DNA of 64,000 nt, taken from a virus. The translations under genes were made by a program, and so were the position numbers. Positions 1 to 64,000 of the stretch are shown piece after piece; position 1 is the first letter of the stretch; each line of letters starts with the position of its first letter. The DNA is taken from positions 1 to 64,000 of the IMG/VR virus record IMGVR_UViG_3300042396_000691. The stretch is one strand, 5' to 3'. Under the pieces are notes generated by a model. It was not told the origin of the DNA, ran no database searches, and saw only the letters and a program-made list of their open reading frames with translations.

Positions 1-2
1 CC

Positions 3-83
3 TTCCTCAAGTGGCGTATGAATAGTGAGATTGATCTATTACAGTCTTTAAATGGGCTAAAAATAAGCTTTGAAAGAGAGTAG
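3..83 (+). CDS. C-terminal end of an upstream gene (partial)
   Basis: An open frame enters from the window edge and stops at a TAG, giving 26 residues that end ISFERE. The window edge removes the start. It is probably the tail of a gene like its small neighbours, but with so few residues no family can be named. The following 65 bases up to the first promoter element hold nothing I recognise. Confidence 0.4.
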   Translation, partial: FLKWRMNSEIDLLQSLNGLKISFERE

Positions 84-149
84 GGCGAGTATTTACAAAA
101 AGGGTGGTAGCAAATATTCTTAGGGGCAAAAATAATTCTAAAATTTTGC

Positions 150-176
150 TAAATAATAAGACATGACAAACGAATA
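150..176 (+). promoter_or_regulatory. Bipartite promoter-like element, copy 1
   Basis: TAAATAA and CGAATA are separated by exactly 14 nt. It lies 48 nt before the start codon of the next gene. It is one of 13 copies in the window, all on the + strand and all just upstream of a gene. Confidence 0.75.
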
Positions 177-224
177 ATACAGTATGGCAAGGAAAGATAA
201 CACTAACACAAAGGAGAATGAAAG

Positions 225-422
225 ATGTATGTAAAAGCAAAAACGACAGAGGAAAAGTTGATCGACTTGGTTAAGGAGCTTGCTGGACATTTAGAAGATG
301 TCTACATTCAACCTGACTTTGATGAGAATGACTATGGGCAAAAACTTTGCAATAGAGCAAGAAGGTTTGCAAATAAGTCTGATAAAAGAAGAAACGAAAT
401 CTATAGGCAACAAGGAGAGTAA
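225..422 (+). CDS. Small charged protein, unknown
   Basis: A 65-residue charged, probably helical protein. The start follows an AAGGAG 8 nt upstream, and promoter copy 1 lies before it. The C-terminal third is Arg/Lys-rich (RARRFANKSDKRR). It is the first gene of a short operon with the next gene, which begins 2 nt after its stop. I do not recognise the family. Confidence 0.75.
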   Translation: MYVKAKTTEEKLIDLVKELAGHLEDVYIQPDFDENDYGQKLCNRARRFANKSDKRRNEIYRQQGE

Positions 423-424
423 AC

Positions 425-742
425 ATGGGTGCTTATGTATACAAACTTGCTGGTAGAAGAAACTACCTAGAGTTAAACATAGAGGGCAAGCAAGAATTAG
501 TATTCGAGCTTGAATATTGGTGGAAGCCTAGTTGGGGATTTAAAGATGAGTATAAGCCCAAAAATTATAAGTCTGTAGTTAATAGGTTAAAGAAGCAATT
601 CAAAGATGAACCTGTTCGCTTCATTAGATTTGCTGATGGTTATTGTGTCTTCAGAGTTACACATGACGATTTTACAGATGTTATTGATGATGAATTGGGA
701 AATGCGTGTTATCCAGCAGTTGATCCAAATTTAATTAAATAA
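425..742 (+). CDS. Unknown 105-aa protein
   Basis: It starts 2 nt after the previous stop and its AAGGAG lies inside the end of that gene, so the two are probably translated together. It has an aromatic stretch (EYWWKPSWGF, about residues 30-39) and a mixed alpha/beta look. No family recognised. Promoter copy 2 begins within its last codons. Confidence 0.75.
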   Translation: MGAYVYKLAGRRNYLELNIEGKQELVFELEYWWKPSWGFKDEYKPKNYKSVVNRLKKQFKDEPVRFIRFADGYCVFRVTHDDFTDVIDDELGNACYPAVDPNLIK

Positions 743-762
743 TTTGTATGCTTACACGAATA
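736..762 (+). promoter_or_regulatory. Bipartite promoter-like element, copy 2
   Basis: TAAATAA, 14 nt, CGAATA. It overlaps the end of the preceding gene and lies 39 nt before the next start. The sequence after CGAATA (AGTAAATAG) is nearly the same as in copy 5. Confidence 0.8.
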
Positions 763-801
763 AGTAAATAGACAATAGAACATTAACATAAGGAGATGAA
801 G

Positions 802-1269
802 ATGTATAAAGTGAGATTCCATTTAGCAAAGGGCGAGAACTATATGAAGTGGCAGATTACTGGCGATGCTTCACCTAATAAGCCAAGTGGCAAGCCATTC
901 TATTGCGACCCCTCTACTGTGTGTATACAGATGATTAATGCCAAGTTGGTCAATCATGTGGCTACAGCTACAAAGATCAAATGTGGAGGTAATAAGACTG
1001 TTTGTGCATGGATTTTATGTGAGAACCTAGTTGTTTACAGAGATGATACTACTGGGGGGAGAGCAAACATTAACCATATAAATAAAGTTGTGACAAAAAC
1101 ACACATGAAGTTGTCATACAATCCTAGAGTTGCACCTAACTGGCAAGGACATAACTCTACAAACATGGACAAGGCCGAGAACTTAAATATCTTTTCTTCT
1201 GGCAGAGAACTGTTCTATACATCGTCTTCTATTAGCTGTAAGTCTTCAATTGAACCAATTTGTATTTAA
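802..1269 (+). CDS. Unknown 155-aa protein
   Basis: Two in-frame ATGs occur. The first (796) directly abuts the AAGGAG, so the second (802), 6 nt after it, is the better start. The protein has several Cys and ends in a Ser-rich segment. It is the first gene after promoter copy 2. No family recognised. Confidence 0.7.
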   Translation: MYKVRFHLAKGENYMKWQITGDASPNKPSGKPFYCDPSTVCIQMINAKLVNHVATATKIKCGGNKTVCAWILCENLVVYRDDTTGGRANINHINKVVTKTHMKLSYNPRVAPNWQGHNSTNMDKAENLNIFSSGRELFYTSSSISCKSSIEPICI

Positions 1270-1281
1270 GGAGAATTAAAC

Positions 1282-1716
1282 ATGATTACATTCACAAAAG
1301 AGTATAGCGGTATAAGCAATACATATAGGTATAAGATTACAACCTTGAAAAAGGATGGACTAACAAGAACCGATTGGGTAGACATGGAAGATGTCTATGT
1401 CAAGCTTGTAGGTATTGAATCATGCAAAGAAGAAAAAAGGCTTGAGAAAAGAAAACCAGAGTATAAATTCAATGATACATACCAGTATGTAATTACTTGC
1501 AAAAGCATATTTGTATATGTACAAGGTAGGAACGAGAAGGAAGATAATAAGATTGCGATCATTAAAAGATGCTTCCCGCATATTCCTTTTCTAAACGATG
1601 TTGATCCAAAGGATATAAAAAAAGCAAGTTACTGGGGCAATAGTGATCGAATCTATATACATGATGGAAAGTTTTATAATTGTAAATATGCAATTATGCA
1701 AAAATATATTCCATAA
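1282..1716 (+). CDS. Unknown 144-aa protein
   Basis: An AAGGAG is placed normally before the ATG. The protein is Lys/Tyr-rich, contains a highly charged stretch (KEEKRLEKRKPEYK, about residues 50-63) and is mostly predicted beta strands by eye. It is in the same transcript as its two neighbours. I do not recognise it. Confidence 0.75.
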   Translation: MITFTKEYSGISNTYRYKITTLKKDGLTRTDWVDMEDVYVKLVGIESCKEEKRLEKRKPEYKFNDTYQYVITCKSIFVYVQGRNEKEDNKIAIIKRCFPHIPFLNDVDPKDIKKASYWGNSDRIYIHDGKFYNCKYAIMQKYIP

Positions 1717-1729
1717 CTAAGGAGGTTAA

Positions 1730-1954
1730 ATGTTGTACGAATTTAGAAATCCAATGCCAGTAGAAACCAATCTTGGTTATGGCTTGCTTGTGTATGTTCG
1801 AGATGGTGGAGCATTTTCAAATGATGTGTTCGCCATAGTTTCTGAAGTAGATGGAAAGCTTCGCCATTTTCGTAGTGGTCAATTTAGGTTCTTGCCTAAT
1901 CCTACTTTTGACATTGAAAATTTAGACAATATGCAAGAAAAGAAAGAAATTTAA
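1730..1954 (+). CDS. Unknown 74-aa protein
   Basis: It follows a strong AAGGAGG. The N-terminal part is beta-like with several Gly (NLGYGLLVYVRDGGAF) and the C-terminus is acidic then basic. It closes the operon begun at promoter copy 2, and copy 3 starts 9 nt after its stop. Family unknown. Confidence 0.75.
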   Translation: MLYEFRNPMPVETNLGYGLLVYVRDGGAFSNDVFAIVSEVDGKLRHFRSGQFRFLPNPTFDIENLDNMQEKKEI

Positions 1955-1962
1955 ATTCTTGT

Positions 1963-1989
1963 TAAATAAAAGTGCTGGCCAAACGAATA
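1963..1989 (+). promoter_or_regulatory. Bipartite promoter-like element, copy 3
   Basis: TAAATAA, 14 nt, CGAATA in a short intergenic gap, 28 nt before the next ATG. Confidence 0.8.
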
Positions 1990-2017
1990 GATATGTATAC
2001 CAACAAGGAGGATTAAA

Positions 2018-2317
2018 ATGAGTAAATTTGTAAGTGGCATTGATGTTGTTCGTGTTGATAGTGATAGCATAGCGGAAAAGTTTACCCTTAAAGAAAAATT
2101 GGGCAATGATAAGTGGACAGCGGAGAATTATAAGGGATTGCTCACAATTCTTGATCAAAAGAATATCTTTAAGATAAACTATGGAAAAATAAAGTTTGGT
2201 GACTACGCATACAATCCTTTTTCAGATTGCGTAATGTTAATTGATACTGAGGATGATCTTCCTTATGTGAATGATAACTATTACAAAGTTCAAAATTACA
2301 AGGAGAACAAACATTAA
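2018..2317 (+). CDS. Unknown 99-aa protein
   Basis: An AAGGAGG precedes the start. It is an acidic protein of mixed composition and first in the operon after promoter copy 3. Its TAA stop overlaps the apparent ATT start of the next gene. No family recognised. Confidence 0.75.
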   Translation: MSKFVSGIDVVRVDSDSIAEKFTLKEKLGNDKWTAENYKGLLTILDQKNIFKINYGKIKFGDYAYNPFSDCVMLIDTEDDLPYVNDNYYKVQNYKENKH

Positions 2318-2489
2318 AGTCATAACACTTAACGAGTGCTTGCAGTACATGGAATCAATTGGGTATAGGCTAGATGCAAGAGGACTTGGCGTTTTTATCT
2401 TTCGGCAAGAAAATAGAGAACTAACCTTAACATTGAGTGAACTAAGAGCAAAATTTAACAAGGAGAATAATCATGAACGATCAATTTAA
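2313..2489 (+). CDS. Unknown 58-aa protein, probable ATT start
   Basis: An AAGGAG sits 7 nt before an ATT (2313) and no ATG or GTG lies at the expected place. The only in-frame ATG is 42 nt further upstream, inside the previous gene and without a ribosome site. The product ends in a charged helix (ELRAKFNKENNHERSI). The family is unknown and the start choice is inference. Confidence 0.55.
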   Translation: MKVITLNECLQYMESIGYRLDARGLGVFIFRQENRELTLTLSELRAKFNKENNHERSI

Positions 2490-2721
2490 AGAAAAACTTA
2501 AAGGTATGATTCAGACTTTGCACGATTCATGCACAGAGGTCAAGTATGAATCTTGGGAACCATCTAAAGAAGGCTTTTCTGCTATGGTTAAAAATTTGCA
2601 AGAGATAGTCACATTACTTGGAAAAACATATATCCATATGTATATGTTAAACTTGAGAATTAAAGCACTTGAACAAGAATTTGCGTTTTCCAAATGCGAA
2701 GGAGTAGAAACAAATGAATGA
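2473..2721 (+). CDS. Unknown 82-aa helical protein
   Basis: It overlaps the previous gene by 17 nt, and the AAGGAG lies inside that gene. It reads as two or three amphipathic helices (MIQTLHDSCTEVKYESW near the N-terminus). Its stop overlaps the start of the next gene. No family recognised. Confidence 0.7.
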   Translation: MNDQFKEKLKGMIQTLHDSCTEVKYESWEPSKEGFSAMVKNLQEIVTLLGKTYIHMYMLNLRIKALEQEFAFSKCEGVETNE

Positions 2722-2884
2722 TTCAATTGTAAATGTACAGCTAACACCAGATGAGATATCCATGATAGCTAATAGCTTAAGCTATGAACTTAGTGTTCTT
2801 GGCAACAAAGGTATAGACCCTCCGTACAAAAAAGAATTAAAAAAGCTTTATGAAAGATTAAGCACTCTTGAGGATGAAATCTAA
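2714..2884 (+). CDS. Unknown 56-aa helical protein
   Basis: ATG 2714 overlaps the preceding stop and is preceded by GGAG. The 56 residues (start MNDSIVNVQLTPDE) look like a helix-loop-helix, with a Lys-rich second helix. The stop overlaps the next start as TAATG, which supports coupled translation. Unknown function. Confidence 0.65.
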   Translation: MNDSIVNVQLTPDEISMIANSLSYELSVLGNKGIDPPYKKELKKLYERLSTLEDEI

Positions 2885-3186
2885 TGATTGAAATCAAACA
2901 GGTAGGAAACCAATGGAGAATCAAAAGGGAAGAAGTGGGCAAAGGTTATGCTTATAGGGATATAGATAAAGTATATCTACATATACTTAGAGGCAGAATG
3001 AATGAGCATGGCGTTATCAATTGTGCTGATCTGTATATCTATGTGGATGGACATAACCCTGTTGATGATAAGCACATACGGAGTTTTAAGACTGGTGCTA
3101 CTTATATGAACATAGCTGCTCCAAACAATGAACTCTACTACAGTATGTATACAATCAAAGATCAAGTTTTTGGAAATAATTACTAA
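2884..3186 (+). CDS. Unknown 100-aa protein
   Basis: It shares an A with the previous stop (TAATG). It appears beta-rich, with a cluster of His, Asp and Tyr (YIYVDGHNPVDDKHI, about residues 56-70). It is the last gene of this operon, and promoter copy 4 begins 2 nt before the end of its stop codon. Unknown family. Confidence 0.75.
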   Translation: MIEIKQVGNQWRIKREEVGKGYAYRDIDKVYLHILRGRMNEHGVINCADLYIYVDGHNPVDDKHIRSFKTGATYMNIAAPNNELYYSMYTIKDQVFGNNY

Positions 3187-3210
3187 ATAATTTTAGGTGT
3201 GAAACGAATA
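3184..3210 (+). promoter_or_regulatory. Bipartite promoter-like element, copy 4
   Basis: TAAATAA, 14 nt, CGAATA. The TAA of the preceding stop codon forms part of the upstream half. A perfect 12-bp hairpin lies between this element and the next gene. Confidence 0.8.
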
Positions 3211-3233
3211 CTAAGTTAAGGGAAACGGCTTTG

Positions 3234-3262
3234 CGTGAACTAAGGGCGTTCCTTAGTTCACG
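3234..3262 (+). promoter_or_regulatory. 12-bp perfect leader hairpin
   Basis: CGTGAACTAAGG (3234-3245) is complementary over all 12 bases to 3251-3262, with loop GCGTT. No T-run follows, so it is not an intrinsic terminator. It sits in the 5' leader between promoter copy 4 and the gene at 3288. It could stabilise the transcript or act as an operator (inference). Confidence 0.75.
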
Positions 3263-3287
3263 ATGCTGGACTAACAAGGAGATTACT

Positions 3288-3560
3288 ATGAGCAACAGTA
3301 AGTTTACAAGAGATGAAAAAACCAGTTTGTTAATGGCGTGGGATATCGTTGCCTTGCGTGAAGATTTAAAGGCGAATGACTATCAAATGATTTGTGGCAT
3401 ATTAAGAGGCGATGGGTATCAAGCATATGACCTCATGACAGAAAAAGATTTTGATAATGAGTTTTATGAAAAATATGATGAACAAATTAAACATTCTACA
3501 AAAATTCTTCAGTTAGCCCATGTGTTGAATGGTGAACCAATTAATTTACTAAAAGTTTAA
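3288..3560 (+). CDS. Unknown 90-aa helical protein
   Basis: The start is set by an AAGGAG before ATG 3288. A longer frame would have to begin at a TTG inside the hairpin and is unlikely. The protein is acidic and helical, with a LREDLKANDYQMICGILRGDG segment broadly like small phage host-interaction proteins. No family recognised. Confidence 0.75.
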   Translation: MSNSKFTRDEKTSLLMAWDIVALREDLKANDYQMICGILRGDGYQAYDLMTEKDFDNEFYEKYDEQIKHSTKILQLAHVLNGEPINLLKV

Positions 3561-3573
3561 CAAGGAGAGCAAA

Positions 3574-3744
3574 ATGAGATTATCACTTAAATATGAACAG
3601 AAGTTAGAAAAAGATAAGTTCCTTGCTGTATTAGACATTGGCGTTATATCTACAGAGATATGCAGACTTAAGAATCTGCTTAGATCGATTGGCGTTAGTG
3701 CAGAAGATAAGAGTCTTGAAAAATTAAGATTGTGGAAAGACTAA
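3574..3744 (+). CDS. Unknown 56-aa protein
   Basis: An AAGGAG and an ATG at 3574 open a 56-residue frame starting MRLSLKYEQK. It is helical with a basic C-terminal half, and its stop is absorbed into promoter copy 5. Unknown function. Confidence 0.7.
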   Translation: MRLSLKYEQKLEKDKFLAVLDIGVISTEICRLKNLLRSIGVSAEDKSLEKLRLWKD

Positions 3745-3768
3745 ATAAAAATGTGTGTGAGGCGAATA
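3742..3768 (+). promoter_or_regulatory. Bipartite promoter-like element, copy 5
   Basis: TAAATAA, 14 nt, CGAATA, again using the TAA of the preceding stop codon. The next ATG is 38 nt downstream. Confidence 0.8.
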
Positions 3769-3806
3769 AGTAAATAGGGATAACAACATTAAACAAGGAG
3801 AGTAAC

Positions 3807-3992
3807 ATGGCAGACAATCAGAATAAAACAGTACCAGTATCATTATCAATATGGCAATTAAAAATATTGCTTGAAGCTACCAACTACTTTTTGGATGCAC
3901 TTGAGGATGACGAAGAAACACAGTTTGTGGCAGATAAGTATGATGTTGCAGAAATAAATAAACTTTTAGAAAGGCTGGTGGCAAATGATTAA
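3807..3992 (+). CDS. Unknown 61-aa acidic protein
   Basis: An AAGGAG is well placed. The protein is helical and acidic in the middle (FLDALEDDEET). Its stop overlaps the next start by 8 nt. Unknown family. Confidence 0.7.
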   Translation: MADNQNKTVPVSLSIWQLKILLEATNYFLDALEDDEETQFVADKYDVAEINKLLERLVAND

Positions 3993-4170
3993 GAAAAAGT
4001 TTTGTGCGAATAATCATGAAATTATAAAACTTGGAGATGAAATTTACAAGCTCATCAAGAATCATGGTTATGATTTCCAAGACAGCATCGTATCGCTGGA
4101 ACGACTCAACGATTTTGTTGAAGGTATAGTTAATGACGAAAAAAATAAGGAGAATACAGATGACAGATAA
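3985..4170 (+). CDS. Unknown 61-aa helical protein
   Basis: It starts inside the end of the previous gene. The N-terminus is basic (MIKKKFCANN), followed by two probable helices. It overlaps the next gene by 11 nt. A CGAATA at 4007 inside it lacks the upstream half-site. Unknown. Confidence 0.65.
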   Translation: MIKKKFCANNHEIIKLGDEIYKLIKNHGYDFQDSIVSLERLNDFVEGIVNDEKNKENTDDR

Positions 4171-4372
4171 AGATAAAGAAAAACTTGAAGAGTGGCAAGC
4201 AGATGTAACTGATCTTGAGCATTATCCAAATCAAATGACATTACATCTTATGAGTGTTGGAAGTTGTGAAACAATTGAAGATTACTTTTTTAATATTAAA
4301 GAAGTATTGAATGAATGCGAAGAACTTACAAAGGAATTGAAAAAAATACTTAAGAAAGATAAAGGAGTATAA
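4160..4372 (+). CDS. Unknown 70-aa coiled protein
   Basis: AAGGAG before ATG 4160 fixes the start; an upstream ATG at 4133 has no such site. The C-terminus is a strongly charged helix (ECEELTKELKKILKKDKGV) that could form a coiled coil. Unknown function. Confidence 0.7.
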   Translation: MTDKDKEKLEEWQADVTDLEHYPNQMTLHLMSVGSCETIEDYFFNIKEVLNECEELTKELKKILKKDKGV

Positions 4373-4374
4373 CA

Positions 4375-4764
4375 ATGATTAAAGACGATACAAAATATGA
4401 TTGGAAGTTTTGTTTTAGTGATGGTGGAAATGGTCATAGCCTATGGCTTGATAGAAACACCAATAGATACACAATTAAAGATCAATCTGGCGATAAACCG
4501 CATTTAACAGATGATGGCGTTCTTTGGATAAGTAATGGATTTGTAAATGTTCATATTTATAACGATAAGCTAGGTACTGATTTTAAAGTAGAAAAACCAA
4601 GAGATGGAAGCACAAAGGGTAGTTGCTATTGTGTTTTTGATTTTGGTATTCGTGTAGCTAAAGAGCTTGGTATGGAACTTACATTTAGTGGCGAACTTAA
4701 GAAACTCGAACCTCTGTTTTGTCTTACCAGTAGTAAAGGAGTTAGCAATGAACTTAACCGATAG
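4375..4764 (+). CDS. Unknown 129-aa protein
   Basis: It begins 2 nt after the previous stop with an AAGGAG. It is beta-rich, with aromatic and Gly-rich turns (FCFSDGGNGHSLWLDRNT). Its C-terminal end overlaps the next gene. I do not recognise it. Confidence 0.75.
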   Translation: MIKDDTKYDWKFCFSDGGNGHSLWLDRNTNRYTIKDQSGDKPHLTDDGVLWISNGFVNVHIYNDKLGTDFKVEKPRDGSTKGSCYCVFDFGIRVAKELGMELTFSGELKKLEPLFCLTSSKGVSNELNR

Positions 4765-4912
4765 ACAGCGTGAAATTATAAGGGTAGTCCTTAGTTATTG
4801 CTTGGCTAACTATGACGAGCTTAATGAGTGCTTATATCCAGATGAAACCGAAATTTTGAATGAAATACAATACTCTGAAATTTCAGACATATTATTAAAC
4901 ATAAGGAGATAG
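4748..4912 (+). CDS. Unknown 54-aa helical protein
   Basis: An AAAGGAG precedes ATG 4748. The first residues (MNLTDRQREIIRVVLSYCLA) look like a short helical module. It overlaps the preceding gene by 17 nt. Unknown function. Confidence 0.65.
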   Translation: MNLTDRQREIIRVVLSYCLANYDELNECLYPDETEILNEIQYSEISDILLNIRR

Positions 4913-4913
4913 C

Positions 4914-5183
4914 ATGAAAAAAGAACAAAAGTCTTATATCTATACTGTCTGGCCTAATAGTGGTAATGCCGTAACTCTATGGTTATACTCTAAGGCATCA
5001 AAAAGAGTTGACAATACAACAAATGTATACCTACAAGGGGATGATGCAGCTTTATTTCTTAAGGAAGTAAAAGAGACTGAAGATGTTTGGGAAAACAGTA
5101 CAGATATGACCAAAGATATCTTAAAGCGTAATTTCGAGAGCATAGAAGGTCATGTTTCTTATATAATTTCGCAATATTTCTAA
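4914..5183 (+). CDS. Unknown 89-aa protein
   Basis: It starts 1 nt after the previous stop with AAGGAG. It looks like beta strands followed by an acidic helix. Last gene before promoter copy 6. No family recognised. Confidence 0.7.
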   Translation: MKKEQKSYIYTVWPNSGNAVTLWLYSKASKRVDNTTNVYLQGDDAALFLKEVKETEDVWENSTDMTKDILKRNFESIEGHVSYIISQYF

Positions 5184-5190
5184 ATTTGAT

Positions 5191-5217
5191 TGAATAATTT
5201 GGCAGATGAAACGAATA
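5191..5217 (+). promoter_or_regulatory. Bipartite promoter-like element, copy 6
   Basis: TGAATAA (one change from consensus), 14 nt, CGAATA. The next ATG is 50 nt downstream. Confidence 0.75.
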
Positions 5218-5267
5218 AGTAAGTATGGAGATTTAAAACAAAATGTTAAATATACAAGGAGAGTGAA

Positions 5268-5630
5268 ATGATAGAAGAACATGAACAAGAATATAGTGAA
5301 CAGTATGAAGATGGTTTTAAAACAGTATTAAAATTCTTTTCTGCTGAAAATGAAAAACAATGCGAAAGAATTTTATACAAGTACACAAATTGTGGTGCTT
5401 GGATTGAATTTAAGGACTGGGGCATTAGACTTGGTTCTATTGTAGAAGGTTCAGACGAAGGAACTGATGTCTTTGAACTTAAGTATGACAAAGACTTCTC
5501 AGAAGAAACTATTCAAAAAGCAATAGATGAGATTGAAGAACAAGCAGATTCAATCTGGAAGTATGCAAACGAAATTGGTGAAGATGGACAGACAGATGAA
5601 GAAAATGGGCTTGATTTCCCAACTTTATAA
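5268..5630 (+). CDS. Unknown 120-aa acidic protein
   Basis: AAGGAG precedes the ATG. It is strongly acidic throughout (for example EEHEQEYSEQYEDG at the N-terminus), like many phage proteins that bind basic host factors or mimic DNA, but that is only a resemblance. First gene after promoter copy 6. Confidence 0.75.
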   Translation: MIEEHEQEYSEQYEDGFKTVLKFFSAENEKQCERILYKYTNCGAWIEFKDWGIRLGSIVEGSDEGTDVFELKYDKDFSEETIQKAIDEIEEQADSIWKYANEIGEDGQTDEENGLDFPTL

Positions 5631-5640
5631 GGAGAATAAC

Positions 5641-5919
5641 ATGGATCGCAGACGATGGACTCACAAAATTACAAGGATTAGTAAGTATGGCTGGATGGAT
5701 GGCAAATGGTTACAAACTCCATCATGGACAGGCACTCTTGATGAGTGCATAAATAAGGCTCGCAAGATGGCAGACGATCTCAATGCTAATGGTGAAGTCT
5801 TTACCATTAAAGTTTTGCCAAGAAAAAAAGGTGAAGCTGTACTGAAAATACACAGTATAAACACCAAAGAGAGAGAACCAAGAATAATGAATCAACATGA
5901 ACAAGACCACTACATTTAA
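5641..5919 (+). CDS. Unknown 92-aa basic protein
   Basis: Start chosen at ATG 5641, 6 nt after AAGGAG; an upstream ATG in frame has none. The N-terminus is basic and aromatic (MDRRRWTHKITRISKYGW), with a helix around residues 33-50. Unknown. Confidence 0.7.
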   Translation: MDRRRWTHKITRISKYGWMDGKWLQTPSWTGTLDECINKARKMADDLNANGEVFTIKVLPRKKGEAVLKIHSINTKEREPRIMNQHEQDHYI

Positions 5920-5929
5920 GGAGAATAAC

Positions 5930-6211
5930 ATGATTAAAACTAGAGATAAATTATTGGCAGATGTAAAGAAGTTTGTATCTAAGTACTGTGATACTGCTGT
6001 ATATACCGCAGAGGAATGGCAAAAGAAAGAAAGTCAATGTCATTTCGGTGAGGTTGTATTTGTCGCAGAGGGTGAGCTTTATTACGCTCTAAATGGTCAG
6101 CATGGGCGAAAAGAAAAGGATGCGATCATTAAGATAGCTAGGAAACACCAATGCTATATCGAAAAGGGTTTCGGTTGGTCGTGGCACTTTTGTAGTGTAG
6201 AGGGATTATAA
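5930..6211 (+). CDS. Unknown 93-aa protein
   Basis: ATG 5930 follows AAGGAG. It has several Trp, His and Cys (a GWSWHFCSV segment near the C-terminus). One base separates it from the next gene. Unknown. Confidence 0.7.
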   Translation: MIKTRDKLLADVKKFVSKYCDTAVYTAEEWQKKESQCHFGEVVFVAEGELYYALNGQHGRKEKDAIIKIARKHQCYIEKGFGWSWHFCSVEGL

Positions 6212-6212
6212 A

Positions 6213-6446
6213 ATGGATTACACACATAAGATATCTAATCTTGGCGATGGCTATCCATATGAAGGTGAGATCATCATAGATAATGAAAAGAATATTTTGA
6301 GATGTATTAGCGTATCAAATATTCACTTGGAGCGATGGGAAAGGAACTGGGTATATGCTCTTTGCGAACCAGTAACTTTGCCTTTGAATAGAAAAGCTAT
6401 TGAAAAACTTTACGATGTAAGGAGTATTAAATGCTTAAAAAATTAA
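6213..6446 (+). CDS. Unknown 77-aa protein
   Basis: It is preceded by a GAGGG site in the end of the previous gene. It reads as beta strands with several Trp. It overlaps the next gene by 16 nt. Unknown. Confidence 0.65.
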   Translation: MDYTHKISNLGDGYPYEGEIIIDNEKNILRCISVSNIHLERWERNWVYALCEPVTLPLNRKAIEKLYDVRSIKCLKN

Positions 6447-6742
6447 AAAGGATTGGGCGAGGTCAGAATCGTTATTCTGTTTATGACAATGAAGGTATAA
6501 AAAAACAAAACTATTATGTTTTAGCAAATAGCCATAGTGCTGCTGATTATAAAGTTAAGCAACAATTCGGTGAATATGCTAAAGCTGGTTGGGAAATAAG
6601 CACAAAAGATTGGGAATGGATGACAGAAGACCAAGAAATTATTGTGCAACCATCTAAAGTTAAACAGTTATTTGCATCTTCTATTCTATTATCTATAGCA
6701 ATGGTCGTATCTGCTGGTTTATACAATGTATTTTTTAAATAG
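6431..6742 (+). CDS. Tail-anchored membrane protein, unknown
   Basis: 103 residues. The first three quarters are soluble and Lys-rich; residues about 79-100 form one hydrophobic segment (FASSILLSIAMVVSAGLYNV) ending at the C-terminus, as in tail-anchored proteins. It overlaps its neighbour and is preceded by AAGGAG. Function unknown. Confidence 0.7.
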   Translation: MLKKLKRIGRGQNRYSVYDNEGIKKQNYYVLANSHSAADYKVKQQFGEYAKAGWEISTKDWEWMTEDQEIIVQPSKVKQLFASSILLSIAMVVSAGLYNVFFK

Positions 6743-6752
6743 GAGTTTAATC

Positions 6753-6956
6753 ATGGCAAGAGTAAAAATGGTTTTAGAACTAGACTTTGAGGTAATACAA
6801 AAGACTAAGGCGAGCATTTTAAATCTTGCTATGAGTCTTAGTGAGGGCGAGAGAGAACCATTAAGTGTAGTAATGAACATACTAGATTCAATACAAGATC
6901 AAGCAATTGATAACACAGGCAACAATTACACAGTTAAACAGGTATACGGATCATAG
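6753..6956 (+). CDS. Unknown 67-aa protein
   Basis: An AGGAG precedes ATG 6753. A helical protein with a beta-like N-terminus (MARVKMVLELDFEV). It ends 6 nt before the tRNA, so the two may share a transcript. Unknown. Confidence 0.65.
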   Translation: MARVKMVLELDFEVIQKTKASILNLAMSLSEGEREPLSVVMNILDSIQDQAIDNTGNNYTVKQVYGS

Positions 6957-6962
6957 TTCTAT

Positions 6963-7036
6963 GGAATCGTAGCTCAATCTGGCAGAGCAATTTGCTCATA
7001 ACAAATCGGTTGCTGGTTCAAATCCAGCCGATTCCA
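6963..7036 (+). tRNA. tRNA with CAU anticodon (Met, or Ile2 if modified)
   Basis: A complete 74-nt cloverleaf. The acceptor GGAATCG pairs with CGATTCC (discriminator A), D-arm GCTC/GAGC, anticodon stem ATTTG/CAAAT with loop CTCATAA, T-arm GCTGG/CCAGC with loop TTCAAAT. The CCA end is not encoded. The paired position 1-72 and AT-rich anticodon stem argue against an initiator tRNA. A CAU tRNA reads AUG, or AUA if the host lysidine enzyme modifies it, which would suit this AT-rich genome. Confidence 0.95.
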
Positions 7037-7037
7037 C

Positions 7038-7064
7038 TAAATTAATCAACCTGTCATGCGAATA
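7038..7064 (+). promoter_or_regulatory. Bipartite promoter-like element, copy 7
   Basis: TAAATTA, 14 nt, CGAATA, beginning 2 nt after the tRNA. The next start is 75 nt downstream, the longest leader of the set apart from the hairpin leader of copy 4. Confidence 0.75.
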
Positions 7065-7139
7065 AGTATATGTAAGGATGGCAGAGATATGGATAAGCTT
7101 TAGTCTTATATTAAAGGCACACTACAGTAAGGAGAAAAA

Positions 7140-7295
7140 ATGATTGATGAAAAAGACATTGAGAATTTTGTAAAGTTAAACAGATGGGATCTTGCTCATC
7201 TTGCCATTAAACATAATGAAACTGAATTAGATAAGCTGCGTGAAGAAGTAAAGATGCTGCGTGAACAATTAAAATTACTTAAGGAGATCAAATGA
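7140..7295 (+). CDS. Short coiled-coil protein (51 aa)
   Basis: AAGGAG then ATG 7140. The second half is a Leu/Lys/Glu heptad-like helix (LDKLREEVKMLREQLKLL), a probable coiled coil. Its stop overlaps the next start (ATGA). Unknown role. Confidence 0.65.
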   Translation: MIDEKDIENFVKLNRWDLAHLAIKHNETELDKLREEVKMLREQLKLLKEIK

Positions 7296-7378
7296 ACAAA
7301 GATGCAATGACTTTTATTCTAATATGTTCTTGTGTAATTGGTTTTATTAAAGGTATATTTCCAAGTAGAGGTGACTAA
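7292..7378 (+). CDS. 28-aa membrane peptide
   Basis: AAGGAG before ATG 7292 opens a 28-residue frame with one hydrophobic segment (MTFILICSCVIGFIKGIF, residues 6-23). Its stop overlaps the next start (TAATG), and overlap on both sides supports translation. Tiny membrane peptides of unknown role are common in phage early regions. Confidence 0.55.
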   Translation: MNKDAMTFILICSCVIGFIKGIFPSRGD

Positions 7379-7620
7379 TGACAAAATATAAAGAGAATGA
7401 TGTGGTTGTTTGCAAAACAGCAGAGAATAACTTTGCGATTTACACCTTGGTCAGACCTTGGAAAGTTTATAAAAAATGGCTAGCTGTTGGAGCAGATAAG
7501 AATATTTATCGGGTACATGAAGATGATATTATGGATAAAGATGATCGAGACAATGTTTTAGAGCTAACTAGTTATATTAAAGCATTATCCGAATATTTAT
7601 TTACAAGTAAAGTTTATTAA
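7378..7620 (+). CDS. Unknown 80-aa protein
   Basis: Translation is coupled to the preceding peptide through TAATG. Beta-like N-terminus followed by an acidic turn (DIMDKDDRDNV). Unknown family. Confidence 0.7.
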   Translation: MTKYKENDVVVCKTAENNFAIYTLVRPWKVYKKWLAVGADKNIYRVHEDDIMDKDDRDNVLELTSYIKALSEYLFTSKVY

Positions 7621-7632
7621 AGGAGAACAATC

Positions 7633-7824
7633 ATGACTAATGTATATCTACATCTTGAACAGATTGAAATATTAATTGAGTCTACCACAGTATTACTTAA
7701 GCAAAAACACAATGATAGTCTTCATTTTAAAGACTTTGAGAACACCAGAAAGTCTATAGAAGAAATTAATACTGTGCGAGATATATTGTTTGCAGCAGAA
7801 GAAAGAGAAAGGAGCAGAAACTAA
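7633..7824 (+). CDS. Unknown 63-aa helical protein
   Basis: AAAGGAG precedes the start. It is predicted to be mostly helix, and its stop overlaps the next start (TAATG). Unknown. Confidence 0.7.
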   Translation: MTNVYLHLEQIEILIESTTVLLKQKHNDSLHFKDFENTRKSIEEINTVRDILFAAEERERSRN

Positions 7825-8084
7825 TGAAGTACAATATTTTAGCAAATGGTGAGCTAATAGCTACAATGCGTGGAGATTTTAAGGATGCAAAATCCCCAAT
7901 TCTTCTAGACGATGAAAGCACACCTTACCAAGTAGGCGATTTTAGCCACAGACCAAAAGTTGCTGCCGAGGCTATTCTGCTATGGGAAAGCTCAGTTAAG
8001 GGATCTCGCAGGGTATCTATACTCACAGATGATGAGGGCGAGCGATTTGTACTGGCCGATATTAGTATAGTTGAGGGTGTATAA
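7824..8084 (+). CDS. Unknown 86-aa protein
   Basis: It starts on the stop of the previous gene, whose end carries AAGGAG. An alpha/beta protein with an acidic central loop (LLDDESTPYQVGDF). Unknown family. Confidence 0.7.
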   Translation: MKYNILANGELIATMRGDFKDAKSPILLDDESTPYQVGDFSHRPKVAAEAILLWESSVKGSRRVSILTDDEGERFVLADISIVEGV

Positions 8085-8118
8085 GATAGGGATTTAAACT
8101 TTTTAAAGGAGATATAAA

Positions 8119-8379
8119 ATGACATCAATAGAAGATAAACCTGTTAAAGCTGGAAGAAAAGTAGTTGCAGATAGCGTAATACTTTATAACCTATACAATA
8201 TTGTAGATCGTGTAGAAAATACTATAAAAGAATCAGTTATTAATGTTTACGCAGATAGATATCGTGTAAACATCTGGCAGGGAACGAACAACCCATTCTT
8301 GCCAAAAGCTGGAACTATAGCTGCAAGCTACTTTATATCTGTTGATTCAAGCGGTAAAATAAAGATGTTCAACAACTAG
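8119..8379 (+). CDS. Unknown 86-aa protein
   Basis: AAAGGAG precedes the start. It has basic residues near the N-terminus (KPVKAGRKVV) and alternating strand-like segments. Unknown. Confidence 0.7.
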   Translation: MTSIEDKPVKAGRKVVADSVILYNLYNIVDRVENTIKESVINVYADRYRVNIWQGTNNPFLPKAGTIAASYFISVDSSGKIKMFNN

Positions 8380-8390
8380 AAAGTAATCAG

Positions 8391-8624
8391 ATGAAAATAG
8401 ATGAAGCAATTGCTATGCTTAATCAAGCAAAGGATAGCGGATCAAAAGATGTTATCTTTGCTTTTTGGGAAGCAAAAGAATTTAGTAGAAAAGCAAAGAA
8501 AACATTTACTAATAATCTTGTTTGGTCAAACATAGCTGATTACATACACGACAACATGGACTGGCAGTTTATACATAATGAACTACAAAAAATGATAGAT
8601 AAAATAAAAGTTAAAAATGAGTAA
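8391..8624 (+). CDS. Unknown 77-aa helical protein
   Basis: It starts 11 nt after the previous stop. The ribosome site is weaker than usual (GTAATCAG). Helical, with three Trp. Its last codon lies within promoter copy 8. Unknown. Confidence 0.65.
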   Translation: MKIDEAIAMLNQAKDSGSKDVIFAFWEAKEFSRKAKKTFTNNLVWSNIADYIHDNMDWQFIHNELQKMIDKIKVKNE

Positions 8625-8648
8625 ATATTTTCATGTGACAAACGAATA
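8622..8648 (+). promoter_or_regulatory. Bipartite promoter-like element, copy 8
   Basis: TAAATAT, 14 nt, CGAATA, only 21 nt before the next ATG. Such a short leader limits where transcription can begin. Confidence 0.75.
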
Positions 8649-8669
8649 AGCAAATAGAGAGGGGATGAG

Positions 8670-8873
8670 ATGGAGTTTTGGGAAGAAGAAGTAGCTGATC
8701 ATATCTGTTATATAACAGGTATTACTAAGCAGACTGCTTTTGCAATAATAATGTCAAATAGTTTTATATTTATGCAAGGATGGGCAATGGGCGAATCAGC
8801 ATTAAATATAGCTAACAGGATTTTAAAGGAGTATGTCGATGAAAAAATTAGAAAGTCAAAAACAATTGTTTGA
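8670..8873 (+). CDS. Unknown 67-aa protein
   Basis: GAGAGGGG precedes ATG 8670. A hydrophobic helical middle (TAFAIIMSNSFIFMQGWAM) could contact membrane or pack in a core. It overlaps the next gene by about 35 nt. Unknown. Confidence 0.65.
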   Translation: MEFWEEEVADHICYITGITKQTAFAIIMSNSFIFMQGWAMGESALNIANRILKEYVDEKIRKSKTIV

Positions 8874-9156
8874 AGATGTTTTTGCAGTAGAGCATATCCA
8901 TTCAAGCAAAAAGAAATTGGTTATTCGTACTGATGTGTTTGAAGATGGCATTATCGTGCAGAAGGTATCTGCTAATTGCACAATGCTTTATATCAACGAT
9001 CTTGATTATATGGCTAAGGGAGATGTTCTTGATGGGAGCATTCAGATAATATTTTTCCCAATATCACACAAAGAATTAAATAAAAGATTTAAATTGCTTG
9101 CGGAATGTATTTCAAAAAAGGAGGAACTATGTGGTACGAAGACAGAGAAAATCTAG
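8839..9156 (+). CDS. Unknown 105-aa protein
   Basis: AAAGGAG abuts a first ATG at 8833, so the second in-frame ATG at 8839 is the better start. A mixed alpha/beta protein. It overlaps the next gene by 28 nt. Unknown. Confidence 0.65.
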   Translation: MKKLESQKQLFEDVFAVEHIHSSKKKLVIRTDVFEDGIIVQKVSANCTMLYINDLDYMAKGDVLDGSIQIIFFPISHKELNKRFKLLAECISKKEELCGTKTEKI

Positions 9157-9326
9157 TGGCTCTAGCAAATTACCTTAAGGATGATGGAGAGTGGCGAAAT
9201 TCTAGCACTAAGGAGCATAAGGATGATCCTGTGGGGCGAATGATCTACTTTCTATCTAAGCCTTGGAAGTGGCAAGAAGAGTGGGAAATGTTTCAGAAAA
9301 CTAAAGAACTTACTAGGAGTAATTAA
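9129..9326 (+). CDS. Unknown 65-aa Trp-rich protein
   Basis: A strong AAGGAGG precedes ATG 9129. The protein is short but has six Trp and is highly charged (FLSKPWKWQEEWEMF near the C-terminus). Unknown. Confidence 0.7.
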   Translation: MWYEDRENLVALANYLKDDGEWRNSSTKEHKDDPVGRMIYFLSKPWKWQEEWEMFQKTKELTRSN

Positions 9327-9328
9327 AT

Positions 9329-9574
9329 ATGAGCCAGCAAATTGAACAGCTAACTAAAGAAGAAGATTTCCCAATACACATTAGGGAAACACAAATTTAT
9401 CATCACTATTCAAAAGACTCTAGGCTTTTAGGTTTAGTTCTTAAGATGGATGCAAAAATGAAGTCTTCGTTGAACACTAAGGCAAACTACTTAGTTTGGA
9501 ACAATGATCAATTTTTAGGACAGTTCTTTACCAATAAAGAAATTGTCGCACAATTAAACTCACAAGGAGCATAG
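9329..9574 (+). CDS. Unknown 81-aa protein
   Basis: TAGGAG in the end of the previous gene precedes the start. A His/Tyr cluster lies near residue 23 (IYHHYSKDSRLLG). Unknown. Confidence 0.7.
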   Translation: MSQQIEQLTKEEDFPIHIRETQIYHHYSKDSRLLGLVLKMDAKMKSSLNTKANYLVWNNDQFLGQFFTNKEIVAQLNSQGA

Positions 9575-9575
9575 C

Positions 9576-9905
9576 ATGAAAAACAGAAGGATTAGTATTA
9601 CATCAAGCATTATCGAAGGTATTGAAAGAATGGTGCATAGTAATTGCATCAATGAAAGTTATGCTGAATTTATTTTGGATTGGATTCAAAATATTAAAAG
9701 ATTTCCAAAGCAAAAATATTTAGATATTCCAAAAGGGTTACGCTTAAAATTAGACATTCTTAATATTCAATACATTGATAAGAATGAAGAAAAAAATGGT
9801 CTTGTATATCATAAAAGTGTTTTAGATGCATTTATGTATATAACTAAAGTTAATGAAAGATATGGGAAAGTAGCTCCAGTTGCTGCTGAAGTTGAACAGG
9901 AATAA
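9576..9905 (+). CDS. Unknown 109-aa helical protein
   Basis: It begins 1 nt after the previous stop, behind AAGGAG. Mostly helical, with a basic N-terminus and an acidic C-terminus (APVAAEVEQE). Unknown. Confidence 0.7.
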   Translation: MKNRRISITSSIIEGIERMVHSNCINESYAEFILDWIQNIKRFPKQKYLDIPKGLRLKLDILNIQYIDKNEEKNGLVYHKSVLDAFMYITKVNERYGKVAPVAAEVEQE

Positions 9906-9936
9906 GTTCGTCTTTTCTAAACTAGGAGGGTTTGTG

Positions 9937-10095
9937 ATGACGATGAGGATTTTAATATGCTTTGCTTCTATCTGTGCGTTTGGGTGCGGAACAATAGAGC
10001 ATAGTGTCTCTACTAGCATTAGTCCATATGACAGTAGAGAAATAGAGAAGGTAAATGTAAGTTTTAAACATTGTTATGTTTTTCCAACAAGGTGA
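9937..10095 (+). CDS. Small predicted lipoprotein
   Basis: AGGAGGG before ATG 9937 opens a 52-residue frame. The N-terminus (MTMRILICFASICAFGCG) has a basic residue, a hydrophobic stretch and a Cys at the expected lipobox position, consistent with a lipoprotein signal, although the residue before the -1 Gly is atypical. The mature part is about 35 residues. Role unknown; exclusion and lysis accessory functions are possibilities only. Confidence 0.6.
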   Translation: MTMRILICFASICAFGCGTIEHSVSTSISPYDSREIEKVNVSFKHCYVFPTR

Positions 10096-10098
10096 TTT

Positions 10099-10356
10099 AT
10101 GCCAATAGAAAAAAATAAGTTTATCTCTAGCGATACTGGATTGATATATTCAATGTCTAAACCTAAATGGAAAAAGTATTTAAAACTAATGCTTGCCCAT
10201 AAGTTGTCTTTGTTAAAGAAAAAACAATTACCAAGGCCAGAAATAAAAAAGGAGGACATTAAATTAATTGCGTATAATGTATTTGATATTGATAAATTGA
10301 TGCTGGATGACTGTATAGATACTGTGAAATCAGAACTTTTAAAACTAGGAAAATAA
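10099..10356 (+). CDS. Unknown 85-aa protein
   Basis: It starts 3 nt after the previous stop (AAGGTG site). Basic N-terminal half (KPKWKKYLKLMLAHKLSLLK), then an acidic half. One base separates it from the next gene. Unknown. Confidence 0.65.
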   Translation: MPIEKNKFISSDTGLIYSMSKPKWKKYLKLMLAHKLSLLKKKQLPRPEIKKEDIKLIAYNVFDIDKLMLDDCIDTVKSELLKLGK

Positions 10357-10357
10357 A

Positions 10358-10579
10358 ATGAAAATGTATTTAGTTAATGGTTACAAAGATGCTACTATCA
10401 GAGCAGGATTTTTAGAAAAAGAGTGGACTAGTAAATCTGGAAAGAAGCTAGTAACACTTAAAATACTTGATCACTACAAGGAACATTCAACAGTTTTTAG
10501 GACATATCATCGTGATAAGTTATCTGTAATGAAAGTTCTTGATGTTGATGATGATTTATTAGCAAAGGAGAAGAAATGA
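10358..10579 (+). CDS. Unknown 73-aa protein
   Basis: An alpha/beta protein with a Lys-rich middle, overlapping the next start by 4 nt (ATGA). Unknown. Confidence 0.65.
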   Translation: MKMYLVNGYKDATIRAGFLEKEWTSKSGKKLVTLKILDHYKEHSTVFRTYHRDKLSVMKVLDVDDDLLAKEKK

Positions 10580-10848
10580 GCAATTTAAGCGGATGGAAAC
10601 AAAACAGAAGCATTACACCAGAAGAGTTTGTAAAAGCTTTTACCGAAAATGATACCTATGAGGCAATTGCAACAAAGCTAAACATTAGCGTATCAGCAGT
10701 AAGGAACAGGGCTTATGCTTTAAAACGATCTGGTGTTAACTTAAATACTAGCAAGAAGAAAGCCAGCGGTTCTTTTTTTGGCTCAAAAAAACTTGATGAA
10801 AAAAATGTTTTAGAGCTAAATAAAATCATCGATGACTCGAATAAGTAA
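10576..10848 (+). CDS. Small helix-turn-helix protein
   Basis: 90 residues. Residues about 30-52 (YEAIATKLNISVSAVRNRAY) have the spacing of a helix-turn-helix: a helix ending in Leu, then NISVSAV as turn and recognition helix. That is the layout of small phage transcription regulators and MerR/sigma-like HTH motifs. It is preceded by AAAGGAG and overlaps the previous gene (ATGA). It lies at the end of the early gene block, and promoter copy 9 is embedded in its last codons, so it could regulate that promoter (inference). Confidence 0.65.
   Translation: MSNLSGWKQNRSITPEEFVKAFTENDTYEAIATKLNISVSAVRNRAYALKRSGVNLNTSKKKASGSFFGSKKLDEKNVLELNKIIDDSNK
10817..10843 (+). promoter_or_regulatory. Bipartite promoter-like element, copy 9
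   Basis: TAAATAA, 14 nt, CGAATA, wholly inside the 3' end of the helix-turn-helix gene. Keeping both halves and the exact spacing inside coding sequence argues for selection on the element. Confidence 0.7.
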
Positions 10849-10863
10849 TTGTAATAATTGTAT

Positions 10864-10881
10864 GGGGCTAGAAATAGCCCC
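10864..10881 (+). promoter_or_regulatory. GGGGCTA-GAAA-TAGCCCC leader hairpin
   Basis: A perfect 7-bp stem is capped by a GAAA tetraloop (GNRA type). It is followed by CAAAATACC rather than a T-run, so a terminator is unlikely. It lies between promoter copy 9 and the gene at 10902, the same arrangement as the hairpin at 3234. Confidence 0.75.
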
Positions 10882-10901
10882 AAAATACCAAGGAGGAAAA
10901 A

Positions 10902-11162
10902 ATGGACTTCAAAAAAATTGCAAAAAAGAATGTTAAAGATTTTATTCAATCTGTAGATCAGTTCCATTCGTGTGCGGATAATTTATTGCACCTCTTGAAA
11001 AGTGTAAGGTCATCGTTAAAAAATAATGAGACATGTTTTAATATTATGGAAGTACAATCTAATGTTGAAACATTAAATACCTTTATGGTTAACATGAATA
11101 GATTTTATGATAGAGTTGAATTTATTGAAGAACTAGAATTCGAAAAGGCGTTTCAAAAATGA
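10902..11162 (+). CDS. Unknown 86-aa helical protein
   Basis: AAGGAGG precedes the start. All-helical by eye, with a basic first 15 residues (DFKKIAKKNVKDF). Its stop overlaps the next start (ATGA), so it is coupled to the Thr-rich gene. Unknown. Confidence 0.7.
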   Translation: MDFKKIAKKNVKDFIQSVDQFHSCADNLLHLLKSVRSSLKNNETCFNIMEVQSNVETLNTFMVNMNRFYDRVEFIEELEFEKAFQK

Positions 11163-11791
11163 CTTTTAGATATCAAAGTTTTATCAGCTTTATAGCTTAT
11201 GAAAACATAGAGCCTCTTGCACAATTAAAGTTAAAATATTCTGCTAACTACGAAGATAGTCCAATAATGGCAAACTATGAAAATAAAGTAGAATATTTTT
11301 ATGCGAGACAAATATATTCTGACAATGAAAATTTTGATATGGAAGAATATATTCTTTCTTTGCCAATTGTAAATATTGAAAACTCAAATGAATGCAACAA
11401 TATTATTCAAATATGTTTAAATAGAAAAATAGGTCAACTTGAAAACTATTTGAGAAACCAAGCATTCATGCAAGAAGTTTTTTCAGTTTTACCAACAAGC
11501 ACAACAACCAGTACAACAACTGTTACAAGTACAACTGTTACAACAACACCATGTCCAACAGGTGTACCAAGTAGAATATATTATATAAACGCAACAAATG
11601 TTTGTGCAATTTGTGTAGCAACAAATGAATTTGTATGCAGTCCATATGAAAATTACAATTATGTAAATTGTTTAAATTCAGCAAACAGTATCAATCAAGG
11701 AAACACAGATTGTACAACAACAACAACAACAAGTACAACCACTACAACACTAGCACCAACATCGACTACACCTATAGGGCCACAGGGTTAA
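11159..11791 (+). CDS. Thr-rich, Cys-containing protein
   Basis: 210 residues in three parts: residues 1-110 are globular and acidic; about 115-135 and 187-205 are Thr/Ser runs (such as TTSTTTVTSTTVTTT); between them is a roughly 50-residue Cys-containing module (five Cys). The C-terminus is PIGPQG. Low-complexity Thr linkers flanking a disulfide-like module are typical of extracellular or virion-surface proteins, and Thr runs are common O-glycosylation targets. With many glycosyltransferases nearby this could be a glycosylated structural protein (inference). No signal peptide is seen. Confidence 0.65.
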   Translation: MTFRYQSFISFIAYENIEPLAQLKLKYSANYEDSPIMANYENKVEYFYARQIYSDNENFDMEEYILSLPIVNIENSNECNNIIQICLNRKIGQLENYLRNQAFMQEVFSVLPTSTTTSTTTVTSTTVTTTPCPTGVPSRIYYINATNVCAICVATNEFVCSPYENYNYVNCLNSANSINQGNTDCTTTTTTSTTTTTLAPTSTTPIGPQG

Positions 11792-12259
11792 CTATTGTTT
11801 AGCCATATATTCTTTATGTCTTTTTTCAAATTCAATTATTTTGTCCTTTGGTCCAACATATGTAAATTCTTCTTTTTTATAATGTCTTACGAGGGCTAAA
11901 ACATGCTTTGACAAAAGATTTAAAACTTTTTGTGCATCACTACTAAGTAGAGCATCTGGCCAAACTTCTTGACCCATTAACATCGATAGTCCAAGATCAT
12001 TATTCTCGGCAGTAACAGGATAAAACATAAGACCAAGATTATTTGGCCTTATTTCTTCTCCACCAGGAATTAAGTTTAAGATATATGCACATGACCAATC
12101 TCTACAAATGCTTGGCCTAGTGTCATAAACTCCACAACCACCATGATCTGCTCTATCTTTGCAATTACAAAAGGCTGGCTTGTTAAGCTCTCGAACCTCT
12201 AATATGTTGCAACACACATCACAATTGCCACATGTTTTTTCTACTTGTTTAAGTTCCAT
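11792..12259 (-). CDS. YkgJ-type cysteine-cluster protein
   Basis: 155 residues. The N-terminal half carries the YkgJ/UPF0153 pattern: C10, C13, C16-C17, then C31, C33, C42, and TRPSICRDWSC (C52, C57). Family members are thought to bind zinc or an iron-sulfur centre; their reaction is not established. Here the cluster is complete, followed by about 95 residues of alpha/beta sequence. It is one of few - strand genes in this half and ends directly against the convergent Thr-rich gene. ATG start with a weak AAGG site. Confidence 0.75.
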   Translation of the reverse strand: MELKQVEKTCGNCDVCCNILEVRELNKPAFCNCKDRADHGGCGVYDTRPSICRDWSCAYILNLIPGGEEIRPNNLGLMFYPVTAENNDLGLSMLMGQEVWPDALLSSDAQKVLNLLSKHVLALVRHYKKEEFTYVGPKDKIIEFEKRHKEYMAKQ

Positions 12260-12314
12260 AATTAACCTTGTTTGAATTTGTTTAAAAGTATAATATATAT
12301 AAAAGGAGATAAAT

Positions 12315-12605
12315 ATGAAATGTTTTTTTTCAGCAATTGGTTTTATTTTACTGGCTTGTACATCAAATGCTCAACAGATTATGTACAGACCATTGCAGCA
12401 ACAAGCGTACAGTTACAACAACTATAATAGCTATAATAATACACAAAGGTATTATCCAAGCAATCCTATTCAGAAAACTCCAACTGGATATTTATATTAC
12501 CCATTAACTAATTTGCCACCATTGCAGTCAAGTGGATACACATTACAAAATACTCAGCCGTATATTGGAATGTATTACTATAGTCCTAGTTTATGGTTAC
12601 AATAA
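12315..12605 (+). CDS. Secreted Tyr/Asn/Gln-rich protein
   Basis: 96 residues. An N-terminal signal (MKCFFSAIGFILLACTSNAQ) has both a lipobox-like LLAC and a possible type I site after NAQ. The remainder is low complexity, rich in Tyr, Asn, Gln and Pro, with no globular core evident. An AAAGGAG precedes it, and TATAAT at 12290 suggests a host-type promoter between this gene and the divergent YkgJ gene. Unknown function; exported by inference. Confidence 0.6.
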   Translation: MKCFFSAIGFILLACTSNAQQIMYRPLQQQAYSYNNYNSYNNTQRYYPSNPIQKTPTGYLYYPLTNLPPLQSSGYTLQNTQPYIGMYYYSPSLWLQ

Positions 12606-13352
12606 ATGTTTAACGAAGATGATTTACATAAGTGGAAAAGCTCAAAACCATTTAATCATTTAGTAATAGACAATTTTTTAGAAAGCTCATTGGCTATGCA
12701 AATAGCTGATGAGTTTCCTTCTATTAATGATGACTTTTGGTTTTACTATAACAATGCTGTTGAAGTTAAAAAAGCCTGTGATATGTGGTGTAAGTTTCCA
12801 AAATCAATATATAAAACAATATTTGAATTAACCAGCAAAGAATTTGTAGACTCTTTATCTAATTTAGTTGGTAAACAGGTTTGGGCAGACTATGGGTTAA
12901 ATGGCGGTGGCATACACGCTATGGGCAATTCTGGAAAATTAAACCCACATTTAGACTACAACATACACCCAAAGCTTGGACTACAAAGAAAGATAAATTT
13001 AATAATATACTTAACAAAAGATTGGGATACATCTTGGGGTGGAGCTATAGAGTTATGGTCACACGATGAAGAAAACAATAAACCAAAACAGATAGATGTT
13101 AAAATAGATTGTGTTTTTAATAGGGCATTACTATTTGATACAACTCAAAACTCTTGGCATGGCATATCAGATCAGATCACATGTCCAATCGACAAATCAA
13201 GAAATTCAATAGCAATATACTATGTTTGTGAGCCAGAAATTGGCAGCGAAAATAGGAATAAAGCTTTGTTTGCCCCAACAGAGAACCAAAAGGGAGATAA
13301 GGCAGTTGAAGAACTTATAAGACAAAGACTTTTGGGTAAATACAAAATATAG
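12606..13352 (+). CDS. 2OG-Fe(II) oxygenase
   Basis: 248 residues. It has the iron and cosubstrate signature of the 2-oxoglutarate/Fe(II) dioxygenase fold: H115-x-D117 (NPHLDYN), distal H185 (SWHGIS) and an Arg about 14 residues later (R199) for the 2OG carboxylate, on a double-stranded beta helix. This family (PF13640-like) hydroxylates protein side chains, nucleobases or sugars, and phages carry many. It starts directly at the stop of the secreted gene with no clear ribosome site, suggesting coupling. The substrate is unknown; the nearby Thr-rich protein or the glycans are possibilities. Confidence 0.8.
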   Translation: MFNEDDLHKWKSSKPFNHLVIDNFLESSLAMQIADEFPSINDDFWFYYNNAVEVKKACDMWCKFPKSIYKTIFELTSKEFVDSLSNLVGKQVWADYGLNGGGIHAMGNSGKLNPHLDYNIHPKLGLQRKINLIIYLTKDWDTSWGGAIELWSHDEENNKPKQIDVKIDCVFNRALLFDTTQNSWHGISDQITCPIDKSRNSIAIYYVCEPEIGSENRNKALFAPTENQKGDKAVEELIRQRLLGKYKI

Positions 13353-13379
13353 TAAATATTAATGCACCTTAAGCGAATA
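13353..13379 (+). promoter_or_regulatory. Bipartite promoter-like element, copy 10
   Basis: TAAATAT, 14 nt, CGAATA, overlapping nothing but starting right at the oxygenase stop. The next ATG is 40 nt downstream. Confidence 0.75.
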
Positions 13380-13419
13380 GCTTGTTGTACAAAACATTTA
13401 CTTTTTATAGGAGGATACA

Positions 13420-13821
13420 ATGGAATCAAAAGCACCAATCGAAATCAATGGGGAAAAATATCTGCTGTTTGCAAGCGAAAATGTTAAAAGGCTTTTAAGA
13501 AAGAATAAGGTTGCAGCAGTAACTATTCTTGAAGAGTTCATTAATAAACCATTTACAAAGCTTGGAACATCTAATATTAAGAGAATTGCAGAAACAAACT
13601 TAAACATCTTGAACATTCAAGCAACAGAGTTTGAATCTCAAGAAGAAATCAAATGCTTTATCTTGCATTGTGTTGGTAACTATACGCAAATGTTGCCAAT
13701 ATATCCAAAGAAGTGGTCAGTAATGTTGGAATGTGGACATAAAGCAATATTTGATGAAACAGTTGATTATATCTGTAAAGATCATGTAGTCACATGTTTT
13801 AAGTGCAATAAAAATAATTAA
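13420..13821 (+). CDS. Unknown protein with C-terminal zinc-ribbon-like end
   Basis: 133 residues. The N-terminal 100 residues are helical. The last 30 hold MLECGHKAIF, then C119KDH and TCFKCNK, a plausible C-x-H...C-x2-C metal site. AGGAGG precedes the ATG. First gene after promoter copy 10 and directly upstream of the methyltransferases. Function not recognised. Confidence 0.65.
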   Translation: MESKAPIEINGEKYLLFASENVKRLLRKNKVAAVTILEEFINKPFTKLGTSNIKRIAETNLNILNIQATEFESQEEIKCFILHCVGNYTQMLPIYPKKWSVMLECGHKAIFDETVDYICKDHVVTCFKCNKNN

Positions 13822-13833
13822 TGCTTTTTAATC

Positions 13834-13863
13834 TGTAAGAAAAACGCATACATATTTCTTACA
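13834..13863 (+). promoter_or_regulatory. Leader hairpin of the cytosine methyltransferase gene
   Basis: TGTAAGAAA (13834-13842) is perfectly complementary to TTTCTTACA (13855-13863), with a 12-nt loop. The stem ends 1 nt before the AGGAGG, so it could modulate initiation or bind a regulator. The loop holds a CGCATA that resembles the CGAATA half-site. Confidence 0.65.
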
Positions 13864-13873
13864 AGGAGGTTTG

Positions 13874-14773
13874 ATGTTAAAGGTATATGATATGTTTTCG
13901 GGGATAGGTGGATTTGCTCTAGGATTTCAAAAGGAAGGCTTTGAAATAGCTGCTTTTGCAGAGTTAGATAAGTATCCTTCTGAAGTTTTGGCTAAGAATT
14001 TTCCAAATGTCCCCAACTATGGAGATGTAACAAAAGTAGAGTATGAAAAAGATCAATTCGATTTAATTGTTGGGGGTTTTCCCTGCACAGATATATCTAT
14101 AGCAAGTCAATCAAAGGAGGGCATTTATGGAAAAAGATCATTCTTGTGGAAAGAATTCTTCCGAGCAGTTAGAGATGTTCAACCAAAATACTGTGTCATT
14201 GAAAATGTCTTTATGCTGCTTGGAAGAGGGCTTGAAACGGTGCTACAAGACCTTGCCAGCATCGGGTACGATGCGACTTATACAACGCTCGATGCCCAAT
14301 ACTGTGGAACAGCCCAACGAAGGCGTAGAGTTTACATTTTGGGAGTCCGTGATGGAATCCCCGCCAATAGCGATATATTCGAGTTTGGCCCTCGTAGTAC
14401 TAGAACCTGTCAACAAAGCGTGGAACTTGTCAAAAAAAGCTTTGAATGGAATTTTAAAGAGAGCATGTGGTTCAAAGAAACCTTTGCCTACTTTACTCGC
14501 CAAAGAAGTGATCAATTTGATGAATGCGGAGTCTCGTCAACCTTAACAAAAAGAGATTATAAGTCTTTTACAGATTTAGTAGTCTCTGATGGTAATATAC
14601 GCAGAGTAACGCCTACAGAAAGGCTTCGCCTTATGGGTTTTCATGACCATTGGCATATCCAAGATGCTTCTAATACAGATAAGTATAAATACAATGGTAT
14701 GCATGTGCCTTCGGTTCAATATATAGCAAAATGTTTAAAGGAGTACGAAAGATGTTTGAATTTGCAAAAATAG
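13874..14773 (+). CDS. DNA cytosine-C5 methyltransferase
   Basis: 299 residues from ATG 13874 (a TTG just upstream is in frame but the AGGAGG favours the ATG). It shows the ordered C5 methyltransferase motifs: motif I DMFSGIGGF (residues 6-14, SAM binding), motif IV GGFPC with catalytic Cys71, motif VI ENV (110-112), motif VIII QRRRRVYILGV (149-159), and motif IX/X near RRVTPTERLRLMGF. It transfers a methyl group to cytosine C5 and probably protects phage DNA from restriction or marks it. No partner nuclease is adjacent, so it is an orphan. Bases 14200-14540 are richer in GC than the surroundings, suggesting acquisition. It overlaps the next gene. Confidence 0.93.
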   Translation: MLKVYDMFSGIGGFALGFQKEGFEIAAFAELDKYPSEVLAKNFPNVPNYGDVTKVEYEKDQFDLIVGGFPCTDISIASQSKEGIYGKRSFLWKEFFRAVRDVQPKYCVIENVFMLLGRGLETVLQDLASIGYDATYTTLDAQYCGTAQRRRRVYILGVRDGIPANSDIFEFGPRSTRTCQQSVELVKKSFEWNFKESMWFKETFAYFTRQRSDQFDECGVSSTLTKRDYKSFTDLVVSDGNIRRVTPTERLRLMGFHDHWHIQDASNTDKYKYNGMHVPSVQYIAKCLKEYERCLNLQK

Positions 14774-15384
14774 CAGAAAAGTTTGATGAGCACTTGTCTG
14801 GACAACTATATTGGCACAGCAATTTCGTTAATCATTTCTTGCCTGAGATTGCATCTGTTTTTATGGCAGAAGGAACAAATGTATATGATTTTGGTGCATC
14901 AACAGGTAATGTAGAGGTGGCTTTATCAAGTATGATTAAGTCAAGGGGCATAGATTTTATACCTGTGGAAAAATGTAAAGAGATGGCAGAAAGATATAAA
15001 GGCGAAAGCGAAGTGGTTGTTGATGATTTTTTAAATGTGTATATGGAAGAGTTTTCATTTGCCACATGTATTTTGTCTTTATGCTTTATCCATCCATCAA
15101 AAAGAGAAACATTTATTGATTCTTTAAAAAACAATTGTATGATTGGCGGTGCTTTTGTAGTTTTAGAGAAAATGAAATCTAAAGGAGGATATCTAGGCAC
15201 AGCACTAAATAGAGTTACATGGCGTAATAAGATTGAAAATGGTGAATCTTTAAAAATGGTAATCAATAAAGAGCTTTCGTTAAGTGGTGTGCAGTATCCT
15301 CTAAGTGAAAAAGAACTTGAAGGATTTGAGTTAATATGGGCGTATGGTGATTTTCGTGCTTATATTTGGTTAAAGGAGTTTTAA
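14752..15384 (+). CDS. CmoA-like SAM methyltransferase
   Basis: 210 residues from ATG 14752 (AAAGGAG before it). Class I methyltransferase fold: the glycine-rich SAM loop is VYDFGASTGNVE near residue 44, the acidic ribose-binding position falls in PVEKCKEM, and SLCFIHPSKRETFIDSLKN matches the post-motif region of CmoA/UbiE-type enzymes. CmoA makes carboxy-SAM for tRNA wobble modification, and this protein resembles it most in layout, but key substrate residues cannot be checked by eye. Coupled to the cytosine methyltransferase by overlap. Confidence 0.75.
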   Translation: MFEFAKIAEKFDEHLSGQLYWHSNFVNHFLPEIASVFMAEGTNVYDFGASTGNVEVALSSMIKSRGIDFIPVEKCKEMAERYKGESEVVVDDFLNVYMEEFSFATCILSLCFIHPSKRETFIDSLKNNCMIGGAFVVLEKMKSKGGYLGTALNRVTWRNKIENGESLKMVINKELSLSGVQYPLSEKELEGFELIWAYGDFRAYIWLKEF

Positions 15385-15385
15385 A

Positions 15386-15631
15386 ATGGAAGAAGAATTG
15401 GATTACCATTGTTCTGAATGCGGTATTCAAATTTCAGAATGGATGCTTAGAGATGTCGATGGAGTCACAAATGACACATGTTTAAATTGTGCTATTAAAA
15501 CATCATTGATGTCATGTCCTGTGTGCGATAAAAATATAGGTATGACAAATGTAGATCGTGCAAATAGAATACTTGGCGATGGATGGGAAGAAATGTGCGA
15601 AGACTGTGCAAAAGCATTTATTGAAAAATAG
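15386..15631 (+). CDS. Small protein with paired zinc-ribbon Cys motifs
   Basis: 81 residues with four CxxC pairs (CSEC, CLNC, CPVC, CEDC), enough for two zinc sites in tandem. AAAGGAG in the end of the preceding gene. Such proteins usually bind nucleic acid or protein partners. No named family. Confidence 0.7.
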   Translation: MEEELDYHCSECGIQISEWMLRDVDGVTNDTCLNCAIKTSLMSCPVCDKNIGMTNVDRANRILGDGWEEMCEDCAKAFIEK

Positions 15632-15666
15632 CCAAGTTTTATTGTGCTTACAATGGGGTATTTATA

Positions 15667-15804
15667 ATGGAAGACTTTAAAAAATGGTACATTTGTTCTT
15701 ACTGTGCATTTAAATTTTATTGGGAAGGCTTAGAAGATCCAATACAATGTCCAAAATGTAGATCCGAAGAAATTATTTTAATAAAAGAAAATAAAATTTT
15801 GTAA
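15667..15804 (+). CDS. 45-aa single zinc-ribbon protein
   Basis: ATG 15667 begins a 45-residue frame with CSYC and CPKC 18 residues apart, a minimal zinc ribbon or rubredoxin-like knuckle (the second pair reads QCPKCRSEE). GGGG precedes it as a weak ribosome site. Unknown partner. Confidence 0.6.
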   Translation: MEDFKKWYICSYCAFKFYWEGLEDPIQCPKCRSEEIILIKENKIL

Positions 15805-15822
15805 AACTATAATGGAGCATAA

Positions 15823-16767
15823 ATGACAATCAACAGAAGAATATTTTATGCTTGCCAAGCGGTTGGAATTGGTGACAAAGACGGTGCAAATTTCACTGTA
15901 GCTCACGGTGTTCAGAGTGTTGGCATAAATACACAGTTTAACTTAGAACAAATTTTTGAAGTTGGGATGATTTCAATTTATGAAAATATTGAAAATGTTC
16001 CAGATGTTGAAGTAACATTAGAAAAGGTTTTGGATGGAAGGCCACTTCTTTACAATTTAGCAACATCAAGTGCTGCTGGAACTAGTTTATCGGCAAAATC
16101 AGTGGCACAATGCTCTGTAGCATTAGCCATTTTTGATGACACATCTGTAGCTGCAACTGGTACAGCAAAAGCTAGTTGTGTAATGAAAAAATGTGTTGTA
16201 AGTCAAATAACATACAAAGTCGCAGTTGAAGGAAATGCAACAGAATCTATTACGCTTGTTGGAAATGAAAAAGTTTGGTCAAGTTCTTTTAGCCCATCAA
16301 ATACAGAATGGTACATAGACAACCTTCCAGCAACAGATGTTCCAGACGATGAACCAAATTCAACTGTACAAAGAAGACAGCATGTTAATATGATTGCATC
16401 AAAAATACCAAGCTGCATACCAGCAATATCATCATTTCAATCAATATCTGTTGGTGCAAACATAACTAGAGAGAAAATACTTGAACTTGGAAGTAAAGTT
16501 CCATATTTTAGATATGCAAAATTTCCAGTAGAAGTGACATCACAATTTGAAATCATAGCAAAAAAGGGTGATCAAATAGGCGTTGTTGAAGATGCCAATA
16601 ATTTAACAGATGAAGAAATAAAACTGGTTTTTTTAAATGGAACTACAATAGACCTTGGCAAAAAGAATAAGTTAGAATCTGCAAATTATCAGGGCGGTGG
16701 AACAGATGGTGGTAATGCAACAATAACATATAGCTTTAAGACATTTAACGATTTCACGGTAACATAA
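15823..16767 (+). CDS. Putative virion protein (tail-tube-like)
   Basis: 314 residues, almost entirely beta and rich in small residues, starting MTINRRIFYACQAVGIGDKD. Residues about 30-70 (SVGINTQFNLEQIFEVGMIS) and the Thr/Ser/Val content resemble phage tail-tube or virion surface proteins rather than enzymes. No signal peptide or catalytic motif is visible. It would be the only clear structural gene here. The assignment rests on composition and layout, so confidence in function is modest. Confidence 0.6.
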   Translation: MTINRRIFYACQAVGIGDKDGANFTVAHGVQSVGINTQFNLEQIFEVGMISIYENIENVPDVEVTLEKVLDGRPLLYNLATSSAAGTSLSAKSVAQCSVALAIFDDTSVAATGTAKASCVMKKCVVSQITYKVAVEGNATESITLVGNEKVWSSSFSPSNTEWYIDNLPATDVPDDEPNSTVQRRQHVNMIASKIPSCIPAISSFQSISVGANITREKILELGSKVPYFRYAKFPVEVTSQFEIIAKKGDQIGVVEDANNLTDEEIKLVFLNGTTIDLGKKNKLESANYQGGGTDGGNATITYSFKTFNDFTVT

Positions 16768-16982
16768 TGAATACTACTGAGCAAAAAAAAATCAAAACTT
16801 TAGAAGCTTTTAATCTTGAATTGCAATTTCATTTTACAATACAAGACGAGAGAATTAAAAAGCTTGAACAAGCAATAAAAACTCATCAAGAAGAAATGGA
16901 AAATCATTGGCTGTATGCTGGTATAGACAAAAGACAAGTTCCTGATTGGGATACCAATAAAAAACTATGGGATTGTTTATAA
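16767..16982 (+). CDS. Short coiled-coil protein
   Basis: 71 residues sharing a base with the previous stop (TAATG). Residues about 6-45 form a charged heptad-like helix (IKKLEQAIKTHQEEMENHW). In tail gene regions such proteins are often chaperones or assembly factors, but here that is only suggestion. Confidence 0.65.
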   Translation: MNTTEQKKIKTLEAFNLELQFHFTIQDERIKKLEQAIKTHQEEMENHWLYAGIDKRQVPDWDTNKKLWDCL

Positions 16983-16986
16983 AAAC

Positions 16987-17133
16987 ATGAATACTGATGA
17001 TTCCTATACAATTGTGTTCACAAATGAAATGCTTAAGTCTATCGGTATAGACACAGATCAAAATGATATTGATGTAAAAATAGTAATAGAAAATGGAACT
17101 ATTAAAGTTTTGAGAAAAGAAAATGTTGTTTGA
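16987..17133 (+). CDS. 48-aa AbrB/MazE-like protein
   Basis: ATG 16987 opens 48 residues. NEMLKSIGIDTDQNDIDVKI followed by IENGTIKVLRKE follows the swapped-hairpin AbrB/MazE pattern (Leu-x2-Leu-Gly-Ile, acidic turn, strand, Asn-Gly, strand). The N-terminal strand of the domain is shortened. It may bind DNA as a dimer. Weak ribosome site. Confidence 0.5.
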   Translation: MNTDDSYTIVFTNEMLKSIGIDTDQNDIDVKIVIENGTIKVLRKENVV

Positions 17134-17242
17134 CAACTATGTTTGTGCCTTTTTTCAGTATGTATGTTATGCAACAGTATATTTACTTATCATCAAACTA
17201 ATAAAAGAAATATTAAATGAGGATTCTGATAAATTTTTTTGA
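17123..17242 (+). CDS. 39-aa membrane peptide
   Basis: It starts within the end of the AbrB-like gene. One hydrophobic stretch (about residues 9-25, FFQYVCYATVYLLIIKL) and an acidic C-terminus. Promoter copy 11 begins inside its last codons. Supported by coupling only. Confidence 0.45.
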   Translation: MLFDNYVCAFFQYVCYATVYLLIIKLIKEILNEDSDKFF

Positions 17243-17256
17243 GTGTTGAACGAATA
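17230..17256 (+). promoter_or_regulatory. Bipartite promoter-like element, copy 11
   Basis: TAAATTT, 14 nt, CGAATA, 40 nt before the next ATG. It would drive the coiled-coil gene, the structured leader, csrA and the DUF1501 gene. Confidence 0.75.
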
Positions 17257-17296
17257 ACAATATGTGTAAGGAATACATAACCCAAGGAGAAAAGAT

Positions 17297-17584
17297 ATGA
17301 TGATTTACGATTGGCTTTTTGGTAAGGAAAAAAAGAAGAATTGTGGTGGTTGCAAGCTAAAGCAACAAGAAAAATCAATAGAACAATTTGTTTCTGAGCT
17401 TAACTTGTTAAAAGCTAAATTTAACGATCTAGAGTTAGATTATATTGAGTTAGAAAATATTAATGCATCACTAAGTTCTTCTAATGAGGAACTAAAAACT
17501 AAAAATAACGAACTAATATCTGTACTGTTAAAAGTATCTGATATAGCAAGAGTTAGTGTTGAGTGTAATAAAAAAGGATATTAA
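17297..17584 (+). CDS. Coiled-coil protein with N-terminal Cys pair
   Basis: 95 residues (ATG 17297 or 17300, after AAGGAG). N-terminus MIYDWLFGKEKKKNCGGCK carries a CxxC; residues about 28-80 are a long Leu/Asn/Glu heptad helix. Probably an oligomeric helix bundle. Unknown function; first gene after promoter copy 11. Confidence 0.7.
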   Translation: MMIYDWLFGKEKKKNCGGCKLKQQEKSIEQFVSELNLLKAKFNDLELDYIELENINASLSSSNEELKTKNNELISVLLKVSDIARVSVECNKKGY

Positions 17585-17589
17585 CTGAA

Positions 17590-17661
17590 ATTATAAGGTG
17601 TCTGGACTAATGACGGTGGGAAAGGTCTTACTAGTTGTGTTGACTAGAGACACCTTATAAT
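17590..17661 (+). ncRNA. Three-way-junction leader upstream of csrA
   Basis: A 14-bp perfect closing stem (17590-17603 with 17648-17661) encloses two hairpins: GACT/GGTC (17605-17608 with 17624-17627) with a 15-nt loop, and CTAGT/ACTAG (17631-17635 with 17643-17647) with a 7-nt loop. Two GGA trinucleotides (17604-17606 and 17619-17621), the core of CsrA sites, lie in the junction and the loop. It ends about 20 nt before the csrA ATG. A self-regulating leader or a CsrA-titrating RNA are the obvious readings (inference). Confidence 0.7.
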
Positions 17662-17680
17662 AAACTTAGGAGGAATTAAT

Positions 17681-17911
17681 ATGGAAATTGGAAGTTTGGT
17701 TTTTGCTAGAAAGTTGAATGAAGCTTTTACTATTTATACCGATTCTGGTGATATAGAGGTTACCATTAAAGAAATAAATACATCTTCAAATCAAGTTAGA
17801 CTGCGTGTTAGAGCACCAAAAAACATTAAAATCATGCGAGATAATGCAGTTGATTTAAAACCAAAAGATATATTGTTCACACCAACAATTCCAAGATCGG
17901 AGAAAAGATGA
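17681..17911 (+). CDS. csrA: CsrA/RsmA-family RNA-binding regulator
   Basis: 76 residues. It follows the CsrA fold strand by strand: LVFARKLNEAFTIYT at the N-terminus (like LxLTRRxGExLxI), then IEVTIKEI, NQVRLRVRAPKNI (like NQVRIGVNAPKxV), then KIMRDNAV with the C-terminal helix. The conserved Arg of the first strand and of the RVRAPK segment, which contact GGA RNA, are kept. CsrA controls translation and stability of mRNAs. The start is preceded by TAGGAGG, itself containing GGA. The gene overlaps the DUF1501 start (ATGA). Confidence 0.88.
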   Translation: MEIGSLVFARKLNEAFTIYTDSGDIEVTIKEINTSSNQVRLRVRAPKNIKIMRDNAVDLKPKDILFTPTIPRSEKR

Positions 17912-19185
17912 ACAGAAGACATTTTATAAAACATACGGCTGGAATTTCCGCACTTTCTTTTGTGGATAAAGTTAAGGCACAAGAAGAAACACTTAAAAAG
18001 TCTGGAAAAAAGCTTATTGTATTGTGGATGGGGGGTGGTCCTAGCCATATGGACCTTTGGGATTTAAAGCAGGGTCAAGCAAATGGCGGTGAATTTAAAC
18101 AAATACTTACTTCAGCGAATGGAATTAGTATTAGTGAAGTTCTTCCAACAATCGCTTCTCAGTTTCACAATTTAGTTGCTGTTCGATCTCTTGTGACTAA
18201 CGAAGGAAGTCATGAGAGAGGAACCGTTTTAATGAATACTGGGCATCAACCAAGCGTTGTTGTGCAGTATCCATCCATTGGATCGGTAACATCTTCGCTT
18301 TTAACATCAAAAGAACTACCCTTACCAGGATTTATTGGTATTGGAAATTCAGCACAAAGAATTGGGCCAGGATTTTTAGGAACAAACCTTGCACCATTCA
18401 CCGTTCAAAATGCTGGAACTCCACCAGAGAATATTAAAGCACCAAAGGAAATAGATGATGAAGAAAGACTTAGACGAAGACAAAGACTGTTTTATACATT
18501 GGAAGACGATTTTTCGGAAAGAATTGCACCTCACATTAAAAATAGTGTGGCTAGAGAAGCTATGGGCAATCATGCTCAATCTCATTCTAATATCTATGGC
18601 AAAGCCTTTGATCTTACATTATCTCCGCTAAAAACAATCTTTGAACTAAAAGACGAAAATCCTAAAACGATTGAGTCTTATGGTGGTAGAGGAAATAACT
18701 TTGGAATGGGTTGTCTTCTTGCTAGAAAGTTAATTTCTAAGGGGGTTAGCTGTGTACAAATCGACCTGGGTGGATGGGATAATCATAGCAATATCTTTAC
18801 TACTATTAGGAATGGGAATGGGAATCGTCTTGATATGGGCATGGGATATCTGGTCAAGGACTTGGTAGATATGGGTATGTGGAAAGACACCGTAGTTATG
18901 TGGATGGGAGAGTTTGGTCGTACACCTAAGATTAATCAGAACGCTGGTCGTGATCATTGGGCTAGATGTTGGTCTGTGGTTCTTGGGGGTGGTACTATCA
19001 AAGGTGGACAGGTTTATGGTTCTACAACCTCTGATGGCATGGACATTAAAGACAAGCCTTGCAGCATTTCAGATGTTTATGCTACAGTGTACAAAGCTTT
19101 GGGTTTAGACCCAATGTTTCAAATTAGGGATAATTTAGGGCGACCAATACCTATATCAGAAGGAAAACCGTTAGATATATTTTGA
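17908..19185 (+). CDS. DUF1501 protein with Tat signal
   Basis: 425 residues. N-terminus NRRHFIKHTAGISALSF fits the twin-arginine pattern (RRxFxK followed by a weakly hydrophobic stretch and a KAQ cleavage-like end). The body has DUF1501 hallmarks in order: GGGPSHMDLWDLK (about residues 42-54), GSHERGT, LPGFIGIG, LGGWDNH, GEFGRTP, GRDHW and VLGGGTIKGGQVYG. The family belongs to the alkaline phosphatase superfamily and is exported in Planctomycetota and related groups; its substrate is unknown. The product probably acts in the periplasm of the infected cell or comes from a host gene. Higher GC near 18.7-19.0 kb supports recent transfer. Confidence 0.9.
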   Translation: MNRRHFIKHTAGISALSFVDKVKAQEETLKKSGKKLIVLWMGGGPSHMDLWDLKQGQANGGEFKQILTSANGISISEVLPTIASQFHNLVAVRSLVTNEGSHERGTVLMNTGHQPSVVVQYPSIGSVTSSLLTSKELPLPGFIGIGNSAQRIGPGFLGTNLAPFTVQNAGTPPENIKAPKEIDDEERLRRRQRLFYTLEDDFSERIAPHIKNSVAREAMGNHAQSHSNIYGKAFDLTLSPLKTIFELKDENPKTIESYGGRGNNFGMGCLLARKLISKGVSCVQIDLGGWDNHSNIFTTIRNGNGNRLDMGMGYLVKDLVDMGMWKDTVVMWMGEFGRTPKINQNAGRDHWARCWSVVLGGGTIKGGQVYGSTTSDGMDIKDKPCSISDVYATVYKALGLDPMFQIRDNLGRPIPISEGKPLDIF

Positions 19186-20117
19186 TTAATTATTCTTTAT
19201 GCTTATATGGTAAATTTGTAAATTCTGTTGAAGAATCTTTAAACAGTATGGAAAGGTTCTCAACAGGATTGCTTGAATTTTTTTCAAAATTAAATCATAT
19301 AAATTTAAAAGCTGTTCCATTTGATTGGAGAACAGAGCTTAATCCAGAAAAAACATTTAATAAAATTCCAAAAAGCGATTTTTTATTAACATCTTTATAC
19401 ACATCAAATGTTGTAAACAATAATTGTTTAGCAAAAGAAAAAGTTAATTATAAAACTTCAACCTTTTTAGAAAATAAAAGTTTGTGGGATTATTCATTTG
19501 CAAATCTAAGGGAAAGTTCTCCAGAGTGTTATATTCCATACCCATGCTCAAAAAGATTGTTTAAATACGAAGAAAAAATAGCAAAAACAATTCTTTTAGA
19601 CGATCACAATCAACAAATAGGTTTTGGAAAAGACATATCTGTAGAAATAACAGATTGGTTAGAAGAAATTGTGAGTGAAGGATATAAGATTTATCAGCTT
19701 ACAAAAAAAAATGATAAGCCACATTCAAAAATTATAGAACCAATATTTAAATGTAATTATAAAGAGTACATGGAAAAAACATCTAGAATAGAATCTTTTA
19801 TACTGACACACCCAGGAAGTTACGAAAATTCTGTAATTGATATGGTTGCAAGAGGAACGAGAGTATTAGTTCCTATAGATCAAGGAACATTTAAAAGATA
19901 TGACAAGACAGAGGGGTTTGTTCCAATAGAAATAATTAAAGACTTTGAATTAGGAACATTTAAAAATAAAGAACAATTAATAAATTTAATAAAAAAACCA
20001 ATAGACAATTCCAATTTTGAAAAACATGTATCTATGATGACAGATATGGAAGAAGTTGTTTTGACAATAGATAGAGTTTTTCAAGATATAATAACAAACA
20101 GCAACAAAACATCTTGA
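19182..20117 (+). CDS. Glycosyltransferase-like protein, unassigned
   Basis: 311 residues. The start appears to be TTG 19182, overlapping the previous stop (TTGA); no ATG is available nearby. The segment SFILTHPGSYENSVIDMVARGTRVLVP (given here only as the part from ILTHPGSYEN to RGTRVLV) resembles the nucleotide-sugar binding half of GT-B enzymes, where a donor-site residue precedes a helix. The N-terminal half shows no clear motif. The link to sugar transfer is an inference from this segment and the many transferases nearby. Confidence 0.55.
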   Translation: MINYSLCLYGKFVNSVEESLNSMERFSTGLLEFFSKLNHINLKAVPFDWRTELNPEKTFNKIPKSDFLLTSLYTSNVVNNNCLAKEKVNYKTSTFLENKSLWDYSFANLRESSPECYIPYPCSKRLFKYEEKIAKTILLDDHNQQIGFGKDISVEITDWLEEIVSEGYKIYQLTKKNDKPHSKIIEPIFKCNYKEYMEKTSRIESFILTHPGSYENSVIDMVARGTRVLVPIDQGTFKRYDKTEGFVPIEIIKDFELGTFKNKEQLINLIKKPIDNSNFEKHVSMMTDMEEVVLTIDRVFQDIITNSNKTS

Positions 20118-20140
20118 TTATAAAATTTTTTTTGATAACC

Positions 20141-20166
20141 TAAATTTCTAACAGGAAGCACGAATA
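20141..20166 (+). promoter_or_regulatory. Bipartite promoter-like element, copy 12
   Basis: TAAATTT then CGAATA, here with 13 nt between. The next ATG is 54 nt downstream. Confidence 0.65.
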
Positions 20167-20220
20167 GTATAACAATGGCATGTTGCCAGAAGTTTCTATT
20201 CTAATCATAGGAGGTGTGTT

Positions 20221-20463
20221 ATGTTTAGTTTTGTTTTGGGTATCGCTTGTGCTGCGAGTGTTGAGTCCATTGACATTATTAAGATTCGTGGTGGATCTTC
20301 TTGCTCAAATGGATCGTGTTCTGGATCTGTTTTTACAGAAGCAACTAAATCTTCTAAGGTTGAAGTTGTTAAAAAACAGGAAGTTGCAACTAAATCTTGC
20401 AATCAGAACACAGCTTGTGCCAAGAAATCAAAATTTAAGATTTTTAAAAAGGCATGTCGTTAA
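20221..20463 (+). CDS. Small secreted Ser/Lys-rich protein
   Basis: 80 residues after a strong AGGAGG. The N-terminus MFSFVLGIACAASVESI looks like a short signal peptide with a cleavage-like AAS. The mature part is Ser/Lys/Cys-rich (RGGSSCSNGSCSGS) and ends in a basic tail (KFKIFKKACR). A complete transcription unit on its own: promoter copy 12 before it and an intrinsic terminator after it. Function unknown; a host-envelope peptide is possible. Confidence 0.7.
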   Translation: MFSFVLGIACAASVESIDIIKIRGGSSCSNGSCSGSVFTEATKSSKVEVVKKQEVATKSCNQNTACAKKSKFKIFKKACR

Positions 20464-20473
20464 AAATAAATGT

Positions 20474-20499
20474 AAAAGGGGGGCTTTTGCCCCCTTTTT
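20474..20499 (+). terminator. Intrinsic terminator
   Basis: AAAAGGGGGGC, loop TTTT, then GCCCCCTTTTT: a 10-11 bp GC-rich stem (one G-U) followed by a T-run. This is the clearest Rho-independent terminator in the window and closes the unit from promoter copy 12. Confidence 0.9.
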
Positions 20500-20521
20500 A
20501 TATTGAAATGGATAGTAAAAA

Positions 20522-20860
20522 ATGAACAAAGAATTAACAAATAGTTGGCAAGGTGGCAATAAAACAGAAATAGATTTAAGCAGATTAAATATTGATGGTT
20601 ATAAAATAGATTACAATAATGCAACTTTTTTAGGCAAACGATACGAAAAAGTTTTTAAACCACTAACAGGACTTTCTTTATATAATGTTCTTACAAATGA
20701 AGAAGTATTAAAATCATCAGAGATTTTAAAAGCACACATTAAAAGAATTAAAGAAAATAAATCAAGTTTAAAAGATTTTGAAATTTGTGACCTTGAAAAT
20801 TTTCAAACAATGTTAGAAATTTATGGCAATAATGGATTTTGCTTATATTCTTGGTACTAA
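20522..20860 (+). CDS. Unknown 112-aa protein
   Basis: First gene after the terminator, with a weak ribosome site. A Lys-rich helical protein. It overlaps the next start by about 38 nt. Unknown family. Confidence 0.65.
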   Translation: MNKELTNSWQGGNKTEIDLSRLNIDGYKIDYNNATFLGKRYEKVFKPLTGLSLYNVLTNEEVLKSSEILKAHIKRIKENKSSLKDFEICDLENFQTMLEIYGNNGFCLYSWY

Positions 20861-21092
20861 TATGTATTACGCATATATTCAATATATTAACAACAATATG
20901 GAAGTTTGCAAAAAATCTATTGGAAAAATAGAAAACTCTGAAGATATATCTACAAAAGTTATTCAAGACATATATATGTTAGAGTATATGTATATGCCAA
21001 TGGCAATTTTAATAGTTGAAGAAGATGGAAAAATAATATTAAAGTATTCAATAAAAAAAATTAATGAAAAATTCTTTCTTGTTTCGAGGTAA
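20823..21092 (+). CDS. Unknown 89-aa protein
   Basis: Starts at ATG 20823 or 20832. Tyr/Met-rich, with a central acidic segment. No ribosome site is evident, so coupling to the previous gene is likely. Unknown. Confidence 0.55.
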   Translation: MAIMDFAYILGTNMYYAYIQYINNNMEVCKKSIGKIENSEDISTKVIQDIYMLEYMYMPMAILIVEEDGKIILKYSIKKINEKFFLVSR

Positions 21093-21094
21093 AA

Positions 21095-21682
21095 ATGAAC
21101 ATTGATTCCTTCTTAGAAAGACTAAACAAAAAAATAAAAAATAGCATAACATTTAGAAAAACAGACGAAAAGATATTATTGATTTATTATAAAAATGAAG
21201 CATATAAAAGATTTTTAACAAATCAAATTTTACATTTTTGCAATGAAAACAAACTAGAAACATTTGATGTATCTCCATATAAATGTGACATTGTTAATTC
21301 ATGTCATCTATATAAAGAGAGTGATTTTTACCTAAATATGTTTTATGAAATAAAAATGAGTAAAAAAGTAGCTTATAATAACATTGTTGTTTTTAAGGAT
21401 ATTGACTCTTTTATTTCTGACGATAAAACAATTGGTTTGGTAGAATATATAAATGATTTTAAAAAATCAATTAGTGTCAATACAAAGTTTATAGTTGTTA
21501 TGACTAACAAAAGGCAAATAATGAAGCCGTTTTGTAAGATTGACCCAAGTTTTTTGGCTATTGATTTTTATGGTTGTTTGACAGAAGCAGCATTTTTTGA
21601 TGCCCCTAAAAAAACACCAGAAGAATCTTTAAAAGAATTAACTCAAGATGAAAACAAACTAGGAGAAATAAATGAGGATTGA
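21095..21682 (+). CDS. Unknown 195-aa protein
   Basis: A Lys-rich protein with alternating strands and helices (KILLIYYKNEAYKRFLTN at about 25-42; NIVVFKDIDSFI; KFIVVMTNKRQI). That strand order, with VVMTN near a possible sensor position, faintly resembles an AAA-type core lacking its Walker A. No family is claimed. It overlaps the next gene by 11 nt. Confidence 0.65.
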   Translation: MNIDSFLERLNKKIKNSITFRKTDEKILLIYYKNEAYKRFLTNQILHFCNENKLETFDVSPYKCDIVNSCHLYKESDFYLNMFYEIKMSKKVAYNNIVVFKDIDSFISDDKTIGLVEYINDFKKSISVNTKFIVVMTNKRQIMKPFCKIDPSFLAIDFYGCLTEAAFFDAPKKTPEESLKELTQDENKLGEINED

Positions 21683-22073
21683 TGTTTTGTCAAGAATGAG
21701 TTTTAAATCTGGAACATTAATCTTAATTCAAATTGAAGACTTGAAAAGGTTAATAGATAAAAAAATTAACAAAAAGATAGATGAATATGAAATAATATGT
21801 GATGTGGTAGAAAATGGTGGTGAAATGGTTGGTATGGACCCATATGAAAATGTTTCCATAGGAAAAATGTATACTCTTGATGAAGATGGTGGAAATTCTA
21901 CAATTTTAAGAGTTGGTCCAGTTATAAACAAATCAAGAAGACTTTTAAACACTGGTGAAAAAACAGCACAAGAATATTGCATATATAAAAAAAATAAAGA
22001 AAATATAGACATGAGTGAAATAGGTGATTTTTTCATGAAAGAGTTAGAGAATTATAAAAAGGAGATGCTTTAA
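21672..22073 (+). CDS. Unknown 133-aa protein
   Basis: Preceded by AGGAG within the end of the previous gene. Mixed composition, with a Lys-rich C-terminal helix (KKNKENIDMSEIGDFFMKEL). Unknown. Confidence 0.65.
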   Translation: MRIDVLSRMSFKSGTLILIQIEDLKRLIDKKINKKIDEYEIICDVVENGGEMVGMDPYENVSIGKMYTLDEDGGNSTILRVGPVINKSRRLLNTGEKTAQEYCIYKKNKENIDMSEIGDFFMKELENYKKEML

Positions 22074-22074
22074 A

Positions 22075-22698
22075 GTGAAAACTGATAAAATAACAACTAG
22101 AATTGAAAACGGTAATAGTTTAGCAGATAAAGTTGCTAAATATTTAAATTTTAGATTTAAGTATGAATTTGAAAAAGCCTCTATTGAAGAAGACAAAAAG
22201 TTAATGATTGATTATAAGTGTAAAAAAAGCAATAAAACTGCACAAATGAAATGTCGTGAAAATAAATCTGATATTATTTATGAGGCAAAAAGATTTTATT
22301 CTAACAATGCTTCATCATACGAAGAAGCAAACGGCAGAGATGTTCGAACTGAGGCAACATTATACATATGTCTTTCAGCAGATAAGAGACAAATAATAGT
22401 TGCGGAAACAGAAGCAATCAAAAAAATAGTCCAAAAAGAAATACAGAAATTAGAAATAACATTAAATCAAGTAAAAGAATATGAGCAGGAGTGTGCATTT
22501 ACTAGGAACAAAACAAAAAAATTGGCTTCAAACAAATCTAGGATTGAAGTGTGGTTTAAAATTGATGAAGGAATAGACTCAAGACATTATAGTAAATTGC
22601 TTGTTTTTATACCTTACTCTGCTATATTTGAATCTGTAGTGATTGATTTAAGAAACAATGAAAATATTGAAGATGAGAGGACTTGGAAAAATGGATGA
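22075..22698 (+). CDS. Nuclease-like protein (PD-(D/E)xK resemblance)
   Basis: 207 residues, GTG start 10 nt after AAAGGAG. MIDYKCKKSNKTAQMKCREN (about residues 42-61) has the D-x(n)-(Q/E)-x-K spacing of the PD-(D/E)xK nuclease core, followed by a helix. The catalytic Asp and Lys are there but the preceding Pro is missing, so this is a resemblance only. It overlaps the next gene. Confidence 0.5.
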   Translation: MKTDKITTRIENGNSLADKVAKYLNFRFKYEFEKASIEEDKKLMIDYKCKKSNKTAQMKCRENKSDIIYEAKRFYSNNASSYEEANGRDVRTEATLYICLSADKRQIIVAETEAIKKIVQKEIQKLEITLNQVKEYEQECAFTRNKTKKLASNKSRIEVWFKIDEGIDSRHYSKLLVFIPYSAIFESVVIDLRNNENIEDERTWKNG

Positions 22699-23287
22699 TG
22701 AAATTATGTTTAATCAGAGAGTACCCAGTTTGCTTGTTGTTGACAACTTTTACAAAGATCCAGATTGGATAGTTGAAAAAACAAAAGATTTTGATTTTAA
22801 AGAAGAAAACAAATTCTACAAAGGAAAAAGAACAACAGGTTGTTTGTTTCCTTATGTAAAAGAAGAATTTGAAAAGTTATTGCAAGTACAAATAGTAGAT
22901 TGGTTAAATCAACCAATGAATGGTGTTTTTCAAATAACATCTGGAAATGACCCATTGGTATGGCATAGTGATTCACAAGATTATGCAGCAGCAGTATACT
23001 TAACCAAAGATGGTCCAACAAATGCTGGCACATCATTTTGGAAAGATAAAAAATATGGATGCAGAAGACCACCAAGCCATCCGTTAGAAAATAAACAAGG
23101 AATAAATGATTTAGACATATACACACAATACAACTTATTAAATGAAGACAATTGGGAATTAGTGGACAGGGTTGGATCTGTATACAATAGACTGGTTCTT
23201 TGGGATGGAAAAATGATTCATTCAGCCACAATGTACGGTGAGTTTTCTAGGTTGGTTCAACTGTTCTTTTTTAATGTGAGAAAATAA
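22691..23287 (+). CDS. 2OG-Fe(II) oxygenase-like protein (DUF6445-like)
   Basis: 198 residues from ATG 22691. The iron ligands read H92-x-D94 (WHSDSQDYAAAVYLT) and H177 (GKMIHSATMYG), with an Arg shortly after for 2OG. The layout matches small dioxygenase-like proteins found with capsule or LPS genes. It directly precedes the glycosyltransferase-methyltransferase fusion, suggesting it acts on the same glycan or its protein carrier (inference). It is the second such enzyme in the window. Confidence 0.7.
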   Translation: MDDEIMFNQRVPSLLVVDNFYKDPDWIVEKTKDFDFKEENKFYKGKRTTGCLFPYVKEEFEKLLQVQIVDWLNQPMNGVFQITSGNDPLVWHSDSQDYAAAVYLTKDGPTNAGTSFWKDKKYGCRRPPSHPLENKQGINDLDIYTQYNLLNEDNWELVDRVGSVYNRLVLWDGKMIHSATMYGEFSRLVQLFFFNVRK

Positions 23288-24543
23288 TGCCATACTTTTC
23301 TATAGTTACACCAACACACAATACACAGTTTCTTGCTAGACTTTCTCGCTCTATAGCAAGGCAAACATTTAAAGATTTTGAATGGGTGATTGTTCCAAAT
23401 GGAAACGCCAACATTGATATTGAATCTTTGGCTTTTAAACCAAGGGTTGTAGAATCAAAAAACCCTAATTCAAAATTAATTGGACTCTTTAAAAAAGAAG
23501 GGTGCATGGCATCAAATGGAAGTGTAGTAGTTGAAGTTGATCATGATGATGAATTAACAGAAGATTGCTTGCAGGAATTATATAACACATTTAATCTTGA
23601 ATCAGATGAACCAATTGATTTTGCATATTCGAATTGTGCAGAAATAGACCCTGATGGGAAACCATTTGTTTATTCTGATTATTATGGTTGGAGAAATAGA
23701 CCTTTTAAGTATCACGGAAAAGATCTTCTAGAATTAATATCTTTTGATTCAACTCCAGCATCATTTTCTAAAATTTGGTTTGCCCCAAATCATGTTCGTG
23801 CTTGGAAAAAATCGTTTTATGAAAAGATTGGTGGTCATGATGAAACGATGGAGGTTTTAGATGATCACGATATTCTTTGTAAAACATACATACAAGGAAA
23901 TGTTAAACATATAGATAAGTGCTTGTATATTTACTATAAGCACAAGAACAATACCTGTTACGGTGAAAAGAATGCTTTCATTCAAGAAGAAACATTAAAT
24001 ATTCATGATAGGTATATCTATTCATTAGCTGAGAAATGGTGTGATCTTAATGGTTTGCTTAAGATAGACCTTTGTGGTGGTTTTAATCCTCCAAAGGGGT
24101 ACAAGTCGGTAGACATGCAGAACGCAGAAATTATACACGATTTAAACGATCCTTGGCCTTTTAAAGATGGCGAAGTGGGATTGATAAGGGCACATGATGC
24201 ACTTGAGCATTTAAAAGATCCAATTCATGTGATGAAAGAAGCTTATAGATGCCTATGTCCAATGGGTTGGTTTTTAACACAAACTCCATCTACAGATGGC
24301 AGAGGTGCTTTTCAAGATCCAACACATATATCATTTTGGAATAGCAACAGCTTTTGGTACTACACAAAAAGAGATCAGGCAAAATATATTGGAACACCAG
24401 TAAGGTTTCAAGCAAATAGAATTAAAAACTTTTATCCAAGCGAGTGGCATAAGACACACAATATTCTTTATGTAAAAGCCGATATGTTAAAAGTTCCAGA
24501 TGAAATATTAAAAATGAGAGTACCAGGAGAGGTTTCAATATGA
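23287..24543 (+). CDS. GT2 glycosyltransferase fused to a SAM methyltransferase
   Basis: 418 residues. The N-terminal GT-A domain starts MPYFSIVTPTHNTQFLARLS and has the donor metal motif DHDDE (85-89). After residue about 255 a class I methyltransferase begins with IDLCGGFNPPKGYKSVDM (SAM loop and acidic residue) and contains AHDALEHLKDPIHVMKEAYR, typical of small-molecule methyltransferases acting on glycans. A two-domain enzyme could add a sugar and methylate it or its acceptor. It shares the last bases of the oxygenase gene and overlaps the next start. Confidence 0.9.
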   Translation: MPYFSIVTPTHNTQFLARLSRSIARQTFKDFEWVIVPNGNANIDIESLAFKPRVVESKNPNSKLIGLFKKEGCMASNGSVVVEVDHDDELTEDCLQELYNTFNLESDEPIDFAYSNCAEIDPDGKPFVYSDYYGWRNRPFKYHGKDLLELISFDSTPASFSKIWFAPNHVRAWKKSFYEKIGGHDETMEVLDDHDILCKTYIQGNVKHIDKCLYIYYKHKNNTCYGEKNAFIQEETLNIHDRYIYSLAEKWCDLNGLLKIDLCGGFNPPKGYKSVDMQNAEIIHDLNDPWPFKDGEVGLIRAHDALEHLKDPIHVMKEAYRCLCPMGWFLTQTPSTDGRGAFQDPTHISFWNSNSFWYYTKRDQAKYIGTPVRFQANRIKNFYPSEWHKTHNILYVKADMLKVPDEILKMRVPGEVSI

Positions 24544-24905
24544 TACATAATTCATTTATTGGCACTGGTGAATTAATTGATAAAATAACAATTTTAAAAA
24601 TAAAATGCTCAGTAATAAATAATGAAAATAATATTAATCAATTAGAAAGTCTTTTAACTATTTATAATCAAATGCCAGAAAATTTAAGGATTAAGATTAT
24701 TGAATTTGAAGAAGAGCTTTTTTATATAAATAAAGTAATATGGAAATATGAGAATATTGTAAGATCAAAAGTTAACGATGAAGAAATTTTAAAAGCTGCA
24801 AAATCTATATTTGAGTACAACGACAAAAGAAACAAATTAAAAAAGTTAATAGACGAAGAAACAATAAGCGGTTTCTTTGATGAAAAAATGCATGAAATAA
24901 ATTAA
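24540..24905 (+). CDS. DUF6165-like protein
   Basis: 121 residues. The N-terminus FIGTGELIDKITILKIK matches the DUF6165 pattern GELIDKITIL, a small helical family found in polysaccharide clusters. The role is not established. It overlaps the fusion enzyme by 4 nt (ATGA) and ends 3 nt into the convergent gene, so it belongs with the glycan group. Confidence 0.7.
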   Translation: MIHNSFIGTGELIDKITILKIKCSVINNENNINQLESLLTIYNQMPENLRIKIIEFEEELFYINKVIWKYENIVRSKVNDEEILKAAKSIFEYNDKRNKLKKLIDEETISGFFDEKMHEIN

Positions 24906-25579
24906 TTTTTCCATTTTTCTTCAAGACTATTGTAAATTTTTTCTCTAAAATCAAAGTGTTTTTCTATAGAATTACATGCAGCCAAATGAAATCCAAAAGA
25001 GTCATCTTTTGTTTTTGACCAATGTTGTTCAACTGAAAACTTACAAGCCGTATCAATATCTGCATATTTGAAACCAAGATCTATCATTCTCTTATATATT
25101 GTACAGCACAAGAAAACATCTTCAGCATGATCACAATATAGGTCGCCAATAATTTTTGATGCTTGATCCATAAATGCTTTTGATCTTAAAGAAAATCCAC
25201 CGTTGCCAACATGGTTTATGCCATTTGGAGAATGAGGCCAAGTAGCACCAATGTAATCGTATTTTAAAAAATCATCTGTCCATTTTTCTGTTTTATAAAT
25301 TAAACCATCGTGTTGAACAATTAATGCAAATTTTGTTTCTATGTATTTTGGAAATTCTTTAATCATAAAATTATCGTATTCTCTAGCAGACGATATTTTA
25401 TTTATGTTTACATATTCAATATCATATTCTTTTAACTTATAATGTTTTATGTCTGAAAAATAAATTGCTTTATTAAAAATAATTCCACAATTTGAAAAAC
25501 AATGAATTATTGATTTTGCAGCATTGTTATAGTTCTTGCAATCGACTATACAAATTGTTATATCGTTTAAATTAATCAA
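24902..25579 (-). CDS. DUF5672 glycosyltransferase-like protein
   Basis: 225 residues from TTG 25579, which lies 5 nt after a GGAG on the - strand. This start gives INLNDITICIVDCKNYNNAA as expected for the family, while the longer frame to 25678 would run through a promoter of the other strand. The core has FALIVQHDGLIYKTEKWTDD, YDYIGATWP and VGNGGFSLRSKAF, the DUF5672 signature (acceptor and donor segments of a GT-A-like fold). It probably transfers a sugar to a surface glycan. Confidence 0.8.
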   Translation of the reverse strand: MINLNDITICIVDCKNYNNAAKSIIHCFSNCGIIFNKAIYFSDIKHYKLKEYDIEYVNINKISSAREYDNFMIKEFPKYIETKFALIVQHDGLIYKTEKWTDDFLKYDYIGATWPHSPNGINHVGNGGFSLRSKAFMDQASKIIGDLYCDHAEDVFLCCTIYKRMIDLGFKYADIDTACKFSVEQHWSKTKDDSFGFHLAACNSIEKHFDFREKIYNSLEEKWKN

Positions 25580-25594
25580 AATACTCCAATCAAT

Positions 25595-25620
25595 TAAATA
25601 ATTTGACAGATGTACGAATA
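25595..25620 (+). promoter_or_regulatory. Bipartite promoter-like element, copy 13
   Basis: TAAATAA, 13 nt, CGAATA, between the divergent DUF5672 gene and the gene at 25656. It is the last copy on this strand, and no further intergenic copy was found to the right. Confidence 0.7.
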
Positions 25621-25655
25621 TTAATATATTACATATTCTAAAGGAGTTAAACAAC

Positions 25656-25865
25656 ATGAAAGTTATAATAAAAGACATTGGTGGAAATTATTTTTGCAGA
25701 GAACCAGAAGTTGGATTAACAAATGTTAAAAAAAATGCCTATGTTTTTGATTGTTATAATGAAGAACATTCAAAATTAATATTAGAAAAAACAAAAATGT
25801 TTATATCTAATACTGATTTAACATTAGAATTTGTTGAAAAAACAGAAATAAACTTAAGTTTTTAA
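25656..25865 (+). CDS. Unknown 69-aa protein
   Basis: AAAGGAG precedes the ATG. Alpha/beta look, and it is the only short gene under promoter copy 13 besides those it runs into. Unknown. Confidence 0.65.
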   Translation: MKVIIKDIGGNYFCREPEVGLTNVKKNAYVFDCYNEEHSKLILEKTKMFISNTDLTLEFVEKTEINLSF

Positions 25866-25873
25866 AGGAAAAA

Positions 25874-26344
25874 ATGAACATATTTGTATTAGATAAAAAC
25901 CCAAAACAAGCTGCTGAGTGGCATATGGACAAACACATAGTTAAAATGCCTTTGGAAACAGCACAAATTTTATGCACCATTCTTAATGGTCATGGCGTTA
26001 TGACACCTTATAAATCAACTCATGTTAATCATCCTTGCACACTTTGGGCAGGAAAAAGTATGGGAAATTTTATTTGGTTGTGCGAACTAGGGATACATCT
26101 TTGTGATGAGTATTCTTACAGATATGAAAAAGAACATAAGTGTAAAAGAATTATAGAAGAATGTTTGACATTCGCATGTAAAATACCAAATATTGAGATG
26201 ACAGAATTTGTTCAAGCTATGCCAGAAGAAATAAAGTCAAAAGATCCAATAGAGTCATATAAAATGTATTATATAAAATTTAAATCCCATATAGCAAAAT
26301 GGAAAAAAAGAGAGATCCCAAATTGGTACAATGTGATATTATGA
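25874..26344 (+). CDS. Conserved phage protein (HIVKM/HPC type)
   Basis: 156 residues. It carries a pattern seen widely in phages: WHMDKHIVKMPLETAQIL near the N-terminus, THVNHPCTLWAGKS in the middle and IPNWYNV near the C-terminus. Some databases label such proteins pyrimidine-dimer glycosylase-like, but the catalytic N-terminal Thr of DenV is not evident, so I keep it as unknown. It overlaps the next gene (ATGA). Confidence 0.75.
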   Translation: MNIFVLDKNPKQAAEWHMDKHIVKMPLETAQILCTILNGHGVMTPYKSTHVNHPCTLWAGKSMGNFIWLCELGIHLCDEYSYRYEKEHKCKRIIEECLTFACKIPNIEMTEFVQAMPEEIKSKDPIESYKMYYIKFKSHIAKWKKREIPNWYNVIL

Positions 26345-26529
26345 AAATTAAAAAAAATAGGCAAAAAAAAGCCAGACGAATAATGATATTGGCATCTATT
26401 AGAATGTCAAAAAGCATTGGAGTAAAGTTCAATAGAGTTTGTATGGAAGAAATAAGAGATGTTTATATGGATATGTTTGGAGTGGATAGTTTAATCAAAC
26501 GATTTGATATAGCAAGCATTGTTGCCTAA
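26341..26529 (+). CDS. Short basic protein, unknown
   Basis: 62 residues from ATG 26341, overlapping the preceding stop. The first 20 residues are highly basic (KIKKNRQKKARRIM) and may bind nucleic acid. It ends on the convergent methyltransferase gene. Unknown. Confidence 0.6.
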   Translation: MKIKKNRQKKARRIMILASIRMSKSIGVKFNRVCMEEIRDVYMDMFGVDSLIKRFDIASIVA

Positions 26530-27089
26530 TTGTTTTTTTTTCTTTTGTCTACAATAAATAATATATCATCAGCCCTATTTTTTATATCTCTAAGATCATG
26601 AACATAAATGTTATCAATTAAATCTTCATGAACATGTTCTATTAATGTGTCAATCCAAGAAATTTCTTGAACATCTTCTATTATAATAATTCCATTTTCA
26701 TTTAATTTACTTTGATAACCATCTAAAAATGAAGTCATGCTTTTTAAGGTATGAGGACCATCATCAATAATTAAATCAAAAATATTTTCTGGAATAGAGC
26801 TTATAAATTTTTCATCATAAGCATCTCTATGCAATATTTTCAATCTTTCTTTTTCTTTAAAAATATTATTTTTATTATTTATATCTATTCCATAAATTGT
26901 AGCATTCGAAAAATAATCTTTCCACAATAATATACTTCCACCATGATCAATACCTATCTCTAAAATATTTTTAGCAGACTCTTGTATTTCATGAAATAGT
27001 TTAGAGTAAATTTCATCAATATAAGAATGAACCGTGTTTTTATCGGTGTAAAAATGTTTTGAACTATAAATTTCAGATAATGTTTTCAT
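26526..27089 (-). CDS. Class I SAM methyltransferase
   Basis: 187 residues. NILEIGIDHGGSILLWKDYF contains the SAM loop, IYGIDINN the acidic ribose contact, and IFDLIIDDGPHTLKSM the motif IV region of the Methyltransf_24 group, common in glycan and capsule clusters. Five bases separate it from the HAD gene upstream, so both are probably in one - strand transcript. The acceptor is unknown. Confidence 0.85.
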   Translation of the reverse strand: MKTLSEIYSSKHFYTDKNTVHSYIDEIYSKLFHEIQESAKNILEIGIDHGGSILLWKDYFSNATIYGIDINNKNNIFKEKERLKILHRDAYDEKFISSIPENIFDLIIDDGPHTLKSMTSFLDGYQSKLNENGIIIIEDVQEISWIDTLIEHVHEDLIDNIYVHDLRDIKNRADDILFIVDKRKKNN

Positions 27090-27094
27090 TGTTG

Positions 27095-27487
27095 TTACCT
27101 TTTTGGCGACTTGGTTTTAATTCCAACTTTATTGTATTCGCTACGCATTTTTGGATTATCATCTATGGCGAAAAGAACTTTTTCTTTAATGCTTTCAGCA
27201 TGTTTTTTCTTAGATTCATTTTGATCTTTTGGATTACCACCAATGTTATTCATCATTAATCGATTGTATTTAACTCCAGCTTTTTTAAGTGCTTCTACTG
27301 TGTCTTTCCTATCTTTTTCTGGTCTGCCTGTTATTATATAGATTTTATTTTGTTTTGATAACTCATTAACATAATCGACCATTTTTTTAATTGGATATAT
27401 ACCATTACGCAAAATAGTGTTGTCAATATCGACAATTACTACATTTGCATTAGATAAGTACAGTTGTATGTCTTCTATTATGCCCAT
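27095..27487 (-). CDS. HAD-superfamily phosphatase-like protein
   Basis: 130 residues. Motif I VDIDNTILRNG (Asp nucleophile and Asp acid/base) lies near residue 18, then ITGRPEKDR (motif II Thr), Lys in the KKK stretch and IDDNP (motif IV). The cap is small. Resembles acid phosphatase or polynucleotide 3'-phosphatase types. In this glycan cluster it may hydrolyse a sugar phosphate, but a role in RNA or DNA end repair cannot be excluded. Confidence 0.8.
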   Translation of the reverse strand: MGIIEDIQLYLSNANVVIVDIDNTILRNGIYPIKKMVDYVNELSKQNKIYIITGRPEKDRKDTVEALKKAGVKYNRLMMNNIGGNPKDQNESKKKHAESIKEKVLFAIDDNPKMRSEYNKVGIKTKSPKR

Positions 27488-27578
27488 ATTAATTTATTGT
27501 AAACATGTTTGTAAAATTTGAATTTTTCATTTATACATTTCCTTAATATTTATATACACCAAAAAAACAATTGTAATT

Positions 27579-28157
27579 TTAATTGTGTCTACCTATTATC
27601 TTATCAAAAAACCCAATTTTTAAATTATTTTTTAAACAATATTTTTCTACATCTTTTATAAAATAAGAATCTGCCATATATGATGAACTCCATTTTATTT
27701 TTTTTGCTATTTCTGTTTTAACCATAGCATTTAATGTATCTATATTACCAATATTGATTTCGTTTTTTTGAGGAACAATTTTAAAAATATTGTGAGATAT
27801 TTTAAATATTAACATGCCGTAGTCTCTGTTATAAATTTCATCATGTGAAAATGAAAAATAGTCTTCTTCAATAACATTGTCATCGTCTAACCATATTGTG
27901 TAATCTCCAGTGCATTTTAAAATCATTGCATTTCTTTGAACATTTCCATAATTTTGATTTTTTGGTTTTTCTGTAAAATTGTAAGTAAAACGACTATCGT
28001 TCATATTTAACACACAACATTGATCATCCTGACTATATCCATCAGAACAAACAAAAACTTCATAGTTATCATAATCTTGATTTATAACACTGGTCATTGC
28101 ACGATTAAGCAAAGCAACTCTTTTGTATGTTGGAATTATTACTGAAAACTTTATCAT
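27579..28157 (-). CDS. GT2-family glycosyltransferase
   Basis: 192 residues, GT-A fold. KFSVIIPTYKRVALLNRAMT begins at residue 3, and the DxD-type site is IWLDDDNVI near residue 107. It lacks the long C-terminal extension of many family members. It sits 6 nt downstream of the next - strand gene and is likely co-transcribed with the cytidylyltransferase. Confidence 0.88.
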   Translation of the reverse strand: MIKFSVIIPTYKRVALLNRAMTSVINQDYDNYEVFVCSDGYSQDDQCCVLNMNDSRFTYNFTEKPKNQNYGNVQRNAMILKCTGDYTIWLDDDNVIEEDYFSFSHDEIYNRDYGMLIFKISHNIFKIVPQKNEINIGNIDTLNAMVKTEIAKKIKWSSSYMADSYFIKDVEKYCLKNNLKIGFFDKIIGRHN

Positions 28158-28163
28158 TTTTAA

Positions 28164-28799
28164 TTAAGTTCTCTCTAAATAGTTTTTAAAAATTGGAAGC
28201 TTATTGTTGTTTACAATTTCATTTTTATAGCCTTCTTTTGTTAAAATTATTCCAAAAATTCTTTCAAAAGCACAAGAATCTATTTTATTTTGTGGTAACA
28301 AATTTTCTATTCCGTTTTTATAAATAATATTTAAAACTGTTTTTTTTGCAAACAATATAGATCCAACAATTGTTATAAATTCTTCTGGTATTTTAAACCA
28401 TTTTGTTTGATTTAAATATTTTATTGTTGATTCAACATGAATATCTTCGCATCCAATCCAATCATAAACATAATCATAAACATATACATTGCCATCTAAT
28501 TTTTTTATGTTTTCTTTTAATTCGCAAGAATCATGAATAAGTAAAAATCTTTTGTAATCAAAATTTTTATACGCATATAACAATGCACCAGCTTCATAAT
28601 TTTTATTTTTAATATCTGCCACAATTATTTTTTCAGAAGAAATATTAAAATGATATTTTATTTTGCTATCAGAATCAACAATTAAAATTTTGTCATCATT
28701 CTCCATAAGGTCAGATATGCTTTTTACACATTTTTTTAAATGATCTAAATGATTCAATGTAATTATTTTGCATGGTATTACATAAAGTATATCATTCAT
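28164..28799 (-). CDS. Probable glycosyltransferase-like protein
   Basis: 211 residues. MNDILYVIPCKIITLNHLDH and DDKILIVDSDSKIKY (about 35-49) are in the place of GT-A strands and the DxD region, and FLLIHDSCEL a second acidic element. The family is not named, so the assignment is by resemblance and neighbourhood. It overlaps the next - strand gene by 8 nt. Confidence 0.6.
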   Translation of the reverse strand: MNDILYVIPCKIITLNHLDHLKKCVKSISDLMENDDKILIVDSDSKIKYHFNISSEKIIVADIKNKNYEAGALLYAYKNFDYKRFLLIHDSCELKENIKKLDGNVYVYDYVYDWIGCEDIHVESTIKYLNQTKWFKIPEEFITIVGSILFAKKTVLNIIYKNGIENLLPQNKIDSCAFERIFGIILTKEGYKNEIVNNNKLPIFKNYLERT

Positions 28800-29220
28800 T
28801 TATTAACCTTTTTTTAATTTCAGTTGTTGATATTGTTTTTGTGTATGGAACATACATCATATATATGTTGTTATAATCTAACCAATCTTGTGTAAAACCC
28901 ATTTGTTTATAATAGTCTTTTTTTGCCCAATCAGAACCAACTATAATGATGTTTGGATTAACTTGAAGTATTGCAATTTTTGAATCTTCATTTCCAATAT
29001 TTGGTATTACAAAATCAACATATTTGCAAGAAAGTAAAACGCTTTTTCTTTCTTCATATGAACAAGTTGGACTTATTCCTTTATATGATTTGATAAATGA
29101 GTCTGTGTTTAGTGAAACAAAAACTAAACCATTATTTCCAGATATTTCTTTACATATTTTCAAAAAATTTGCATGGCCAGAATGGAATAAATCAAAAGTT
29201 CCACCAGTATATATTTTCAT
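28792..29220 (-). CDS. Cytidylyltransferase-family nucleotidyltransferase
   Basis: 142 residues, the full length of the TagD/GCT type. It has GTFDLFHSGHANFL (nucleotide site, residues about 7-20), the central basic Arg/Lys positions, and the C-terminal ISTTEIKKR. These enzymes join CTP to glycerol-3-phosphate or ADP to heptose phosphates to make activated donors for teichoic acid or LPS. This one probably supplies a donor for the adjacent transferases. First gene of the - strand glycan operon. Confidence 0.88.
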   Translation of the reverse strand: MKIYTGGTFDLFHSGHANFLKICKEISGNNGLVFVSLNTDSFIKSYKGISPTCSYEERKSVLLSCKYVDFVIPNIGNEDSKIAILQVNPNIIIVGSDWAKKDYYKQMGFTQDWLDYNNIYMMYVPYTKTISTTEIKKRLINE

Positions 29221-29301
29221 GGTTTTACTTCTTGTTTAAATATAGTTTACTATTATAATAAACACCTTATTTAAAATAAAGTCTTTAATTATTGGAGTTT
29301 T

Positions 29302-29577
29302 ATGAAATACCTTTATGAAATATGGATAAGGGTAGAAGGAAAAAATAAAAAAAATAAAGCTTCTATAGATAAAAATGGAAGTTTTTGTATTGCACTATGT
29401 GCTTCATCAAATAAAGAGGCAATTCTTATTTTGCAAGAGGTATTTTTAAGTTGTGATAAAAGACCAATAGGAAATAAAAAGAAAATAAAACACTTTAGGT
29501 TGAAAGACGGTTGCTCTAAGTATATATTTCTTCTATGTAAGGAAAATGTCGAAAGTTATAAAAGAGAATGTGATTAA
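29302..29577 (+). CDS. Unknown 91-aa basic protein
   Basis: ATG 29302 after TTGGAG. Basic and Lys-rich, with a beta-like middle. It immediately precedes the structured intergenic element, so its mRNA could end or continue into it. Unknown. Confidence 0.65.
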   Translation: MKYLYEIWIRVEGKNKKNKASIDKNGSFCIALCASSNKEAILILQEVFLSCDKRPIGNKKKIKHFRLKDGCSKYIFLLCKENVESYKRECD

Positions 29578-29879
29578 AAGCAACTGCGTTAACAATTCAA
29601 GCATACGGTTCTTCCGCAGTTTTTATACCGAAATGAATCACATCACCAGGGGATAACCCCAAGGATTGCCAGAGAGTAGCCAAACTCTCAACAGGGTGGC
29701 ACGAAATAGTTTAGAAAGATTATTATACTAGAATTTGAGTGACCACTTCTCATACTAGACCTGATACTTTACAAGTACCTTCTTTCTAATGTCCTGTTTG
29801 GTCAAAATTTTATAACAAACTGCTTGTTCTAGGAACTTGCTGGTAGTAGTACTATCAGGGAGAAGAAGTGGCTTATTGC
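29578..29879. ncRNA. Structured 300-nt intergenic element, putative ncRNA
   Basis: No gene lies here between two convergent genes. Many stems can be drawn on the + strand: AACTGCG/CGCAGTT (29582-29588 with 29615-29621); GGGG-ATAA-CCCC (29649-29660); TGCCA-GAGAGT with ACTCTC and TGGCA (29667-29701, 7-nt bulge); TTAGAAAGA/TCTTTCTAA (29711-29719 with 29781-29789); GTTC/GAAC and GGTAGT/ACTATC hairpins at 29822-29856; and an 8-bp long-range pair CCACTTCT/AGAAGTGG (29743-29750 with 29864-29871). The density of exact pairing far exceeds that of other intergenic gaps here. Strand and class are unknown, and it matches no RNA I can name. Confidence 0.65.
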
Positions 29880-30164
29880 CTATAAGTAATCTGCTGTTAT
29901 ATCGGAAAAAAACCAAACAACAGTTTTTTCAATAAATCCTTTAGAATTAAAATCATTTACATTTTTACCAATAATTGATAGCAATGAAATAAATTCAGAT
30001 TCTGATATAATACCATTTAAATAAGATTTTCTTGTTATTTTTAACAGTAAATCAAAAGTTTCATTTGAACAAATGTCGTTTTTTGATATAGAATTAAGTA
30101 TTGTTATTGAGTTTGAAAGTTTTTTTGTTAACTTTTTACAAGCATAGTCTATTCTATTTTTCAA
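29880..30164 (-). CDS. Unknown 94-aa helical protein
   Basis: TTG start at 30164 with AAGGA in the expected place on the - strand. Helical, with an Ile/Ser/Lys-rich N-terminal half. Its stop lies at the right edge of the structured element. Unknown. Confidence 0.6.
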   Translation of the reverse strand: MKNRIDYACKKLTKKLSNSITILNSISKNDICSNETFDLLLKITRKSYLNGIISESEFISLLSIIGKNVNDFNSKGFIEKTVVWFFSDITADYL

Positions 30165-30187
30165 AATTATTTTCCTTGAGGTTTATA

Positions 30188-30691
30188 ATGGCTAAAAAGA
30201 AAAAACAAATTTCAAGTGAAATAAAACTTCTTTTAAAAAAGAACCTAAGATCTATAGTAGAAATAGAAAAGAAAAATTGCACTATAGAAGATCCAGATTT
30301 TGGAGAAATGGTTTCAAAAAAAGCTTGGAATTCATCTGATTTTGTTGATTTTGTTAAAAAAAAGAACACATACACTTACACAATAAGTGAAGGTTTAATA
30401 ATTGTTGGATTTTTACTTTTTGAAGTTAAAGAAAACGAATTGTTAATTGAAAGAATATGTATAGACAAAGATTTTAGAAGATCAGGTTTTGGTAAAGATT
30501 TTTTAGATTTTATATATAACAAAAAATACAGAAATAAAATTGTTTTTTATTGTAAAGAAGATGATGTTAATACAATTAAATTTTTTAAGAAAAATGACTT
30601 TACAGCCAATTTAGAAAAAAATTACTTTGGAATAGATGATGATGCGATTAAGTTTACGAAGGAGGTTTTTTATGAAGAAAACAAAAAATAA
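30188..30691 (+). CDS. GNAT-family N-acetyltransferase
   Basis: 167 residues from ATG 30188 (GAGG before it). The acetyl-CoA loop is RICIDKDFRRSGFGKDFLDF (about residues 99-118), the R/Q-x2-G-x-G/A pattern of the GNAT fold. IFYCKEDDVNTIKFFKKNDF-like sequence near residue 130 is the usual substrate-side helix region. The N-terminus is a basic tract (MAKKKKQ). Substrate unknown; a protein or small-molecule amine is possible. Confidence 0.75.
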   Translation: MAKKKKQISSEIKLLLKKNLRSIVEIEKKNCTIEDPDFGEMVSKKAWNSSDFVDFVKKKNTYTYTISEGLIIVGFLLFEVKENELLIERICIDKDFRRSGFGKDFLDFIYNKKYRNKIVFYCKEDDVNTIKFFKKNDFTANLEKNYFGIDDDAIKFTKEVFYEENKK

Positions 30692-30851
30692 AATACTTGT
30701 GAATTGTTTAGGTTGGTGCAATAAACAATTTCTAAGTTGTGATCCAGCAACAAATAGAATCTGTAAAAAGTGCAAAGAAAAAATGGATAATAAAAAAAAT
30801 GAAATGGGTAAAAATTACTTTTACGAAAAAAAAATAGAGATAAATGAGTAA
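30672..30851 (+). CDS. Small Cys-rich protein
   Basis: 59 residues from ATG 30672 after AAGGAGG. C11, C15, C22 and the CKKCK pair near residue 30 suggest a zinc site. Overlaps both neighbours. Unknown. Confidence 0.6.
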   Translation: MKKTKNKILVNCLGWCNKQFLSCDPATNRICKKCKEKMDNKKNEMGKNYFYEKKIEINE

Positions 30852-31884
30852 ACCAAAGATTGCACTTATAACACCGTCATTAGGTATGGGTGGTGCTGAA
30901 AGATGGATAGTAACTCTTGCAAAATTCTTTAAGAGACTAGACCCTTATTTAATTTTAAATTTAAGTGGTCAAAGCGATTCAATTTTATTAGAAGAAGTTC
31001 CAAAAACAACAAAAATTTTGTCTAATTTTTATTCAAATCCAGAAAAAATTATAAGTTTTTTGAGTGATGCTGATGCAGTTATATCTTGGTGTTTTAATTT
31101 AAACATAAACTTAAAAAATAATTTAAAATGTCCAACTATAGATGTTTCACATAGTGATCCATCTTGGAAAGATCATAAGTTATTAATAAATCAAACATAC
31201 AAAAATTCAAAATATCATGTTGGTGTAAGTAAAGTTGCTGCTTCAGCATTTAGTGAAAATGATGCAACTGTAATATACAATGGAATAGATATAAATAGAC
31301 TTGAAGAATTGAAAGGAAGAGTAAAACAAAGAAAAGAATGGGGTTGTGAAGATAATAAAGTTGTTTTGTTTTTAAGTAGATTATCAGAAGAAAAAAATCC
31401 AAAAATTCTTGTTCAATGCTCAGAATTATTTGATGAAAGTTGGAAATTTTTATTTGTTGATACTGGTTCTTTAAAAAAAGATTTTCAATTGATAAAAAAA
31501 CAAAATATTCAATTAATTAAAAAAACAAAAAACATTGGAGATTACTATGCTGGTGCAGATGTAATTGTCCTTCCTTCAGATGTAGAAGGTATGCCGTTAG
31601 TACTATTAGAGTCTTGGTTTTGTGGTGTTCCAATTGTAACAACTCAATATAACTCTTATTTAGAGTTAATGAATTTACATGGTGAATTGTGTTTATCAAC
31701 CAAGGTAAGACCAACAGCAGTTGAATTTTCAAATAAAATAAAAAAAGCTTATAACCAAGGAAGAAAATCTGAAATGGTCGTTTTAGCTAAATCTATTGTA
31801 GAAAGTAATTATACACATAAAACAATGATTAAAAATTGGGAAGATTACATATTTTCAAAAATAAAAGAATGTAATGATACTTAA
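30844..31884 (+). CDS. GT4-like glycosyltransferase
   Basis: 346 residues, GT-B fold. The N-terminal domain starts KIALITPSLGMGGAERW (Rossmann loop, residues about 5-20), and the C-terminal domain holds VVLFLSRLSEEKNPKILV and VIVLPSDVEGMPLVLLES (E-x7-E type donor site). It probably transfers a hexose to a lipid-linked or protein acceptor. Overlaps the sulfotransferase gene. Confidence 0.92.
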   Translation: MSKPKIALITPSLGMGGAERWIVTLAKFFKRLDPYLILNLSGQSDSILLEEVPKTTKILSNFYSNPEKIISFLSDADAVISWCFNLNINLKNNLKCPTIDVSHSDPSWKDHKLLINQTYKNSKYHVGVSKVAASAFSENDATVIYNGIDINRLEELKGRVKQRKEWGCEDNKVVLFLSRLSEEKNPKILVQCSELFDESWKFLFVDTGSLKKDFQLIKKQNIQLIKKTKNIGDYYAGADVIVLPSDVEGMPLVLLESWFCGVPIVTTQYNSYLELMNLHGELCLSTKVRPTAVEFSNKIKKAYNQGRKSEMVVLAKSIVESNYTHKTMIKNWEDYIFSKIKECNDT

Positions 31885-32485
31885 CAAAAAAAAGAAATGG
31901 CTTTACATAGGACCACCAAAGACTGGTAGTACAGCCATATCATATGTTTTAACGGATGGAAAGTATAACAATAATGCTTTTATTCAAGATTTAAATGTTA
32001 ATTTTGAAGGCATAGAAATAAATGGTCAACACACCCCTTGGCCTCCTGACGAATTAAGTTCTGAATATGATGGCTATAATGTTTTTATAAGTGTAAGAAA
32101 TCCTTTTTCTAGAATAGTTTCTCTTTACAATCATTGGAAGTATGGACAGAATTACGAAAATGAATTTTTGTTAAAAGAAAAAACTTTTGAAGAATTTATA
32201 GGTCTTGTTTTAAATAAAAAACTTTCTAACGATGGTTTTTTCCATTATACAATAACAGAATGGGTGTCTAAATATCGTTCATTTATAAAACAGGAAAACC
32301 TGCAAAGTGATTTAAAAATGCTGAATATTCACTCTATAGATTTTAATGTTCCAATAATAAATGAGAAATTAGGATCGACAAAACATTGGAAAGAAGAGCA
32401 CAATAAAAAAACAATTGAAATGACAATTGAATGGGCAGAAAAAGATTTTTATAATTTTGAATACAGCAAGGACATTAATGTTTAA
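31874..32485 (+). CDS. Sulfotransferase-family protein
   Basis: 203 residues. WLYIGPPKTGSTAISYVL carries the 5'-phosphosulfate loop and FISVRNPFSRIVSLYNHW the 3'-phosphate-binding Arg and Ser of PAPS-dependent sulfotransferases. The catalytic base position is less clear. Located next to a glycosyltransferase, it probably sulfates a glycan, a rarer modification in phages. Confidence 0.85.
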   Translation: MILNKKKKWLYIGPPKTGSTAISYVLTDGKYNNNAFIQDLNVNFEGIEINGQHTPWPPDELSSEYDGYNVFISVRNPFSRIVSLYNHWKYGQNYENEFLLKEKTFEEFIGLVLNKKLSNDGFFHYTITEWVSKYRSFIKQENLQSDLKMLNIHSIDFNVPIINEKLGSTKHWKEEHNKKTIEMTIEWAEKDFYNFEYSKDINV

Positions 32486-33194
32486 GTGTTTTTTTGATTT
32501 TTTTGGTTCTGATCGTTCTGGTAAATGGTGGACTCTTCGTTGTCAACACATTAAAGATAATCCATCATGTATAGGTTGTGGCACAAAAAAAGAGGTTCAA
32601 GTTCATCATATAATACCAGTTAGTGTTGATTCATCTAAAGAGTTATGTAGAAACAACTTATGTACTCTTTGCAAACATTGCCATTTTGTTTTTGGGCACT
32701 TGCACAACTATAAAAATTACAATCCAGAAGTAATTAGGGATTGCCAAGAGCATTACAAAAGAGTAAAACAATTTAGAGTTAAGACTTTTCAAAAACCTAT
32801 TTCTTTATGGAGGACTATTATGAGCAAGTTTTTTGGTTCTATTGCGTTAGTTTTTTTAGGATATTCAATTTATGTTAGCCATATGTATGTGGTAGAAACT
32901 AATAAAAATATAACGGTTAAAGAACTTTTTGCTGCTGAAAACAGACTATTGAAAGATGAAATTTATGCAGAGAGAAGCAAACCAACTTATGAAAATGGCT
33001 ATAGGGATGCTATTTTAAGGGCTGGTTCACCAACTGGATCTGGTTCATATCGTGATGGTTGGGAGGCTTGTGCAAAGCTTTATACAGACGGTTCATGGAC
33101 AAGCGGTTATCATACGGCACTAGAACAATTTGGTTGGAAGAATGAATCAACAGCATTCAAAAATTCAAATCCTCAAGCTGTTTCTATGAAATAA
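32478..33194 (+). CDS. HNH endonuclease fused to a membrane-anchored C-terminal domain
   Basis: 238 residues from ATG 32478. The N-terminal part is an HNH nuclease: IGCGTKKEVQVHHIIPVSVD, then LCTLCKHCHFVFG, giving the paired-Cys zinc site and the HH of the active centre. At about residue 115 begins MSKFFGSIALVFLGYSIYVS, a transmembrane segment, followed by a Gly/Tyr-rich domain without known match. An internal ATG at 32820 has its own GGAGG and would give the C-terminal half alone. The reading frame looks like two genes fused. Confidence 0.75.
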   Translation: MFKCFFDFFGSDRSGKWWTLRCQHIKDNPSCIGCGTKKEVQVHHIIPVSVDSSKELCRNNLCTLCKHCHFVFGHLHNYKNYNPEVIRDCQEHYKRVKQFRVKTFQKPISLWRTIMSKFFGSIALVFLGYSIYVSHMYVVETNKNITVKELFAAENRLLKDEIYAERSKPTYENGYRDAILRAGSPTGSGSYRDGWEACAKLYTDGSWTSGYHTALEQFGWKNESTAFKNSNPQAVSMK

Positions 33195-33208
33195 TCTTTA
33201 ATGATTTG

Positions 33209-33235
33209 CCCTCATACTGTGTATTAGTATGGGGG
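33209..33235 (+). promoter_or_regulatory. Ribosome-site-sequestering hairpin before the HNH gene
   Basis: CCCTCATACT (33209-33218) pairs with AGTATGGGGG (33226-33235) in a 10-bp stem with one T-G pair and a 7-nt loop. The 3' strand is the GGGGG that serves as ribosome site for the ATG at 33241. Folding would hide it. Confidence 0.7.
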
Positions 33236-33240
33236 TAATC

Positions 33241-33615
33241 ATGAAAAAGAAATCACACAATAGCAAAGCTTTTGGCGAAATTTCTGGAAAATATTGGGCT
33301 TCATTAAGAAAAAACGCAAAAAAAAGAAACATACAAATAAAAGTAACAATAGAAGAAGCTTGGGAAATTTTCCTAAAACAAAACAAAAGATGTTTTTATA
33401 CTGGCTTAAAAATAACCCATAAAAAATATTTAAAAAGAATTAATAATAAAGATATTTATTCTTTAGGAACAGCATCGTTAGATAGGAAAAACAGTAGCCT
33501 TGACTACACTAAAGAAAATATACAGTGGGTTCATAAAGATGTTAACTATATGAAGATGAGTTTAAACGAAAAGTATTTCGTAAAACTTTGCAAGCTTATA
33601 TCTAGGAGATTTTAA
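33241..33615 (+). CDS. HNH-type homing endonuclease-like protein
   Basis: 124 residues. CFYTGLKI in the middle, then TASLDRKNSSLDYTKENIQWV and KDVNYMKM are the His-Asn-type HNH pattern in a version where the first His is replaced or lies in the HKK stretch. Small free-standing nucleases of this type are phage mobile elements. Expressed from ATG 33241 within a hairpin leader. Confidence 0.75.
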   Translation: MKKKSHNSKAFGEISGKYWASLRKNAKKRNIQIKVTIEEAWEIFLKQNKRCFYTGLKITHKKYLKRINNKDIYSLGTASLDRKNSSLDYTKENIQWVHKDVNYMKMSLNEKYFVKLCKLISRRF

Positions 33616-33956
33616 TGAATTTTCAATCGCATGAAGATCTTTACATTCAACTTTCAAAAGACGAAAAAGAATTAGCTAATTCACTTATTTCATTGTCTCA
33701 AAAAGTTGGTCCGATCAATAAATCTGATGGTATTTGGGTTGGATATGAAAATGCAGATAACAATCCTACTAAAAATATTGGTGTTAAGTGTGGAAATTGT
33801 GCATTACACAAATCAGAAAACACATGCATTATACTTGATCAACAAATAGAAATGGATGGTGTTTGCAGATTTGCAGTTATACCAGATGGTTATGTTAATG
33901 TTGTTAAAGTAGAAAAGGACATAGAAGAATACCTTAATGAAAATAATAATAAATAG
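33615..33956 (+). CDS. Cys-cluster protein, unknown
   Basis: 113 residues. CGNCALHKSENTC and VCRFAVIPDGY form a C-x2-C-x(9)-C...C arrangement like a small iron-sulfur or zinc protein (HiPIP-like spacing). It shares bases with the HNH gene and overlaps the deformylase gene by 20 nt. Unknown. Confidence 0.6.
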   Translation: MNFQSHEDLYIQLSKDEKELANSLISLSQKVGPINKSDGIWVGYENADNNPTKNIGVKCGNCALHKSENTCIILDQQIEMDGVCRFAVIPDGYVNVVKVEKDIEEYLNENNNK

Positions 33957-34422
33957 TCCTGTTTTAAAAACAAAATGCAAAGAAGTAGATTTAAAAAAGG
34001 GAAAGACTATTGCCAAAAGAATGTGGCAATTTTTAAACCTTTACAATAAAAAAAACGAAGTAAAAGCTGTTGGTTTAGCAGCAAATCAATTTGGAATAGA
34101 TGCTTCAGTTGCCATAGTTCTTAAAAACAACAAACCATTTATTTTAATGAATCCTAAAATAATAAATTTTTCTCAAATAAAAATTTGTAAAAAAGAAGGA
34201 TGCTTAAGTTTTCCAGATGAACAACTTGATGTCTATAGACATATGTGGATTGAAGTTGTATGTTTAAATCATCCTAATCCTATTTTCTTTGGAAGTAGAC
34301 CAGAAGAAAGCAATGATAATTTTTTGGAAAGTTGTGTTGCTCAACATGAAATAGCACACTTAAACGGTTTGACTTTTCATGATTTTCAATGGAATAATTC
34401 AATAACACCTAACGATTGGTAA
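33937..34422 (+). CDS. def: Peptide deformylase
   Basis: 161 residues with the three family motifs in order: GLAANQFG (motif 1, about residues 47-54), EGCLSFP (motif 2, metal Cys) and QHEIAHLNG (motif 3, the two His and catalytic Glu of HExxH). It removes the N-formyl group from nascent proteins using Fe or Zn. Phage deformylases are common and support host or phage protein maturation. Complete and probably active. Confidence 0.93.
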   Translation: MKIIINSPVLKTKCKEVDLKKGKTIAKRMWQFLNLYNKKNEVKAVGLAANQFGIDASVAIVLKNNKPFILMNPKIINFSQIKICKKEGCLSFPDEQLDVYRHMWIEVVCLNHPNPIFFGSRPEESNDNFLESCVAQHEIAHLNGLTFHDFQWNNSITPNDW

Positions 34423-34423
34423 A

Positions 34424-34693
34424 ATGAAAAACCACTATACAAAAGTAAAAAACGCTGTAGATTTTAAAATATACAATGAGCTTGAGAGTTTTGTTTACAA
34501 CTCTTTAGTTGAAGATGAGTTAACATCTGAAGAAAATTTGCGTTCTTTAATTGTTTCTCAGGTAAAAAGAGAACATGGTAGCCTTATTTATTCGAGCATA
34601 GAAATAGAAGATACTATAAAAAATCTAATTATTAGAAAAATTATTAAAGAAGCGATTGGTATAAAGTTGTCCAAGTTTATTCATAGTCAATAG
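34424..34693 (+). CDS. Unknown 89-aa protein
   Basis: It starts one base after the deformylase stop, with no clear ribosome site, so it is probably coupled. Charged and helical, with an Ile-rich C-terminus (NLIIRKIIKEAIGIKLS). Unknown. Confidence 0.6.
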   Translation: MKNHYTKVKNAVDFKIYNELESFVYNSLVEDELTSEENLRSLIVSQVKREHGSLIYSSIEIEDTIKNLIIRKIIKEAIGIKLSKFIHSQ

Positions 34694-34708
34694 TTAGGGG
34701 TATTTATA

Positions 34709-34744
34709 CATGGGCTTTATCCTTTTAAAAGGAGGTATCCCATG
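34709..34744 (+). promoter_or_regulatory. Hairpin covering the ribosome site and start codon
   Basis: CATGGG (34709-34714) pairs with CCCATG (34739-34744), whose last three bases are the next start codon. An inner palindrome CCTTTTAAAAGG (34721-34732) covers the AAAGGAGG. The start could be opened only when the stem melts. Confidence 0.65.
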
Positions 34745-34915
34745 CAAACTTATTTTGAAGTTTGGGCAACAGAGCCTAATGGCAAAACAAGAATAAAAAT
34801 AGCAGAGTACGAAGAAATTTTTTGGCAAAGAGCAGAAAAAAAAGCTTTATCATTAGAGTTACAAGGATATACTAAGATAGTTGTTTTTGAAAAAATGAGG
34901 ACTACAAACAAATAA
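34742..34915 (+). CDS. Unknown 57-aa protein
   Basis: ATG 34742 follows AAAGGAGG inside the hairpin described above. A mixed helix-strand protein (start MQTYFEVWATEP). The unusual regulated start is the main interest. Unknown function. Confidence 0.6.
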   Translation: MQTYFEVWATEPNGKTRIKIAEYEEIFWQRAEKKALSLELQGYTKIVVFEKMRTTNK

Positions 34916-34940
34916 GTTTGATTTGCATAAGGAGGATACT

Positions 34941-36005
34941 ATGGATATAAATCTCAGTTGCCCAATAAATCAGCTTGGGTATGGTGTCGTTGGTTTAAAT
35001 GTTTTTTTAAATTTACAAAAAAATCATAATGTAGCACTATGGCCAATTGGACCAGTAGATTGCGAAGAATCAAAACATGATGCATTAAGAGCATCTATTG
35101 AAAAAACAAAAACATTTAATTACACAGCACCAAGTTTAAAAATATGGCATCAGTTTGATATGGCATCTCATGTTGGAAATGGCAAAAAATTTGGTTTAAC
35201 ATTTTTTGAAACCAATAAAATAAAAGAAAATGAAATTCATCATTTAAAATTTTTAGAAAAAGTATTTGTTACATCCTCTTGGGCAAAAGAGGTTCTTATA
35301 AATTCTGGTTTAGAAAGTTCAAAAATAGTAGTTGTAAAACTTGGTGTAGATAAAGTAATTTTTCCAGAATCTAAAATAGATGATAAAAAAACAACCAAAA
35401 TAGTTTGTGTTGGTAAATGGGAAATAAGGAAAGGTCATGATCTTATCATAGATATTATAGAAAAAACTTTTGATAAAGATGATGATTTCAAACTTATAAT
35501 GTGTTGCTCTAATCCGTTTTTGTCACAAGAAGAACAAAATCACTGGATTTCATTTTTTGAAAAAAGCAAATATTTTGATAAGATAATTGTTTTGAAAGAA
35601 AGATTAAAATCTCAAGCAGATGTTAATAGGCTTATGCATGGTTCTGATGTTGGCATATTCCCATATCGTGCAGAAGCTTGGAACTTAGAACTTTCTGAAA
35701 TGTTGTCAATGGGCAAACATTGCATTGCTACAAATTATTCTGGTCCAAAAGAATTTGCTAATGATGCTGGTGCGATTTTAATTAACTCAGAAGGTATGGA
35801 AAGTGCTTACGATGGAAAATGGTTTGATGGTTCAGCAGAATGGGCCAAACTAGGAAAAAAATATGTGGAAGAATTTTCTTCTGCCTTAAGAAATATTCAT
35901 GAGCAAAAACAAAAGGGTGATTTAAAAATAAACTCTAAGGGTATAGAATATTTTAATCAAAACACTTGGGAAAAATCTTGCGAAACAATAGTGGGTGAAC
36001 TATGA
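34941..36005 (+). CDS. GT1/GT4-type glycosyltransferase
   Basis: 354 residues from ATG 34941 after AAGGAGG. A GT-B enzyme: the N-terminal part is atypical (PINQLGYGVVGLNVFL), the C-terminal domain begins KIVCVGKWEIRKGHDLIIDI and has DVGIFPYRAEAWNLELSEML with the donor-binding Glu pair. Related to glycosyltransferases in giant-phage glycan clusters. It overlaps the next gene by 4 nt. Confidence 0.9.
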   Translation: MDINLSCPINQLGYGVVGLNVFLNLQKNHNVALWPIGPVDCEESKHDALRASIEKTKTFNYTAPSLKIWHQFDMASHVGNGKKFGLTFFETNKIKENEIHHLKFLEKVFVTSSWAKEVLINSGLESSKIVVVKLGVDKVIFPESKIDDKKTTKIVCVGKWEIRKGHDLIIDIIEKTFDKDDDFKLIMCCSNPFLSQEEQNHWISFFEKSKYFDKIIVLKERLKSQADVNRLMHGSDVGIFPYRAEAWNLELSEMLSMGKHCIATNYSGPKEFANDAGAILINSEGMESAYDGKWFDGSAEWAKLGKKYVEEFSSALRNIHEQKQKGDLKINSKGIEYFNQNTWEKSCETIVGEL

Positions 36006-36400
36006 ATTTGACAGTATCATTTTTAATATGCAGAACAGACGAAGGTAAAGAACCATCAATTTTATTTTTAAAAAATGAAAATGGTAATTATGAATTGCCA
36101 AGTTTTCAAATGAAAGACGATGAGTATGATGTTGATGAATTTGTTGGCAGAACATTTAAATCAATCACTGGTGTTCAAGTAATAGACAAAAGAGGTTTTG
36201 GTTGGATTAACTTGTTTTTATCTGGAACCATAGTATCAAATAAAAAATATAGTTTTGTTTATATGTGTAAGCTTCCAGATGTTATAAATATTGAAATTTA
36301 TGAAAGTATAAAAATGAGTTCTCTTCTTGAATCACAAAATTTTGAAGAGGATTATATTTCTCAAGTTATTCACTGTTTTAATAATTTATACATTAGATAA
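36002..36400 (+). CDS. Degenerate Nudix-like protein
   Basis: 132 residues. LTVSFLICRTDEGKEPSILF and YELPSFQMKDDEYDVDEFVG resemble the strands and Nudix box region, but the REUxEE core is not evident, so it would be inactive or is a different fold. Overlaps its neighbours. Assignment tentative. Confidence 0.45.
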   Translation: MNLTVSFLICRTDEGKEPSILFLKNENGNYELPSFQMKDDEYDVDEFVGRTFKSITGVQVIDKRGFGWINLFLSGTIVSNKKYSFVYMCKLPDVINIEIYESIKMSSLLESQNFEEDYISQVIHCFNNLYIR

Positions 36401-36401
36401 C

Positions 36402-36710
36402 ATGAAAAACATAAAAATAATTTTTGATGTAAATTTAAGCGATGTTATAACAACATTTGTATTTCCAGAAATAATAGACAAAGAAGAAAAATCTGTTTTA
36501 TCTGAAAAAACAGCATCTTTTCTTTCTTCTCTGCAAACTGGAGGTGTGATGACATCAATAATACATGGTGTTGTTGAAGGTGGAATTATTTCTGACGATA
36601 AAGGTTTATCTGATTTAATAATTAAAAAAATGCTTTCTAATTTTTTAGTTACATCAGATGAAAAACCATTGATTCTTCCAAGTGAAGCATTTGTTTTTAA
36701 GGAAAAATAA
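36402..36710 (+). CDS. Unknown 102-aa protein
   Basis: ATG 36402 shortly after the previous stop. Alpha/beta with a mixed hydrophobic segment (TGGVMTSIIHGVVEGG) near residue 48. It overlaps the thyX start. Unknown. Confidence 0.6.
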   Translation: MKNIKIIFDVNLSDVITTFVFPEIIDKEEKSVLSEKTASFLSSLQTGGVMTSIIHGVVEGGIISDDKGLSDLIIKKMLSNFLVTSDEKPLILPSEAFVFKEK

Positions 36711-37513
36711 TGACGATAGAAGCAAAGATAATTTCAGACTCGATATCTATTTACGACAGAAGAATAACCACTATGGTTATTAAGTATCCAAGGTTTATAC
36801 ATTCTGAATTTATGACACATAGAATTTTTTCTAGAAATGCGAGTAGTAGCCGAGCTATACCAGTTGATAAAATGATTGATGATATTAAACACGACATGGC
36901 AAAACCAAGCATTTGGGCAAAAAATCAAAAAGGAATGTCATCTGGCGAAAGGTTAGATTATAACAAAGAAGTTATGTGTAATCATGTTTGGCAAGAAGCA
37001 GCAGAATTTGTTATTAAAAAATGTGCATTGTTAAAAGAACTTGGTGTTCACAAAAGTATAGCCAATAGAATACTAGAGCCTTTTTCTCACATAACAACAA
37101 TTGTTACTTCTACAGAATGGGATAATTTTTTTAAATTGAGGATAAGCCCTGATGCACAACCAGAAATATGTGAATTAGCAACAAAAATGAAAGTCGTATT
37201 AGATGAATCAACCCCTAAGATTAAAAACTTTGGTGATTGGCATATTCCATTTGGTGATGCTTATGTAGATGATGGTGTACCAATAGAAAAAATGCTTAAA
37301 ATAAGTGTCGCTCGTTGTGCTAGAGTTAGCTATCTTAATTTTGAAGGAAAAATAGACAATGAAAAAGATTATGATCTTCATGACAAATTAATGGAAGAAG
37401 GTCATTGGAGTCCTTTTGAACATTGTGCTACTCCTACATCATCTGATATCTATAGCGGAAATTTTTTAGGTTGGCTACAATATAGAAAATTTGCGGATAG
37501 AAAGAATGATTAA
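36710..37513 (+). CDS. thyX: Flavin-dependent thymidylate synthase
   Basis: 267 residues. The diagnostic motif THRIFSRNASSSRAIP (RHRxxSxNxxSxR type) is at about residues 36-51. The enzyme converts dUMP to dTMP with FAD, NADPH and methylene-THF. Full length. It supplies dTTP for the low-GC phage genome. The C-terminal part (EEGHWSPFEHCATPTSS) holds the FAD/dUMP loop. It overlaps the preceding and following genes by 1-8 nt. Confidence 0.93.
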   Translation: MTIEAKIISDSISIYDRRITTMVIKYPRFIHSEFMTHRIFSRNASSSRAIPVDKMIDDIKHDMAKPSIWAKNQKGMSSGERLDYNKEVMCNHVWQEAAEFVIKKCALLKELGVHKSIANRILEPFSHITTIVTSTEWDNFFKLRISPDAQPEICELATKMKVVLDESTPKIKNFGDWHIPFGDAYVDDGVPIEKMLKISVARCARVSYLNFEGKIDNEKDYDLHDKLMEEGHWSPFEHCATPTSSDIYSGNFLGWLQYRKFADRKND

Positions 37514-38078
37514 AAAAATACAATGGCTGAAGTGGGAAGATCCACTTACGCCAAATAAAGAAGACATTGATCTTGAAACGAAATCTCATAAAGACAGCTT
37601 TAAAGAATTTGATGATTCTGAAGAAAGACATGTCAGATTAGTTGTCGGCCCTTATGGTCTTTTGCCACTAAATGAAAATGCTGTTACGGCAAAACTTTAT
37701 AAGCTTTGGGTTGGTCATTGTAACTTTGAAATAACCGATACAGTCAAAGAAAAAATAGAATCTGTTGCTGGAGTAGAAGTTTTACGAATATGGACAAGAT
37801 ATAGGTTTTGGTTAGGTGTAGCAAATCTTTTTGATGATTCAGATGTTCAAAGCGATATTGAAAAACTTTTAACTGAAGAGAAAGAATTAAAGAATAAAAA
37901 TATTGCACTTAAAGCTTTGGTAAAAGTTTTAAAAAATAAATATAAATTTTGGGCAGTTTTTTTAGAAAAGAATGGTGAATTAAAAACTGTTGGTAGTGAA
38001 AATATTGAAGATGTAAAAAAAGAAACAGAATTGAATAAAAATTTAAACATATTGGCTTGCAGTTGGAAAAATGATTGA
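37506..38078 (+). CDS. Unknown 190-aa phage protein
   Basis: Start at ATG 37506, which overlaps the thyX stop. The central part (VRLVVGPYGLLPLNENAVTA, then an EVLRIWTRYRFWLG segment) looks like a phage regulatory or morphogenesis protein but no family can be named. The second half is a Lys-rich helix. Confidence 0.65.
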   Translation: MIKKIQWLKWEDPLTPNKEDIDLETKSHKDSFKEFDDSEERHVRLVVGPYGLLPLNENAVTAKLYKLWVGHCNFEITDTVKEKIESVAGVEVLRIWTRYRFWLGVANLFDDSDVQSDIEKLLTEEKELKNKNIALKALVKVLKNKYKFWAVFLEKNGELKTVGSENIEDVKKETELNKNLNILACSWKND

Positions 38079-38117
38079 TATATTGTATTTATCCATTACT
38101 CAAAAGGAGATTTCGCT

Positions 38118-38378
38118 ATGTCTGATGTTGTAAAAAGCTTTAATCCTGATCAAGTTGCAAAGTCTGTAGCTATTATTGTGTCTACCTTAAAATGGGTTTC
38201 TACCATTATTCCAGGTGATTCAGACGATAAAGTTGTTGCTCAAATTGTTAAAATTGCTGAAGAGCCTTGGTTTGTTACGGCTTTGACTTTTTTAATTAAC
38301 AAATTTGATGGCGATATGAGTCAAATAAAAGCTGAAGACTTTATCCTTGCTGCTAGAACGGCTCAAGGAAAATACTAG
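38118..38378 (+). CDS. Unknown 86-aa protein
   Basis: AAAGGAG precedes the ATG. Two probable helices, one quite hydrophobic (VAIIVSTLKWVSTIIPG), with an acidic middle. Overlaps the next gene (TAGTG). Precedes a membrane peptide; an envelope or lysis link is possible but unproven. Confidence 0.6.
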   Translation: MSDVVKSFNPDQVAKSVAIIVSTLKWVSTIIPGDSDDKVVAQIVKIAEEPWFVTALTFLINKFDGDMSQIKAEDFILAARTAQGKY

Positions 38379-38521
38379 TGCTTAAGTTTTTAATTGAACT
38401 TATCTCTAATATTGTAATAGCTATTTTTTTAGCGATTATATTTATATTGTTTTATGTTTCAGACAGTTTAAAAAAACATAAGCATAATAAAGAATGTTTT
38501 ATTGATAAAACCAATAAGTAA
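38378..38521 (+). CDS. 47-aa single-span membrane protein
   Basis: GTG start overlapping the preceding TAG, behind AAGGA. Residues 9-27 (ISNIVIAIFLAIIFILFYV) form one transmembrane helix and the C-terminus is basic (KKHKHNKE). Holin-like or a host-envelope peptide; unproven. Confidence 0.55.
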   Translation: MLKFLIELISNIVIAIFLAIIFILFYVSDSLKKHKHNKECFIDKTNK

Positions 38522-38537
38522 ATTATAGGAAATTAAC

Positions 38538-39317
38538 ATGTTTAAGAAATCATTGTTTTTTTTGTTGGTGTTTTGCAATTTTGCTTTTGCAGAAAATTTT
38601 GTAATTCCAGAGCAAAAAATCGTTGGAGCAGAAATTCCTATTCCTTTGGGTGAGCTTGTAGATTTGTCTATAAGCCCAATTCAATCCACGCCAAAGTTTT
38701 TAGTTTCAACTACATATGCATGGAAAGTATTTGACGGTTATACAGAAAAAAGAATTCGTAATTATGAAAATGGTGTTTTCTTTGGTTCTGGAATACAAGC
38801 AAAAAGACTCAAGGTTATTGTTTCAATAACTCATTTGTACATAGTTAAAGAAAACGAAAAGCTTTTAGAGGCTGCTACTAGAACTAATTTTATTTCAACA
38901 GATGTTTTTATTGGTGAACAAGAACCTGATACTCCACTAGAGCCAGAGGTTGAACCAGAATTTGGAGAATCAAAGTATCAACTTTCTAAATTTATTTATG
39001 ACAATGTTAAGATTTTAAAAATATCAAAATCAGATAAGGTAAAACAATCTACTGCTATTGCAACATCTTTTGATAGCATGGCTGCTGCTATTGCTGCCGG
39101 AACAATTGCAACACTTGAAGACATACTGAAAAAGACAGCAGAATCAAATAAATTAGCATTAACAAAATCTGGTGGAGATAGAACAAAATGGGAACCACTA
39201 TTTACAGAAATACAAGAAAAGCTTTTTGACTTGTATAAAACTAATAAGATGCAAACCAAAGAAGATTTTGCTATTGCGTGGAGAGAAATATCATCTGGTC
39301 TTAAATTAATAAAATAG
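38538..39317 (+). CDS. Secreted protein, unknown
   Basis: 259 residues. N-terminal signal MFKKSLFFLLVFCNFAFAEN with AFA cleavage site. The mature part is beta-rich up to an acidic hinge (EPEVEPEFGE), then helical to the end. It lies between the membrane peptide and the papain-like protease. Function unknown. Confidence 0.7.
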   Translation: MFKKSLFFLLVFCNFAFAENFVIPEQKIVGAEIPIPLGELVDLSISPIQSTPKFLVSTTYAWKVFDGYTEKRIRNYENGVFFGSGIQAKRLKVIVSITHLYIVKENEKLLEAATRTNFISTDVFIGEQEPDTPLEPEVEPEFGESKYQLSKFIYDNVKILKISKSDKVKQSTAIATSFDSMAAAIAAGTIATLEDILKKTAESNKLALTKSGGDRTKWEPLFTEIQEKLFDLYKTNKMQTKEDFAIAWREISSGLKLIK

Positions 39318-39324
39318 GTGAAAC

Positions 39325-40248
39325 ATGTCTGAATTATCAAAGTTAGGTGGTTGGGCAGGAAAAGACAATCCTTCGCTTGTTGAAAGTGAATTCAATTTAA
39401 TTAAAGATGGTGGATCATTTAGAGACTTTAATGTTTATGGCAAAAGCCAAGACACTAAAGGCAAAAAAATGATGTTGTATGATGTTGTTCGTAAAGTTCT
39501 TGGTAAGGATACTCCTAATTACGCTCAAGAAATTGGTGACTGCGTAAGTTTTGGTGCTAAAAATGCCATTGAATACTTAATGGCTACTGAAAAACTTATG
39601 AAGGGCGATCACGAAAAATTTGAATTTGTTTTTCCACCATATCTTTATGGCACAGGAAGAGTTCTTGTTGGTCGTGGACAACTTAATGGTGAAGATGGAT
39701 CTCTTGGGAGTTGGATGGCAGATGCTGTTATTAAATATGGGGTTCTTCGTAGTAATTTTGATGGTCTTCCTAAGTATGCTGGAAGCGTAGCCAAAAAATG
39801 GGGCGATACACCAGGACCAGACAAGAAGTTTGTTGAAGAAGGAACTAAACACCCAGTAAAGTCTGCTGCTCAAATTAAAAATTGGGATCAATTAGTAGAG
39901 GCTATTGTAAATGGTTACCCCTGCACAACTGCTAGTGATGTAGGGTATGAAATGGAACCAGAGTCTGATGGTTTTCATAGCCAGACAGACAATTGGGGCC
40001 ATCAAATGTGTTTTATAGGCGTTGACGATAGAGCTAAAGACCCATACGCAATTATTGTTAATAGTTGGGGTGATGCTCACGGTCATCTTAAAGACTTTGA
40101 CACTGGAGAAAATCTTCCTGTCGGAGTTTTAAGAGTTAAAAAGAAAGATGCTGAAAAACACATTAGGGCTGGTGAAACTTTTGCTTATAGTAATTTCGAA
40201 GGTTTTCCAGAACAGTTGATAGATAAAAAATTATTTATGCTTATTTAG
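39325..40248 (+). CDS. Papain-like cysteine protease
   Basis: 307 residues. YAQEIGDCVSFGAKNAIEYL contains the Gln oxyanion residue and catalytic Cys (Q-x4-C), GHQMCFIGVDD the catalytic His, and YAIIVNSWGD the Asn-Ser-Trp-Gly of C1 peptidases. No signal peptide is obvious, so it may be a virion or lysis protease rather than secreted. Neighbours are secreted and membrane proteins. Rare in phages. Confidence 0.85.
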   Translation: MSELSKLGGWAGKDNPSLVESEFNLIKDGGSFRDFNVYGKSQDTKGKKMMLYDVVRKVLGKDTPNYAQEIGDCVSFGAKNAIEYLMATEKLMKGDHEKFEFVFPPYLYGTGRVLVGRGQLNGEDGSLGSWMADAVIKYGVLRSNFDGLPKYAGSVAKKWGDTPGPDKKFVEEGTKHPVKSAAQIKNWDQLVEAIVNGYPCTTASDVGYEMEPESDGFHSQTDNWGHQMCFIGVDDRAKDPYAIIVNSWGDAHGHLKDFDTGENLPVGVLRVKKKDAEKHIRAGETFAYSNFEGFPEQLIDKKLFMLI

Positions 40249-40259
40249 AAGGGTTTAAT

Positions 40260-41150
40260 ATGACAAATAAATCTGAAGGTTTACAGTATGGAAAGCCAGA
40301 CAAGGATGATCCAAGAAAAACTCCAGCAAAACCAGAAGAGCAAAAAAAGGGTTCTAAAAAAAACCCAAAAGACTCTGCCAATAAGCCAAATAAAGATATT
40401 GAGTTATCAAAAGAAACCGAAGATAAAATTAAAGTTTTGATGCAAAAGCATAACGACAAAGATCCAGAATTTAAAGCCAATATGGGCCAATTAAAATCTG
40501 TCTTTAGAAGAGGTGCTGGAGCATTTTCTACTAGTCATGCACCAAACATGAATAGAACAGGGTGGGGTTTAGCTAGAGTAAGAGCTTTTTTATATTTGCT
40601 CCGCAATAAAAGAGCATCAAATCCGAATTACAAGCAAGATAATGATCTATTGCCAGAAGGTCATCCAAAAAGCACAAAAAAACCTTCAGCGTCTTACTTA
40701 AATGAAGAAATTGATTATTCTGAGTTTCTAAATTCTATTAAAGATATAATTGTAAAAAACAAAGAAAGAAGTAAAGCTTTTTCAGATATTGAAAAATATT
40801 TTACTAAATCTTCTGAAGGTTACGATGCACCAGAATCTGCTAGAAATAATGCAAGAAAAGTTTTAGAGTGGAAAGAAAAGTATGGGAAAGAATGCAAAGG
40901 TATGACCGCTGTAGGTTGGGCCAGAGCTAGAGATTTGGCTGGAAATGCTATGTTATCTGCTGATACAGTAAAAAGAATGGCTCAATTTAATAGGCATGGA
41001 TCTAATTATGAAAAAGCAAAATCTAAACCAGAGTATAAAACTAAACCTTGGAGTATTCCAGCGGTGGTTGCATGGTTAGGTTGGGGTGGAACATCTGGTA
41101 TTGAATGGGCAATGAGAACAAGTCAATCCATTATAAAAAACAAAAAGTAA
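40260..41150 (+). CDS. Phage protein with two conserved modules (possibly head-related)
   Basis: 296 residues, beginning with a Lys/Pro-rich unstructured 50 residues. Module 1 contains VFRRGAGAFSTSHAPNMNRT and GWGLARVRAFL (DUF5824-like spacing). Module 2 has NARKVLEWKEKYG, WARARDLAGNAMLS and PAVVAWLGWGGTSGIEW, repeated in phage head or maturation proteins. Function not proven; virion-associated is an inference. Confidence 0.65.
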   Translation: MTNKSEGLQYGKPDKDDPRKTPAKPEEQKKGSKKNPKDSANKPNKDIELSKETEDKIKVLMQKHNDKDPEFKANMGQLKSVFRRGAGAFSTSHAPNMNRTGWGLARVRAFLYLLRNKRASNPNYKQDNDLLPEGHPKSTKKPSASYLNEEIDYSEFLNSIKDIIVKNKERSKAFSDIEKYFTKSSEGYDAPESARNNARKVLEWKEKYGKECKGMTAVGWARARDLAGNAMLSADTVKRMAQFNRHGSNYEKAKSKPEYKTKPWSIPAVVAWLGWGGTSGIEWAMRTSQSIIKNKK

Positions 41151-41153
41151 ATC

Positions 41154-41324
41154 ATGTTAAGCTTAATGCTTTTTTTGTTGTTTGATCAAACTATAAGCAA
41201 AGAACAATTTGTGCTAATAGAGAAAGATTCTATTTCATTTTCTAAACTCATAAATCAACTACCAAAATCAAAAGTATCCTTATCAGTAATCATAAATGCA
41301 AATCAAGAAGAGTGTTTTACTTGA
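41154..41324 (+). CDS. 56-aa protein with hydrophobic N-terminus
   Basis: ATG 41154, weak ribosome site. The start MLSLMLFLLFDQTISK looks like a signal peptide or short membrane anchor, then a Ser/Lys/Glu-rich tail. Overlaps nothing. Weak support. Confidence 0.4.
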   Translation: MLSLMLFLLFDQTISKEQFVLIEKDSISFSKLINQLPKSKVSLSVIINANQEECFT

Positions 41325-41338
41325 CGGAGAAGAAAATA

Positions 41339-41686
41339 ATGCGGTCGCATAAAAAAATACAAGAAATATTAGAAAAATCAGAAGTTATTAAAAAGTATGA
41401 TGCTGTTGGTGTTATAACAATAATAATGATTGTTAGTCTTATATTTGAAGGCATAAAACTAATACAGTATTGCAAGTCTTCTAAAATAACAGCATCAATA
41501 ATTAAAAGAGGTGGACCTTTAGTTAGAATGTTTATTAGAAACAACCTTTATAAAAATATTATTAAAGCAAATGTTCCAGCAGAACACGCCAAGATCATAT
41601 CTGATACAATAGTCGAGTTGATGCAATCTTTGTCTGTTGATGAAATAGTTTCGCTTTTAAATATGGTTTACAATGAAAATAGTTAA
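41339..41686 (+). CDS. Membrane protein, unknown (115 aa)
   Basis: ATG 41339 after CGGAG. One hydrophobic helix (VGVITIIMIVSLIFEGI, about residues 23-39) then a basic segment and two short helices. Overlaps the next gene by 14 nt. Unknown. Confidence 0.6.
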   Translation: MRSHKKIQEILEKSEVIKKYDAVGVITIIMIVSLIFEGIKLIQYCKSSKITASIIKRGGPLVRMFIRNNLYKNIIKANVPAEHAKIISDTIVELMQSLSVDEIVSLLNMVYNENS

Positions 41687-42563
41687 GGCTACATATGGTC
41701 CAAAAGATGTAACGGAATATGTTGCAAGTATTTTCAAAGACGAAAGTTTAAACATTTATGTTTCCAACGCTATTTTTGGCGACACAAATCATGGCGTATT
41801 AAAAAAATTGATTGTTGAATTTGATGATGGTTCTAAATTAGAAACAAATGAAAATGAATTTTTAATTTACCCAAAAATTTTTGATGAAAGAATTGGTGTT
41901 TTTTATACAAACAACAATGACACAAGAAAAGAAAAAGCTTTATATGCTAGTTTAAAAAGTTTAGCTATTTCATCAGAAAAAAAAGCTAGAATAATTACAT
42001 CTGTATGGAATAAAATACCAGAAAATCCATTTTGTGAAATAGTTTCTCAAACCAAGAATAGTAGCCATTTAAATCAAGTTTTACAAATATTGCATTTGCT
42101 TTATTTTGTAAGAAAAAATTCAACAAATGTCAAATATGTTAGTTTTTTAGAACATGATTGCCTTTATCCAGAAGGGTATTTTGAATATGATGATTTTGAA
42201 TGCGATTCTATATCAAATACTAATTATATAGGATTGTGTTCTTTTGGTTGGCAACCTAAAAATGGTGCAGCAAAAGCAACATCTCAAGTGACTATGAAGT
42301 TTACCAGTGCCATTAAACATTTTGAAAACATATTTCCAAATGCGTTATTGAAAAACTCTGGAAGTTTAGAACCTTGGTATTCAAAAGAAGCTTCTTTTAC
42401 ACCATTAAGCTGGAAAAACAAAGATTGGTTTTGTAAAAATCCATCGGTTCACATAAATCACGGCTATGCATTCACATCGCATTTTGAAACTTTTCAAAAG
42501 GTTTTTTCTGAATCAAATGAATACTGGGGTGATTATTCAGAATATGCTTATCTTTTTTCTTAA
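41673..42563 (+). CDS. Two-domain glycosyltransferase-like protein
   Basis: 296 residues. Residues 1-70 (KATYGPKDVTEYVASIF, then NAIFGDTNHGVLKKLIVEF and FLIYPKIFDER) resemble the DUF3395 type beta module, found in PVC bacteria. The second part has KYVSFLEHDCLYPEGYF (a DxD-like acidic site) and SVHINHGYAFTSHF, as in GT-A enzymes. A transferase is likely; the donor is unknown. It ends just before the nrdJ leader. Confidence 0.6.
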   Translation: MKIVKATYGPKDVTEYVASIFKDESLNIYVSNAIFGDTNHGVLKKLIVEFDDGSKLETNENEFLIYPKIFDERIGVFYTNNNDTRKEKALYASLKSLAISSEKKARIITSVWNKIPENPFCEIVSQTKNSSHLNQVLQILHLLYFVRKNSTNVKYVSFLEHDCLYPEGYFEYDDFECDSISNTNYIGLCSFGWQPKNGAAKATSQVTMKFTSAIKHFENIFPNALLKNSGSLEPWYSKEASFTPLSWKNKDWFCKNPSVHINHGYAFTSHFETFQKVFSESNEYWGDYSEYAYLFS

Positions 42564-42626
42564 TTTTTCTACAAAAAACATTTGATTAAAAGTCATAAAA
42601 TAGTCTTGCCACAATAAAAAAAATAA

Positions 42627-42733
42627 GTAAGATTTTGATCTGTCTTACCTACAATCATGGGTGTATTTATTTCCGCTGGTAATCGCCAGCATTACATTCC
42701 TTTAGAGTTCCGCTTATCCTTGCGATAGCAGGG
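42627..42733 (+). promoter_or_regulatory. Structured leader of the ribonucleotide reductase gene
   Basis: Three hairpins: GTAAGA/TCTTAC (42627-42632 with 42643-42648), GCTGG/CCAGC (42675-42679 with 42686-42690) and CCTTGC-GATA-GCAGGG (42718-42733). An alternative GTAAT/ATTAC pair (42679-42683 with 42691-42695) would exclude the second one, giving two possible states. It ends a few nt before the ribosome site (GGAG) of nrdJ. No cobalamin box is visible. The class could be an nrdJ leader motif, but I cannot confirm that. Confidence 0.6.
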
Positions 42734-42750
42734 CAGATGGAGTTTTTTTC

Positions 42751-45042
42751 ATGTCTATTAAAGAATTGCAAAAATATACGGCTGTTTCCAAATATGCTAG
42801 ATGGATTGAATCTGAAAAAAGAAGGGAAACTTGGGATGAAAGCGTACAAAGAATAAAGGATATGATGATAGAAGTTCATCCATCCTTGCGTAAAGATATT
42901 GAAGAACATTACGAAATGATCAGAGATCAAAAAATATTAGGTTCACAAAGAGCACTGCAATTTGGTGGTAAGCCAATCATTAAACATAATGCAAGAATAT
43001 TTAATTGCTCTGCTAGTTATTGCGATAGATTGCGATTTTTCCAAGAATGTTTTTACTTATTGCTTTGTGGATCTGGAACTGGGTTTAGTGTGCAAAAACA
43101 TCATGTTGAGTTGTTGCCAAAGTTTTCATCTACTAGATTAAATCCAGAAACATGTTGTTATGAACATCATATTTATAGGGTTGAAGATTCAATTGAGGGT
43201 TGGGCAAATGCTCTTGGAGTTCTTCTTTCTTCATATTTTGAAACTCCGATAAAAGAGTTTGAAAGATACAAAGATATTGCAGTTGGATTTAGTTATGAAG
43301 ACATAAGGGAAAAGGGTGCTCCTTTAAGTTGTGGTATAGGTAATGCTCCTGGTTATGAACCACTAGAAAAAGCTTTAGAAAACACTAGGCGTTTACTTGA
43401 TAAATGTATTGCAAATGGGCAGACAGAATTAAGAACAATAGATGCATTTGATATAGTTATGTTTGCTGCTGATGCCGTTATTTCTGGAGGTGTTCGTAGA
43501 TCTGCAACCATAGCTTTGTTTTCTGCTGATGATGAATTAATGATCAACGCAAAAACTGGCGATTGGTATTTTACTAATCCTCAAAGGGCTAGGGCAAATA
43601 TATCTGCGTTACTTCACAGGAAAGATACTTCTAAAGAAATTTTTGAAAATCTTTTTAAAGCTACTAAAGAGTTTGGTGAACCTGGATTTTTCTTTGCTGA
43701 TTATTATGACACGCTATGTAATCCATGTTGTGAGATTTCATGGATAACAAAACACTTTTACAAGAAAAATGATCCAGAATTAGCCAAAGCTTTGTCATTA
43801 TATGAAGGACCAATAACAACAAAAGAGTCATGCAAAGACGATATGCCAGCAGACGAAGTTGGTCTTTCTGGTTGGGGATTTTGCAATTTATCAACAATCA
43901 ATGGAAAAACCGTTACATCGGAACAAGACTTCTATGAAAGATGTGCTGCTGCTGCCTTTATTGGTACATTACAAGCATCTTTTACCAATTTCCCATACTT
44001 GGGTCATGTGACAGAACTTATTGCTCGTAAAGAGGCATTATTGGGCGTTTCAATTAATGGTATGCAACATCACCCTAAAATACTATTAAACTCAACAATT
44101 CAGCAAAATGGGGCAAAAATAGTTAAAGACACAAACAAAAAGTACGCAGAAATATTGAACATAAGTCCTGCTGCAAGAACAACTTGTATAAAACCAGAAG
44201 GTAATTCTGCTGCTTTGTTAGGGTCTGCTTCTGGTATTCATCCAGATCATTCTAAAAGATATTTTAGAATTGTTCAAGCTAATCAGATGGAATCTCCTTA
44301 TCAGCACTTTAAAAGCATTAACCCTCAAGCATGTGAAGAATCGGTATGGTCATCAAATAAAACAGATGATTGCATAAGATTTTGTGTACAAAGCCAAGAT
44401 GGAACAGTACTTAAGGAAGACATAGATGCTATATCTATGCTTGATGATGTTTTATCAACCTATAAAAATTGGGTTGTTGCTGGAAAAAACGAACATCTTT
44501 GTGTTAGAAAAGAACTAAACCACAATGTATCTAATACAATACATGTAAAAGATAATGAGTGGGATAAGGTAAAAGAATACATTTATAATCATCGTGTAGA
44601 ACTTGCTGGAATATCTCTTATAGCTGCTACTGGCGACAAGGATTACAATCAAGCTCCATTTACAGCAGTTTATTCAATTGAAGAGCAAATAACCAATTGG
44701 GGTTTTGAAGCTACGGCTAAGGCTTATGAAACTTACCCAAAATTTTCTGAATATAATTTTAATTCTTTATGGGATGCATGTTCATGTGTTCTTGGCTATT
44801 TTGAACCAAAAGACGATAAGCAAAAATCTTGGAAAACTATGGTGCAAAAATATGCAGATGAGCATTTTTCTTCTGATGTTAAATACGCTACTTATGCACT
44901 TAAAGATGCTTATAATTTAGATTTGTGGAACAAATTAATAAACAATTATTCTGATGTTAATTATTTAAATGCTTTTGAAAATAGTGCTACAATAAACATT
45001 CAAGGAGAACTTGCTTGTGCTGGTGGAGCCTGTTTAATATAA
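42751..45042 (+). CDS. nrdJ: Class II (adenosylcobalamin) ribonucleotide reductase, monomeric type
   Basis: 763 residues, the length of the RTPR type. Features: RIFNCSASYCDRLRFF with an active-site Cys (first cluster), LLCGSGTGFSV, NPCCEISW (thiyl radical Cys), GWGFCNLSTING (second catalytic Cys), and the C-terminal CAGGACLI tail, whose two Cys re-reduce the enzyme. It reduces NTPs with AdoCbl and thioredoxin-like donors. No N-terminal ATP cone. Under control of the leader above. Requires host cobalamin uptake. Confidence 0.94.
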   Translation: MSIKELQKYTAVSKYARWIESEKRRETWDESVQRIKDMMIEVHPSLRKDIEEHYEMIRDQKILGSQRALQFGGKPIIKHNARIFNCSASYCDRLRFFQECFYLLLCGSGTGFSVQKHHVELLPKFSSTRLNPETCCYEHHIYRVEDSIEGWANALGVLLSSYFETPIKEFERYKDIAVGFSYEDIREKGAPLSCGIGNAPGYEPLEKALENTRRLLDKCIANGQTELRTIDAFDIVMFAADAVISGGVRRSATIALFSADDELMINAKTGDWYFTNPQRARANISALLHRKDTSKEIFENLFKATKEFGEPGFFFADYYDTLCNPCCEISWITKHFYKKNDPELAKALSLYEGPITTKESCKDDMPADEVGLSGWGFCNLSTINGKTVTSEQDFYERCAAAAFIGTLQASFTNFPYLGHVTELIARKEALLGVSINGMQHHPKILLNSTIQQNGAKIVKDTNKKYAEILNISPAARTTCIKPEGNSAALLGSASGIHPDHSKRYFRIVQANQMESPYQHFKSINPQACEESVWSSNKTDDCIRFCVQSQDGTVLKEDIDAISMLDDVLSTYKNWVVAGKNEHLCVRKELNHNVSNTIHVKDNEWDKVKEYIYNHRVELAGISLIAATGDKDYNQAPFTAVYSIEEQITNWGFEATAKAYETYPKFSEYNFNSLWDACSCVLGYFEPKDDKQKSWKTMVQKYADEHFSSDVKYATYALKDAYNLDLWNKLINNYSDVNYLNAFENSATINIQGELACAGGACLI

Positions 45043-45143
45043 TGTCAAAAAGAATTGCAAAGATTTCAAAAACTAAAAAAGCAAAATTGGTGAAAAAAAA
45101 TGCCGAAAAAAGGAAAAGTAAAAGGCATAGGTTCCCCTTTTAA
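45042..45143 (+). CDS. 33-aa basic peptide (possible)
   Basis: TAATG overlap with the nrdJ stop opens a 33-residue frame, nearly half Lys and Arg (start MSKRIAKISKTKKA). It overlaps the next gene's start region out of frame. Overlap and composition suggest translation, but the length makes it uncertain. Confidence 0.35.
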   Translation: MSKRIAKISKTKKAKLVKKNAEKRKSKRHRFPF

Positions 45144-45963
45144 TCTTAGTTTTTCAAGTTGTTCAAACAACAGCCCAAAGCTTTTTGATTGGTCTAATGA
45201 AGATTCAGATTTTTCTGTTTTCATGGATTATTCAATTCTTGATTGTTACAAATACCCAAAAGTTAAAAATGTTCCTAGATTTGGATGGTTGTGTGAATCT
45301 ATAACAATATTTCAAAACTTGTATGATAAAATAAAATATGATTACAAAAAAATATTCAACGATATAGATTACATATTTACTTCTGACGAATATTTGCTTT
45401 CTTTAGATTCAAGATTTAAATTTTGTTATTCGTGCAGCAATATTCCTTGGTCAAAAAAAGAAAGTTGGAACATTTATAAAAAAACAAAAATGTGTTCAAT
45501 GATATGTTCAAATAAGTTAAGTTGTAATTTTCATGCTATTAGACAAAGTATAGCAAAAAACAATGTTAAAAAATTTGATTTGTTTGGCGGTTTTTTAAAT
45601 TCGCCTTATACTGGTGAAAAATATGATGGTTTCTATAAAAAAGATAATGCACTAAAAGACTATATGTTTACTGTTGTTATTCAGAATAATAATCAACCAT
45701 ATTTTTTTGCTGAAATGTTAACAGATTGTTTTTCATTTGGAACAATACCTATTTATTTAGGTAATCCTAAAATAGACTTGTTTTTTGATTCAAATGGAAT
45801 AATATCTATAGGTTCAGAGGAAGATCTTGATAAGATTGTTCTTAATGAAGAATTATATTGGTCTAGGTTTGATGGTGTAAAAAACAATTTTCAAAAATTG
45901 CAGACAATGGAAATGAGCGATGATTATCTTTATCAGCAATGTTTAAAGCTTATGGAGGTTTAA
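45100..45963 (+). CDS. GT10-like glycosyltransferase (fucosyltransferase type)
   Basis: 287 residues. The C-terminal half MFTVVIQNNNQPYFFAEMLT and SFGTIPIYLGNPKIDLFF match the donor-binding region of GT10 enzymes (E-N-x...E-K, G-x-P-x-x-x-G), which make alpha-1,3-fucose linkages. The N-terminal half has the usual acceptor-binding content without a clear motif. Probably modifies a surface glycan. Confidence 0.75.
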   Translation: MPKKGKVKGIGSPFNLSFSSCSNNSPKLFDWSNEDSDFSVFMDYSILDCYKYPKVKNVPRFGWLCESITIFQNLYDKIKYDYKKIFNDIDYIFTSDEYLLSLDSRFKFCYSCSNIPWSKKESWNIYKKTKMCSMICSNKLSCNFHAIRQSIAKNNVKKFDLFGGFLNSPYTGEKYDGFYKKDNALKDYMFTVVIQNNNQPYFFAEMLTDCFSFGTIPIYLGNPKIDLFFDSNGIISIGSEEDLDKIVLNEELYWSRFDGVKNNFQKLQTMEMSDDYLYQQCLKLMEV

Positions 45964-45964
45964 T

Positions 45965-46201
45965 ATGTCTTTATTTAATATTGGTGATATAGTTGCTTTA
46001 AAATCTGGTGGAATGCCAATGACGGTTGTTGCTTTTGGAGAAGAAACAAAAGAGGTTTTAGTTGTTTATTTTGATTTGGATGCTAATGTTATGCGAGATG
46101 GTTTTCCAGCAGAATCATTAGAGTTTACAGAAAATAGATGGAAGATGAAATATTGTGTTGATATAAACGAAGAAGATTATACAGATGATGAGGAATTTTA
46201 A
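45965..46201 (+). CDS. YodC/DUF2158-family protein
   Basis: 78 residues. FNIGDIVALKSGGMPMTVVA and GFPAESLEF match the small SH3-like DUF2158 fold (GDxVxLKSGGPxMTV). The function of the family is unknown. AGGAGG... GGAGG lies before it, and it shares a base with the next start. Confidence 0.8.
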   Translation: MSLFNIGDIVALKSGGMPMTVVAFGEETKEVLVVYFDLDANVMRDGFPAESLEFTENRWKMKYCVDINEEDYTDDEEF

Positions 46202-46563
46202 TGCCATACTATGAATTTTCTTGTGGGTCATGCGAATACAGTTTTGAGATTAAGCTTTCTTTTTCTGAAAGTCATCCTAAAGATTGTCCAAAGTGCAAAA
46301 AAGGAAAAGTAAATCAGGTTTATGATGGAAACACCATTGTCTGTATCAAAGGTGGAGATACAATAGGTCAAGTAGGTGAAGCTAATTATAAGAAAGCTGG
46401 TGGAAAAATTAAAGAACACATGGCTAAAAAACAAGAATTGAAAGATTCAAAGTTGCCTTGGTGGAGATCAGGAAAGGTTACTGGATTAAGCAAAAAGGAT
46501 AAACCTTTAAACTTATCTAAAATTAAAGATGTTAAAAATTACATAGAAACAGGAGAAGAATAA
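46201..46563 (+). CDS. FmdB-type zinc-ribbon protein
   Basis: 120 residues. MPYYEFSCGSCEYSFEIKLS and CPKCKKGKV form the FmdB zinc ribbon (C8, C11, C29, C32). The remainder is Lys-rich. Regulators of this type bind DNA or act as assembly factors; the role in phages is unknown. Shares one base with each neighbour. Confidence 0.8.
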   Translation: MPYYEFSCGSCEYSFEIKLSFSESHPKDCPKCKKGKVNQVYDGNTIVCIKGGDTIGQVGEANYKKAGGKIKEHMAKKQELKDSKLPWWRSGKVTGLSKKDKPLNLSKIKDVKNYIETGEE

Positions 46564-46811
46564 TGGCTTTAATTCCTAAAGCTGGAGAAGAATCACCTCA
46601 TACAGCTATAGTTAGAATACATTGGGAGGTTCTTCCAATCAGTTCTGATGGTTCATACGGATCAAATCAACCAGTTGATATTGGTTTAATATTGCTGAGA
46701 GCAGATGGAACTTCTTTTCAAGAAGCTAAAGTTAAACTTGAATCTTTTTTGAATAATTCTATTGATGACAAAAATTTTGCACATATTTGGAAAAGAGGGC
46801 AGTCATCATGA
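46563..46811 (+). CDS. Unknown 82-aa protein
   Basis: One base overlap with the FmdB stop (TAATG). Alpha/beta with a DIGLILLRADG turn. Unknown. Confidence 0.6.
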   Translation: MALIPKAGEESPHTAIVRIHWEVLPISSDGSYGSNQPVDIGLILLRADGTSFQEAKVKLESFLNNSIDDKNFAHIWKRGQSS

Positions 46812-47101
46812 AAATTGAAGATCATGGAAATCTTATTATAAGCTGTAGTAATTGTAATAAACCACTTGTTGATTTATTTATAACTAATACAGACGCAGAT
46901 ATTTATTGGAAATGCGTTGCAGAATGCTGTTATTGTGGCGATAAAAGCTTTGTAAAAGATGTTAAAGGTATTTTTAGACCAGGTGGATGCGTTACTGTAG
47001 ACAGAGAAAATCCAGATTTTTTTACACAAGACACTCTTTTAACAGATATTGTTACTGAAGAAAATAAAATAATATTCAAAACACAGAAAGGAAAAAAATA
47101 A
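46808..47101 (+). CDS. Cys-rich protein, probable metal binder
   Basis: 97 residues from ATG 46808. CSNC, then CVAECCYCG suggest a zinc-ribbon pair, and the remainder is beta. Unknown partner. Translation coupled on both sides. Confidence 0.65.
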   Translation: MKIEDHGNLIISCSNCNKPLVDLFITNTDADIYWKCVAECCYCGDKSFVKDVKGIFRPGGCVTVDRENPDFFTQDTLLTDIVTEENKIIFKTQKGKK

Positions 47102-47421
47102 TGTTTTCTGTAATTGGGTTTGATAAAAATGGTAAAGAATGCGATCATGAAAACTTCTTGTCTCTTGCTAAAAAAAGCACTGATACAGAGTTGAAGAGTG
47201 AAAAATTTTGGGTTAAAGTTTGCACCAATGGAATAGATTCTGGAAAACTTTTTGATCCATCTTCAAACTTGCTAGAAGACTTGAAGCGTTTTGATAACCA
47301 CACAGATAAACATAGATACTCATACAAAAGTGTAAATAGGGAATGTTTTAACTTTTACATTTCTTATTTATCAACCAACAACTCTTCTTTTTTAAAAAAT
47401 GCTGAAAGGAATATATCATGA
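47101..47421 (+). CDS. Unknown 106-aa protein
   Basis: Starts on the previous stop. Mixed with Ser and Lys, ends in a helix. Unknown. Confidence 0.6.
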   Translation: MFSVIGFDKNGKECDHENFLSLAKKSTDTELKSEKFWVKVCTNGIDSGKLFDPSSNLLEDLKRFDNHTDKHRYSYKSVNRECFNFYISYLSTNNSSFLKNAERNIS

Positions 47422-47708
47422 CCAAAAAATCTAAAAATGCTCCCTTGAATGAAATTGAAATATATTTTATTGAGGGCAATTGTTCATCTATGTCTTTGGG
47501 TGATATTGCAGAAAAGCTTAGTAGAGATGTTGAATTTATTAAAGATGTTTACGATAAAGCTAGAACAAAAAAGTCTTTAACATTTCAAACGAAGCTTGGA
47601 AGCGTAGCTATGACAGCAGCACAATCTAGCAAAGGCGATGATATTGTTAGATCAAGTGAGAATGCTGCTTATATGAAAAAATTTAAAGACAGTATTCATA
47701 AAATATGA
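47418..47708 (+). CDS. Small helix-turn-helix-like protein
   Basis: 96 residues. MSLGDIAEKLSRDVEFIKDV near residue 25 has a helix-turn-helix layout; the second half is Ser/Lys-rich. It overlaps the previous stop by 4 nt. Possibly a replication-region regulator. Confidence 0.55.
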   Translation: MTKKSKNAPLNEIEIYFIEGNCSSMSLGDIAEKLSRDVEFIKDVYDKARTKKSLTFQTKLGSVAMTAAQSSKGDDIVRSSENAAYMKKFKDSIHKI

Positions 47709-48160
47709 TTTGCAAAACATACGACAAAGAATATTTTGAAGATAAGACTTGTTGGGCAGTAGAATTGTCCAATGGTGAAACCGTTTATCAAAACGATGGT
47801 TTTGATCAAGCTGTTGAGTTTTCTGCTTGGATTAGACTTAAAGAGTATTTGCACGAAAACAATTTGAAAATAGAAAAAATGTATGTGAGATTTAGATCGA
47901 ATATTTTTTATCCTTTAGAAGATTATTGTGAAGGATATTTTTTCTCTATGGGTATCATTGGTATGATGTCATCTGCTGAAAATATAAATTTTTATATATT
48001 GGGTTCTATCAAGAAAGATGTTGTTAGTTTAAAAAAGATAAAAGTTCCAGAACTAATAATTTTTGATGAAGAAGAAAGAAACATTTCTGATTGTACTGAG
48101 CAACAAGTAATTTTAAATACGAAAGAAAATTATGGCAAAGGAAAGATCTTCAAACAGTAG
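47705..48160 (+). CDS. Unknown 151-aa protein
   Basis: Overlaps the previous gene by 4 nt. Beta-rich with several Tyr and Phe, no motif recognised. It overlaps the next gene by 29 nt. Confidence 0.65.
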   Translation: MICKTYDKEYFEDKTCWAVELSNGETVYQNDGFDQAVEFSAWIRLKEYLHENNLKIEKMYVRFRSNIFYPLEDYCEGYFFSMGIIGMMSSAENINFYILGSIKKDVVSLKKIKVPELIIFDEEERNISDCTEQQVILNTKENYGKGKIFKQ

Positions 48161-48560
48161 ATATGAATCTAGGCATGGTGGTGGTTGGATAACTCCAGCA
48201 CAGTTTTTGGCTGAGTTAATGTGTGAGCGTTTTGCCAAACAAAATCGTCAAGACATACCTCCAAAATTTTGGGATAAACAACCTTGGAAAAAAGAGTTTT
48301 TCAAACAGCTTTCTTTGGCAAACAAACTTTTAGAAAAATATGATCCAGCATTAGTTTCTAAGGCGTTAAGATCACAAGAAGGCAAAAAAATATTTTCTTT
48401 AGGTGCTCCTTGGTTAATAAAACTTATAGAGTATGAAGAATATAAGTTTAAGGAAGCAGATGAGAAAAAGGTTGAGAAAGTAGAATTTTTGCCAATTAAA
48501 AAGTCTTTTGTTTCAAAGAAATCAACACTAAGTAAATTAAAGGATATTGAAAATGAGTGA
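48132..48560 (+). CDS. Unknown 142-aa helical protein
   Basis: ATG start, followed by MAKERSSNSRYESRHGGG. A Trp/Phe and Lys-rich helical protein. It ends 8 nt past the recombinase ATG, so coupling is likely. Perhaps a recombination accessory; no family. Confidence 0.65.
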   Translation: MAKERSSNSRYESRHGGGWITPAQFLAELMCERFAKQNRQDIPPKFWDKQPWKKEFFKQLSLANKLLEKYDPALVSKALRSQEGKKIFSLGAPWLIKLIEYEEYKFKEADEKKVEKVEFLPIKKSFVSKKSTLSKLKDIENE

Positions 48561-50538
48561 TGAAGTAGAAAAAATAATCAAAGAAGTATCAAAACAATAT
48601 GGTGCTGGTATTGCAATAAATGCAAGCGATTTGTTAGATGAAGAAAAGCATGTCATACCGCTTTCTCCAGCTTTAAATCTTGGTTTGCATGGCGGTATAC
48701 CAGAAGGTTCTTGGGTCACATGTTCTGGTCATCCAAAAAGCGGAAAAGAACAACCTATATCTGCTCTTGTTTACACTCCAAATGGACCTAAACCAATTGG
48801 TGAGTTGATGTTAGGTGAACATGTATGTACGCATGATGGAAATTCAGCAGAAATTCTTGCTATTTATCCACAAGGAGTTAAAGATGTTTATCGCATAAGT
48901 TTTTCTGATGGAACATTTGCAGAGTGCGGATTGGATCATCTTTGGTCAATTAAAACAAAAGATCATAAAGATTTTGTTGTTAGACAACTTAAAGATTTTA
49001 TCAATGATATTTATTACAAGTCTGGAAAAGTAGCAAAATATTCTATACCAATTTCTACTCCTGCATTGTTTAATGAAACAACTAAAGAGATTTCTCCATA
49101 CATAATGGGCATTTTTCTTGGTGCTGGAATTTTTGGAAAAAATTCAACATATGTAACTCTTGAAAAAGATTTAGATATTGTGAATGAAATGTCTGATAGC
49201 GATAAAAAATATATAGTTTATGACAATGAACCCAAAAAAATCTCTGCTAAAAATTCTAATCCTTTTATAAAGCTTGGACTTTTTAATATTGCAAATAACC
49301 AAAAGTTTATTCCCCCAAAATATTTATTTGATGGCGTTTATAATCGAACAAGATTAATAACTGGCATTTTAAAAGTAGCTGGATATTTAACTAAAGATAA
49401 AAGCTTGACTATTACAGTATCAAGTCAAAGACTTGCAGAAGATATTGTCACACTCGTTCAATCTTTAGGTGGAATAGGCAACTATTCTGTTCACAAGAAC
49501 AAAGGTTCAAAAAGATATGTCTGCATATTAAAACTTAACATTTTACAAAAAAGAAAAAATAAATTTGAAAGAAAAATAATATCTGTAAAAAAAGTAAGAA
49601 AAGAAGAGTGTGTTTGTATTACTATAAACACTAAAGATGGTTTGTATTTAACTAACAACTTTATAGTTACACATAACACCTTGACCTCACTTTCTTTTGC
49701 TGCACAATGTCAAAAACCTGAGAATGGTGGTAGACATGTGTATTATCTGAACATTGAAGGTCGATTGAAGCCTATGAACCTAAAGGGTATAGCTGGCTTA
49801 AATTTAGACAAGATGACAATCTATAGGTCTACTCAAGATAAGATTCTTTCCGCAAAGGACTACCTAAATTTGGCTTTTAAAGCCATTAATACGCATCCAG
49901 GAAGTTTGATCATTATAGATAGTGTTTCTGCCCTATGTGATGAAAAAGAGATGGATGAGGGCATTGGGTATGAGAATAGAGGGGCTGGTAATAAGCTTTT
50001 TGCTGGTTTTTGCAGACAAGCAGCCAATATAGTGCCAGTACAAAACTGCATTGTTTGGGCGATTATGCACTTAACCCAATCTCAAGGCATGTATGGTGGT
50101 TATACAGAAAAAGGCTCTAGAACATTGCAGTATCAAGCAGATGTTCAAATGAGGGTTAAATTTGATAAAGCTTGGAATGTTGGCATAGAGGGCAAAGAAA
50201 AACAAATCGGTCAACAAGTCCATTGGTTGATTGAATCTTGTGCTTTAGGTTCGCCCGGAATGGAAATTGACAGTTATATTCGTTATGGTATTGGTATTGA
50301 TAATACATATGAAGCCATAAATCTTGGTTGTCAGCTTGGCCTTATAGCTAAAGCTGGTGCTTGGATGACACTTGATTTTATGCAAAGGCACTTAAAATTG
50401 TTAGATTCAAAAGAATGGGATGATGCAACAATAAGAAAAGTTAAAACCCAAGGTGCAGAAAAGCTTTATAGGCTACTGCTTGAAAATCCTTTATGGGTAA
50501 AAGTTCTTGAGCAAGAAATAAAAGGTCTTTTATCATGA
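48553..50538 (+). CDS. uvsX: UvsX/RecA-like recombinase interrupted by an intein
   Basis: 661 codons from ATG 48553 (a TTG 6 nt upstream is in frame but has no better ribosome site). The mature protein would be about 351 residues, the UvsX size. N-extein ends with the Walker A half GHPKSGK, the C-extein resumes with T at 49678, so the P-loop is restored on splicing. Later motifs: LIIIDSVSALCDE (Walker B) and the DNA-contact and core segments of RecA-type enzymes up to IKGLLS. It catalyses strand exchange in phage recombination and replication restart. Confidence 0.9.
   Translation: MSDEVEKIIKEVSKQYGAGIAINASDLLDEEKHVIPLSPALNLGLHGGIPEGSWVTCSGHPKSGKEQPISALVYTPNGPKPIGELMLGEHVCTHDGNSAEILAIYPQGVKDVYRISFSDGTFAECGLDHLWSIKTKDHKDFVVRQLKDFINDIYYKSGKVAKYSIPISTPALFNETTKEISPYIMGIFLGAGIFGKNSTYVTLEKDLDIVNEMSDSDKKYIVYDNEPKKISAKNSNPFIKLGLFNIANNQKFIPPKYLFDGVYNRTRLITGILKVAGYLTKDKSLTITVSSQRLAEDIVTLVQSLGGIGNYSVHKNKGSKRYVCILKLNILQKRKNKFERKIISVKKVRKEECVCITINTKDGLYLTNNFIVTHNTLTSLSFAAQCQKPENGGRHVYYLNIEGRLKPMNLKGIAGLNLDKMTIYRSTQDKILSAKDYLNLAFKAINTHPGSLIIIDSVSALCDEKEMDEGIGYENRGAGNKLFAGFCRQAANIVPVQNCIVWAIMHLTQSQGMYGGYTEKGSRTLQYQADVQMRVKFDKAWNVGIEGKEKQIGQQVHWLIESCALGSPGMEIDSYIRYGIGIDNTYEAINLGCQLGLIAKAGAWMTLDFMQRHLKLLDSKEWDDATIRKVKTQGAEKLYRLLLENPLWVKVLEQEIKGLLS
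48748..49677 (+). mobile_element. Class 3-like intein with degenerate LAGLIDADG domain
   Basis: 310 residues. No Cys, Ser or Ala nucleophile stands at position 1: it begins E-Q-P-I-S (after GK, before T). The terminal region ends LTNNFIVTHN, with T+1 as the downstream residue. The W of GLDHLW, the Cys near EECVCITI and the Thr of VTHN match the class 3 W-C-T pattern. The two LAGLIDADG-like helices read MGIFLGAGIF and LITGILKVAGYL, where both catalytic Asp are replaced by Ala, so endonuclease activity is probably lost. Confidence 0.8.
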
Positions 50539-50939
50539 AAATAAAAGGTTTAGATGGAAGAATGCACTCTTGGTCATTTTATGGTCAAATGCCAGACATA
50601 AGTGATGAAAGAAAAAGATCGGAATTACACATAAGGACTAGGGTGTTGCTTAAATCTTTATATCCAGTAGATAGAATACTTGAAGAAGTTCATTTGCCTG
50701 GATCTGGAAATTTGTACGCAGATTTTTGGTTGCCATTAAGAAATAAAATCATAGAAGTTCATGGGGAACAGCATTATAAATTTGTTCCCTTCTTTCATGG
50801 AACACAGCTAAACTTTTTGGCATCAAAGGCGAATGACAATAAGAAGAAAGAATGGTGTTTAATTAACGGAATAGTTCTTGTGGAGTTACCATTTAATGAA
50901 TCAACCGAGCAGTGGCAATCAAGAATTGAACTTGACTGA
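50535..50939 (+). CDS. PD-(D/E)xK-like endonuclease
   Basis: 134 residues. LYADFWLPLRNKIIEVHGEQ has the D, E and H of a Vsr/DUF559-type nuclease core (Asp at ADF, Glu in IEVHG, His in QHY). Overlaps the recombinase by 4 nt and the next gene by 44 nt. A junction or mismatch nuclease for recombination is plausible. Confidence 0.7.
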   Translation: MKIKGLDGRMHSWSFYGQMPDISDERKRSELHIRTRVLLKSLYPVDRILEEVHLPGSGNLYADFWLPLRNKIIEVHGEQHYKFVPFFHGTQLNFLASKANDNKKKEWCLINGIVLVELPFNESTEQWQSRIELD

Positions 50940-51405
50940 AGAACAAAAGATTGATCTTGCTTTAGAAAAGTATGAATTAACCATTGGGTTAACTCCAATT
51001 CCTTCTGATAAAGAGTTTACATGCATAAAATATTTATACTTATCGCAGGATGATTTATCAAAAATGAGCAGTGAACAATGCTCAGAATCATGTGTTTTAC
51101 TTAATAGCTTTTCTTTTCATATAAGCAGAGTTATAAATAAAGAAAAAACAAAATTAAGATGGTGCAACGAAAAGATTTTAAGTGTTGTAGCGAATAATCT
51201 TTCGGACTATAGATATTTTTCAGCAGAAGAAAGAATGGCTTTGTGCATAAAAGACAACGATTATGCAAAGAAAATAAAAAAGCTATCTGCTTTAATACAA
51301 GCAAGAATAGATAGAATTGAATATTTACCGATTAGACTTGAAAAAGTTGCTGAATCTTTGTCAAATTTAGCTTACTCAAAAAGGAAAAACAATGAATCTC
51401 GTTAA
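50896..51405 (+). CDS. UvsY-like helical protein (candidate)
   Basis: 169 residues from ATG 50896. Directly after the UvsX pair. Helical, with two repeated charged elements (LLNSFSFHISRVINKEKTKL and KLSALIQARIDRIEYLP) that resemble the recombination mediator UvsY in spacing, but the sequence match is weak by eye. Unproven. Confidence 0.5.
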   Translation: MNQPSSGNQELNLTEEQKIDLALEKYELTIGLTPIPSDKEFTCIKYLYLSQDDLSKMSSEQCSESCVLLNSFSFHISRVINKEKTKLRWCNEKILSVVANNLSDYRYFSAEERMALCIKDNDYAKKIKKLSALIQARIDRIEYLPIRLEKVAESLSNLAYSKRKNNESR

Positions 51406-51808
51406 CATGTTGAAAACAGCAGTTGGAAACAAAGATTGGGTATTAGTGTCAAAAGCATTAGATATTTTAGCTGGCGATGAAGAATTTGTTGTTTTATCTA
51501 CTCCAGTCAAACAAGTTAATTTTTTATCTAACAAGGCTTCTGTCGGAAGCAAATCTTTAGTTGCACCAACAGCCAATAAGTTTGTTGATGATTTAACACT
51601 TGAGTCGGGCTTCATAGAAAAGAATCAAAAGCCTTCTAATAAAAGTTATAGGCAACCATTCAAAGAAGGCGATCATTTTTGTGAAGTAAAATGTTCTAGG
51701 TGTGGGTGCGTTATGAAGGTAACAAAAGAAGAACATAAGTTTAGAACAATTGATTCTGAATCAGCACCATTTACATGCATTAAGTGCATTAGAAATTCGA
51801 GTAGATAA
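51392..51808 (+). CDS. Protein with C-terminal zinc ribbon
   Basis: 138 residues. The C-terminus CEVKCSRCGCVMKVTKEE and CIKC give a four-Cys zinc site; the N-terminal 90 residues are Ser/Lys-rich. Starts in the end of the previous gene and shares a base with the helicase gene. Unknown; probably a replication accessory. Confidence 0.6.
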   Translation: MNLVNMLKTAVGNKDWVLVSKALDILAGDEEFVVLSTPVKQVNFLSNKASVGSKSLVAPTANKFVDDLTLESGFIEKNQKPSNKSYRQPFKEGDHFCEVKCSRCGCVMKVTKEEHKFRTIDSESAPFTCIKCIRNSSR

Positions 51809-53271
51809 TGAACGATGTTGCGTCTGAAAGAGTTATATTGGCTGCTCTTTTTCAAAAGGGTTATGATTGCTATATTGAAATTTGCGATATTGTTGATGAA
51901 AACAGTTTTAGTTCTGATGAAACATCTGCGATATATAAGTGCTTGGTAAAAATAGTAAATGAAAAAGATTCAAAAGCTGATATACCATCAATTATAGCCG
52001 TAGCAAATTCTTTAAAAATACAGCAGTTTTTTCAAAAAGATGATCAAGCTAAATATCTTAGATCTTTGACATTATTGCCAGTTGAAATAGTTAATGCTAA
52101 AAAAGCAGCAGCAAAATTAAAAAAGATGCAAATTGCTAAGACTTTAGCTTACAACTTATCTAATTGTGCAAATGAGCTTTTGGGCATGACAGGTGACGAA
52201 CCTATTTCGCAAATAGTTTCTCTTGCAGAAGCAACTGTTTTAGATCAAACTTTTAAAATTTCGAATGCAGAAGATCCAACCCCAAAAGAAATATCTGAAG
52301 GTCTAGATGAATATGTAAAGTTTTTAGAAGATAATCCAATATCTCAACTTGGCATTTCATCTGGATTTAAAGTTTACGATAGGGCTATTGGTGGCGGTCT
52401 TAGACCTGGCACAGTTAATTTGATTGGTGCAAGAATGAAAACAGGCAAATCATTTTTTGCAGATAATGTTGCAATGAATGTTGCTAAACAAGGTATACCT
52501 GTCTTAATGTTTGACACTGAAATGACAGCGAAAGATCATTGGCATAGATTATTAGCTTGTATTGGAAATATTAAAATTGAGGAAATTGAAAATGGTTCTT
52601 TTTCAAAAGATTCCTCAAAAAAGAAAAGGGTTCACGATGCTTCAAAAGCATTGAAAGATATGCCGTTTAAGTATAAGTCTATTGCTGGAAAAAGCTTTGA
52701 TGAAGTTTTAAGTCTTGCTAGAAGATGGGTTATAAAAGATGTTGGTTTAGATGATTTTGGTAAAGCAAAGCCATGTTTGATAGTTCTAGACTATATAAAA
52801 TTGATGGATGATGGAACAATATCAAAAAACATTGCTGAATATCAAGCGTTAGGTTTTTTAATGACAAGCCTTCACAATTTTATGGTTCAGTATGGTGTTG
52901 CTTGTTTAGCCTTTACTCAATTAAATAGAGATGGCATAACAAGAGAGGATACAGATGTTGCATCAGGTTCCGATAGAATTTTGTGGTTGTGCAGCAATTT
53001 TTCAATATATAAGCGTAAAACAGAAGAAGAAATGGCAGATGAAAGTGTTTCTCAGAATAATGTTTCATATAATTTAAAACTAATACCAGTTGTTGCAAGA
53101 CATGGCAAAGGTATTGATGCTGGTGATTATATAAACATATCTGCAAATTATGAATATGGAAGAATAACAGAAGGACCAACTAGAAATGAATTTCATCAAC
53201 TTAGATCAACAAGAATTAATAACGGTTTTCAAATAGAGGAATTACCAGATGAAATCTCAGCAACAAATTGA
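51808..53271 (+). CDS. dnaB: DnaB-like replicative helicase
   Basis: 487 residues. An N-terminal helical domain (about 1-150), then the RecA-fold core with GARMKTGKSFFAD (Walker A, 207-220), DTEMTAKDHWHRLL (H1a region), LIVLDYIKLMDDG (Walker B) and ALAFTQLNRDG-like LAFTQLNRDG with the sensor Gln. It unwinds the fork as a hexamer. Typical spacing. It overlaps the primase gene by 23 nt. Confidence 0.92.
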   Translation: MNDVASERVILAALFQKGYDCYIEICDIVDENSFSSDETSAIYKCLVKIVNEKDSKADIPSIIAVANSLKIQQFFQKDDQAKYLRSLTLLPVEIVNAKKAAAKLKKMQIAKTLAYNLSNCANELLGMTGDEPISQIVSLAEATVLDQTFKISNAEDPTPKEISEGLDEYVKFLEDNPISQLGISSGFKVYDRAIGGGLRPGTVNLIGARMKTGKSFFADNVAMNVAKQGIPVLMFDTEMTAKDHWHRLLACIGNIKIEEIENGSFSKDSSKKKRVHDASKALKDMPFKYKSIAGKSFDEVLSLARRWVIKDVGLDDFGKAKPCLIVLDYIKLMDDGTISKNIAEYQALGFLMTSLHNFMVQYGVACLAFTQLNRDGITREDTDVASGSDRILWLCSNFSIYKRKTEEEMADESVSQNNVSYNLKLIPVVARHGKGIDAGDYINISANYEYGRITEGPTRNEFHQLRSTRINNGFQIEELPDEISATN

Positions 53272-54364
53272 TTTTAAACTAGCAAATAAAATAATTTCAA
53301 AAAATATAGATGTTGTTTTAAATCACTTCGATATTGAATTAAATTATACGGATGCTTATCTTTCTGGCCCATGCCCAATACATGGTGGAGATAATAAGAC
53401 TGCATTTAACATTTTTACATCTGGTAATACGCATGTTGGAAATTGGATATGTTACACGCACCATTGTGAAAAAAGTTTTATAAATAACACCATTGGTTTT
53501 ATTAGAGGATTGATAAGTCATAGTAAATATAATTGGTCAAAATCTGGAGATAAAATAGCATCATTTGCAGAAACATTGTACTTAATAAAAAGCTTGTACG
53601 ATTTTTCAATTGATGATAATTTATCTACAAATAAACCTAAAAACATATTAGAATCTTCTGCATTTACAAAGACCACAAAAGAAAAACAGGATAAGTGGAG
53701 TAAGACTTCTGTAAGATCAAGCTTGTCAATACCATCTAAGTATTATCTTTCTAGGGGCTACACTGAAGAATGCTTAAATAATTATGACATAGGAGAGTCT
53801 AATTCCTCTATTGGAATATTTAAAGATAGGGTAGTTGTTCCAGTCTATGACACAGATGGAAAATTTATAGTTGGATTCACAGGAAGAACAAAGTATAAAA
53901 AGTGTGAAGCATGTAAACATTATCATAAACAAGAAGCTAGTTGCAATGGTTATGTTCATATGTCTAAGTGGTGTCACAACAAGGGTTTTTCTAAGAAAGA
54001 CTATTTATATAATTATAATTTTGCGATTGAGTCTATTAAAAAAACTGGCGTTGCCATATTGGTAGAAGGACCAGGAGATGTTTGGAGAATTACTGAATCT
54101 GGAATTAAAAATTCATTAGCTGTATTTGGATCTTCTTTAACAGATGCACAGCAGATTTTATTAGAGTCATCTGGAGCTTTGCACTTAATCCTACTGTTTG
54201 ATTCAGATGAGGCTGGTTTAAAGGCTGGCAATAGCATAGAATCTTCTCTTGGTAGAATGTTCAAAATAATTAAGCCAAAATTGCCGAATGGCTTTAAAGA
54301 TATTGGTGAGATGAGTGTGGATGATGTTAAAAGTTTTTTACTCCCTATTATGGAAAAGCTGTGA
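53249..54364 (+). CDS. dnaG: DnaG-like DNA primase with extra zinc loop
   Basis: 371 residues. The N-terminal zinc finger is GPCPIHGG with WICYTHHCEKS (C42, H45, C68, H71/C73). The TOPRIM core has AILVEGPGDVWRITE and LLFDSDEAGLKAG. Between them lies an inserted Cys/His-rich stretch (KKCEACKHYHKQEASCNGY, then SKWCH) not seen in the usual domain order. It makes RNA primers. Overlaps the helicase gene and abuts the dNMP kinase. Confidence 0.9.
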   Translation: MKSQQQIDFKLANKIISKNIDVVLNHFDIELNYTDAYLSGPCPIHGGDNKTAFNIFTSGNTHVGNWICYTHHCEKSFINNTIGFIRGLISHSKYNWSKSGDKIASFAETLYLIKSLYDFSIDDNLSTNKPKNILESSAFTKTTKEKQDKWSKTSVRSSLSIPSKYYLSRGYTEECLNNYDIGESNSSIGIFKDRVVVPVYDTDGKFIVGFTGRTKYKKCEACKHYHKQEASCNGYVHMSKWCHNKGFSKKDYLYNYNFAIESIKKTGVAILVEGPGDVWRITESGIKNSLAVFGSSLTDAQQILLESSGALHLILLFDSDEAGLKAGNSIESSLGRMFKIIKPKLPNGFKDIGEMSVDDVKSFLLPIMEKL

Positions 54365-55008
54365 TACAAAAAATAATTGGGTTCTCTGGAAAAAAGGGTT
54401 CTGGCAAAGATACTATTGCTGGATTTCTTTCATTTAATTCTGTGGCTCTTTTTGGTTGTAGGTCATCCATTTATTCTTTTGCACAACCAATGAAAAAAAT
54501 AGCTATTGATTTTTTTGGCTTAAAGCACAAACAAGTTTTTGGATCATTTGAAGATAAAAAAACTTTGACAAACTATTTATGGGAAGATCTTCCACATTAC
54601 GAAGAAATTAAAATTCGAGAAGAAGTAGCTCCAACAGGTAAAATGACAGCTAGGGAATTTTTGCAGGAATTTGGAACTGGTATAGCCAGAAGAATGTGTA
54701 AAGATGTACACATAAATGCTTGTTTTAACGAAATAAGAAATAGTAATTGTCCATTGAATTTTATTACTGATGCAAGGTTTGAAAATGAAGTAGATAGCAT
54801 TAAAGCAAACGGTGGAATTGTTATAAGATTAACAAAAAGTACAGAAGACGATTATCACATAAGCGAAAATGAGTTGAACAGTAGTGAAAAATTTGATATT
54901 GTTCTAGACAATCAAAAAATGACAAAAGAAGAACAAAAAGTAGAAATTTTAAAAATTCTTAAGAAATTAGATTGGATAAAGAGTGATTATAACTTACTTA
55001 AGGTCTAG
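54361..55008 (+). CDS. Deoxynucleoside monophosphate kinase
   Basis: 215 residues, GTG start overlapping the primase stop. The P-loop IGFSGKKGSGKDTIAGFL is at residues 6-23. FLQEFGTGIARRMCKDVHIN and FITDARFENEVD match the T4 gene 1 type that phosphorylates dGMP, dTMP and 5-substituted dCMP. It links ThyX and the reductase to dNTP supply. It overlaps the nuclease gene by 26 nt. Confidence 0.9.
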   Translation: MIQKIIGFSGKKGSGKDTIAGFLSFNSVALFGCRSSIYSFAQPMKKIAIDFFGLKHKQVFGSFEDKKTLTNYLWEDLPHYEEIKIREEVAPTGKMTAREFLQEFGTGIARRMCKDVHINACFNEIRNSNCPLNFITDARFENEVDSIKANGGIVIRLTKSTEDDYHISENELNSSEKFDIVLDNQKMTKEEQKVEILKILKKLDWIKSDYNLLKV

Positions 55009-56011
55009 TTCTGTATCATCATACTCTTGGTGTCAGCACAAGTATTGGTTAACCTACAATCTTGGGTTTAAGGATGATTCCAATAAAAAGGCAGAAAAAG
55101 GCAATGTTGTACATAAGGGTTTAGAATTGTTGGCAAATAAAAAGCTTTGCCTACAAAATGGAACAATTTCGTTCTCTGATTCTGAATTGGGTATGGAATT
55201 TATAACATCAGAAATGTCACCAGAAACAGCAATATTGGCTGGTTTTAATCATTATAAAAACAAAAGCACACATGAGTGGACAGATGTTGATTTTAAAGAA
55301 TGTACTAAGTGGTTGTGGGATGTTCTATTATTTAATAATGGCATGTTTTCACCACTAACTAGAAATATTGTCATGCCAGAACAGTATTTTGACATTGAAA
55401 TTGATAAGCCTTGGGCAAATTATGATTATTTTCTTCCAGATGGGCAAATAATTTCTGGAAAGTTACGAATAAAAGGAACTATGGACTTAATAACAAGAGT
55501 TGATTCAAAAACGGTAGAATATGTTGATTGGAAAACAGGGGAAAGAAAAAATTGGTCAACAGGAAAAGAAAAGGGTTATGATGATTTGTACAATGATTTT
55601 CAGCTTAGATTATACCATTATGCTTTAAATGAGTTGTACCCAAATGAAAACATGATAATTATGACAATATTTTTTGTTAAAGCTGGTGGACCATTTTCTT
55701 TGTGTTTTCAAAAAGACGACATAAAAACAACTGAAGAAATGATTAAAAAAGAATTTGAAAAAATTAAGAATTGCAATAGACCATCAAGGATAATAGACTA
55801 TGGAAAAGATAAGTGGAAATGCATTAGACTTTGCAGCTTCTACAAAGATAAACATAAGGATTCTGAAAATGAATCGATATGTGATTATATGCATCAAGAA
55901 TTAATACAACTTGGTATTAATAATGCGTATGTTAAACACGCCAAAAAAGATACCGTAAAATCTTATGGCGATGGTGGTGGTCAATCTAATAGGGAGAATC
56001 AAAATGGCTGA
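54983..56011 (+). CDS. RecB/Cas4-type PD-(D/E)xK nuclease
   Basis: 342 residues with GTG start. SSVSSYSWCQHKYWLTYNLG with EKGNVVHKGLELL (GxxxH), GTMDLITRVDSKTVEYVDWK (D...E-x-K core) and QLRLYHYALNE are the PDDEXK_1 pattern. C17 and the CIRLCSFYK and ICDY Cys near the C-terminus could hold an Fe-S cluster as in Cas4 and AddB. Probably an exonuclease for recombination. A stray CAAATAA-N14-CGAATA lies at 55445. Confidence 0.85.
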   Translation: MIITYLRSSSVSSYSWCQHKYWLTYNLGFKDDSNKKAEKGNVVHKGLELLANKKLCLQNGTISFSDSELGMEFITSEMSPETAILAGFNHYKNKSTHEWTDVDFKECTKWLWDVLLFNNGMFSPLTRNIVMPEQYFDIEIDKPWANYDYFLPDGQIISGKLRIKGTMDLITRVDSKTVEYVDWKTGERKNWSTGKEKGYDDLYNDFQLRLYHYALNELYPNENMIIMTIFFVKAGGPFSLCFQKDDIKTTEEMIKKEFEKIKNCNRPSRIIDYGKDKWKCIRLCSFYKDKHKDSENESICDYMHQELIQLGINNAYVKHAKKDTVKSYGDGGGQSNRENQNG

Positions 56012-56702
56012 TTGGAGATGGGAAGACATTGTTTTTACTAACAAAAAAGAAGAAGTTGGAACAACACCAACTCCTGCACTAGAAATTGTTAAATATGAAC
56101 CTAAATACAATGGTGAAAAGGTTCTTGTTTTTAAAAATGAATTATTGAAAAATGATTCGTTTCAAGGATTCATTACTGGAGTTGAAGCAAAAAATTTACG
56201 AGATAAAATTCTTTCGACAGATAATATGTTTTATATTGATCGTGATATTGCAGAAAACGACAAATCTTATAAACAGGTTATACCATACTGTTTGATCAAT
56301 CGTGGAGATTCAACATTTTGTTATCAAAGATCTAAAAAAGGATCTGAAAATAGATTGCATGATTTATGGTCATTGGGTATTGGTGGACATGTTAATCCAT
56401 GTGATGGATTAAATGGTGAAACTATCACTAATGCATGTAAAAGAGAAATTGAAGAAGAAGTTGAGTTTTCCAATTTGAGAAATGCACACTTTATTGGATT
56501 GATAAACGATGACTCAAATGATGTAAGCTCTGTTCATTTTGGGGTTGTTTATAGTGTCAATCTTCAAGATCATTCAACTTTTAAAGTTAAAGAAGAAGCA
56601 TTAGCAGAAGGTTCTTTTGTTAAAAAAGAAATCGTTAAAGTTGAAGAAAAGAACTGGGAAAATTGGTCTAGTTTAATTGTAAAAGAATATTTAAGAAAGT
56701 AA
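56004..56702 (+). CDS. Nudix hydrolase
   Basis: 232 residues from ATG 56004. The Nudix box is complete: GGHVNPCDGL...ETITNACKREIEEEVEF (G-x5-E-x7-REUxEE). The N-terminal 100 residues are an alpha/beta extension. It hydrolyses a nucleoside diphosphate derivative; the substrate is not known. Starts in the end of the nuclease gene. Confidence 0.85.
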   Translation: MADWRWEDIVFTNKKEEVGTTPTPALEIVKYEPKYNGEKVLVFKNELLKNDSFQGFITGVEAKNLRDKILSTDNMFYIDRDIAENDKSYKQVIPYCLINRGDSTFCYQRSKKGSENRLHDLWSLGIGGHVNPCDGLNGETITNACKREIEEEVEFSNLRNAHFIGLINDDSNDVSSVHFGVVYSVNLQDHSTFKVKEEALAEGSFVKKEIVKVEEKNWENWSSLIVKEYLRK

Positions 56703-56720
56703 TTTTTTTAGGAACAGCAC

Positions 56721-58634
56721 ATGAATAATTGGACAGCACTACATTGTCATTCTCATTACAGTCTTTTAGATGGTTTAACAAAGCCAGAATCTATGGCAAA
56801 AAGAGCCAAAAGCCTTGGACACAAGTCTATAGCTCTTACTGATCATGGAACTATTTCTGGCTCTATTTCTTTTAATAAGGCATGTGTTGCAGAAGAAATA
56901 AAACCAATAATAGGATGCGAGTTTTACATATGTAATCAAAGTGCTTTAATTCATGATAAAACTAATTCTAAAAATTCTCATTTGTGCGTTCTTGCTAAAA
57001 ATATTTCTGGCTGGTCTGAGCTTATAAAGCTATCATCTTTATCAAATAATAAAGATTATTTTTATTATAAGCCTAGACTAAGCTTGGAAGATTTTGCACC
57101 ATACTCAAAAAACCTAATAGCATTCTCTGGACACCCAGGAACCCAATTGGCTAGATGCATTTTTCCAGATGAAGCATATAAATGTTCTAGTCCAGAAGAA
57201 GCAAGAGCTTTAATTAAAGATGATTGGTTTGAAGAGTCTAAAAAGCTATGTTCTAAACACCAAGATATTTTTGGCAAGGAAAACTTTTTTATTGAAATAC
57301 AGCTTTTCGATAAAGACAACCTACACTGTTCTGTAGTCCTTGCTGAATGTCTTAGGAAACTATCCAAGGAAACTGGTATTAAGGCAATAGCTACTCCTGA
57401 TGCTCATTACGCTAAACAAGAGGATGCTTCTGATCAAAGAATAATATTATGTGCATCTATGGAAACAACTCTTTCTAAAGTAAGATCGTCTTTAGACAAA
57501 CATGAAGATTTTGGATTGTCTAGCTTTTTTAAATCAAACAGGTATTACATTCCATCTACTGAAGAAATTTTAGCTCTTCATGAACCAGAAGAGTTAAAAA
57601 ATTGTTTGTTGATTGAAGAGATGTGCGAAAATTATTCTTTAACAAAAAAATCTGTTTTGCCAAGTTTTGAGTGTCCAGAAAGTAAAAATGAACATGATTA
57701 CTTAAGAGAACTTTGTAGAAATGGGTGGAAAGAAAAGTTTTCAGATTTAGAAAAAGATTCATCAAAGTTTGAAAGCTATGTTGGAAGAATTAAAAATGAG
57801 CTTTCTGTTATAGGCGATGCTGGCCTTGAAGGTTATTTTTTAATTGTTCAAGACTATTGCAATTGGGCTAGAAAACAAGGGTGGTTAACAGGAAGAGGTC
57901 GTGGATCAGGTGCTGGTTGTATGATTTCTTATTTGCTTGGAATAACTCAAGTAGATCCAATCGAGCATAATTTAGTTTTTGAGCGTTTTTACAATGCTGG
58001 AAGAAATGTTCCAGGTCATGTAAGTCTTCCAGATATAGATTGTGATTTTCCAATCACCAAAAGAGACAAGGTTATTGACTATATTAAATCAAAGTATAAC
58101 GAAGAAAATGTTTCGCAAATGATAACATACAGTAGGATGCAGGGCAGGGGTGCTTTAAAAGATGTTTTAAGGGCACATGGTTTCTCTTTTGATGAAAGTA
58201 ATGCTATTACAAAAAACATACCTGATGAAGCTGAAATATCTGAACAGCTTCAAGAAATGAAGGAAGATGGTGGAGAATCATCAATCATTGGTTGGGCATT
58301 AGAAAATATCCCTTCAAAGCTTAAAGATTATTGTCAGATAGACGAACAGGGCAATATAACAGGAAAGCTATCAAAAGAGTTTGCACAAGCAATTAGGCTT
58401 GAGGGAACAAAGCGTAGCCAAGGAAAACATGCTGCTGGAATTGTCATAAGTCATACACCTTTAAAAGATATATGCCCTATGATTTACGATAAAAAGAATA
58501 AGCAAATGATTGCTGGTCTTGAAATGTCAGATCTTGAATCAATTGGTTTAGTTAAGTTTGATATTTTAGGGGTTGCAGTTTTAGATAAAATAATGGGGTG
58601 CATAAATTTATTGAAAGGAAAAGAAAATGAGTGA
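56721..58634 (+). CDS. dnaE: DNA polymerase III alpha, N-terminal piece (PHP and palm)
   Basis: 637 residues. The PHP domain opens the protein (ALHCHSHYSLLDGL, ALTDHGTISGSISF, IIGCEFY, ATPDAHY; metal ligands seem intact). The palm has PDIDCDF with D438 and D440 and, near the end, VKFDILGV with D614, so all three catalytic Asp lie in this piece. It stops 23 residues after KFD, in the linker before the fingers, where other DnaE proteins continue. The rest is in the gene at 59538. No intein sequence is at the end. Confidence 0.9.
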   Translation: MNNWTALHCHSHYSLLDGLTKPESMAKRAKSLGHKSIALTDHGTISGSISFNKACVAEEIKPIIGCEFYICNQSALIHDKTNSKNSHLCVLAKNISGWSELIKLSSLSNNKDYFYYKPRLSLEDFAPYSKNLIAFSGHPGTQLARCIFPDEAYKCSSPEEARALIKDDWFEESKKLCSKHQDIFGKENFFIEIQLFDKDNLHCSVVLAECLRKLSKETGIKAIATPDAHYAKQEDASDQRIILCASMETTLSKVRSSLDKHEDFGLSSFFKSNRYYIPSTEEILALHEPEELKNCLLIEEMCENYSLTKKSVLPSFECPESKNEHDYLRELCRNGWKEKFSDLEKDSSKFESYVGRIKNELSVIGDAGLEGYFLIVQDYCNWARKQGWLTGRGRGSGAGCMISYLLGITQVDPIEHNLVFERFYNAGRNVPGHVSLPDIDCDFPITKRDKVIDYIKSKYNEENVSQMITYSRMQGRGALKDVLRAHGFSFDESNAITKNIPDEAEISEQLQEMKEDGGESSIIGWALENIPSKLKDYCQIDEQGNITGKLSKEFAQAIRLEGTKRSQGKHAAGIVISHTPLKDICPMIYDKKNKQMIAGLEMSDLESIGLVKFDILGVAVLDKIMGCINLLKGKENE

Positions 58635-58896
58635 AAAAGAAGAAATTGAATTAATAGCAAAACTGGTATCTCAACAAATGGGATTAGTTCAAGCTCTCTC
58701 AGAATGTCAAAATTCAAAAAGTCAACTTTCTTTACAATTTATAAAAATACTTAAAGCCATTGTATTAAAAAACAATGGTGATTTTGTTATAGAAAAAGAA
58801 TTTTTTGATTCTGCTGATGACAATGACTTTAAATTAGATATTACAACTGATGAAGAAGAATCGATTATTTTACAATTTACAGAGAATGAGGAATAA
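58627..58896 (+). CDS. Unknown 89-aa protein between the polymerase pieces
   Basis: ATG 58627 overlaps the polymerase N-piece stop by 8 nt and the exonuclease begins one base after its stop. Helical N-terminal half (LIAKLVSQQMGLVQALSE) then an acidic beta tail. Located where it could be part of the holoenzyme. Family unknown. Confidence 0.65.
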   Translation: MSEKEEIELIAKLVSQQMGLVQALSECQNSKSQLSLQFIKILKAIVLKNNGDFVIEKEFFDSADDNDFKLDITTDEEESIILQFTENEE

Positions 58897-59535
58897 ATGT
58901 ATAGCAATACAATTATGGTTTTTGATTTTGAAACTGGATCTTTAGATATAAATAAGTGCGAAGTTATTCAAGTTGCAGCTATGGCAATAAACAGAAAAAC
59001 CCTTGAACCAATCAAAGATGGTATTTTTGAAACATTGATAAAGCCAAGAGATTTTAACAATCTTCAAGATGAAGCTCTTGCAATAAATAAAAAGACGAGA
59101 GAAGAATTGAAGCTTGCACCAAGCATTGATGCTGTTTGGAAAAAGCTTGCAGATTTTATTTCTATGTTTAATAACGGCAAAGGAAATATCTCTGCACCAA
59201 TTCCAGCAGGAAAAAACATAAGGCATTTTGATATGCCTATTTTTCAAAGGGTTTGCTCAGAGCTTGGCTATGTAGATAAGAATGGAAATCAAAATTTGTT
59301 AAATAGAAGGAACATGTATGACCTTGATGAAATAATGATGTTGTGGTTTGATAACACTACAGTAGTTCCAAATTACAAGATGGATACACTTAGAGACTTT
59401 TTTGGATTATCTAAGGCTAATGCTCATGATGCTTTAACCGATGTTTTGCAGACTTCTGATATTATTTTGCACTTTTTAAAGTTGCACAGAAGCATTTTTC
59501 CAAAGATTAAATTTAAAGATGCATTTAGAAAGTAA
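58897..59535 (+). CDS. dnaQ: DnaQ-like 3'-5' exonuclease
   Basis: 212 residues. DEDDh motifs: ExoI VFDFETGSLD (residues about 7-16), ExoII GKNIRHFDMPIFQR and ExoIII NAHDALTDVLQTSD. It is the epsilon-type proofreader for DNA polymerase III. Its gene sits inside the split polymerase pair, starting 1 nt after the small gene and ending 3 nt before the C-piece, consistent with one replisome operon. Confidence 0.9.
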   Translation: MYSNTIMVFDFETGSLDINKCEVIQVAAMAINRKTLEPIKDGIFETLIKPRDFNNLQDEALAINKKTREELKLAPSIDAVWKKLADFISMFNNGKGNISAPIPAGKNIRHFDMPIFQRVCSELGYVDKNGNQNLLNRRNMYDLDEIMMLWFDNTTVVPNYKMDTLRDFFGLSKANAHDALTDVLQTSDIILHFLKLHRSIFPKIKFKDAFRK

Positions 59536-59537
59536 TT

Positions 59538-61160
59538 ATGAAATATTATAAGTTTGAATGTGGTTGTTCTTGGCCAATAATTGAAGAATCTAAGATAGAA
59601 GGTGCTTTACCCTTAATGGAAGTTGATCCATTAAAATTGCCATATTGTCAGTCAACTTGGGATTTATTTGCCAGAGGCGATACAAAAGGCGTATTCCAGC
59701 TTGAGTCAGATCTTGGTAAACAATGGAGTAAACGACTAAGGCCAAAGAACGCAGAACATTTGTCTGCTATTGGTGCATTGATTAGGCCAGGAACACTTCG
59801 TGCATTAGATGAAAACGGCATTAGTATGACCGCCCACTATTGCAAAAGAGCCAACTTTGAAGAACCAGTTGAGTCATATCATCCTGTTGTTGATGAAATT
59901 TTAAAATCAACATATGGATCATTGGTGTTTCAAGAACAGGCTATGGAGTTATCTAAGTCTGTCGCTGGCTTTACTCTGCAAGAAGCTGATAAGCTAAGAA
60001 AGGCTATGGGTAAAAAGCTTGCTAGTGAAATGGCAAAATGTAAAAAATTGTTTATTGAGGGTGCTAAAAAAGTTGAAGTTGTAAGCGAAAAACAGGCTGA
60101 AGAAATATTTAGTTGGATTGAACAAAGTCAAAGATACTCATTTAATAAAAGCCACAGTTGTTGTTATGGTTTAACTGGATACGATACTGCTTACTTAAAA
60201 AGTCATTTTCCAGTTCAGTTTTATTGCAGTTGGTTGTATTACGCAAAGGATAAGCTCGATTCTCAACTTGAGATAATGGATCTTGTTGAAGATGCAAGAA
60301 AGTTTAACATAGATGTTTTAGCACCAGATGCTTTTAAACTAAATAAAAATTTTGCAACCGATGGTTTAAATATATGGTTTGGTATCACTGATATTAAAGG
60401 CATTGGTGAATCACAATTCAATAAACTTAAAGCATCTATGGAAAAAAACAAAGATAAGTTAAATACTTGGGAAAATTTTGTAGTATTTTGTTCTGATGAA
60501 ATACCAAGTTCTACTATAATAAAACTAATATCTGTTGGTGGATTTAAAAGATATAATTCGTGTAGACAAAAACTTTTAGCGGAATATAATTCTTGGGTAC
60601 AGTTAACAGATAAAGAAAGAGAATGGATTAAAATTAATTTTACAGAATCTACTATGGCTGAATTAATATCTTCAGCAGCAAAACCAAAAAAGGAAAATGG
60701 TGGTTGCTCTAATCAAAATAGGGTTTTATTTTTAAAGGATTTGGCCAATTTGCTTATTAATCCACCATCTCCACACATTGATCTTCCTCAATGGCTAATT
60801 TGGGCAGAAAAAGATGCTTTAGGCATTTCTTTAACTTGTAATGCAATTGATTCATGCGATACTGCACAAGCCAATACCACATGTAAAGAATTTTTAAATG
60901 GAAAAACTGGTTTTATGATTTTTGGAGTGGAAATACGAAGATGCAAAGAAGTTATAACAAAAGCTGGCAAATCTCCAGGATCTAAAATGGCTTTTATGTC
61001 TATATCAGATTCAACTGGAAAAGTGGATGATGTAATATGTTTTCCAGACTCGTACAAAGATAGTTCGTCTTTGTTAAAAGAGGGCAATACTGTTTTAATT
61101 CATGGTGAAAAAAGCAGGGGTAGTGATTCTCTTTTAGTTAAAAAGGTTTTTCAAATTTAG
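59538..61160 (+). CDS. dnaE: DNA polymerase III alpha, C-terminal piece (fingers to OB)
   Basis: 540 residues. After a short N-terminal extension with Cys (FECGCSW) it resumes exactly with the fingers: KGVFQLESDLGKQW, IGALIRPGTL, HPVVDEILKSTYGSLVFQEQ (given in part), AGFTLQEADKLRKAMG and FNKSHSCCYGLTGY. LGITDIKGIGESQ-like FGITDIKGIGESQF marks the HhH region, and the last 110 residues form the OB domain. Together with the N-piece it makes one DnaE. AATT-type weak ribosome site. Confidence 0.9.
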   Translation: MKYYKFECGCSWPIIEESKIEGALPLMEVDPLKLPYCQSTWDLFARGDTKGVFQLESDLGKQWSKRLRPKNAEHLSAIGALIRPGTLRALDENGISMTAHYCKRANFEEPVESYHPVVDEILKSTYGSLVFQEQAMELSKSVAGFTLQEADKLRKAMGKKLASEMAKCKKLFIEGAKKVEVVSEKQAEEIFSWIEQSQRYSFNKSHSCCYGLTGYDTAYLKSHFPVQFYCSWLYYAKDKLDSQLEIMDLVEDARKFNIDVLAPDAFKLNKNFATDGLNIWFGITDIKGIGESQFNKLKASMEKNKDKLNTWENFVVFCSDEIPSSTIIKLISVGGFKRYNSCRQKLLAEYNSWVQLTDKEREWIKINFTESTMAELISSAAKPKKENGGCSNQNRVLFLKDLANLLINPPSPHIDLPQWLIWAEKDALGISLTCNAIDSCDTAQANTTCKEFLNGKTGFMIFGVEIRRCKEVITKAGKSPGSKMAFMSISDSTGKVDDVICFPDSYKDSSSLLKEGNTVLIHGEKSRGSDSLLVKKVFQI

Positions 61161-61168
61161 GAGCAGAA

Positions 61169-61540
61169 ATGAACATTTGTAGTTTTATGGGTCGTTTAAC
61201 TAGAGAACCAGAATATGTACAATTACAAAATGGAAAAAATGTAATAAATTTTTCTATGGCTGTTAGAAACCCAAATACTGGCAATAAAGATAAAGCAGAC
61301 ACAACATTTATTGATTGTGTAGCTTGGGAAGGAACCGCTGATTTAATAAACAAGTATTTTAAAAAAGGTTCTAGGATATTAGTCCATACATCTGCAAAAA
61401 CAGATAATTGGATTGATAAAGACACCGGAAAGAATAGGTATAAAATTAAATTTCTTGTACAAAAATTTTGGTATGTAGATCAAAAACAGGAAGATGCGTA
61501 TTCAAACATTGAAAATGTTGACGAAGAAGAAGTAATCTAA
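61169..61540 (+). CDS. ssb: Single-stranded DNA-binding protein
   Basis: 123 residues. OB-fold SSB: FMGRLTREPEYVQLQNGKNV, INFSMAVRNPN, FIDCVAWEGTADLINKYF and GSRILVHTSAKTDNWID. The C-terminus ends acidic (ENVDEEEVI) as in SSB tails that recruit replisome proteins. Follows the polymerase piece closely with AGGAG. Confidence 0.93.
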   Translation: MNICSFMGRLTREPEYVQLQNGKNVINFSMAVRNPNTGNKDKADTTFIDCVAWEGTADLINKYFKKGSRILVHTSAKTDNWIDKDTGKNRYKIKFLVQKFWYVDQKQEDAYSNIENVDEEEVI

Positions 61541-61541
61541 T

Positions 61542-63041
61542 ATGCAAAAAAGAAAAGTCCTTCTTGTTAGTGAAGCCTCTTATCTTAATTCTGGATATTC
61601 CAATTATGGTTTCCAGATAATGAAGAGGCTTTATGACACTAAGGACTTTGATCTTGCTGAAATAAGTTGTCATGGAAGCGACAGTAGATCAGATGAAATA
61701 CCTTGGAAAAGTTATGTTGTTCCAAAAAAGTCAAACATCTTTGGCGAAGATATATTAAATGATGTTTTAATAGATTTTAAACCAGATATAGTTTGGTCAT
61801 TTAGAGATCCTTGGGTAGATGAATTTATTGGCGATTCTGTATTAAGAAACAACTTTAAATGGGTCTACATGCCAACTGTTGATGCTTTGCCATTAGATGT
61901 TGATTGGGTTGATACTATAAGCAGAGCAGATCATGTTTTAACATACTCTGATTGGGCAGCAGAAGAACTTGCAAGTCTATATCCTAGTATAAACATTTTA
62001 GGTTCAGCATCTCCAGGATTTGACACCAACTTTAAACCTGTTGAAGATAAAATTAAATTTAAGAAACAACATGGAATAAATGAAGAATCATTAATTATTG
62101 GCTCTGTAATGAGGAACCAAAAAAGAAAACTTATTCCAGATCTTCTTGATGCATTTTCTGAGTTTTTAGATAAAGCACCAAAAGAAATTTCTGAAAAATG
62201 TTTTTTGTATCTTCATACAACTTATCCAGATGTTGGTTGGAATATACCTAGACTTATTGCAGAAAGACCAAAAATATCCAACAAGGTTCTTTTTTCTTAT
62301 AACTGCAACAACTGTTTTAAACTTTCAATCTCTTCTTTTTGTGGTGCGATTATACAATGTAATAATTGTAAACAGGTCAATTGTACATTTCCTAGAGTGT
62401 CAAAAGGCTCAAAAAGAGATGATATGGTTATGGTGTATAACCTTATGGATCTATATGTGCAATACTCTTGTGCAGAAGGTTTTGGTATGCCACTAGTTGA
62501 AGCAGCATCATGCGGTGTACCAGTTTGTGCTGTAGACTATAGTGCAATGACTGATATAGTTAAAAAACTAGAAGGTTATCCAATAAAAGTCCAAAGATAT
62601 ACATATGAGGTTGAAACAAATAGAAAGTTTGCTTTGCCAGACAATTCTAGTTTTAGTGATATTTGCATCGACTTTTTCAAAAAGCCATATCCTATAAGGA
62701 AAGCAATATCTAAAAAAACAAGAGATTTAGTTGTTAAAAATTATACATACGAAAAAACATTCGACAAAATTAAAAACATTTTCTATTCAATAGAACAAGA
62801 AAACAAATGGGATTTTCCTCCAAAGTTTGTTGAAATGCCAAAAGATTTTAAAGATTGCAACTCTAACAACGAGATCATTGAAAAGATTTTTAAAAAAATT
62901 CCAATAAATTTGGGTCATATTAAACAAAAGTGTTTATTTAAATTAAACAACAGAATGCATGATAAACAAAAGGTTTTAAAAGAACTTTCTTCAATATTTG
63001 ATTCTTATAACCATTATGAGTCTTTAAGGGTAAAAAAATGA
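61542..63041 (+). CDS. GT4-like glycosyltransferase with an inserted zinc knuckle
   Basis: 499 residues. An N-terminal GT-B domain (KVLLVSEASYLNSGYSNYGF), then after about residue 245 the insert YNCNNCFKLSISSFCGAIIQ and CNNCKQVNC (two CxxC pairs), then the donor domain (MDLYVQYSCAEGFGMPLVEA with the E-x7-E Glu). The insert is unusual for the family. Probably builds a phage or host glycan. Confidence 0.88.
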   Translation: MQKRKVLLVSEASYLNSGYSNYGFQIMKRLYDTKDFDLAEISCHGSDSRSDEIPWKSYVVPKKSNIFGEDILNDVLIDFKPDIVWSFRDPWVDEFIGDSVLRNNFKWVYMPTVDALPLDVDWVDTISRADHVLTYSDWAAEELASLYPSINILGSASPGFDTNFKPVEDKIKFKKQHGINEESLIIGSVMRNQKRKLIPDLLDAFSEFLDKAPKEISEKCFLYLHTTYPDVGWNIPRLIAERPKISNKVLFSYNCNNCFKLSISSFCGAIIQCNNCKQVNCTFPRVSKGSKRDDMVMVYNLMDLYVQYSCAEGFGMPLVEAASCGVPVCAVDYSAMTDIVKKLEGYPIKVQRYTYEVETNRKFALPDNSSFSDICIDFFKKPYPIRKAISKKTRDLVVKNYTYEKTFDKIKNIFYSIEQENKWDFPPKFVEMPKDFKDCNSNNEIIEKIFKKIPINLGHIKQKCLFKLNNRMHDKQKVLKELSSIFDSYNHYESLRVKK

Positions 63042-64000
63042 AGGTTCTTTATATAGGCGTTTATCGTGATGGAACAGGTTATGGTCAAGCAGCAGAAGAT
63101 TATATTCTTTCTTTAAATTCTGTTGGTGTTGATGTTGTTTGTAGACCTTTAAAACTTAATAATTTAGATTATGTTCCTAATCCAATAGTGGCTAAGCTTG
63201 AATCTAAAAGTTCAAAAAATTGTGACATTGTTATTCAACATATGTTGCCAATTCATATGCAGTACAATGGGGATTTTGACTACAACATTGGTCTTTTTGC
63301 TTATGAAACCAGCAACTTTAAAATGTCTGGATGGAAAAATTATTTAAACTTAATGGATGCTAATGTTGTAATAAATAAACAAATGATTGATTCTTGTTTG
63401 AGCAGTGGAGTAAATACGCCATTACATGTAGTTCCTCACGCTAGAGATTTTTCTAGATACATTGAAAAATATGAAAAACTTGAAACCATAACATCACAAG
63501 TTTCAGATTCTGACTTTATATTTTATACAATAGGTGAAACAACAAAGAGAAAAAACTTTTCTGCATTGTTAAAGGCTTATTTTACAGAGTTTTCTGAATC
63601 TGAGCCTGTTTGCCTATTGGTTAAAACCAATAATTCAACTTATGAATTTTATGATTATTGTGGAAAAATACTTGATGGCCTTTGTATAAAAAATCCACCA
63701 AAAGTTGTTACTATTACAGAAAGAATGTCAAACGAAGACATAAATAGACTTCATTATACATGTAATGCTTTTGTGCAACCGTCTTATGGTGAAGCTTGGG
63801 GTATACCAGCTTTTGATGCAATGGCTTTTGGTAAAACTCCAATTGTCACTAATTGCACTGGATATCTTGAATATATAGATGAATCTGTTGGTTGGTTAGT
63901 TAATGGTTTTGAGGAACCAGTATTTGCTGCTGATAAACAAACAGATGATATATATACATCTGGTGAAAATTGGTTTTCAGTAGATATACTGGATTTAAAG
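63038..64000 (+). CDS. Glycosyltransferase, C-terminus beyond the window
   Basis: At least 321 residues from ATG 63038, which overlaps the previous stop (ATGA). GT-B type: KVLYIGVYRDGTGYGQAAED at the N-terminus, FYTIGETTKRKNFSALLKAY at the domain border, and CNAFVQPSYGEAWGIPAFDA (donor site) near residue 245. The frame runs off the end of the sequence. Second glycosyltransferase in the pair after SSB. Confidence 0.88.
   Translation, partial: MKVLYIGVYRDGTGYGQAAEDYILSLNSVGVDVVCRPLKLNNLDYVPNPIVAKLESKSSKNCDIVIQHMLPIHMQYNGDFDYNIGLFAYETSNFKMSGWKNYLNLMDANVVINKQMIDSCLSSGVNTPLHVVPHARDFSRYIEKYEKLETITSQVSDSDFIFYTIGETTKRKNFSALLKAYFTEFSESEPVCLLVKTNNSTYEFYDYCGKILDGLCIKNPPKVVTITERMSNEDINRLHYTCNAFVQPSYGEAWGIPAFDAMAFGKTPIVTNCTGYLEYIDESVGWLVNGFEEPVFAADKQTDDIYTSGENWFSVDILDLK

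Follow-up and report, generated by a model that had tools for sequence, protein, structure and literature searches.

Genomic context of the element

The stretch of DNA analysed here (64,000 nucleotides, hereafter the window) comes from a virus record of 109,715 bases whose source is an uncultured tailed phage, and it carries genes for a DNA polymerase, a DnaB-like helicase, a primase and a ribonucleotide reductase. A plus-strand ORF of 91 amino acids (29302-29577) and a minus-strand ORF of 94 amino acids ending at 29880 converge on a gap in which a sequence-only reading had placed a highly structured element without a gene, at 29578-29879. The ORF list confirms the convergent arrangement and comparison with other phages the absence of a gene, while the 3′ boundary had to be moved, homology among phages stopping at about 29871. 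Using the alignments, the matches of our model R1 and pair counts, we delimit a structured RNA element of about 294 nt at 29578-29871 on the plus strand; in the window, 8 nt separate its end from the end of the convergent ORF. The other gaps had been given as 50-90 nt, but gaps of 149, 160, 191 and 229 nt also occur between ORFs of at least 60 amino acids, some of which may be occupied by shorter ORFs.

The GC content of the two 150-base intervals lying wholly within the element is 40% and 33%, and that of the interval beginning 28 bases upstream of it is 42%; intervals that do not overlap the element range from 18 to 31%. A coding function was considered and rejected, because a frame open through the element was found in none of 15 homologues and because the length differences among the homologues are not multiples of three. 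The longest open stretches are 73 codons in homologue L015 and 75 and 85 codons in homologue L046, counted irrespective of their positions. In the window, the mechanical ORF list includes a minus-strand ORF of 53 amino acids (29755-29916) that overlaps the element.

Two other features of the window were noted in passing. The phage DNA polymerase gene (phrog_405) is split into ORFs at 56721-58634 and 59538-61160, which match profile positions 41-616 and 632-1073, and between the halves lie an 89-amino-acid ORF and a 212-amino-acid RNase_T-type exonuclease (PF00929). The 663-amino-acid protein encoded at 48547-50535 has terminase/DnaC-like matches within residues 57-319 and UvsX/RecA matches within 378-584, and is apparently, judging from these matches, a fusion of two ATPases.

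Homologues and the upstream basic protein

With the 91-amino-acid protein as a query we recovered 18 IMG/VR loci, and the element lies downstream of the gene in all 18. When pattern scans and a protein-alignment search were added, the set grew to 31 viral loci with the gene, and the RNA follows it directly in every one, its core beginning 81-91 nt past the stop codon (31/31, L010 being truncated by the contig end). In several homologues there is no gap between this stop codon and the RNA, the two overlapping or lying side by side. One further locus, L046, has the element without the 91-amino-acid gene. Viral matches at L051 and L084-L092 (nine loci) were judged by eye to be chance and discarded.

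The gene immediately upstream of the RNA (29302-29577, plus strand) encodes a basic protein, with a pI of 9.2-9.8 across 15 distinct homologues and no match in Pfam or PHROG. Foldseek returned a best E-value of 0.59, and the RNA polymerase-binding protein YkzG at 1.3, but we do not count these matches as evidence since the predicted structure has a mean pLDDT of 55. Its position makes the protein a possible partner of the RNA, although not an obligatory one, because the L046 record yielded no homologue.

The alignment used below (A1) comprises 14 distinct sequences in 308 columns; their tree has two main clades, one with 3 rows and the other with 11. Over 294 of 294 sites the RNA of the window is identical to those of L007, L008 and L009, while in the same comparisons the 91-amino-acid gene is 92-96% and a glycosyltransferase gene 84-98% identical, the aligned flanking genes as a whole ranging from 84 to 99.6% apart from one poor alignment at 60%. 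The L012 RNA differs from that of the window at two sites. In L050, L014, L017 and L049 the RNA is 67-77% identical to that of the window and the genes are similarly diverged. This pattern would fit slow evolution of the RNA by paired changes, and recombination is a possible alternative account of the identity. In L009 the following gene is 99.6% identical to its counterpart in the window and the preceding one 92%, so that the RNA may mark a recombination junction.

Comparative evidence for a folded RNA

The sequence-only reading had proposed folding energy as a check on the structure, and by this measure the element does not stand out: its z-scores against dinucleotide shuffles are −0.66 on the plus strand and −0.81 on the minus strand, and 25 of 100 shuffles equal it on each strand. 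Energy is a poor guide for pseudoknotted RNA, and we relied on comparison instead. RNAalifold applied to A1 gave 66 pairs, in 24 of which some sequence was changed on both sides. Our model likewise has 66 pairs, arranged in 12 helices (P1-P9, P11, PK1 and PK2), three of which cross others, and 98.8% of its cells are paired across the 14 distinct homologues.

Covarying homologues in phage contigs, another of the checks proposed, do exist. In the model, 21 pairs carry changes on both sides, where shuffles give 7.4 ± 1.9 (reached by 0 of 500), and the covariation score is 0.188 against 0.084 ± 0.007 (0 of 500). Counted by cells, 45 are altered on both sides against 9.5 ± 2.5 in shuffles (0 of 500), many of these having been inherited together since the sequences fall into two main clades. 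The signal from further pair types is weaker (31, where shuffles give 26.9 ± 2.0 and 12 of 500 attain that value). When the partners were slid by 1-3 columns, pairing fell to 42-49%, a comparison that favours the model over its slid versions in that the model was derived from the same 14 sequences.

G-U is seen in 13 cells, spread over 8 pairs, and A-C in just 2 cells, one in each of 2 pairs; this imbalance points to a plus-strand RNA. The element had been proposed as an RNA of either strand; its RNA nature thus stood, and the choice of strand can now be narrowed to plus.

Helix model

At the 5′ end, P1 (29582-29588/29615-29621) is a hairpin with a conserved GGUUCUU in its loop. Its strands read AACUGCG/CGCAGUU in the window, AACUGGG/CCCAGUU in L017 and AACAGC/GCUGUU in L046. 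The central domain is closed by P2 (29645-29648/29799-29802), in which two pairs are altered on both sides, ACCA/UGGU being replaced by GCCG/CGGC in L050, and by P4 (29662-29666/29791-29795), with one pair altered on both sides and one varying on one side. Between the 5′ strands of these two helices lies the P3 hairpin (29649-29660), all four pairs of which are altered on both sides among the 14 homologues, and which exists in five sequence versions in A1.

P5 (29667-29671/29697-29701) is capped by P6 (29673-29677/29684-29688), with the loop AGCCAA followed by GGCACGAAA. The bulged hairpin that had been noticed at 29667-29701 recurs here as two helices of 5 bp, which are identical in all rows of A1 and in L046, and which by their invariance give no covariation evidence. 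A pairing of the P6 loop with GUUUGGU was dropped because L050, in which P2 covaries, disrupts it.

P7 is the longest helix (11 bp, 29711-29721/29779-29789), with 8 of its 11 pairs altered on both sides; it contains the 9-bp stem first seen at 29711-29719/29781-29789, which is found again in the homologues. P8 (29728-29731/29755-29758) and P9 (29736-29739/29749-29752) each have one pair altered on both sides. P11 (29760-29766/29853-29859) crosses P7 to form a pseudoknot and is paired in 98.0% of cells, with one pair altered on both sides.

The remaining two helices involve the 3′ strand. In PK1, the P9 loop (29743-29748) pairs with 29866-29871, and CCAC/GUGG changes to CCCC/GGGG in step; this is the long-range pairing previously drawn between 29743-29750 and 29864-29871, which recurs in the homologues with one pair switching between A-U and C-G. 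In PK2, the P1 loop (29611-29614) pairs with 29862-29865. Here 98.2% of cells are paired, one pair alternates between C-G and U-A in step, and one sequence is unpaired.

A distant homologue

The L046 contig (126,592 bases) encodes a DnaB that is 42% identical to that of the window, and no ORF of its 19-kb region matched a window ORF by BLASTP at 1e-4. Its element shares TGCCAGAGAGTAGCCAAACTCTCAA and GGCACGAAATAG with that of the window. Model R1 finds it weakly, with an E-value of 2.8e-4 in its record and 4e-5 on the fetched stretch, values that are rough, other and presumably chance matches appearing at E 0.004-0.006. Eight helices were sought in their expected places in L046, within search intervals chosen after inspecting L046; their pairs total 58, whereas shuffles average 41.2 ± 3.5 and reach at most 54 (0 of 300). 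Taken individually, P7, an unrelated helix of 11 pairs with one mismatch allowed (matched by 1 of 300 shuffles), and PK2, with 9 pairs (3 of 300), are strong, while the other six are unremarkable (37-162 of 300; 162 for P2, 88 for PK1 and 48 for the 7-bp equivalent of P11). PK1 and PK2 cannot both form fully in L046, because some bases of the 3′ strand are common to both.

By eye, L046 also has at about 3185-3213 a 9-codon ORF, preceded by a Shine-Dalgarno-like stretch and ending at the 5′ edge of the RNA, placed as the 91-amino-acid gene is in the other phages. Intermediates between the window clade and L046 were not seen, because the final viral scan used a single DnaB query and returned only DnaB relatives 72-100% identical.

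Search for known relatives

We compared the element of the window, L046 and L019 with the 4227 models of Rfam 15, and none reached its gathering score over the element; at permissive E-values the only matches were far below gathering scores. These searches agree with the earlier impression that hallmarks of known RNAs are absent: no Rfam or ARAGORN match to tmRNA, tRNA, RNase P RNA or group I or II introns was found at the element, and no Rfam match to a known riboswitch aptamer or to an IscB/TnpB guide RNA (HEARO-like). Pfam searches of selected proteins (9 from the window, 7 from L049 and 5 from L105) likewise showed no IscB or TnpB.

Against INPHARED, blastn with the window form returned only fragments of 23 and 31 nt with E-values of at least 1, and with the L046 and L019 forms it returned nothing. 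A strict sequence pattern found no locus in GTDB. A looser one found 24, which we rejected: none has more than three stem pairs around the loop, and a rough estimate of the number expected by chance is 25. Model R1 found nothing in three GTDB genomes, for which part of the candidates were scored, and the pattern with up to two mismatches was absent from 200 genomes of the phylum of a Methylobacter MAG. Titles and abstract openings of open-licence literature gave no pointer to the element, lists of candidate RNAs (e.g. PMC2864571, PMC8040213, PMC6429828, PMC8632094) falling outside the scope of this search. Since no relative appeared in Rfam, INPHARED or the GTDB patterns, the element is, on sequence grounds, a new RNA family and an orphan structured phage RNA; the absence of an Rfam match and the covarying phage homologues agree with the novelty first proposed for it.

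In general character only, the element resembles the GOLLD and ROOL RNAs, which a cryo-EM report (PMC12286853) describes as phage-encoded, elaborately structured with pseudoknots and of unknown function. It could accordingly be an RNA-only multimer of that type, or another ornate phage RNA, being itself large, pseudoknotted, phage-encoded and orphan. We consider this very improbable. In the same report ROOL env-120 measures 659 nt, many GOLLD RNAs exceed 800 nt and both often lie near tRNA islands, whereas the present RNA, at about 294 nt, is less than half as long as the ROOL studied, has no match to the GOLLD, ROOL or OLE covariance models at gathering score, and lies away from tRNA islands. 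The sole tRNA gene found by ARAGORN in the window is a tRNA-Met (CAT) at 6963-7037.

The 3′ strand and the genes around the RNA

What follows the RNA differs among lineages. In the window and L050 it is a convergent gene. In 10 of 14 homologues an ATG lies 8 nt on; of these ten following genes only that of L049 was scanned, and it is cupin-like, below the Pfam cut-off. In L014 a plus-strand ORF that by eye resembles a GNAT gene begins about 95 nt past the RNA, and in L046 an ATP-grasp gene follows. The 3′ strand itself varies with this arrangement: it reads AAGGGG in the 10 of 14 with the ATG and AAGUGG in the other four, which have no ATG within 25 nt. The PK1 partner changes in step with this difference, and the split can be explained by a single event on the tree. 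In L046 the same strand contains AAAGGA, just before an ATG. From this sequence pattern, the 3′ strand is likely a Shine-Dalgarno site in 10 of 14 homologues, and not in the window.

Translational riboswitches with a Shine-Dalgarno pseudoknot form a general class, and the likely Shine-Dalgarno site in the 3′ strand of PK1 gives the present RNA a likeness to them. The element might thus be a cis-acting translational switch, in which the Shine-Dalgarno site of the next gene is masked by PK1 and PK2 until a ligand, a protein or ribosomes occupying the upstream ORF release it. The tails of the 10 homologues and of L046 speak for such a switch, as does the fact that in several homologues the upstream stop codon touches the RNA at its 5′ end. 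However, the window and L050 have no target for it, because their next gene is convergent, and the window form is kept unchanged in all three identical comparisons despite having no gene to regulate. The following genes also differ among lineages, and no known aptamer is matched. We consider a pure switch of this kind unlikely.

Within 150 nt downstream, 14 of 15 homologues are devoid of terminator-like sites; in L046 one weak site was found, past the start codon that comes next. The neighbourhood of the RNA holds 8 promoter-like sites, against 8.5 ± 3.5 in shuffles, and one of them (29500-29528, 10 of 12 matches, inside the 91-amino-acid gene) might in theory drive the RNA separately. It is unlikely that the element is a free-standing small RNA ended by an intrinsic terminator of its own, given the missing terminator in 14 of 15 and the start codon 8 nt on in 10 of 14. 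From the lack of a terminator and of spacing, the RNA is probably embedded in an operon. The variable downstream genes, together with the missing terminator, argue against both a simple terminator-ended small RNA and a leader dedicated to one gene.

The tight 3′ end could also be read as a block or insulator between convergent genes, a knot at which exonucleases or oncoming transcription would halt. Such a role would suit the 8 nt left before the convergent ORF end in the window and a 3′ strand held by two loops. But in 10 of 14 homologues and in L046 a start codon on the same strand lies close after the RNA, and simple hairpins would suffice without 12 conserved helices, which makes this role improbable.

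Processive antitermination, in which the RNA modifies RNA polymerase in the manner of put, EAR or ConAn1/conAn2 with the 91-amino-acid protein as processivity partner, is suggested by the position of the RNA early in long same-strand runs. It is followed by 45 plus-strand ORFs in the window, with a single minus-strand ORF between, and by 50 in G007; it also lies early in such a run in G001. According to PMC8955417, ConAn1/conAn2 of plasmid pLS20 is a protein and an RNA at the start of operons of more than 30 kb, conAn occurs in Gram-positive plasmid operons, and the pLS20 operon has more than 20 terminators. In layout this system comes nearest to the locus of the window, where a small basic gene and an RNA likewise stand together early in a long gene run. 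The same text lists as antitermination RNAs EAR, of Bacillus exopolysaccharide operons, and the put RNA of phage HK022. Like them, the present RNA would lie within an operon, and as with EAR there are glycan-type genes nearby, in both the window phage and the L046 phage (two of the L046 matches being below the Pfam cut-off). Several considerations weigh on the other side. Terminator-like sites are not clearly enriched downstream, with 8 against 6.5 ± 2.9 in 30165-50000 (both strands; 3 on plus) and 10 against 5.4 ± 2.1 in 50001-64000 (both strands; 4 on plus). Nor does the RNA always open a gene run, several plus-strand genes preceding it in L050 and G005. The L046 phage lacks a detected 91-amino-acid protein, and the element has no Rfam match. 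EAR and put are both much shorter than the present RNA. We therefore regard antitermination as quite unlikely.

Proposed role

The comparisons support, at the level of sequence, the structure, the strand and the independence of the RNA from any one neighbouring gene, and embedding in an operon is probable. The reading we prefer, tentatively and with a probability of about 0.4, is an operon-embedded RNA whose folded function is independent of its neighbours and which has a secondary role in cis where a gene abuts it. The RNA would be read from the plus strand, most likely within a transcript that carries the 91-amino-acid gene, and would fold into a compact knot in which P2 and P4 close the central domain, P11 crosses P7, and the loops of P1 (PK2) and P9 (PK1) hold the 3′-terminal strand. 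From this locked tail we infer, indirectly, that the folded RNA may be cut out of the operon mRNA or may outlast it. It could then act as a stable RNA or as an RNA-protein particle, possibly with the 91-amino-acid basic protein. Where a gene starts right after the RNA, the locked tail would also be the likely ribosome-binding site of that gene and could control its translation. That the tail coincides with a probable Shine-Dalgarno site in 10 of 14 homologues, and also in L046, speaks for a cis role and to that extent against the preferred reading.

A further and rather unlikely extension of this proposal is that the new class of phage RNA and the upstream basic protein form a two-part machine acting on the host polymerase or ribosome, in which the RNA core would be ancestral and the protein a lineage-specific addition.

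The function of large folded phage RNAs of the GOLLD and ROOL type is still unknown. The present RNA is of a size that suits routine probing and structure determination, its model is backed by covariation and has three crossing helices, and nature provides variants with and without a likely ribosome-binding 3′ strand. Together, these properties make the choice between an autonomous RNA and a cis-acting switch directly testable.
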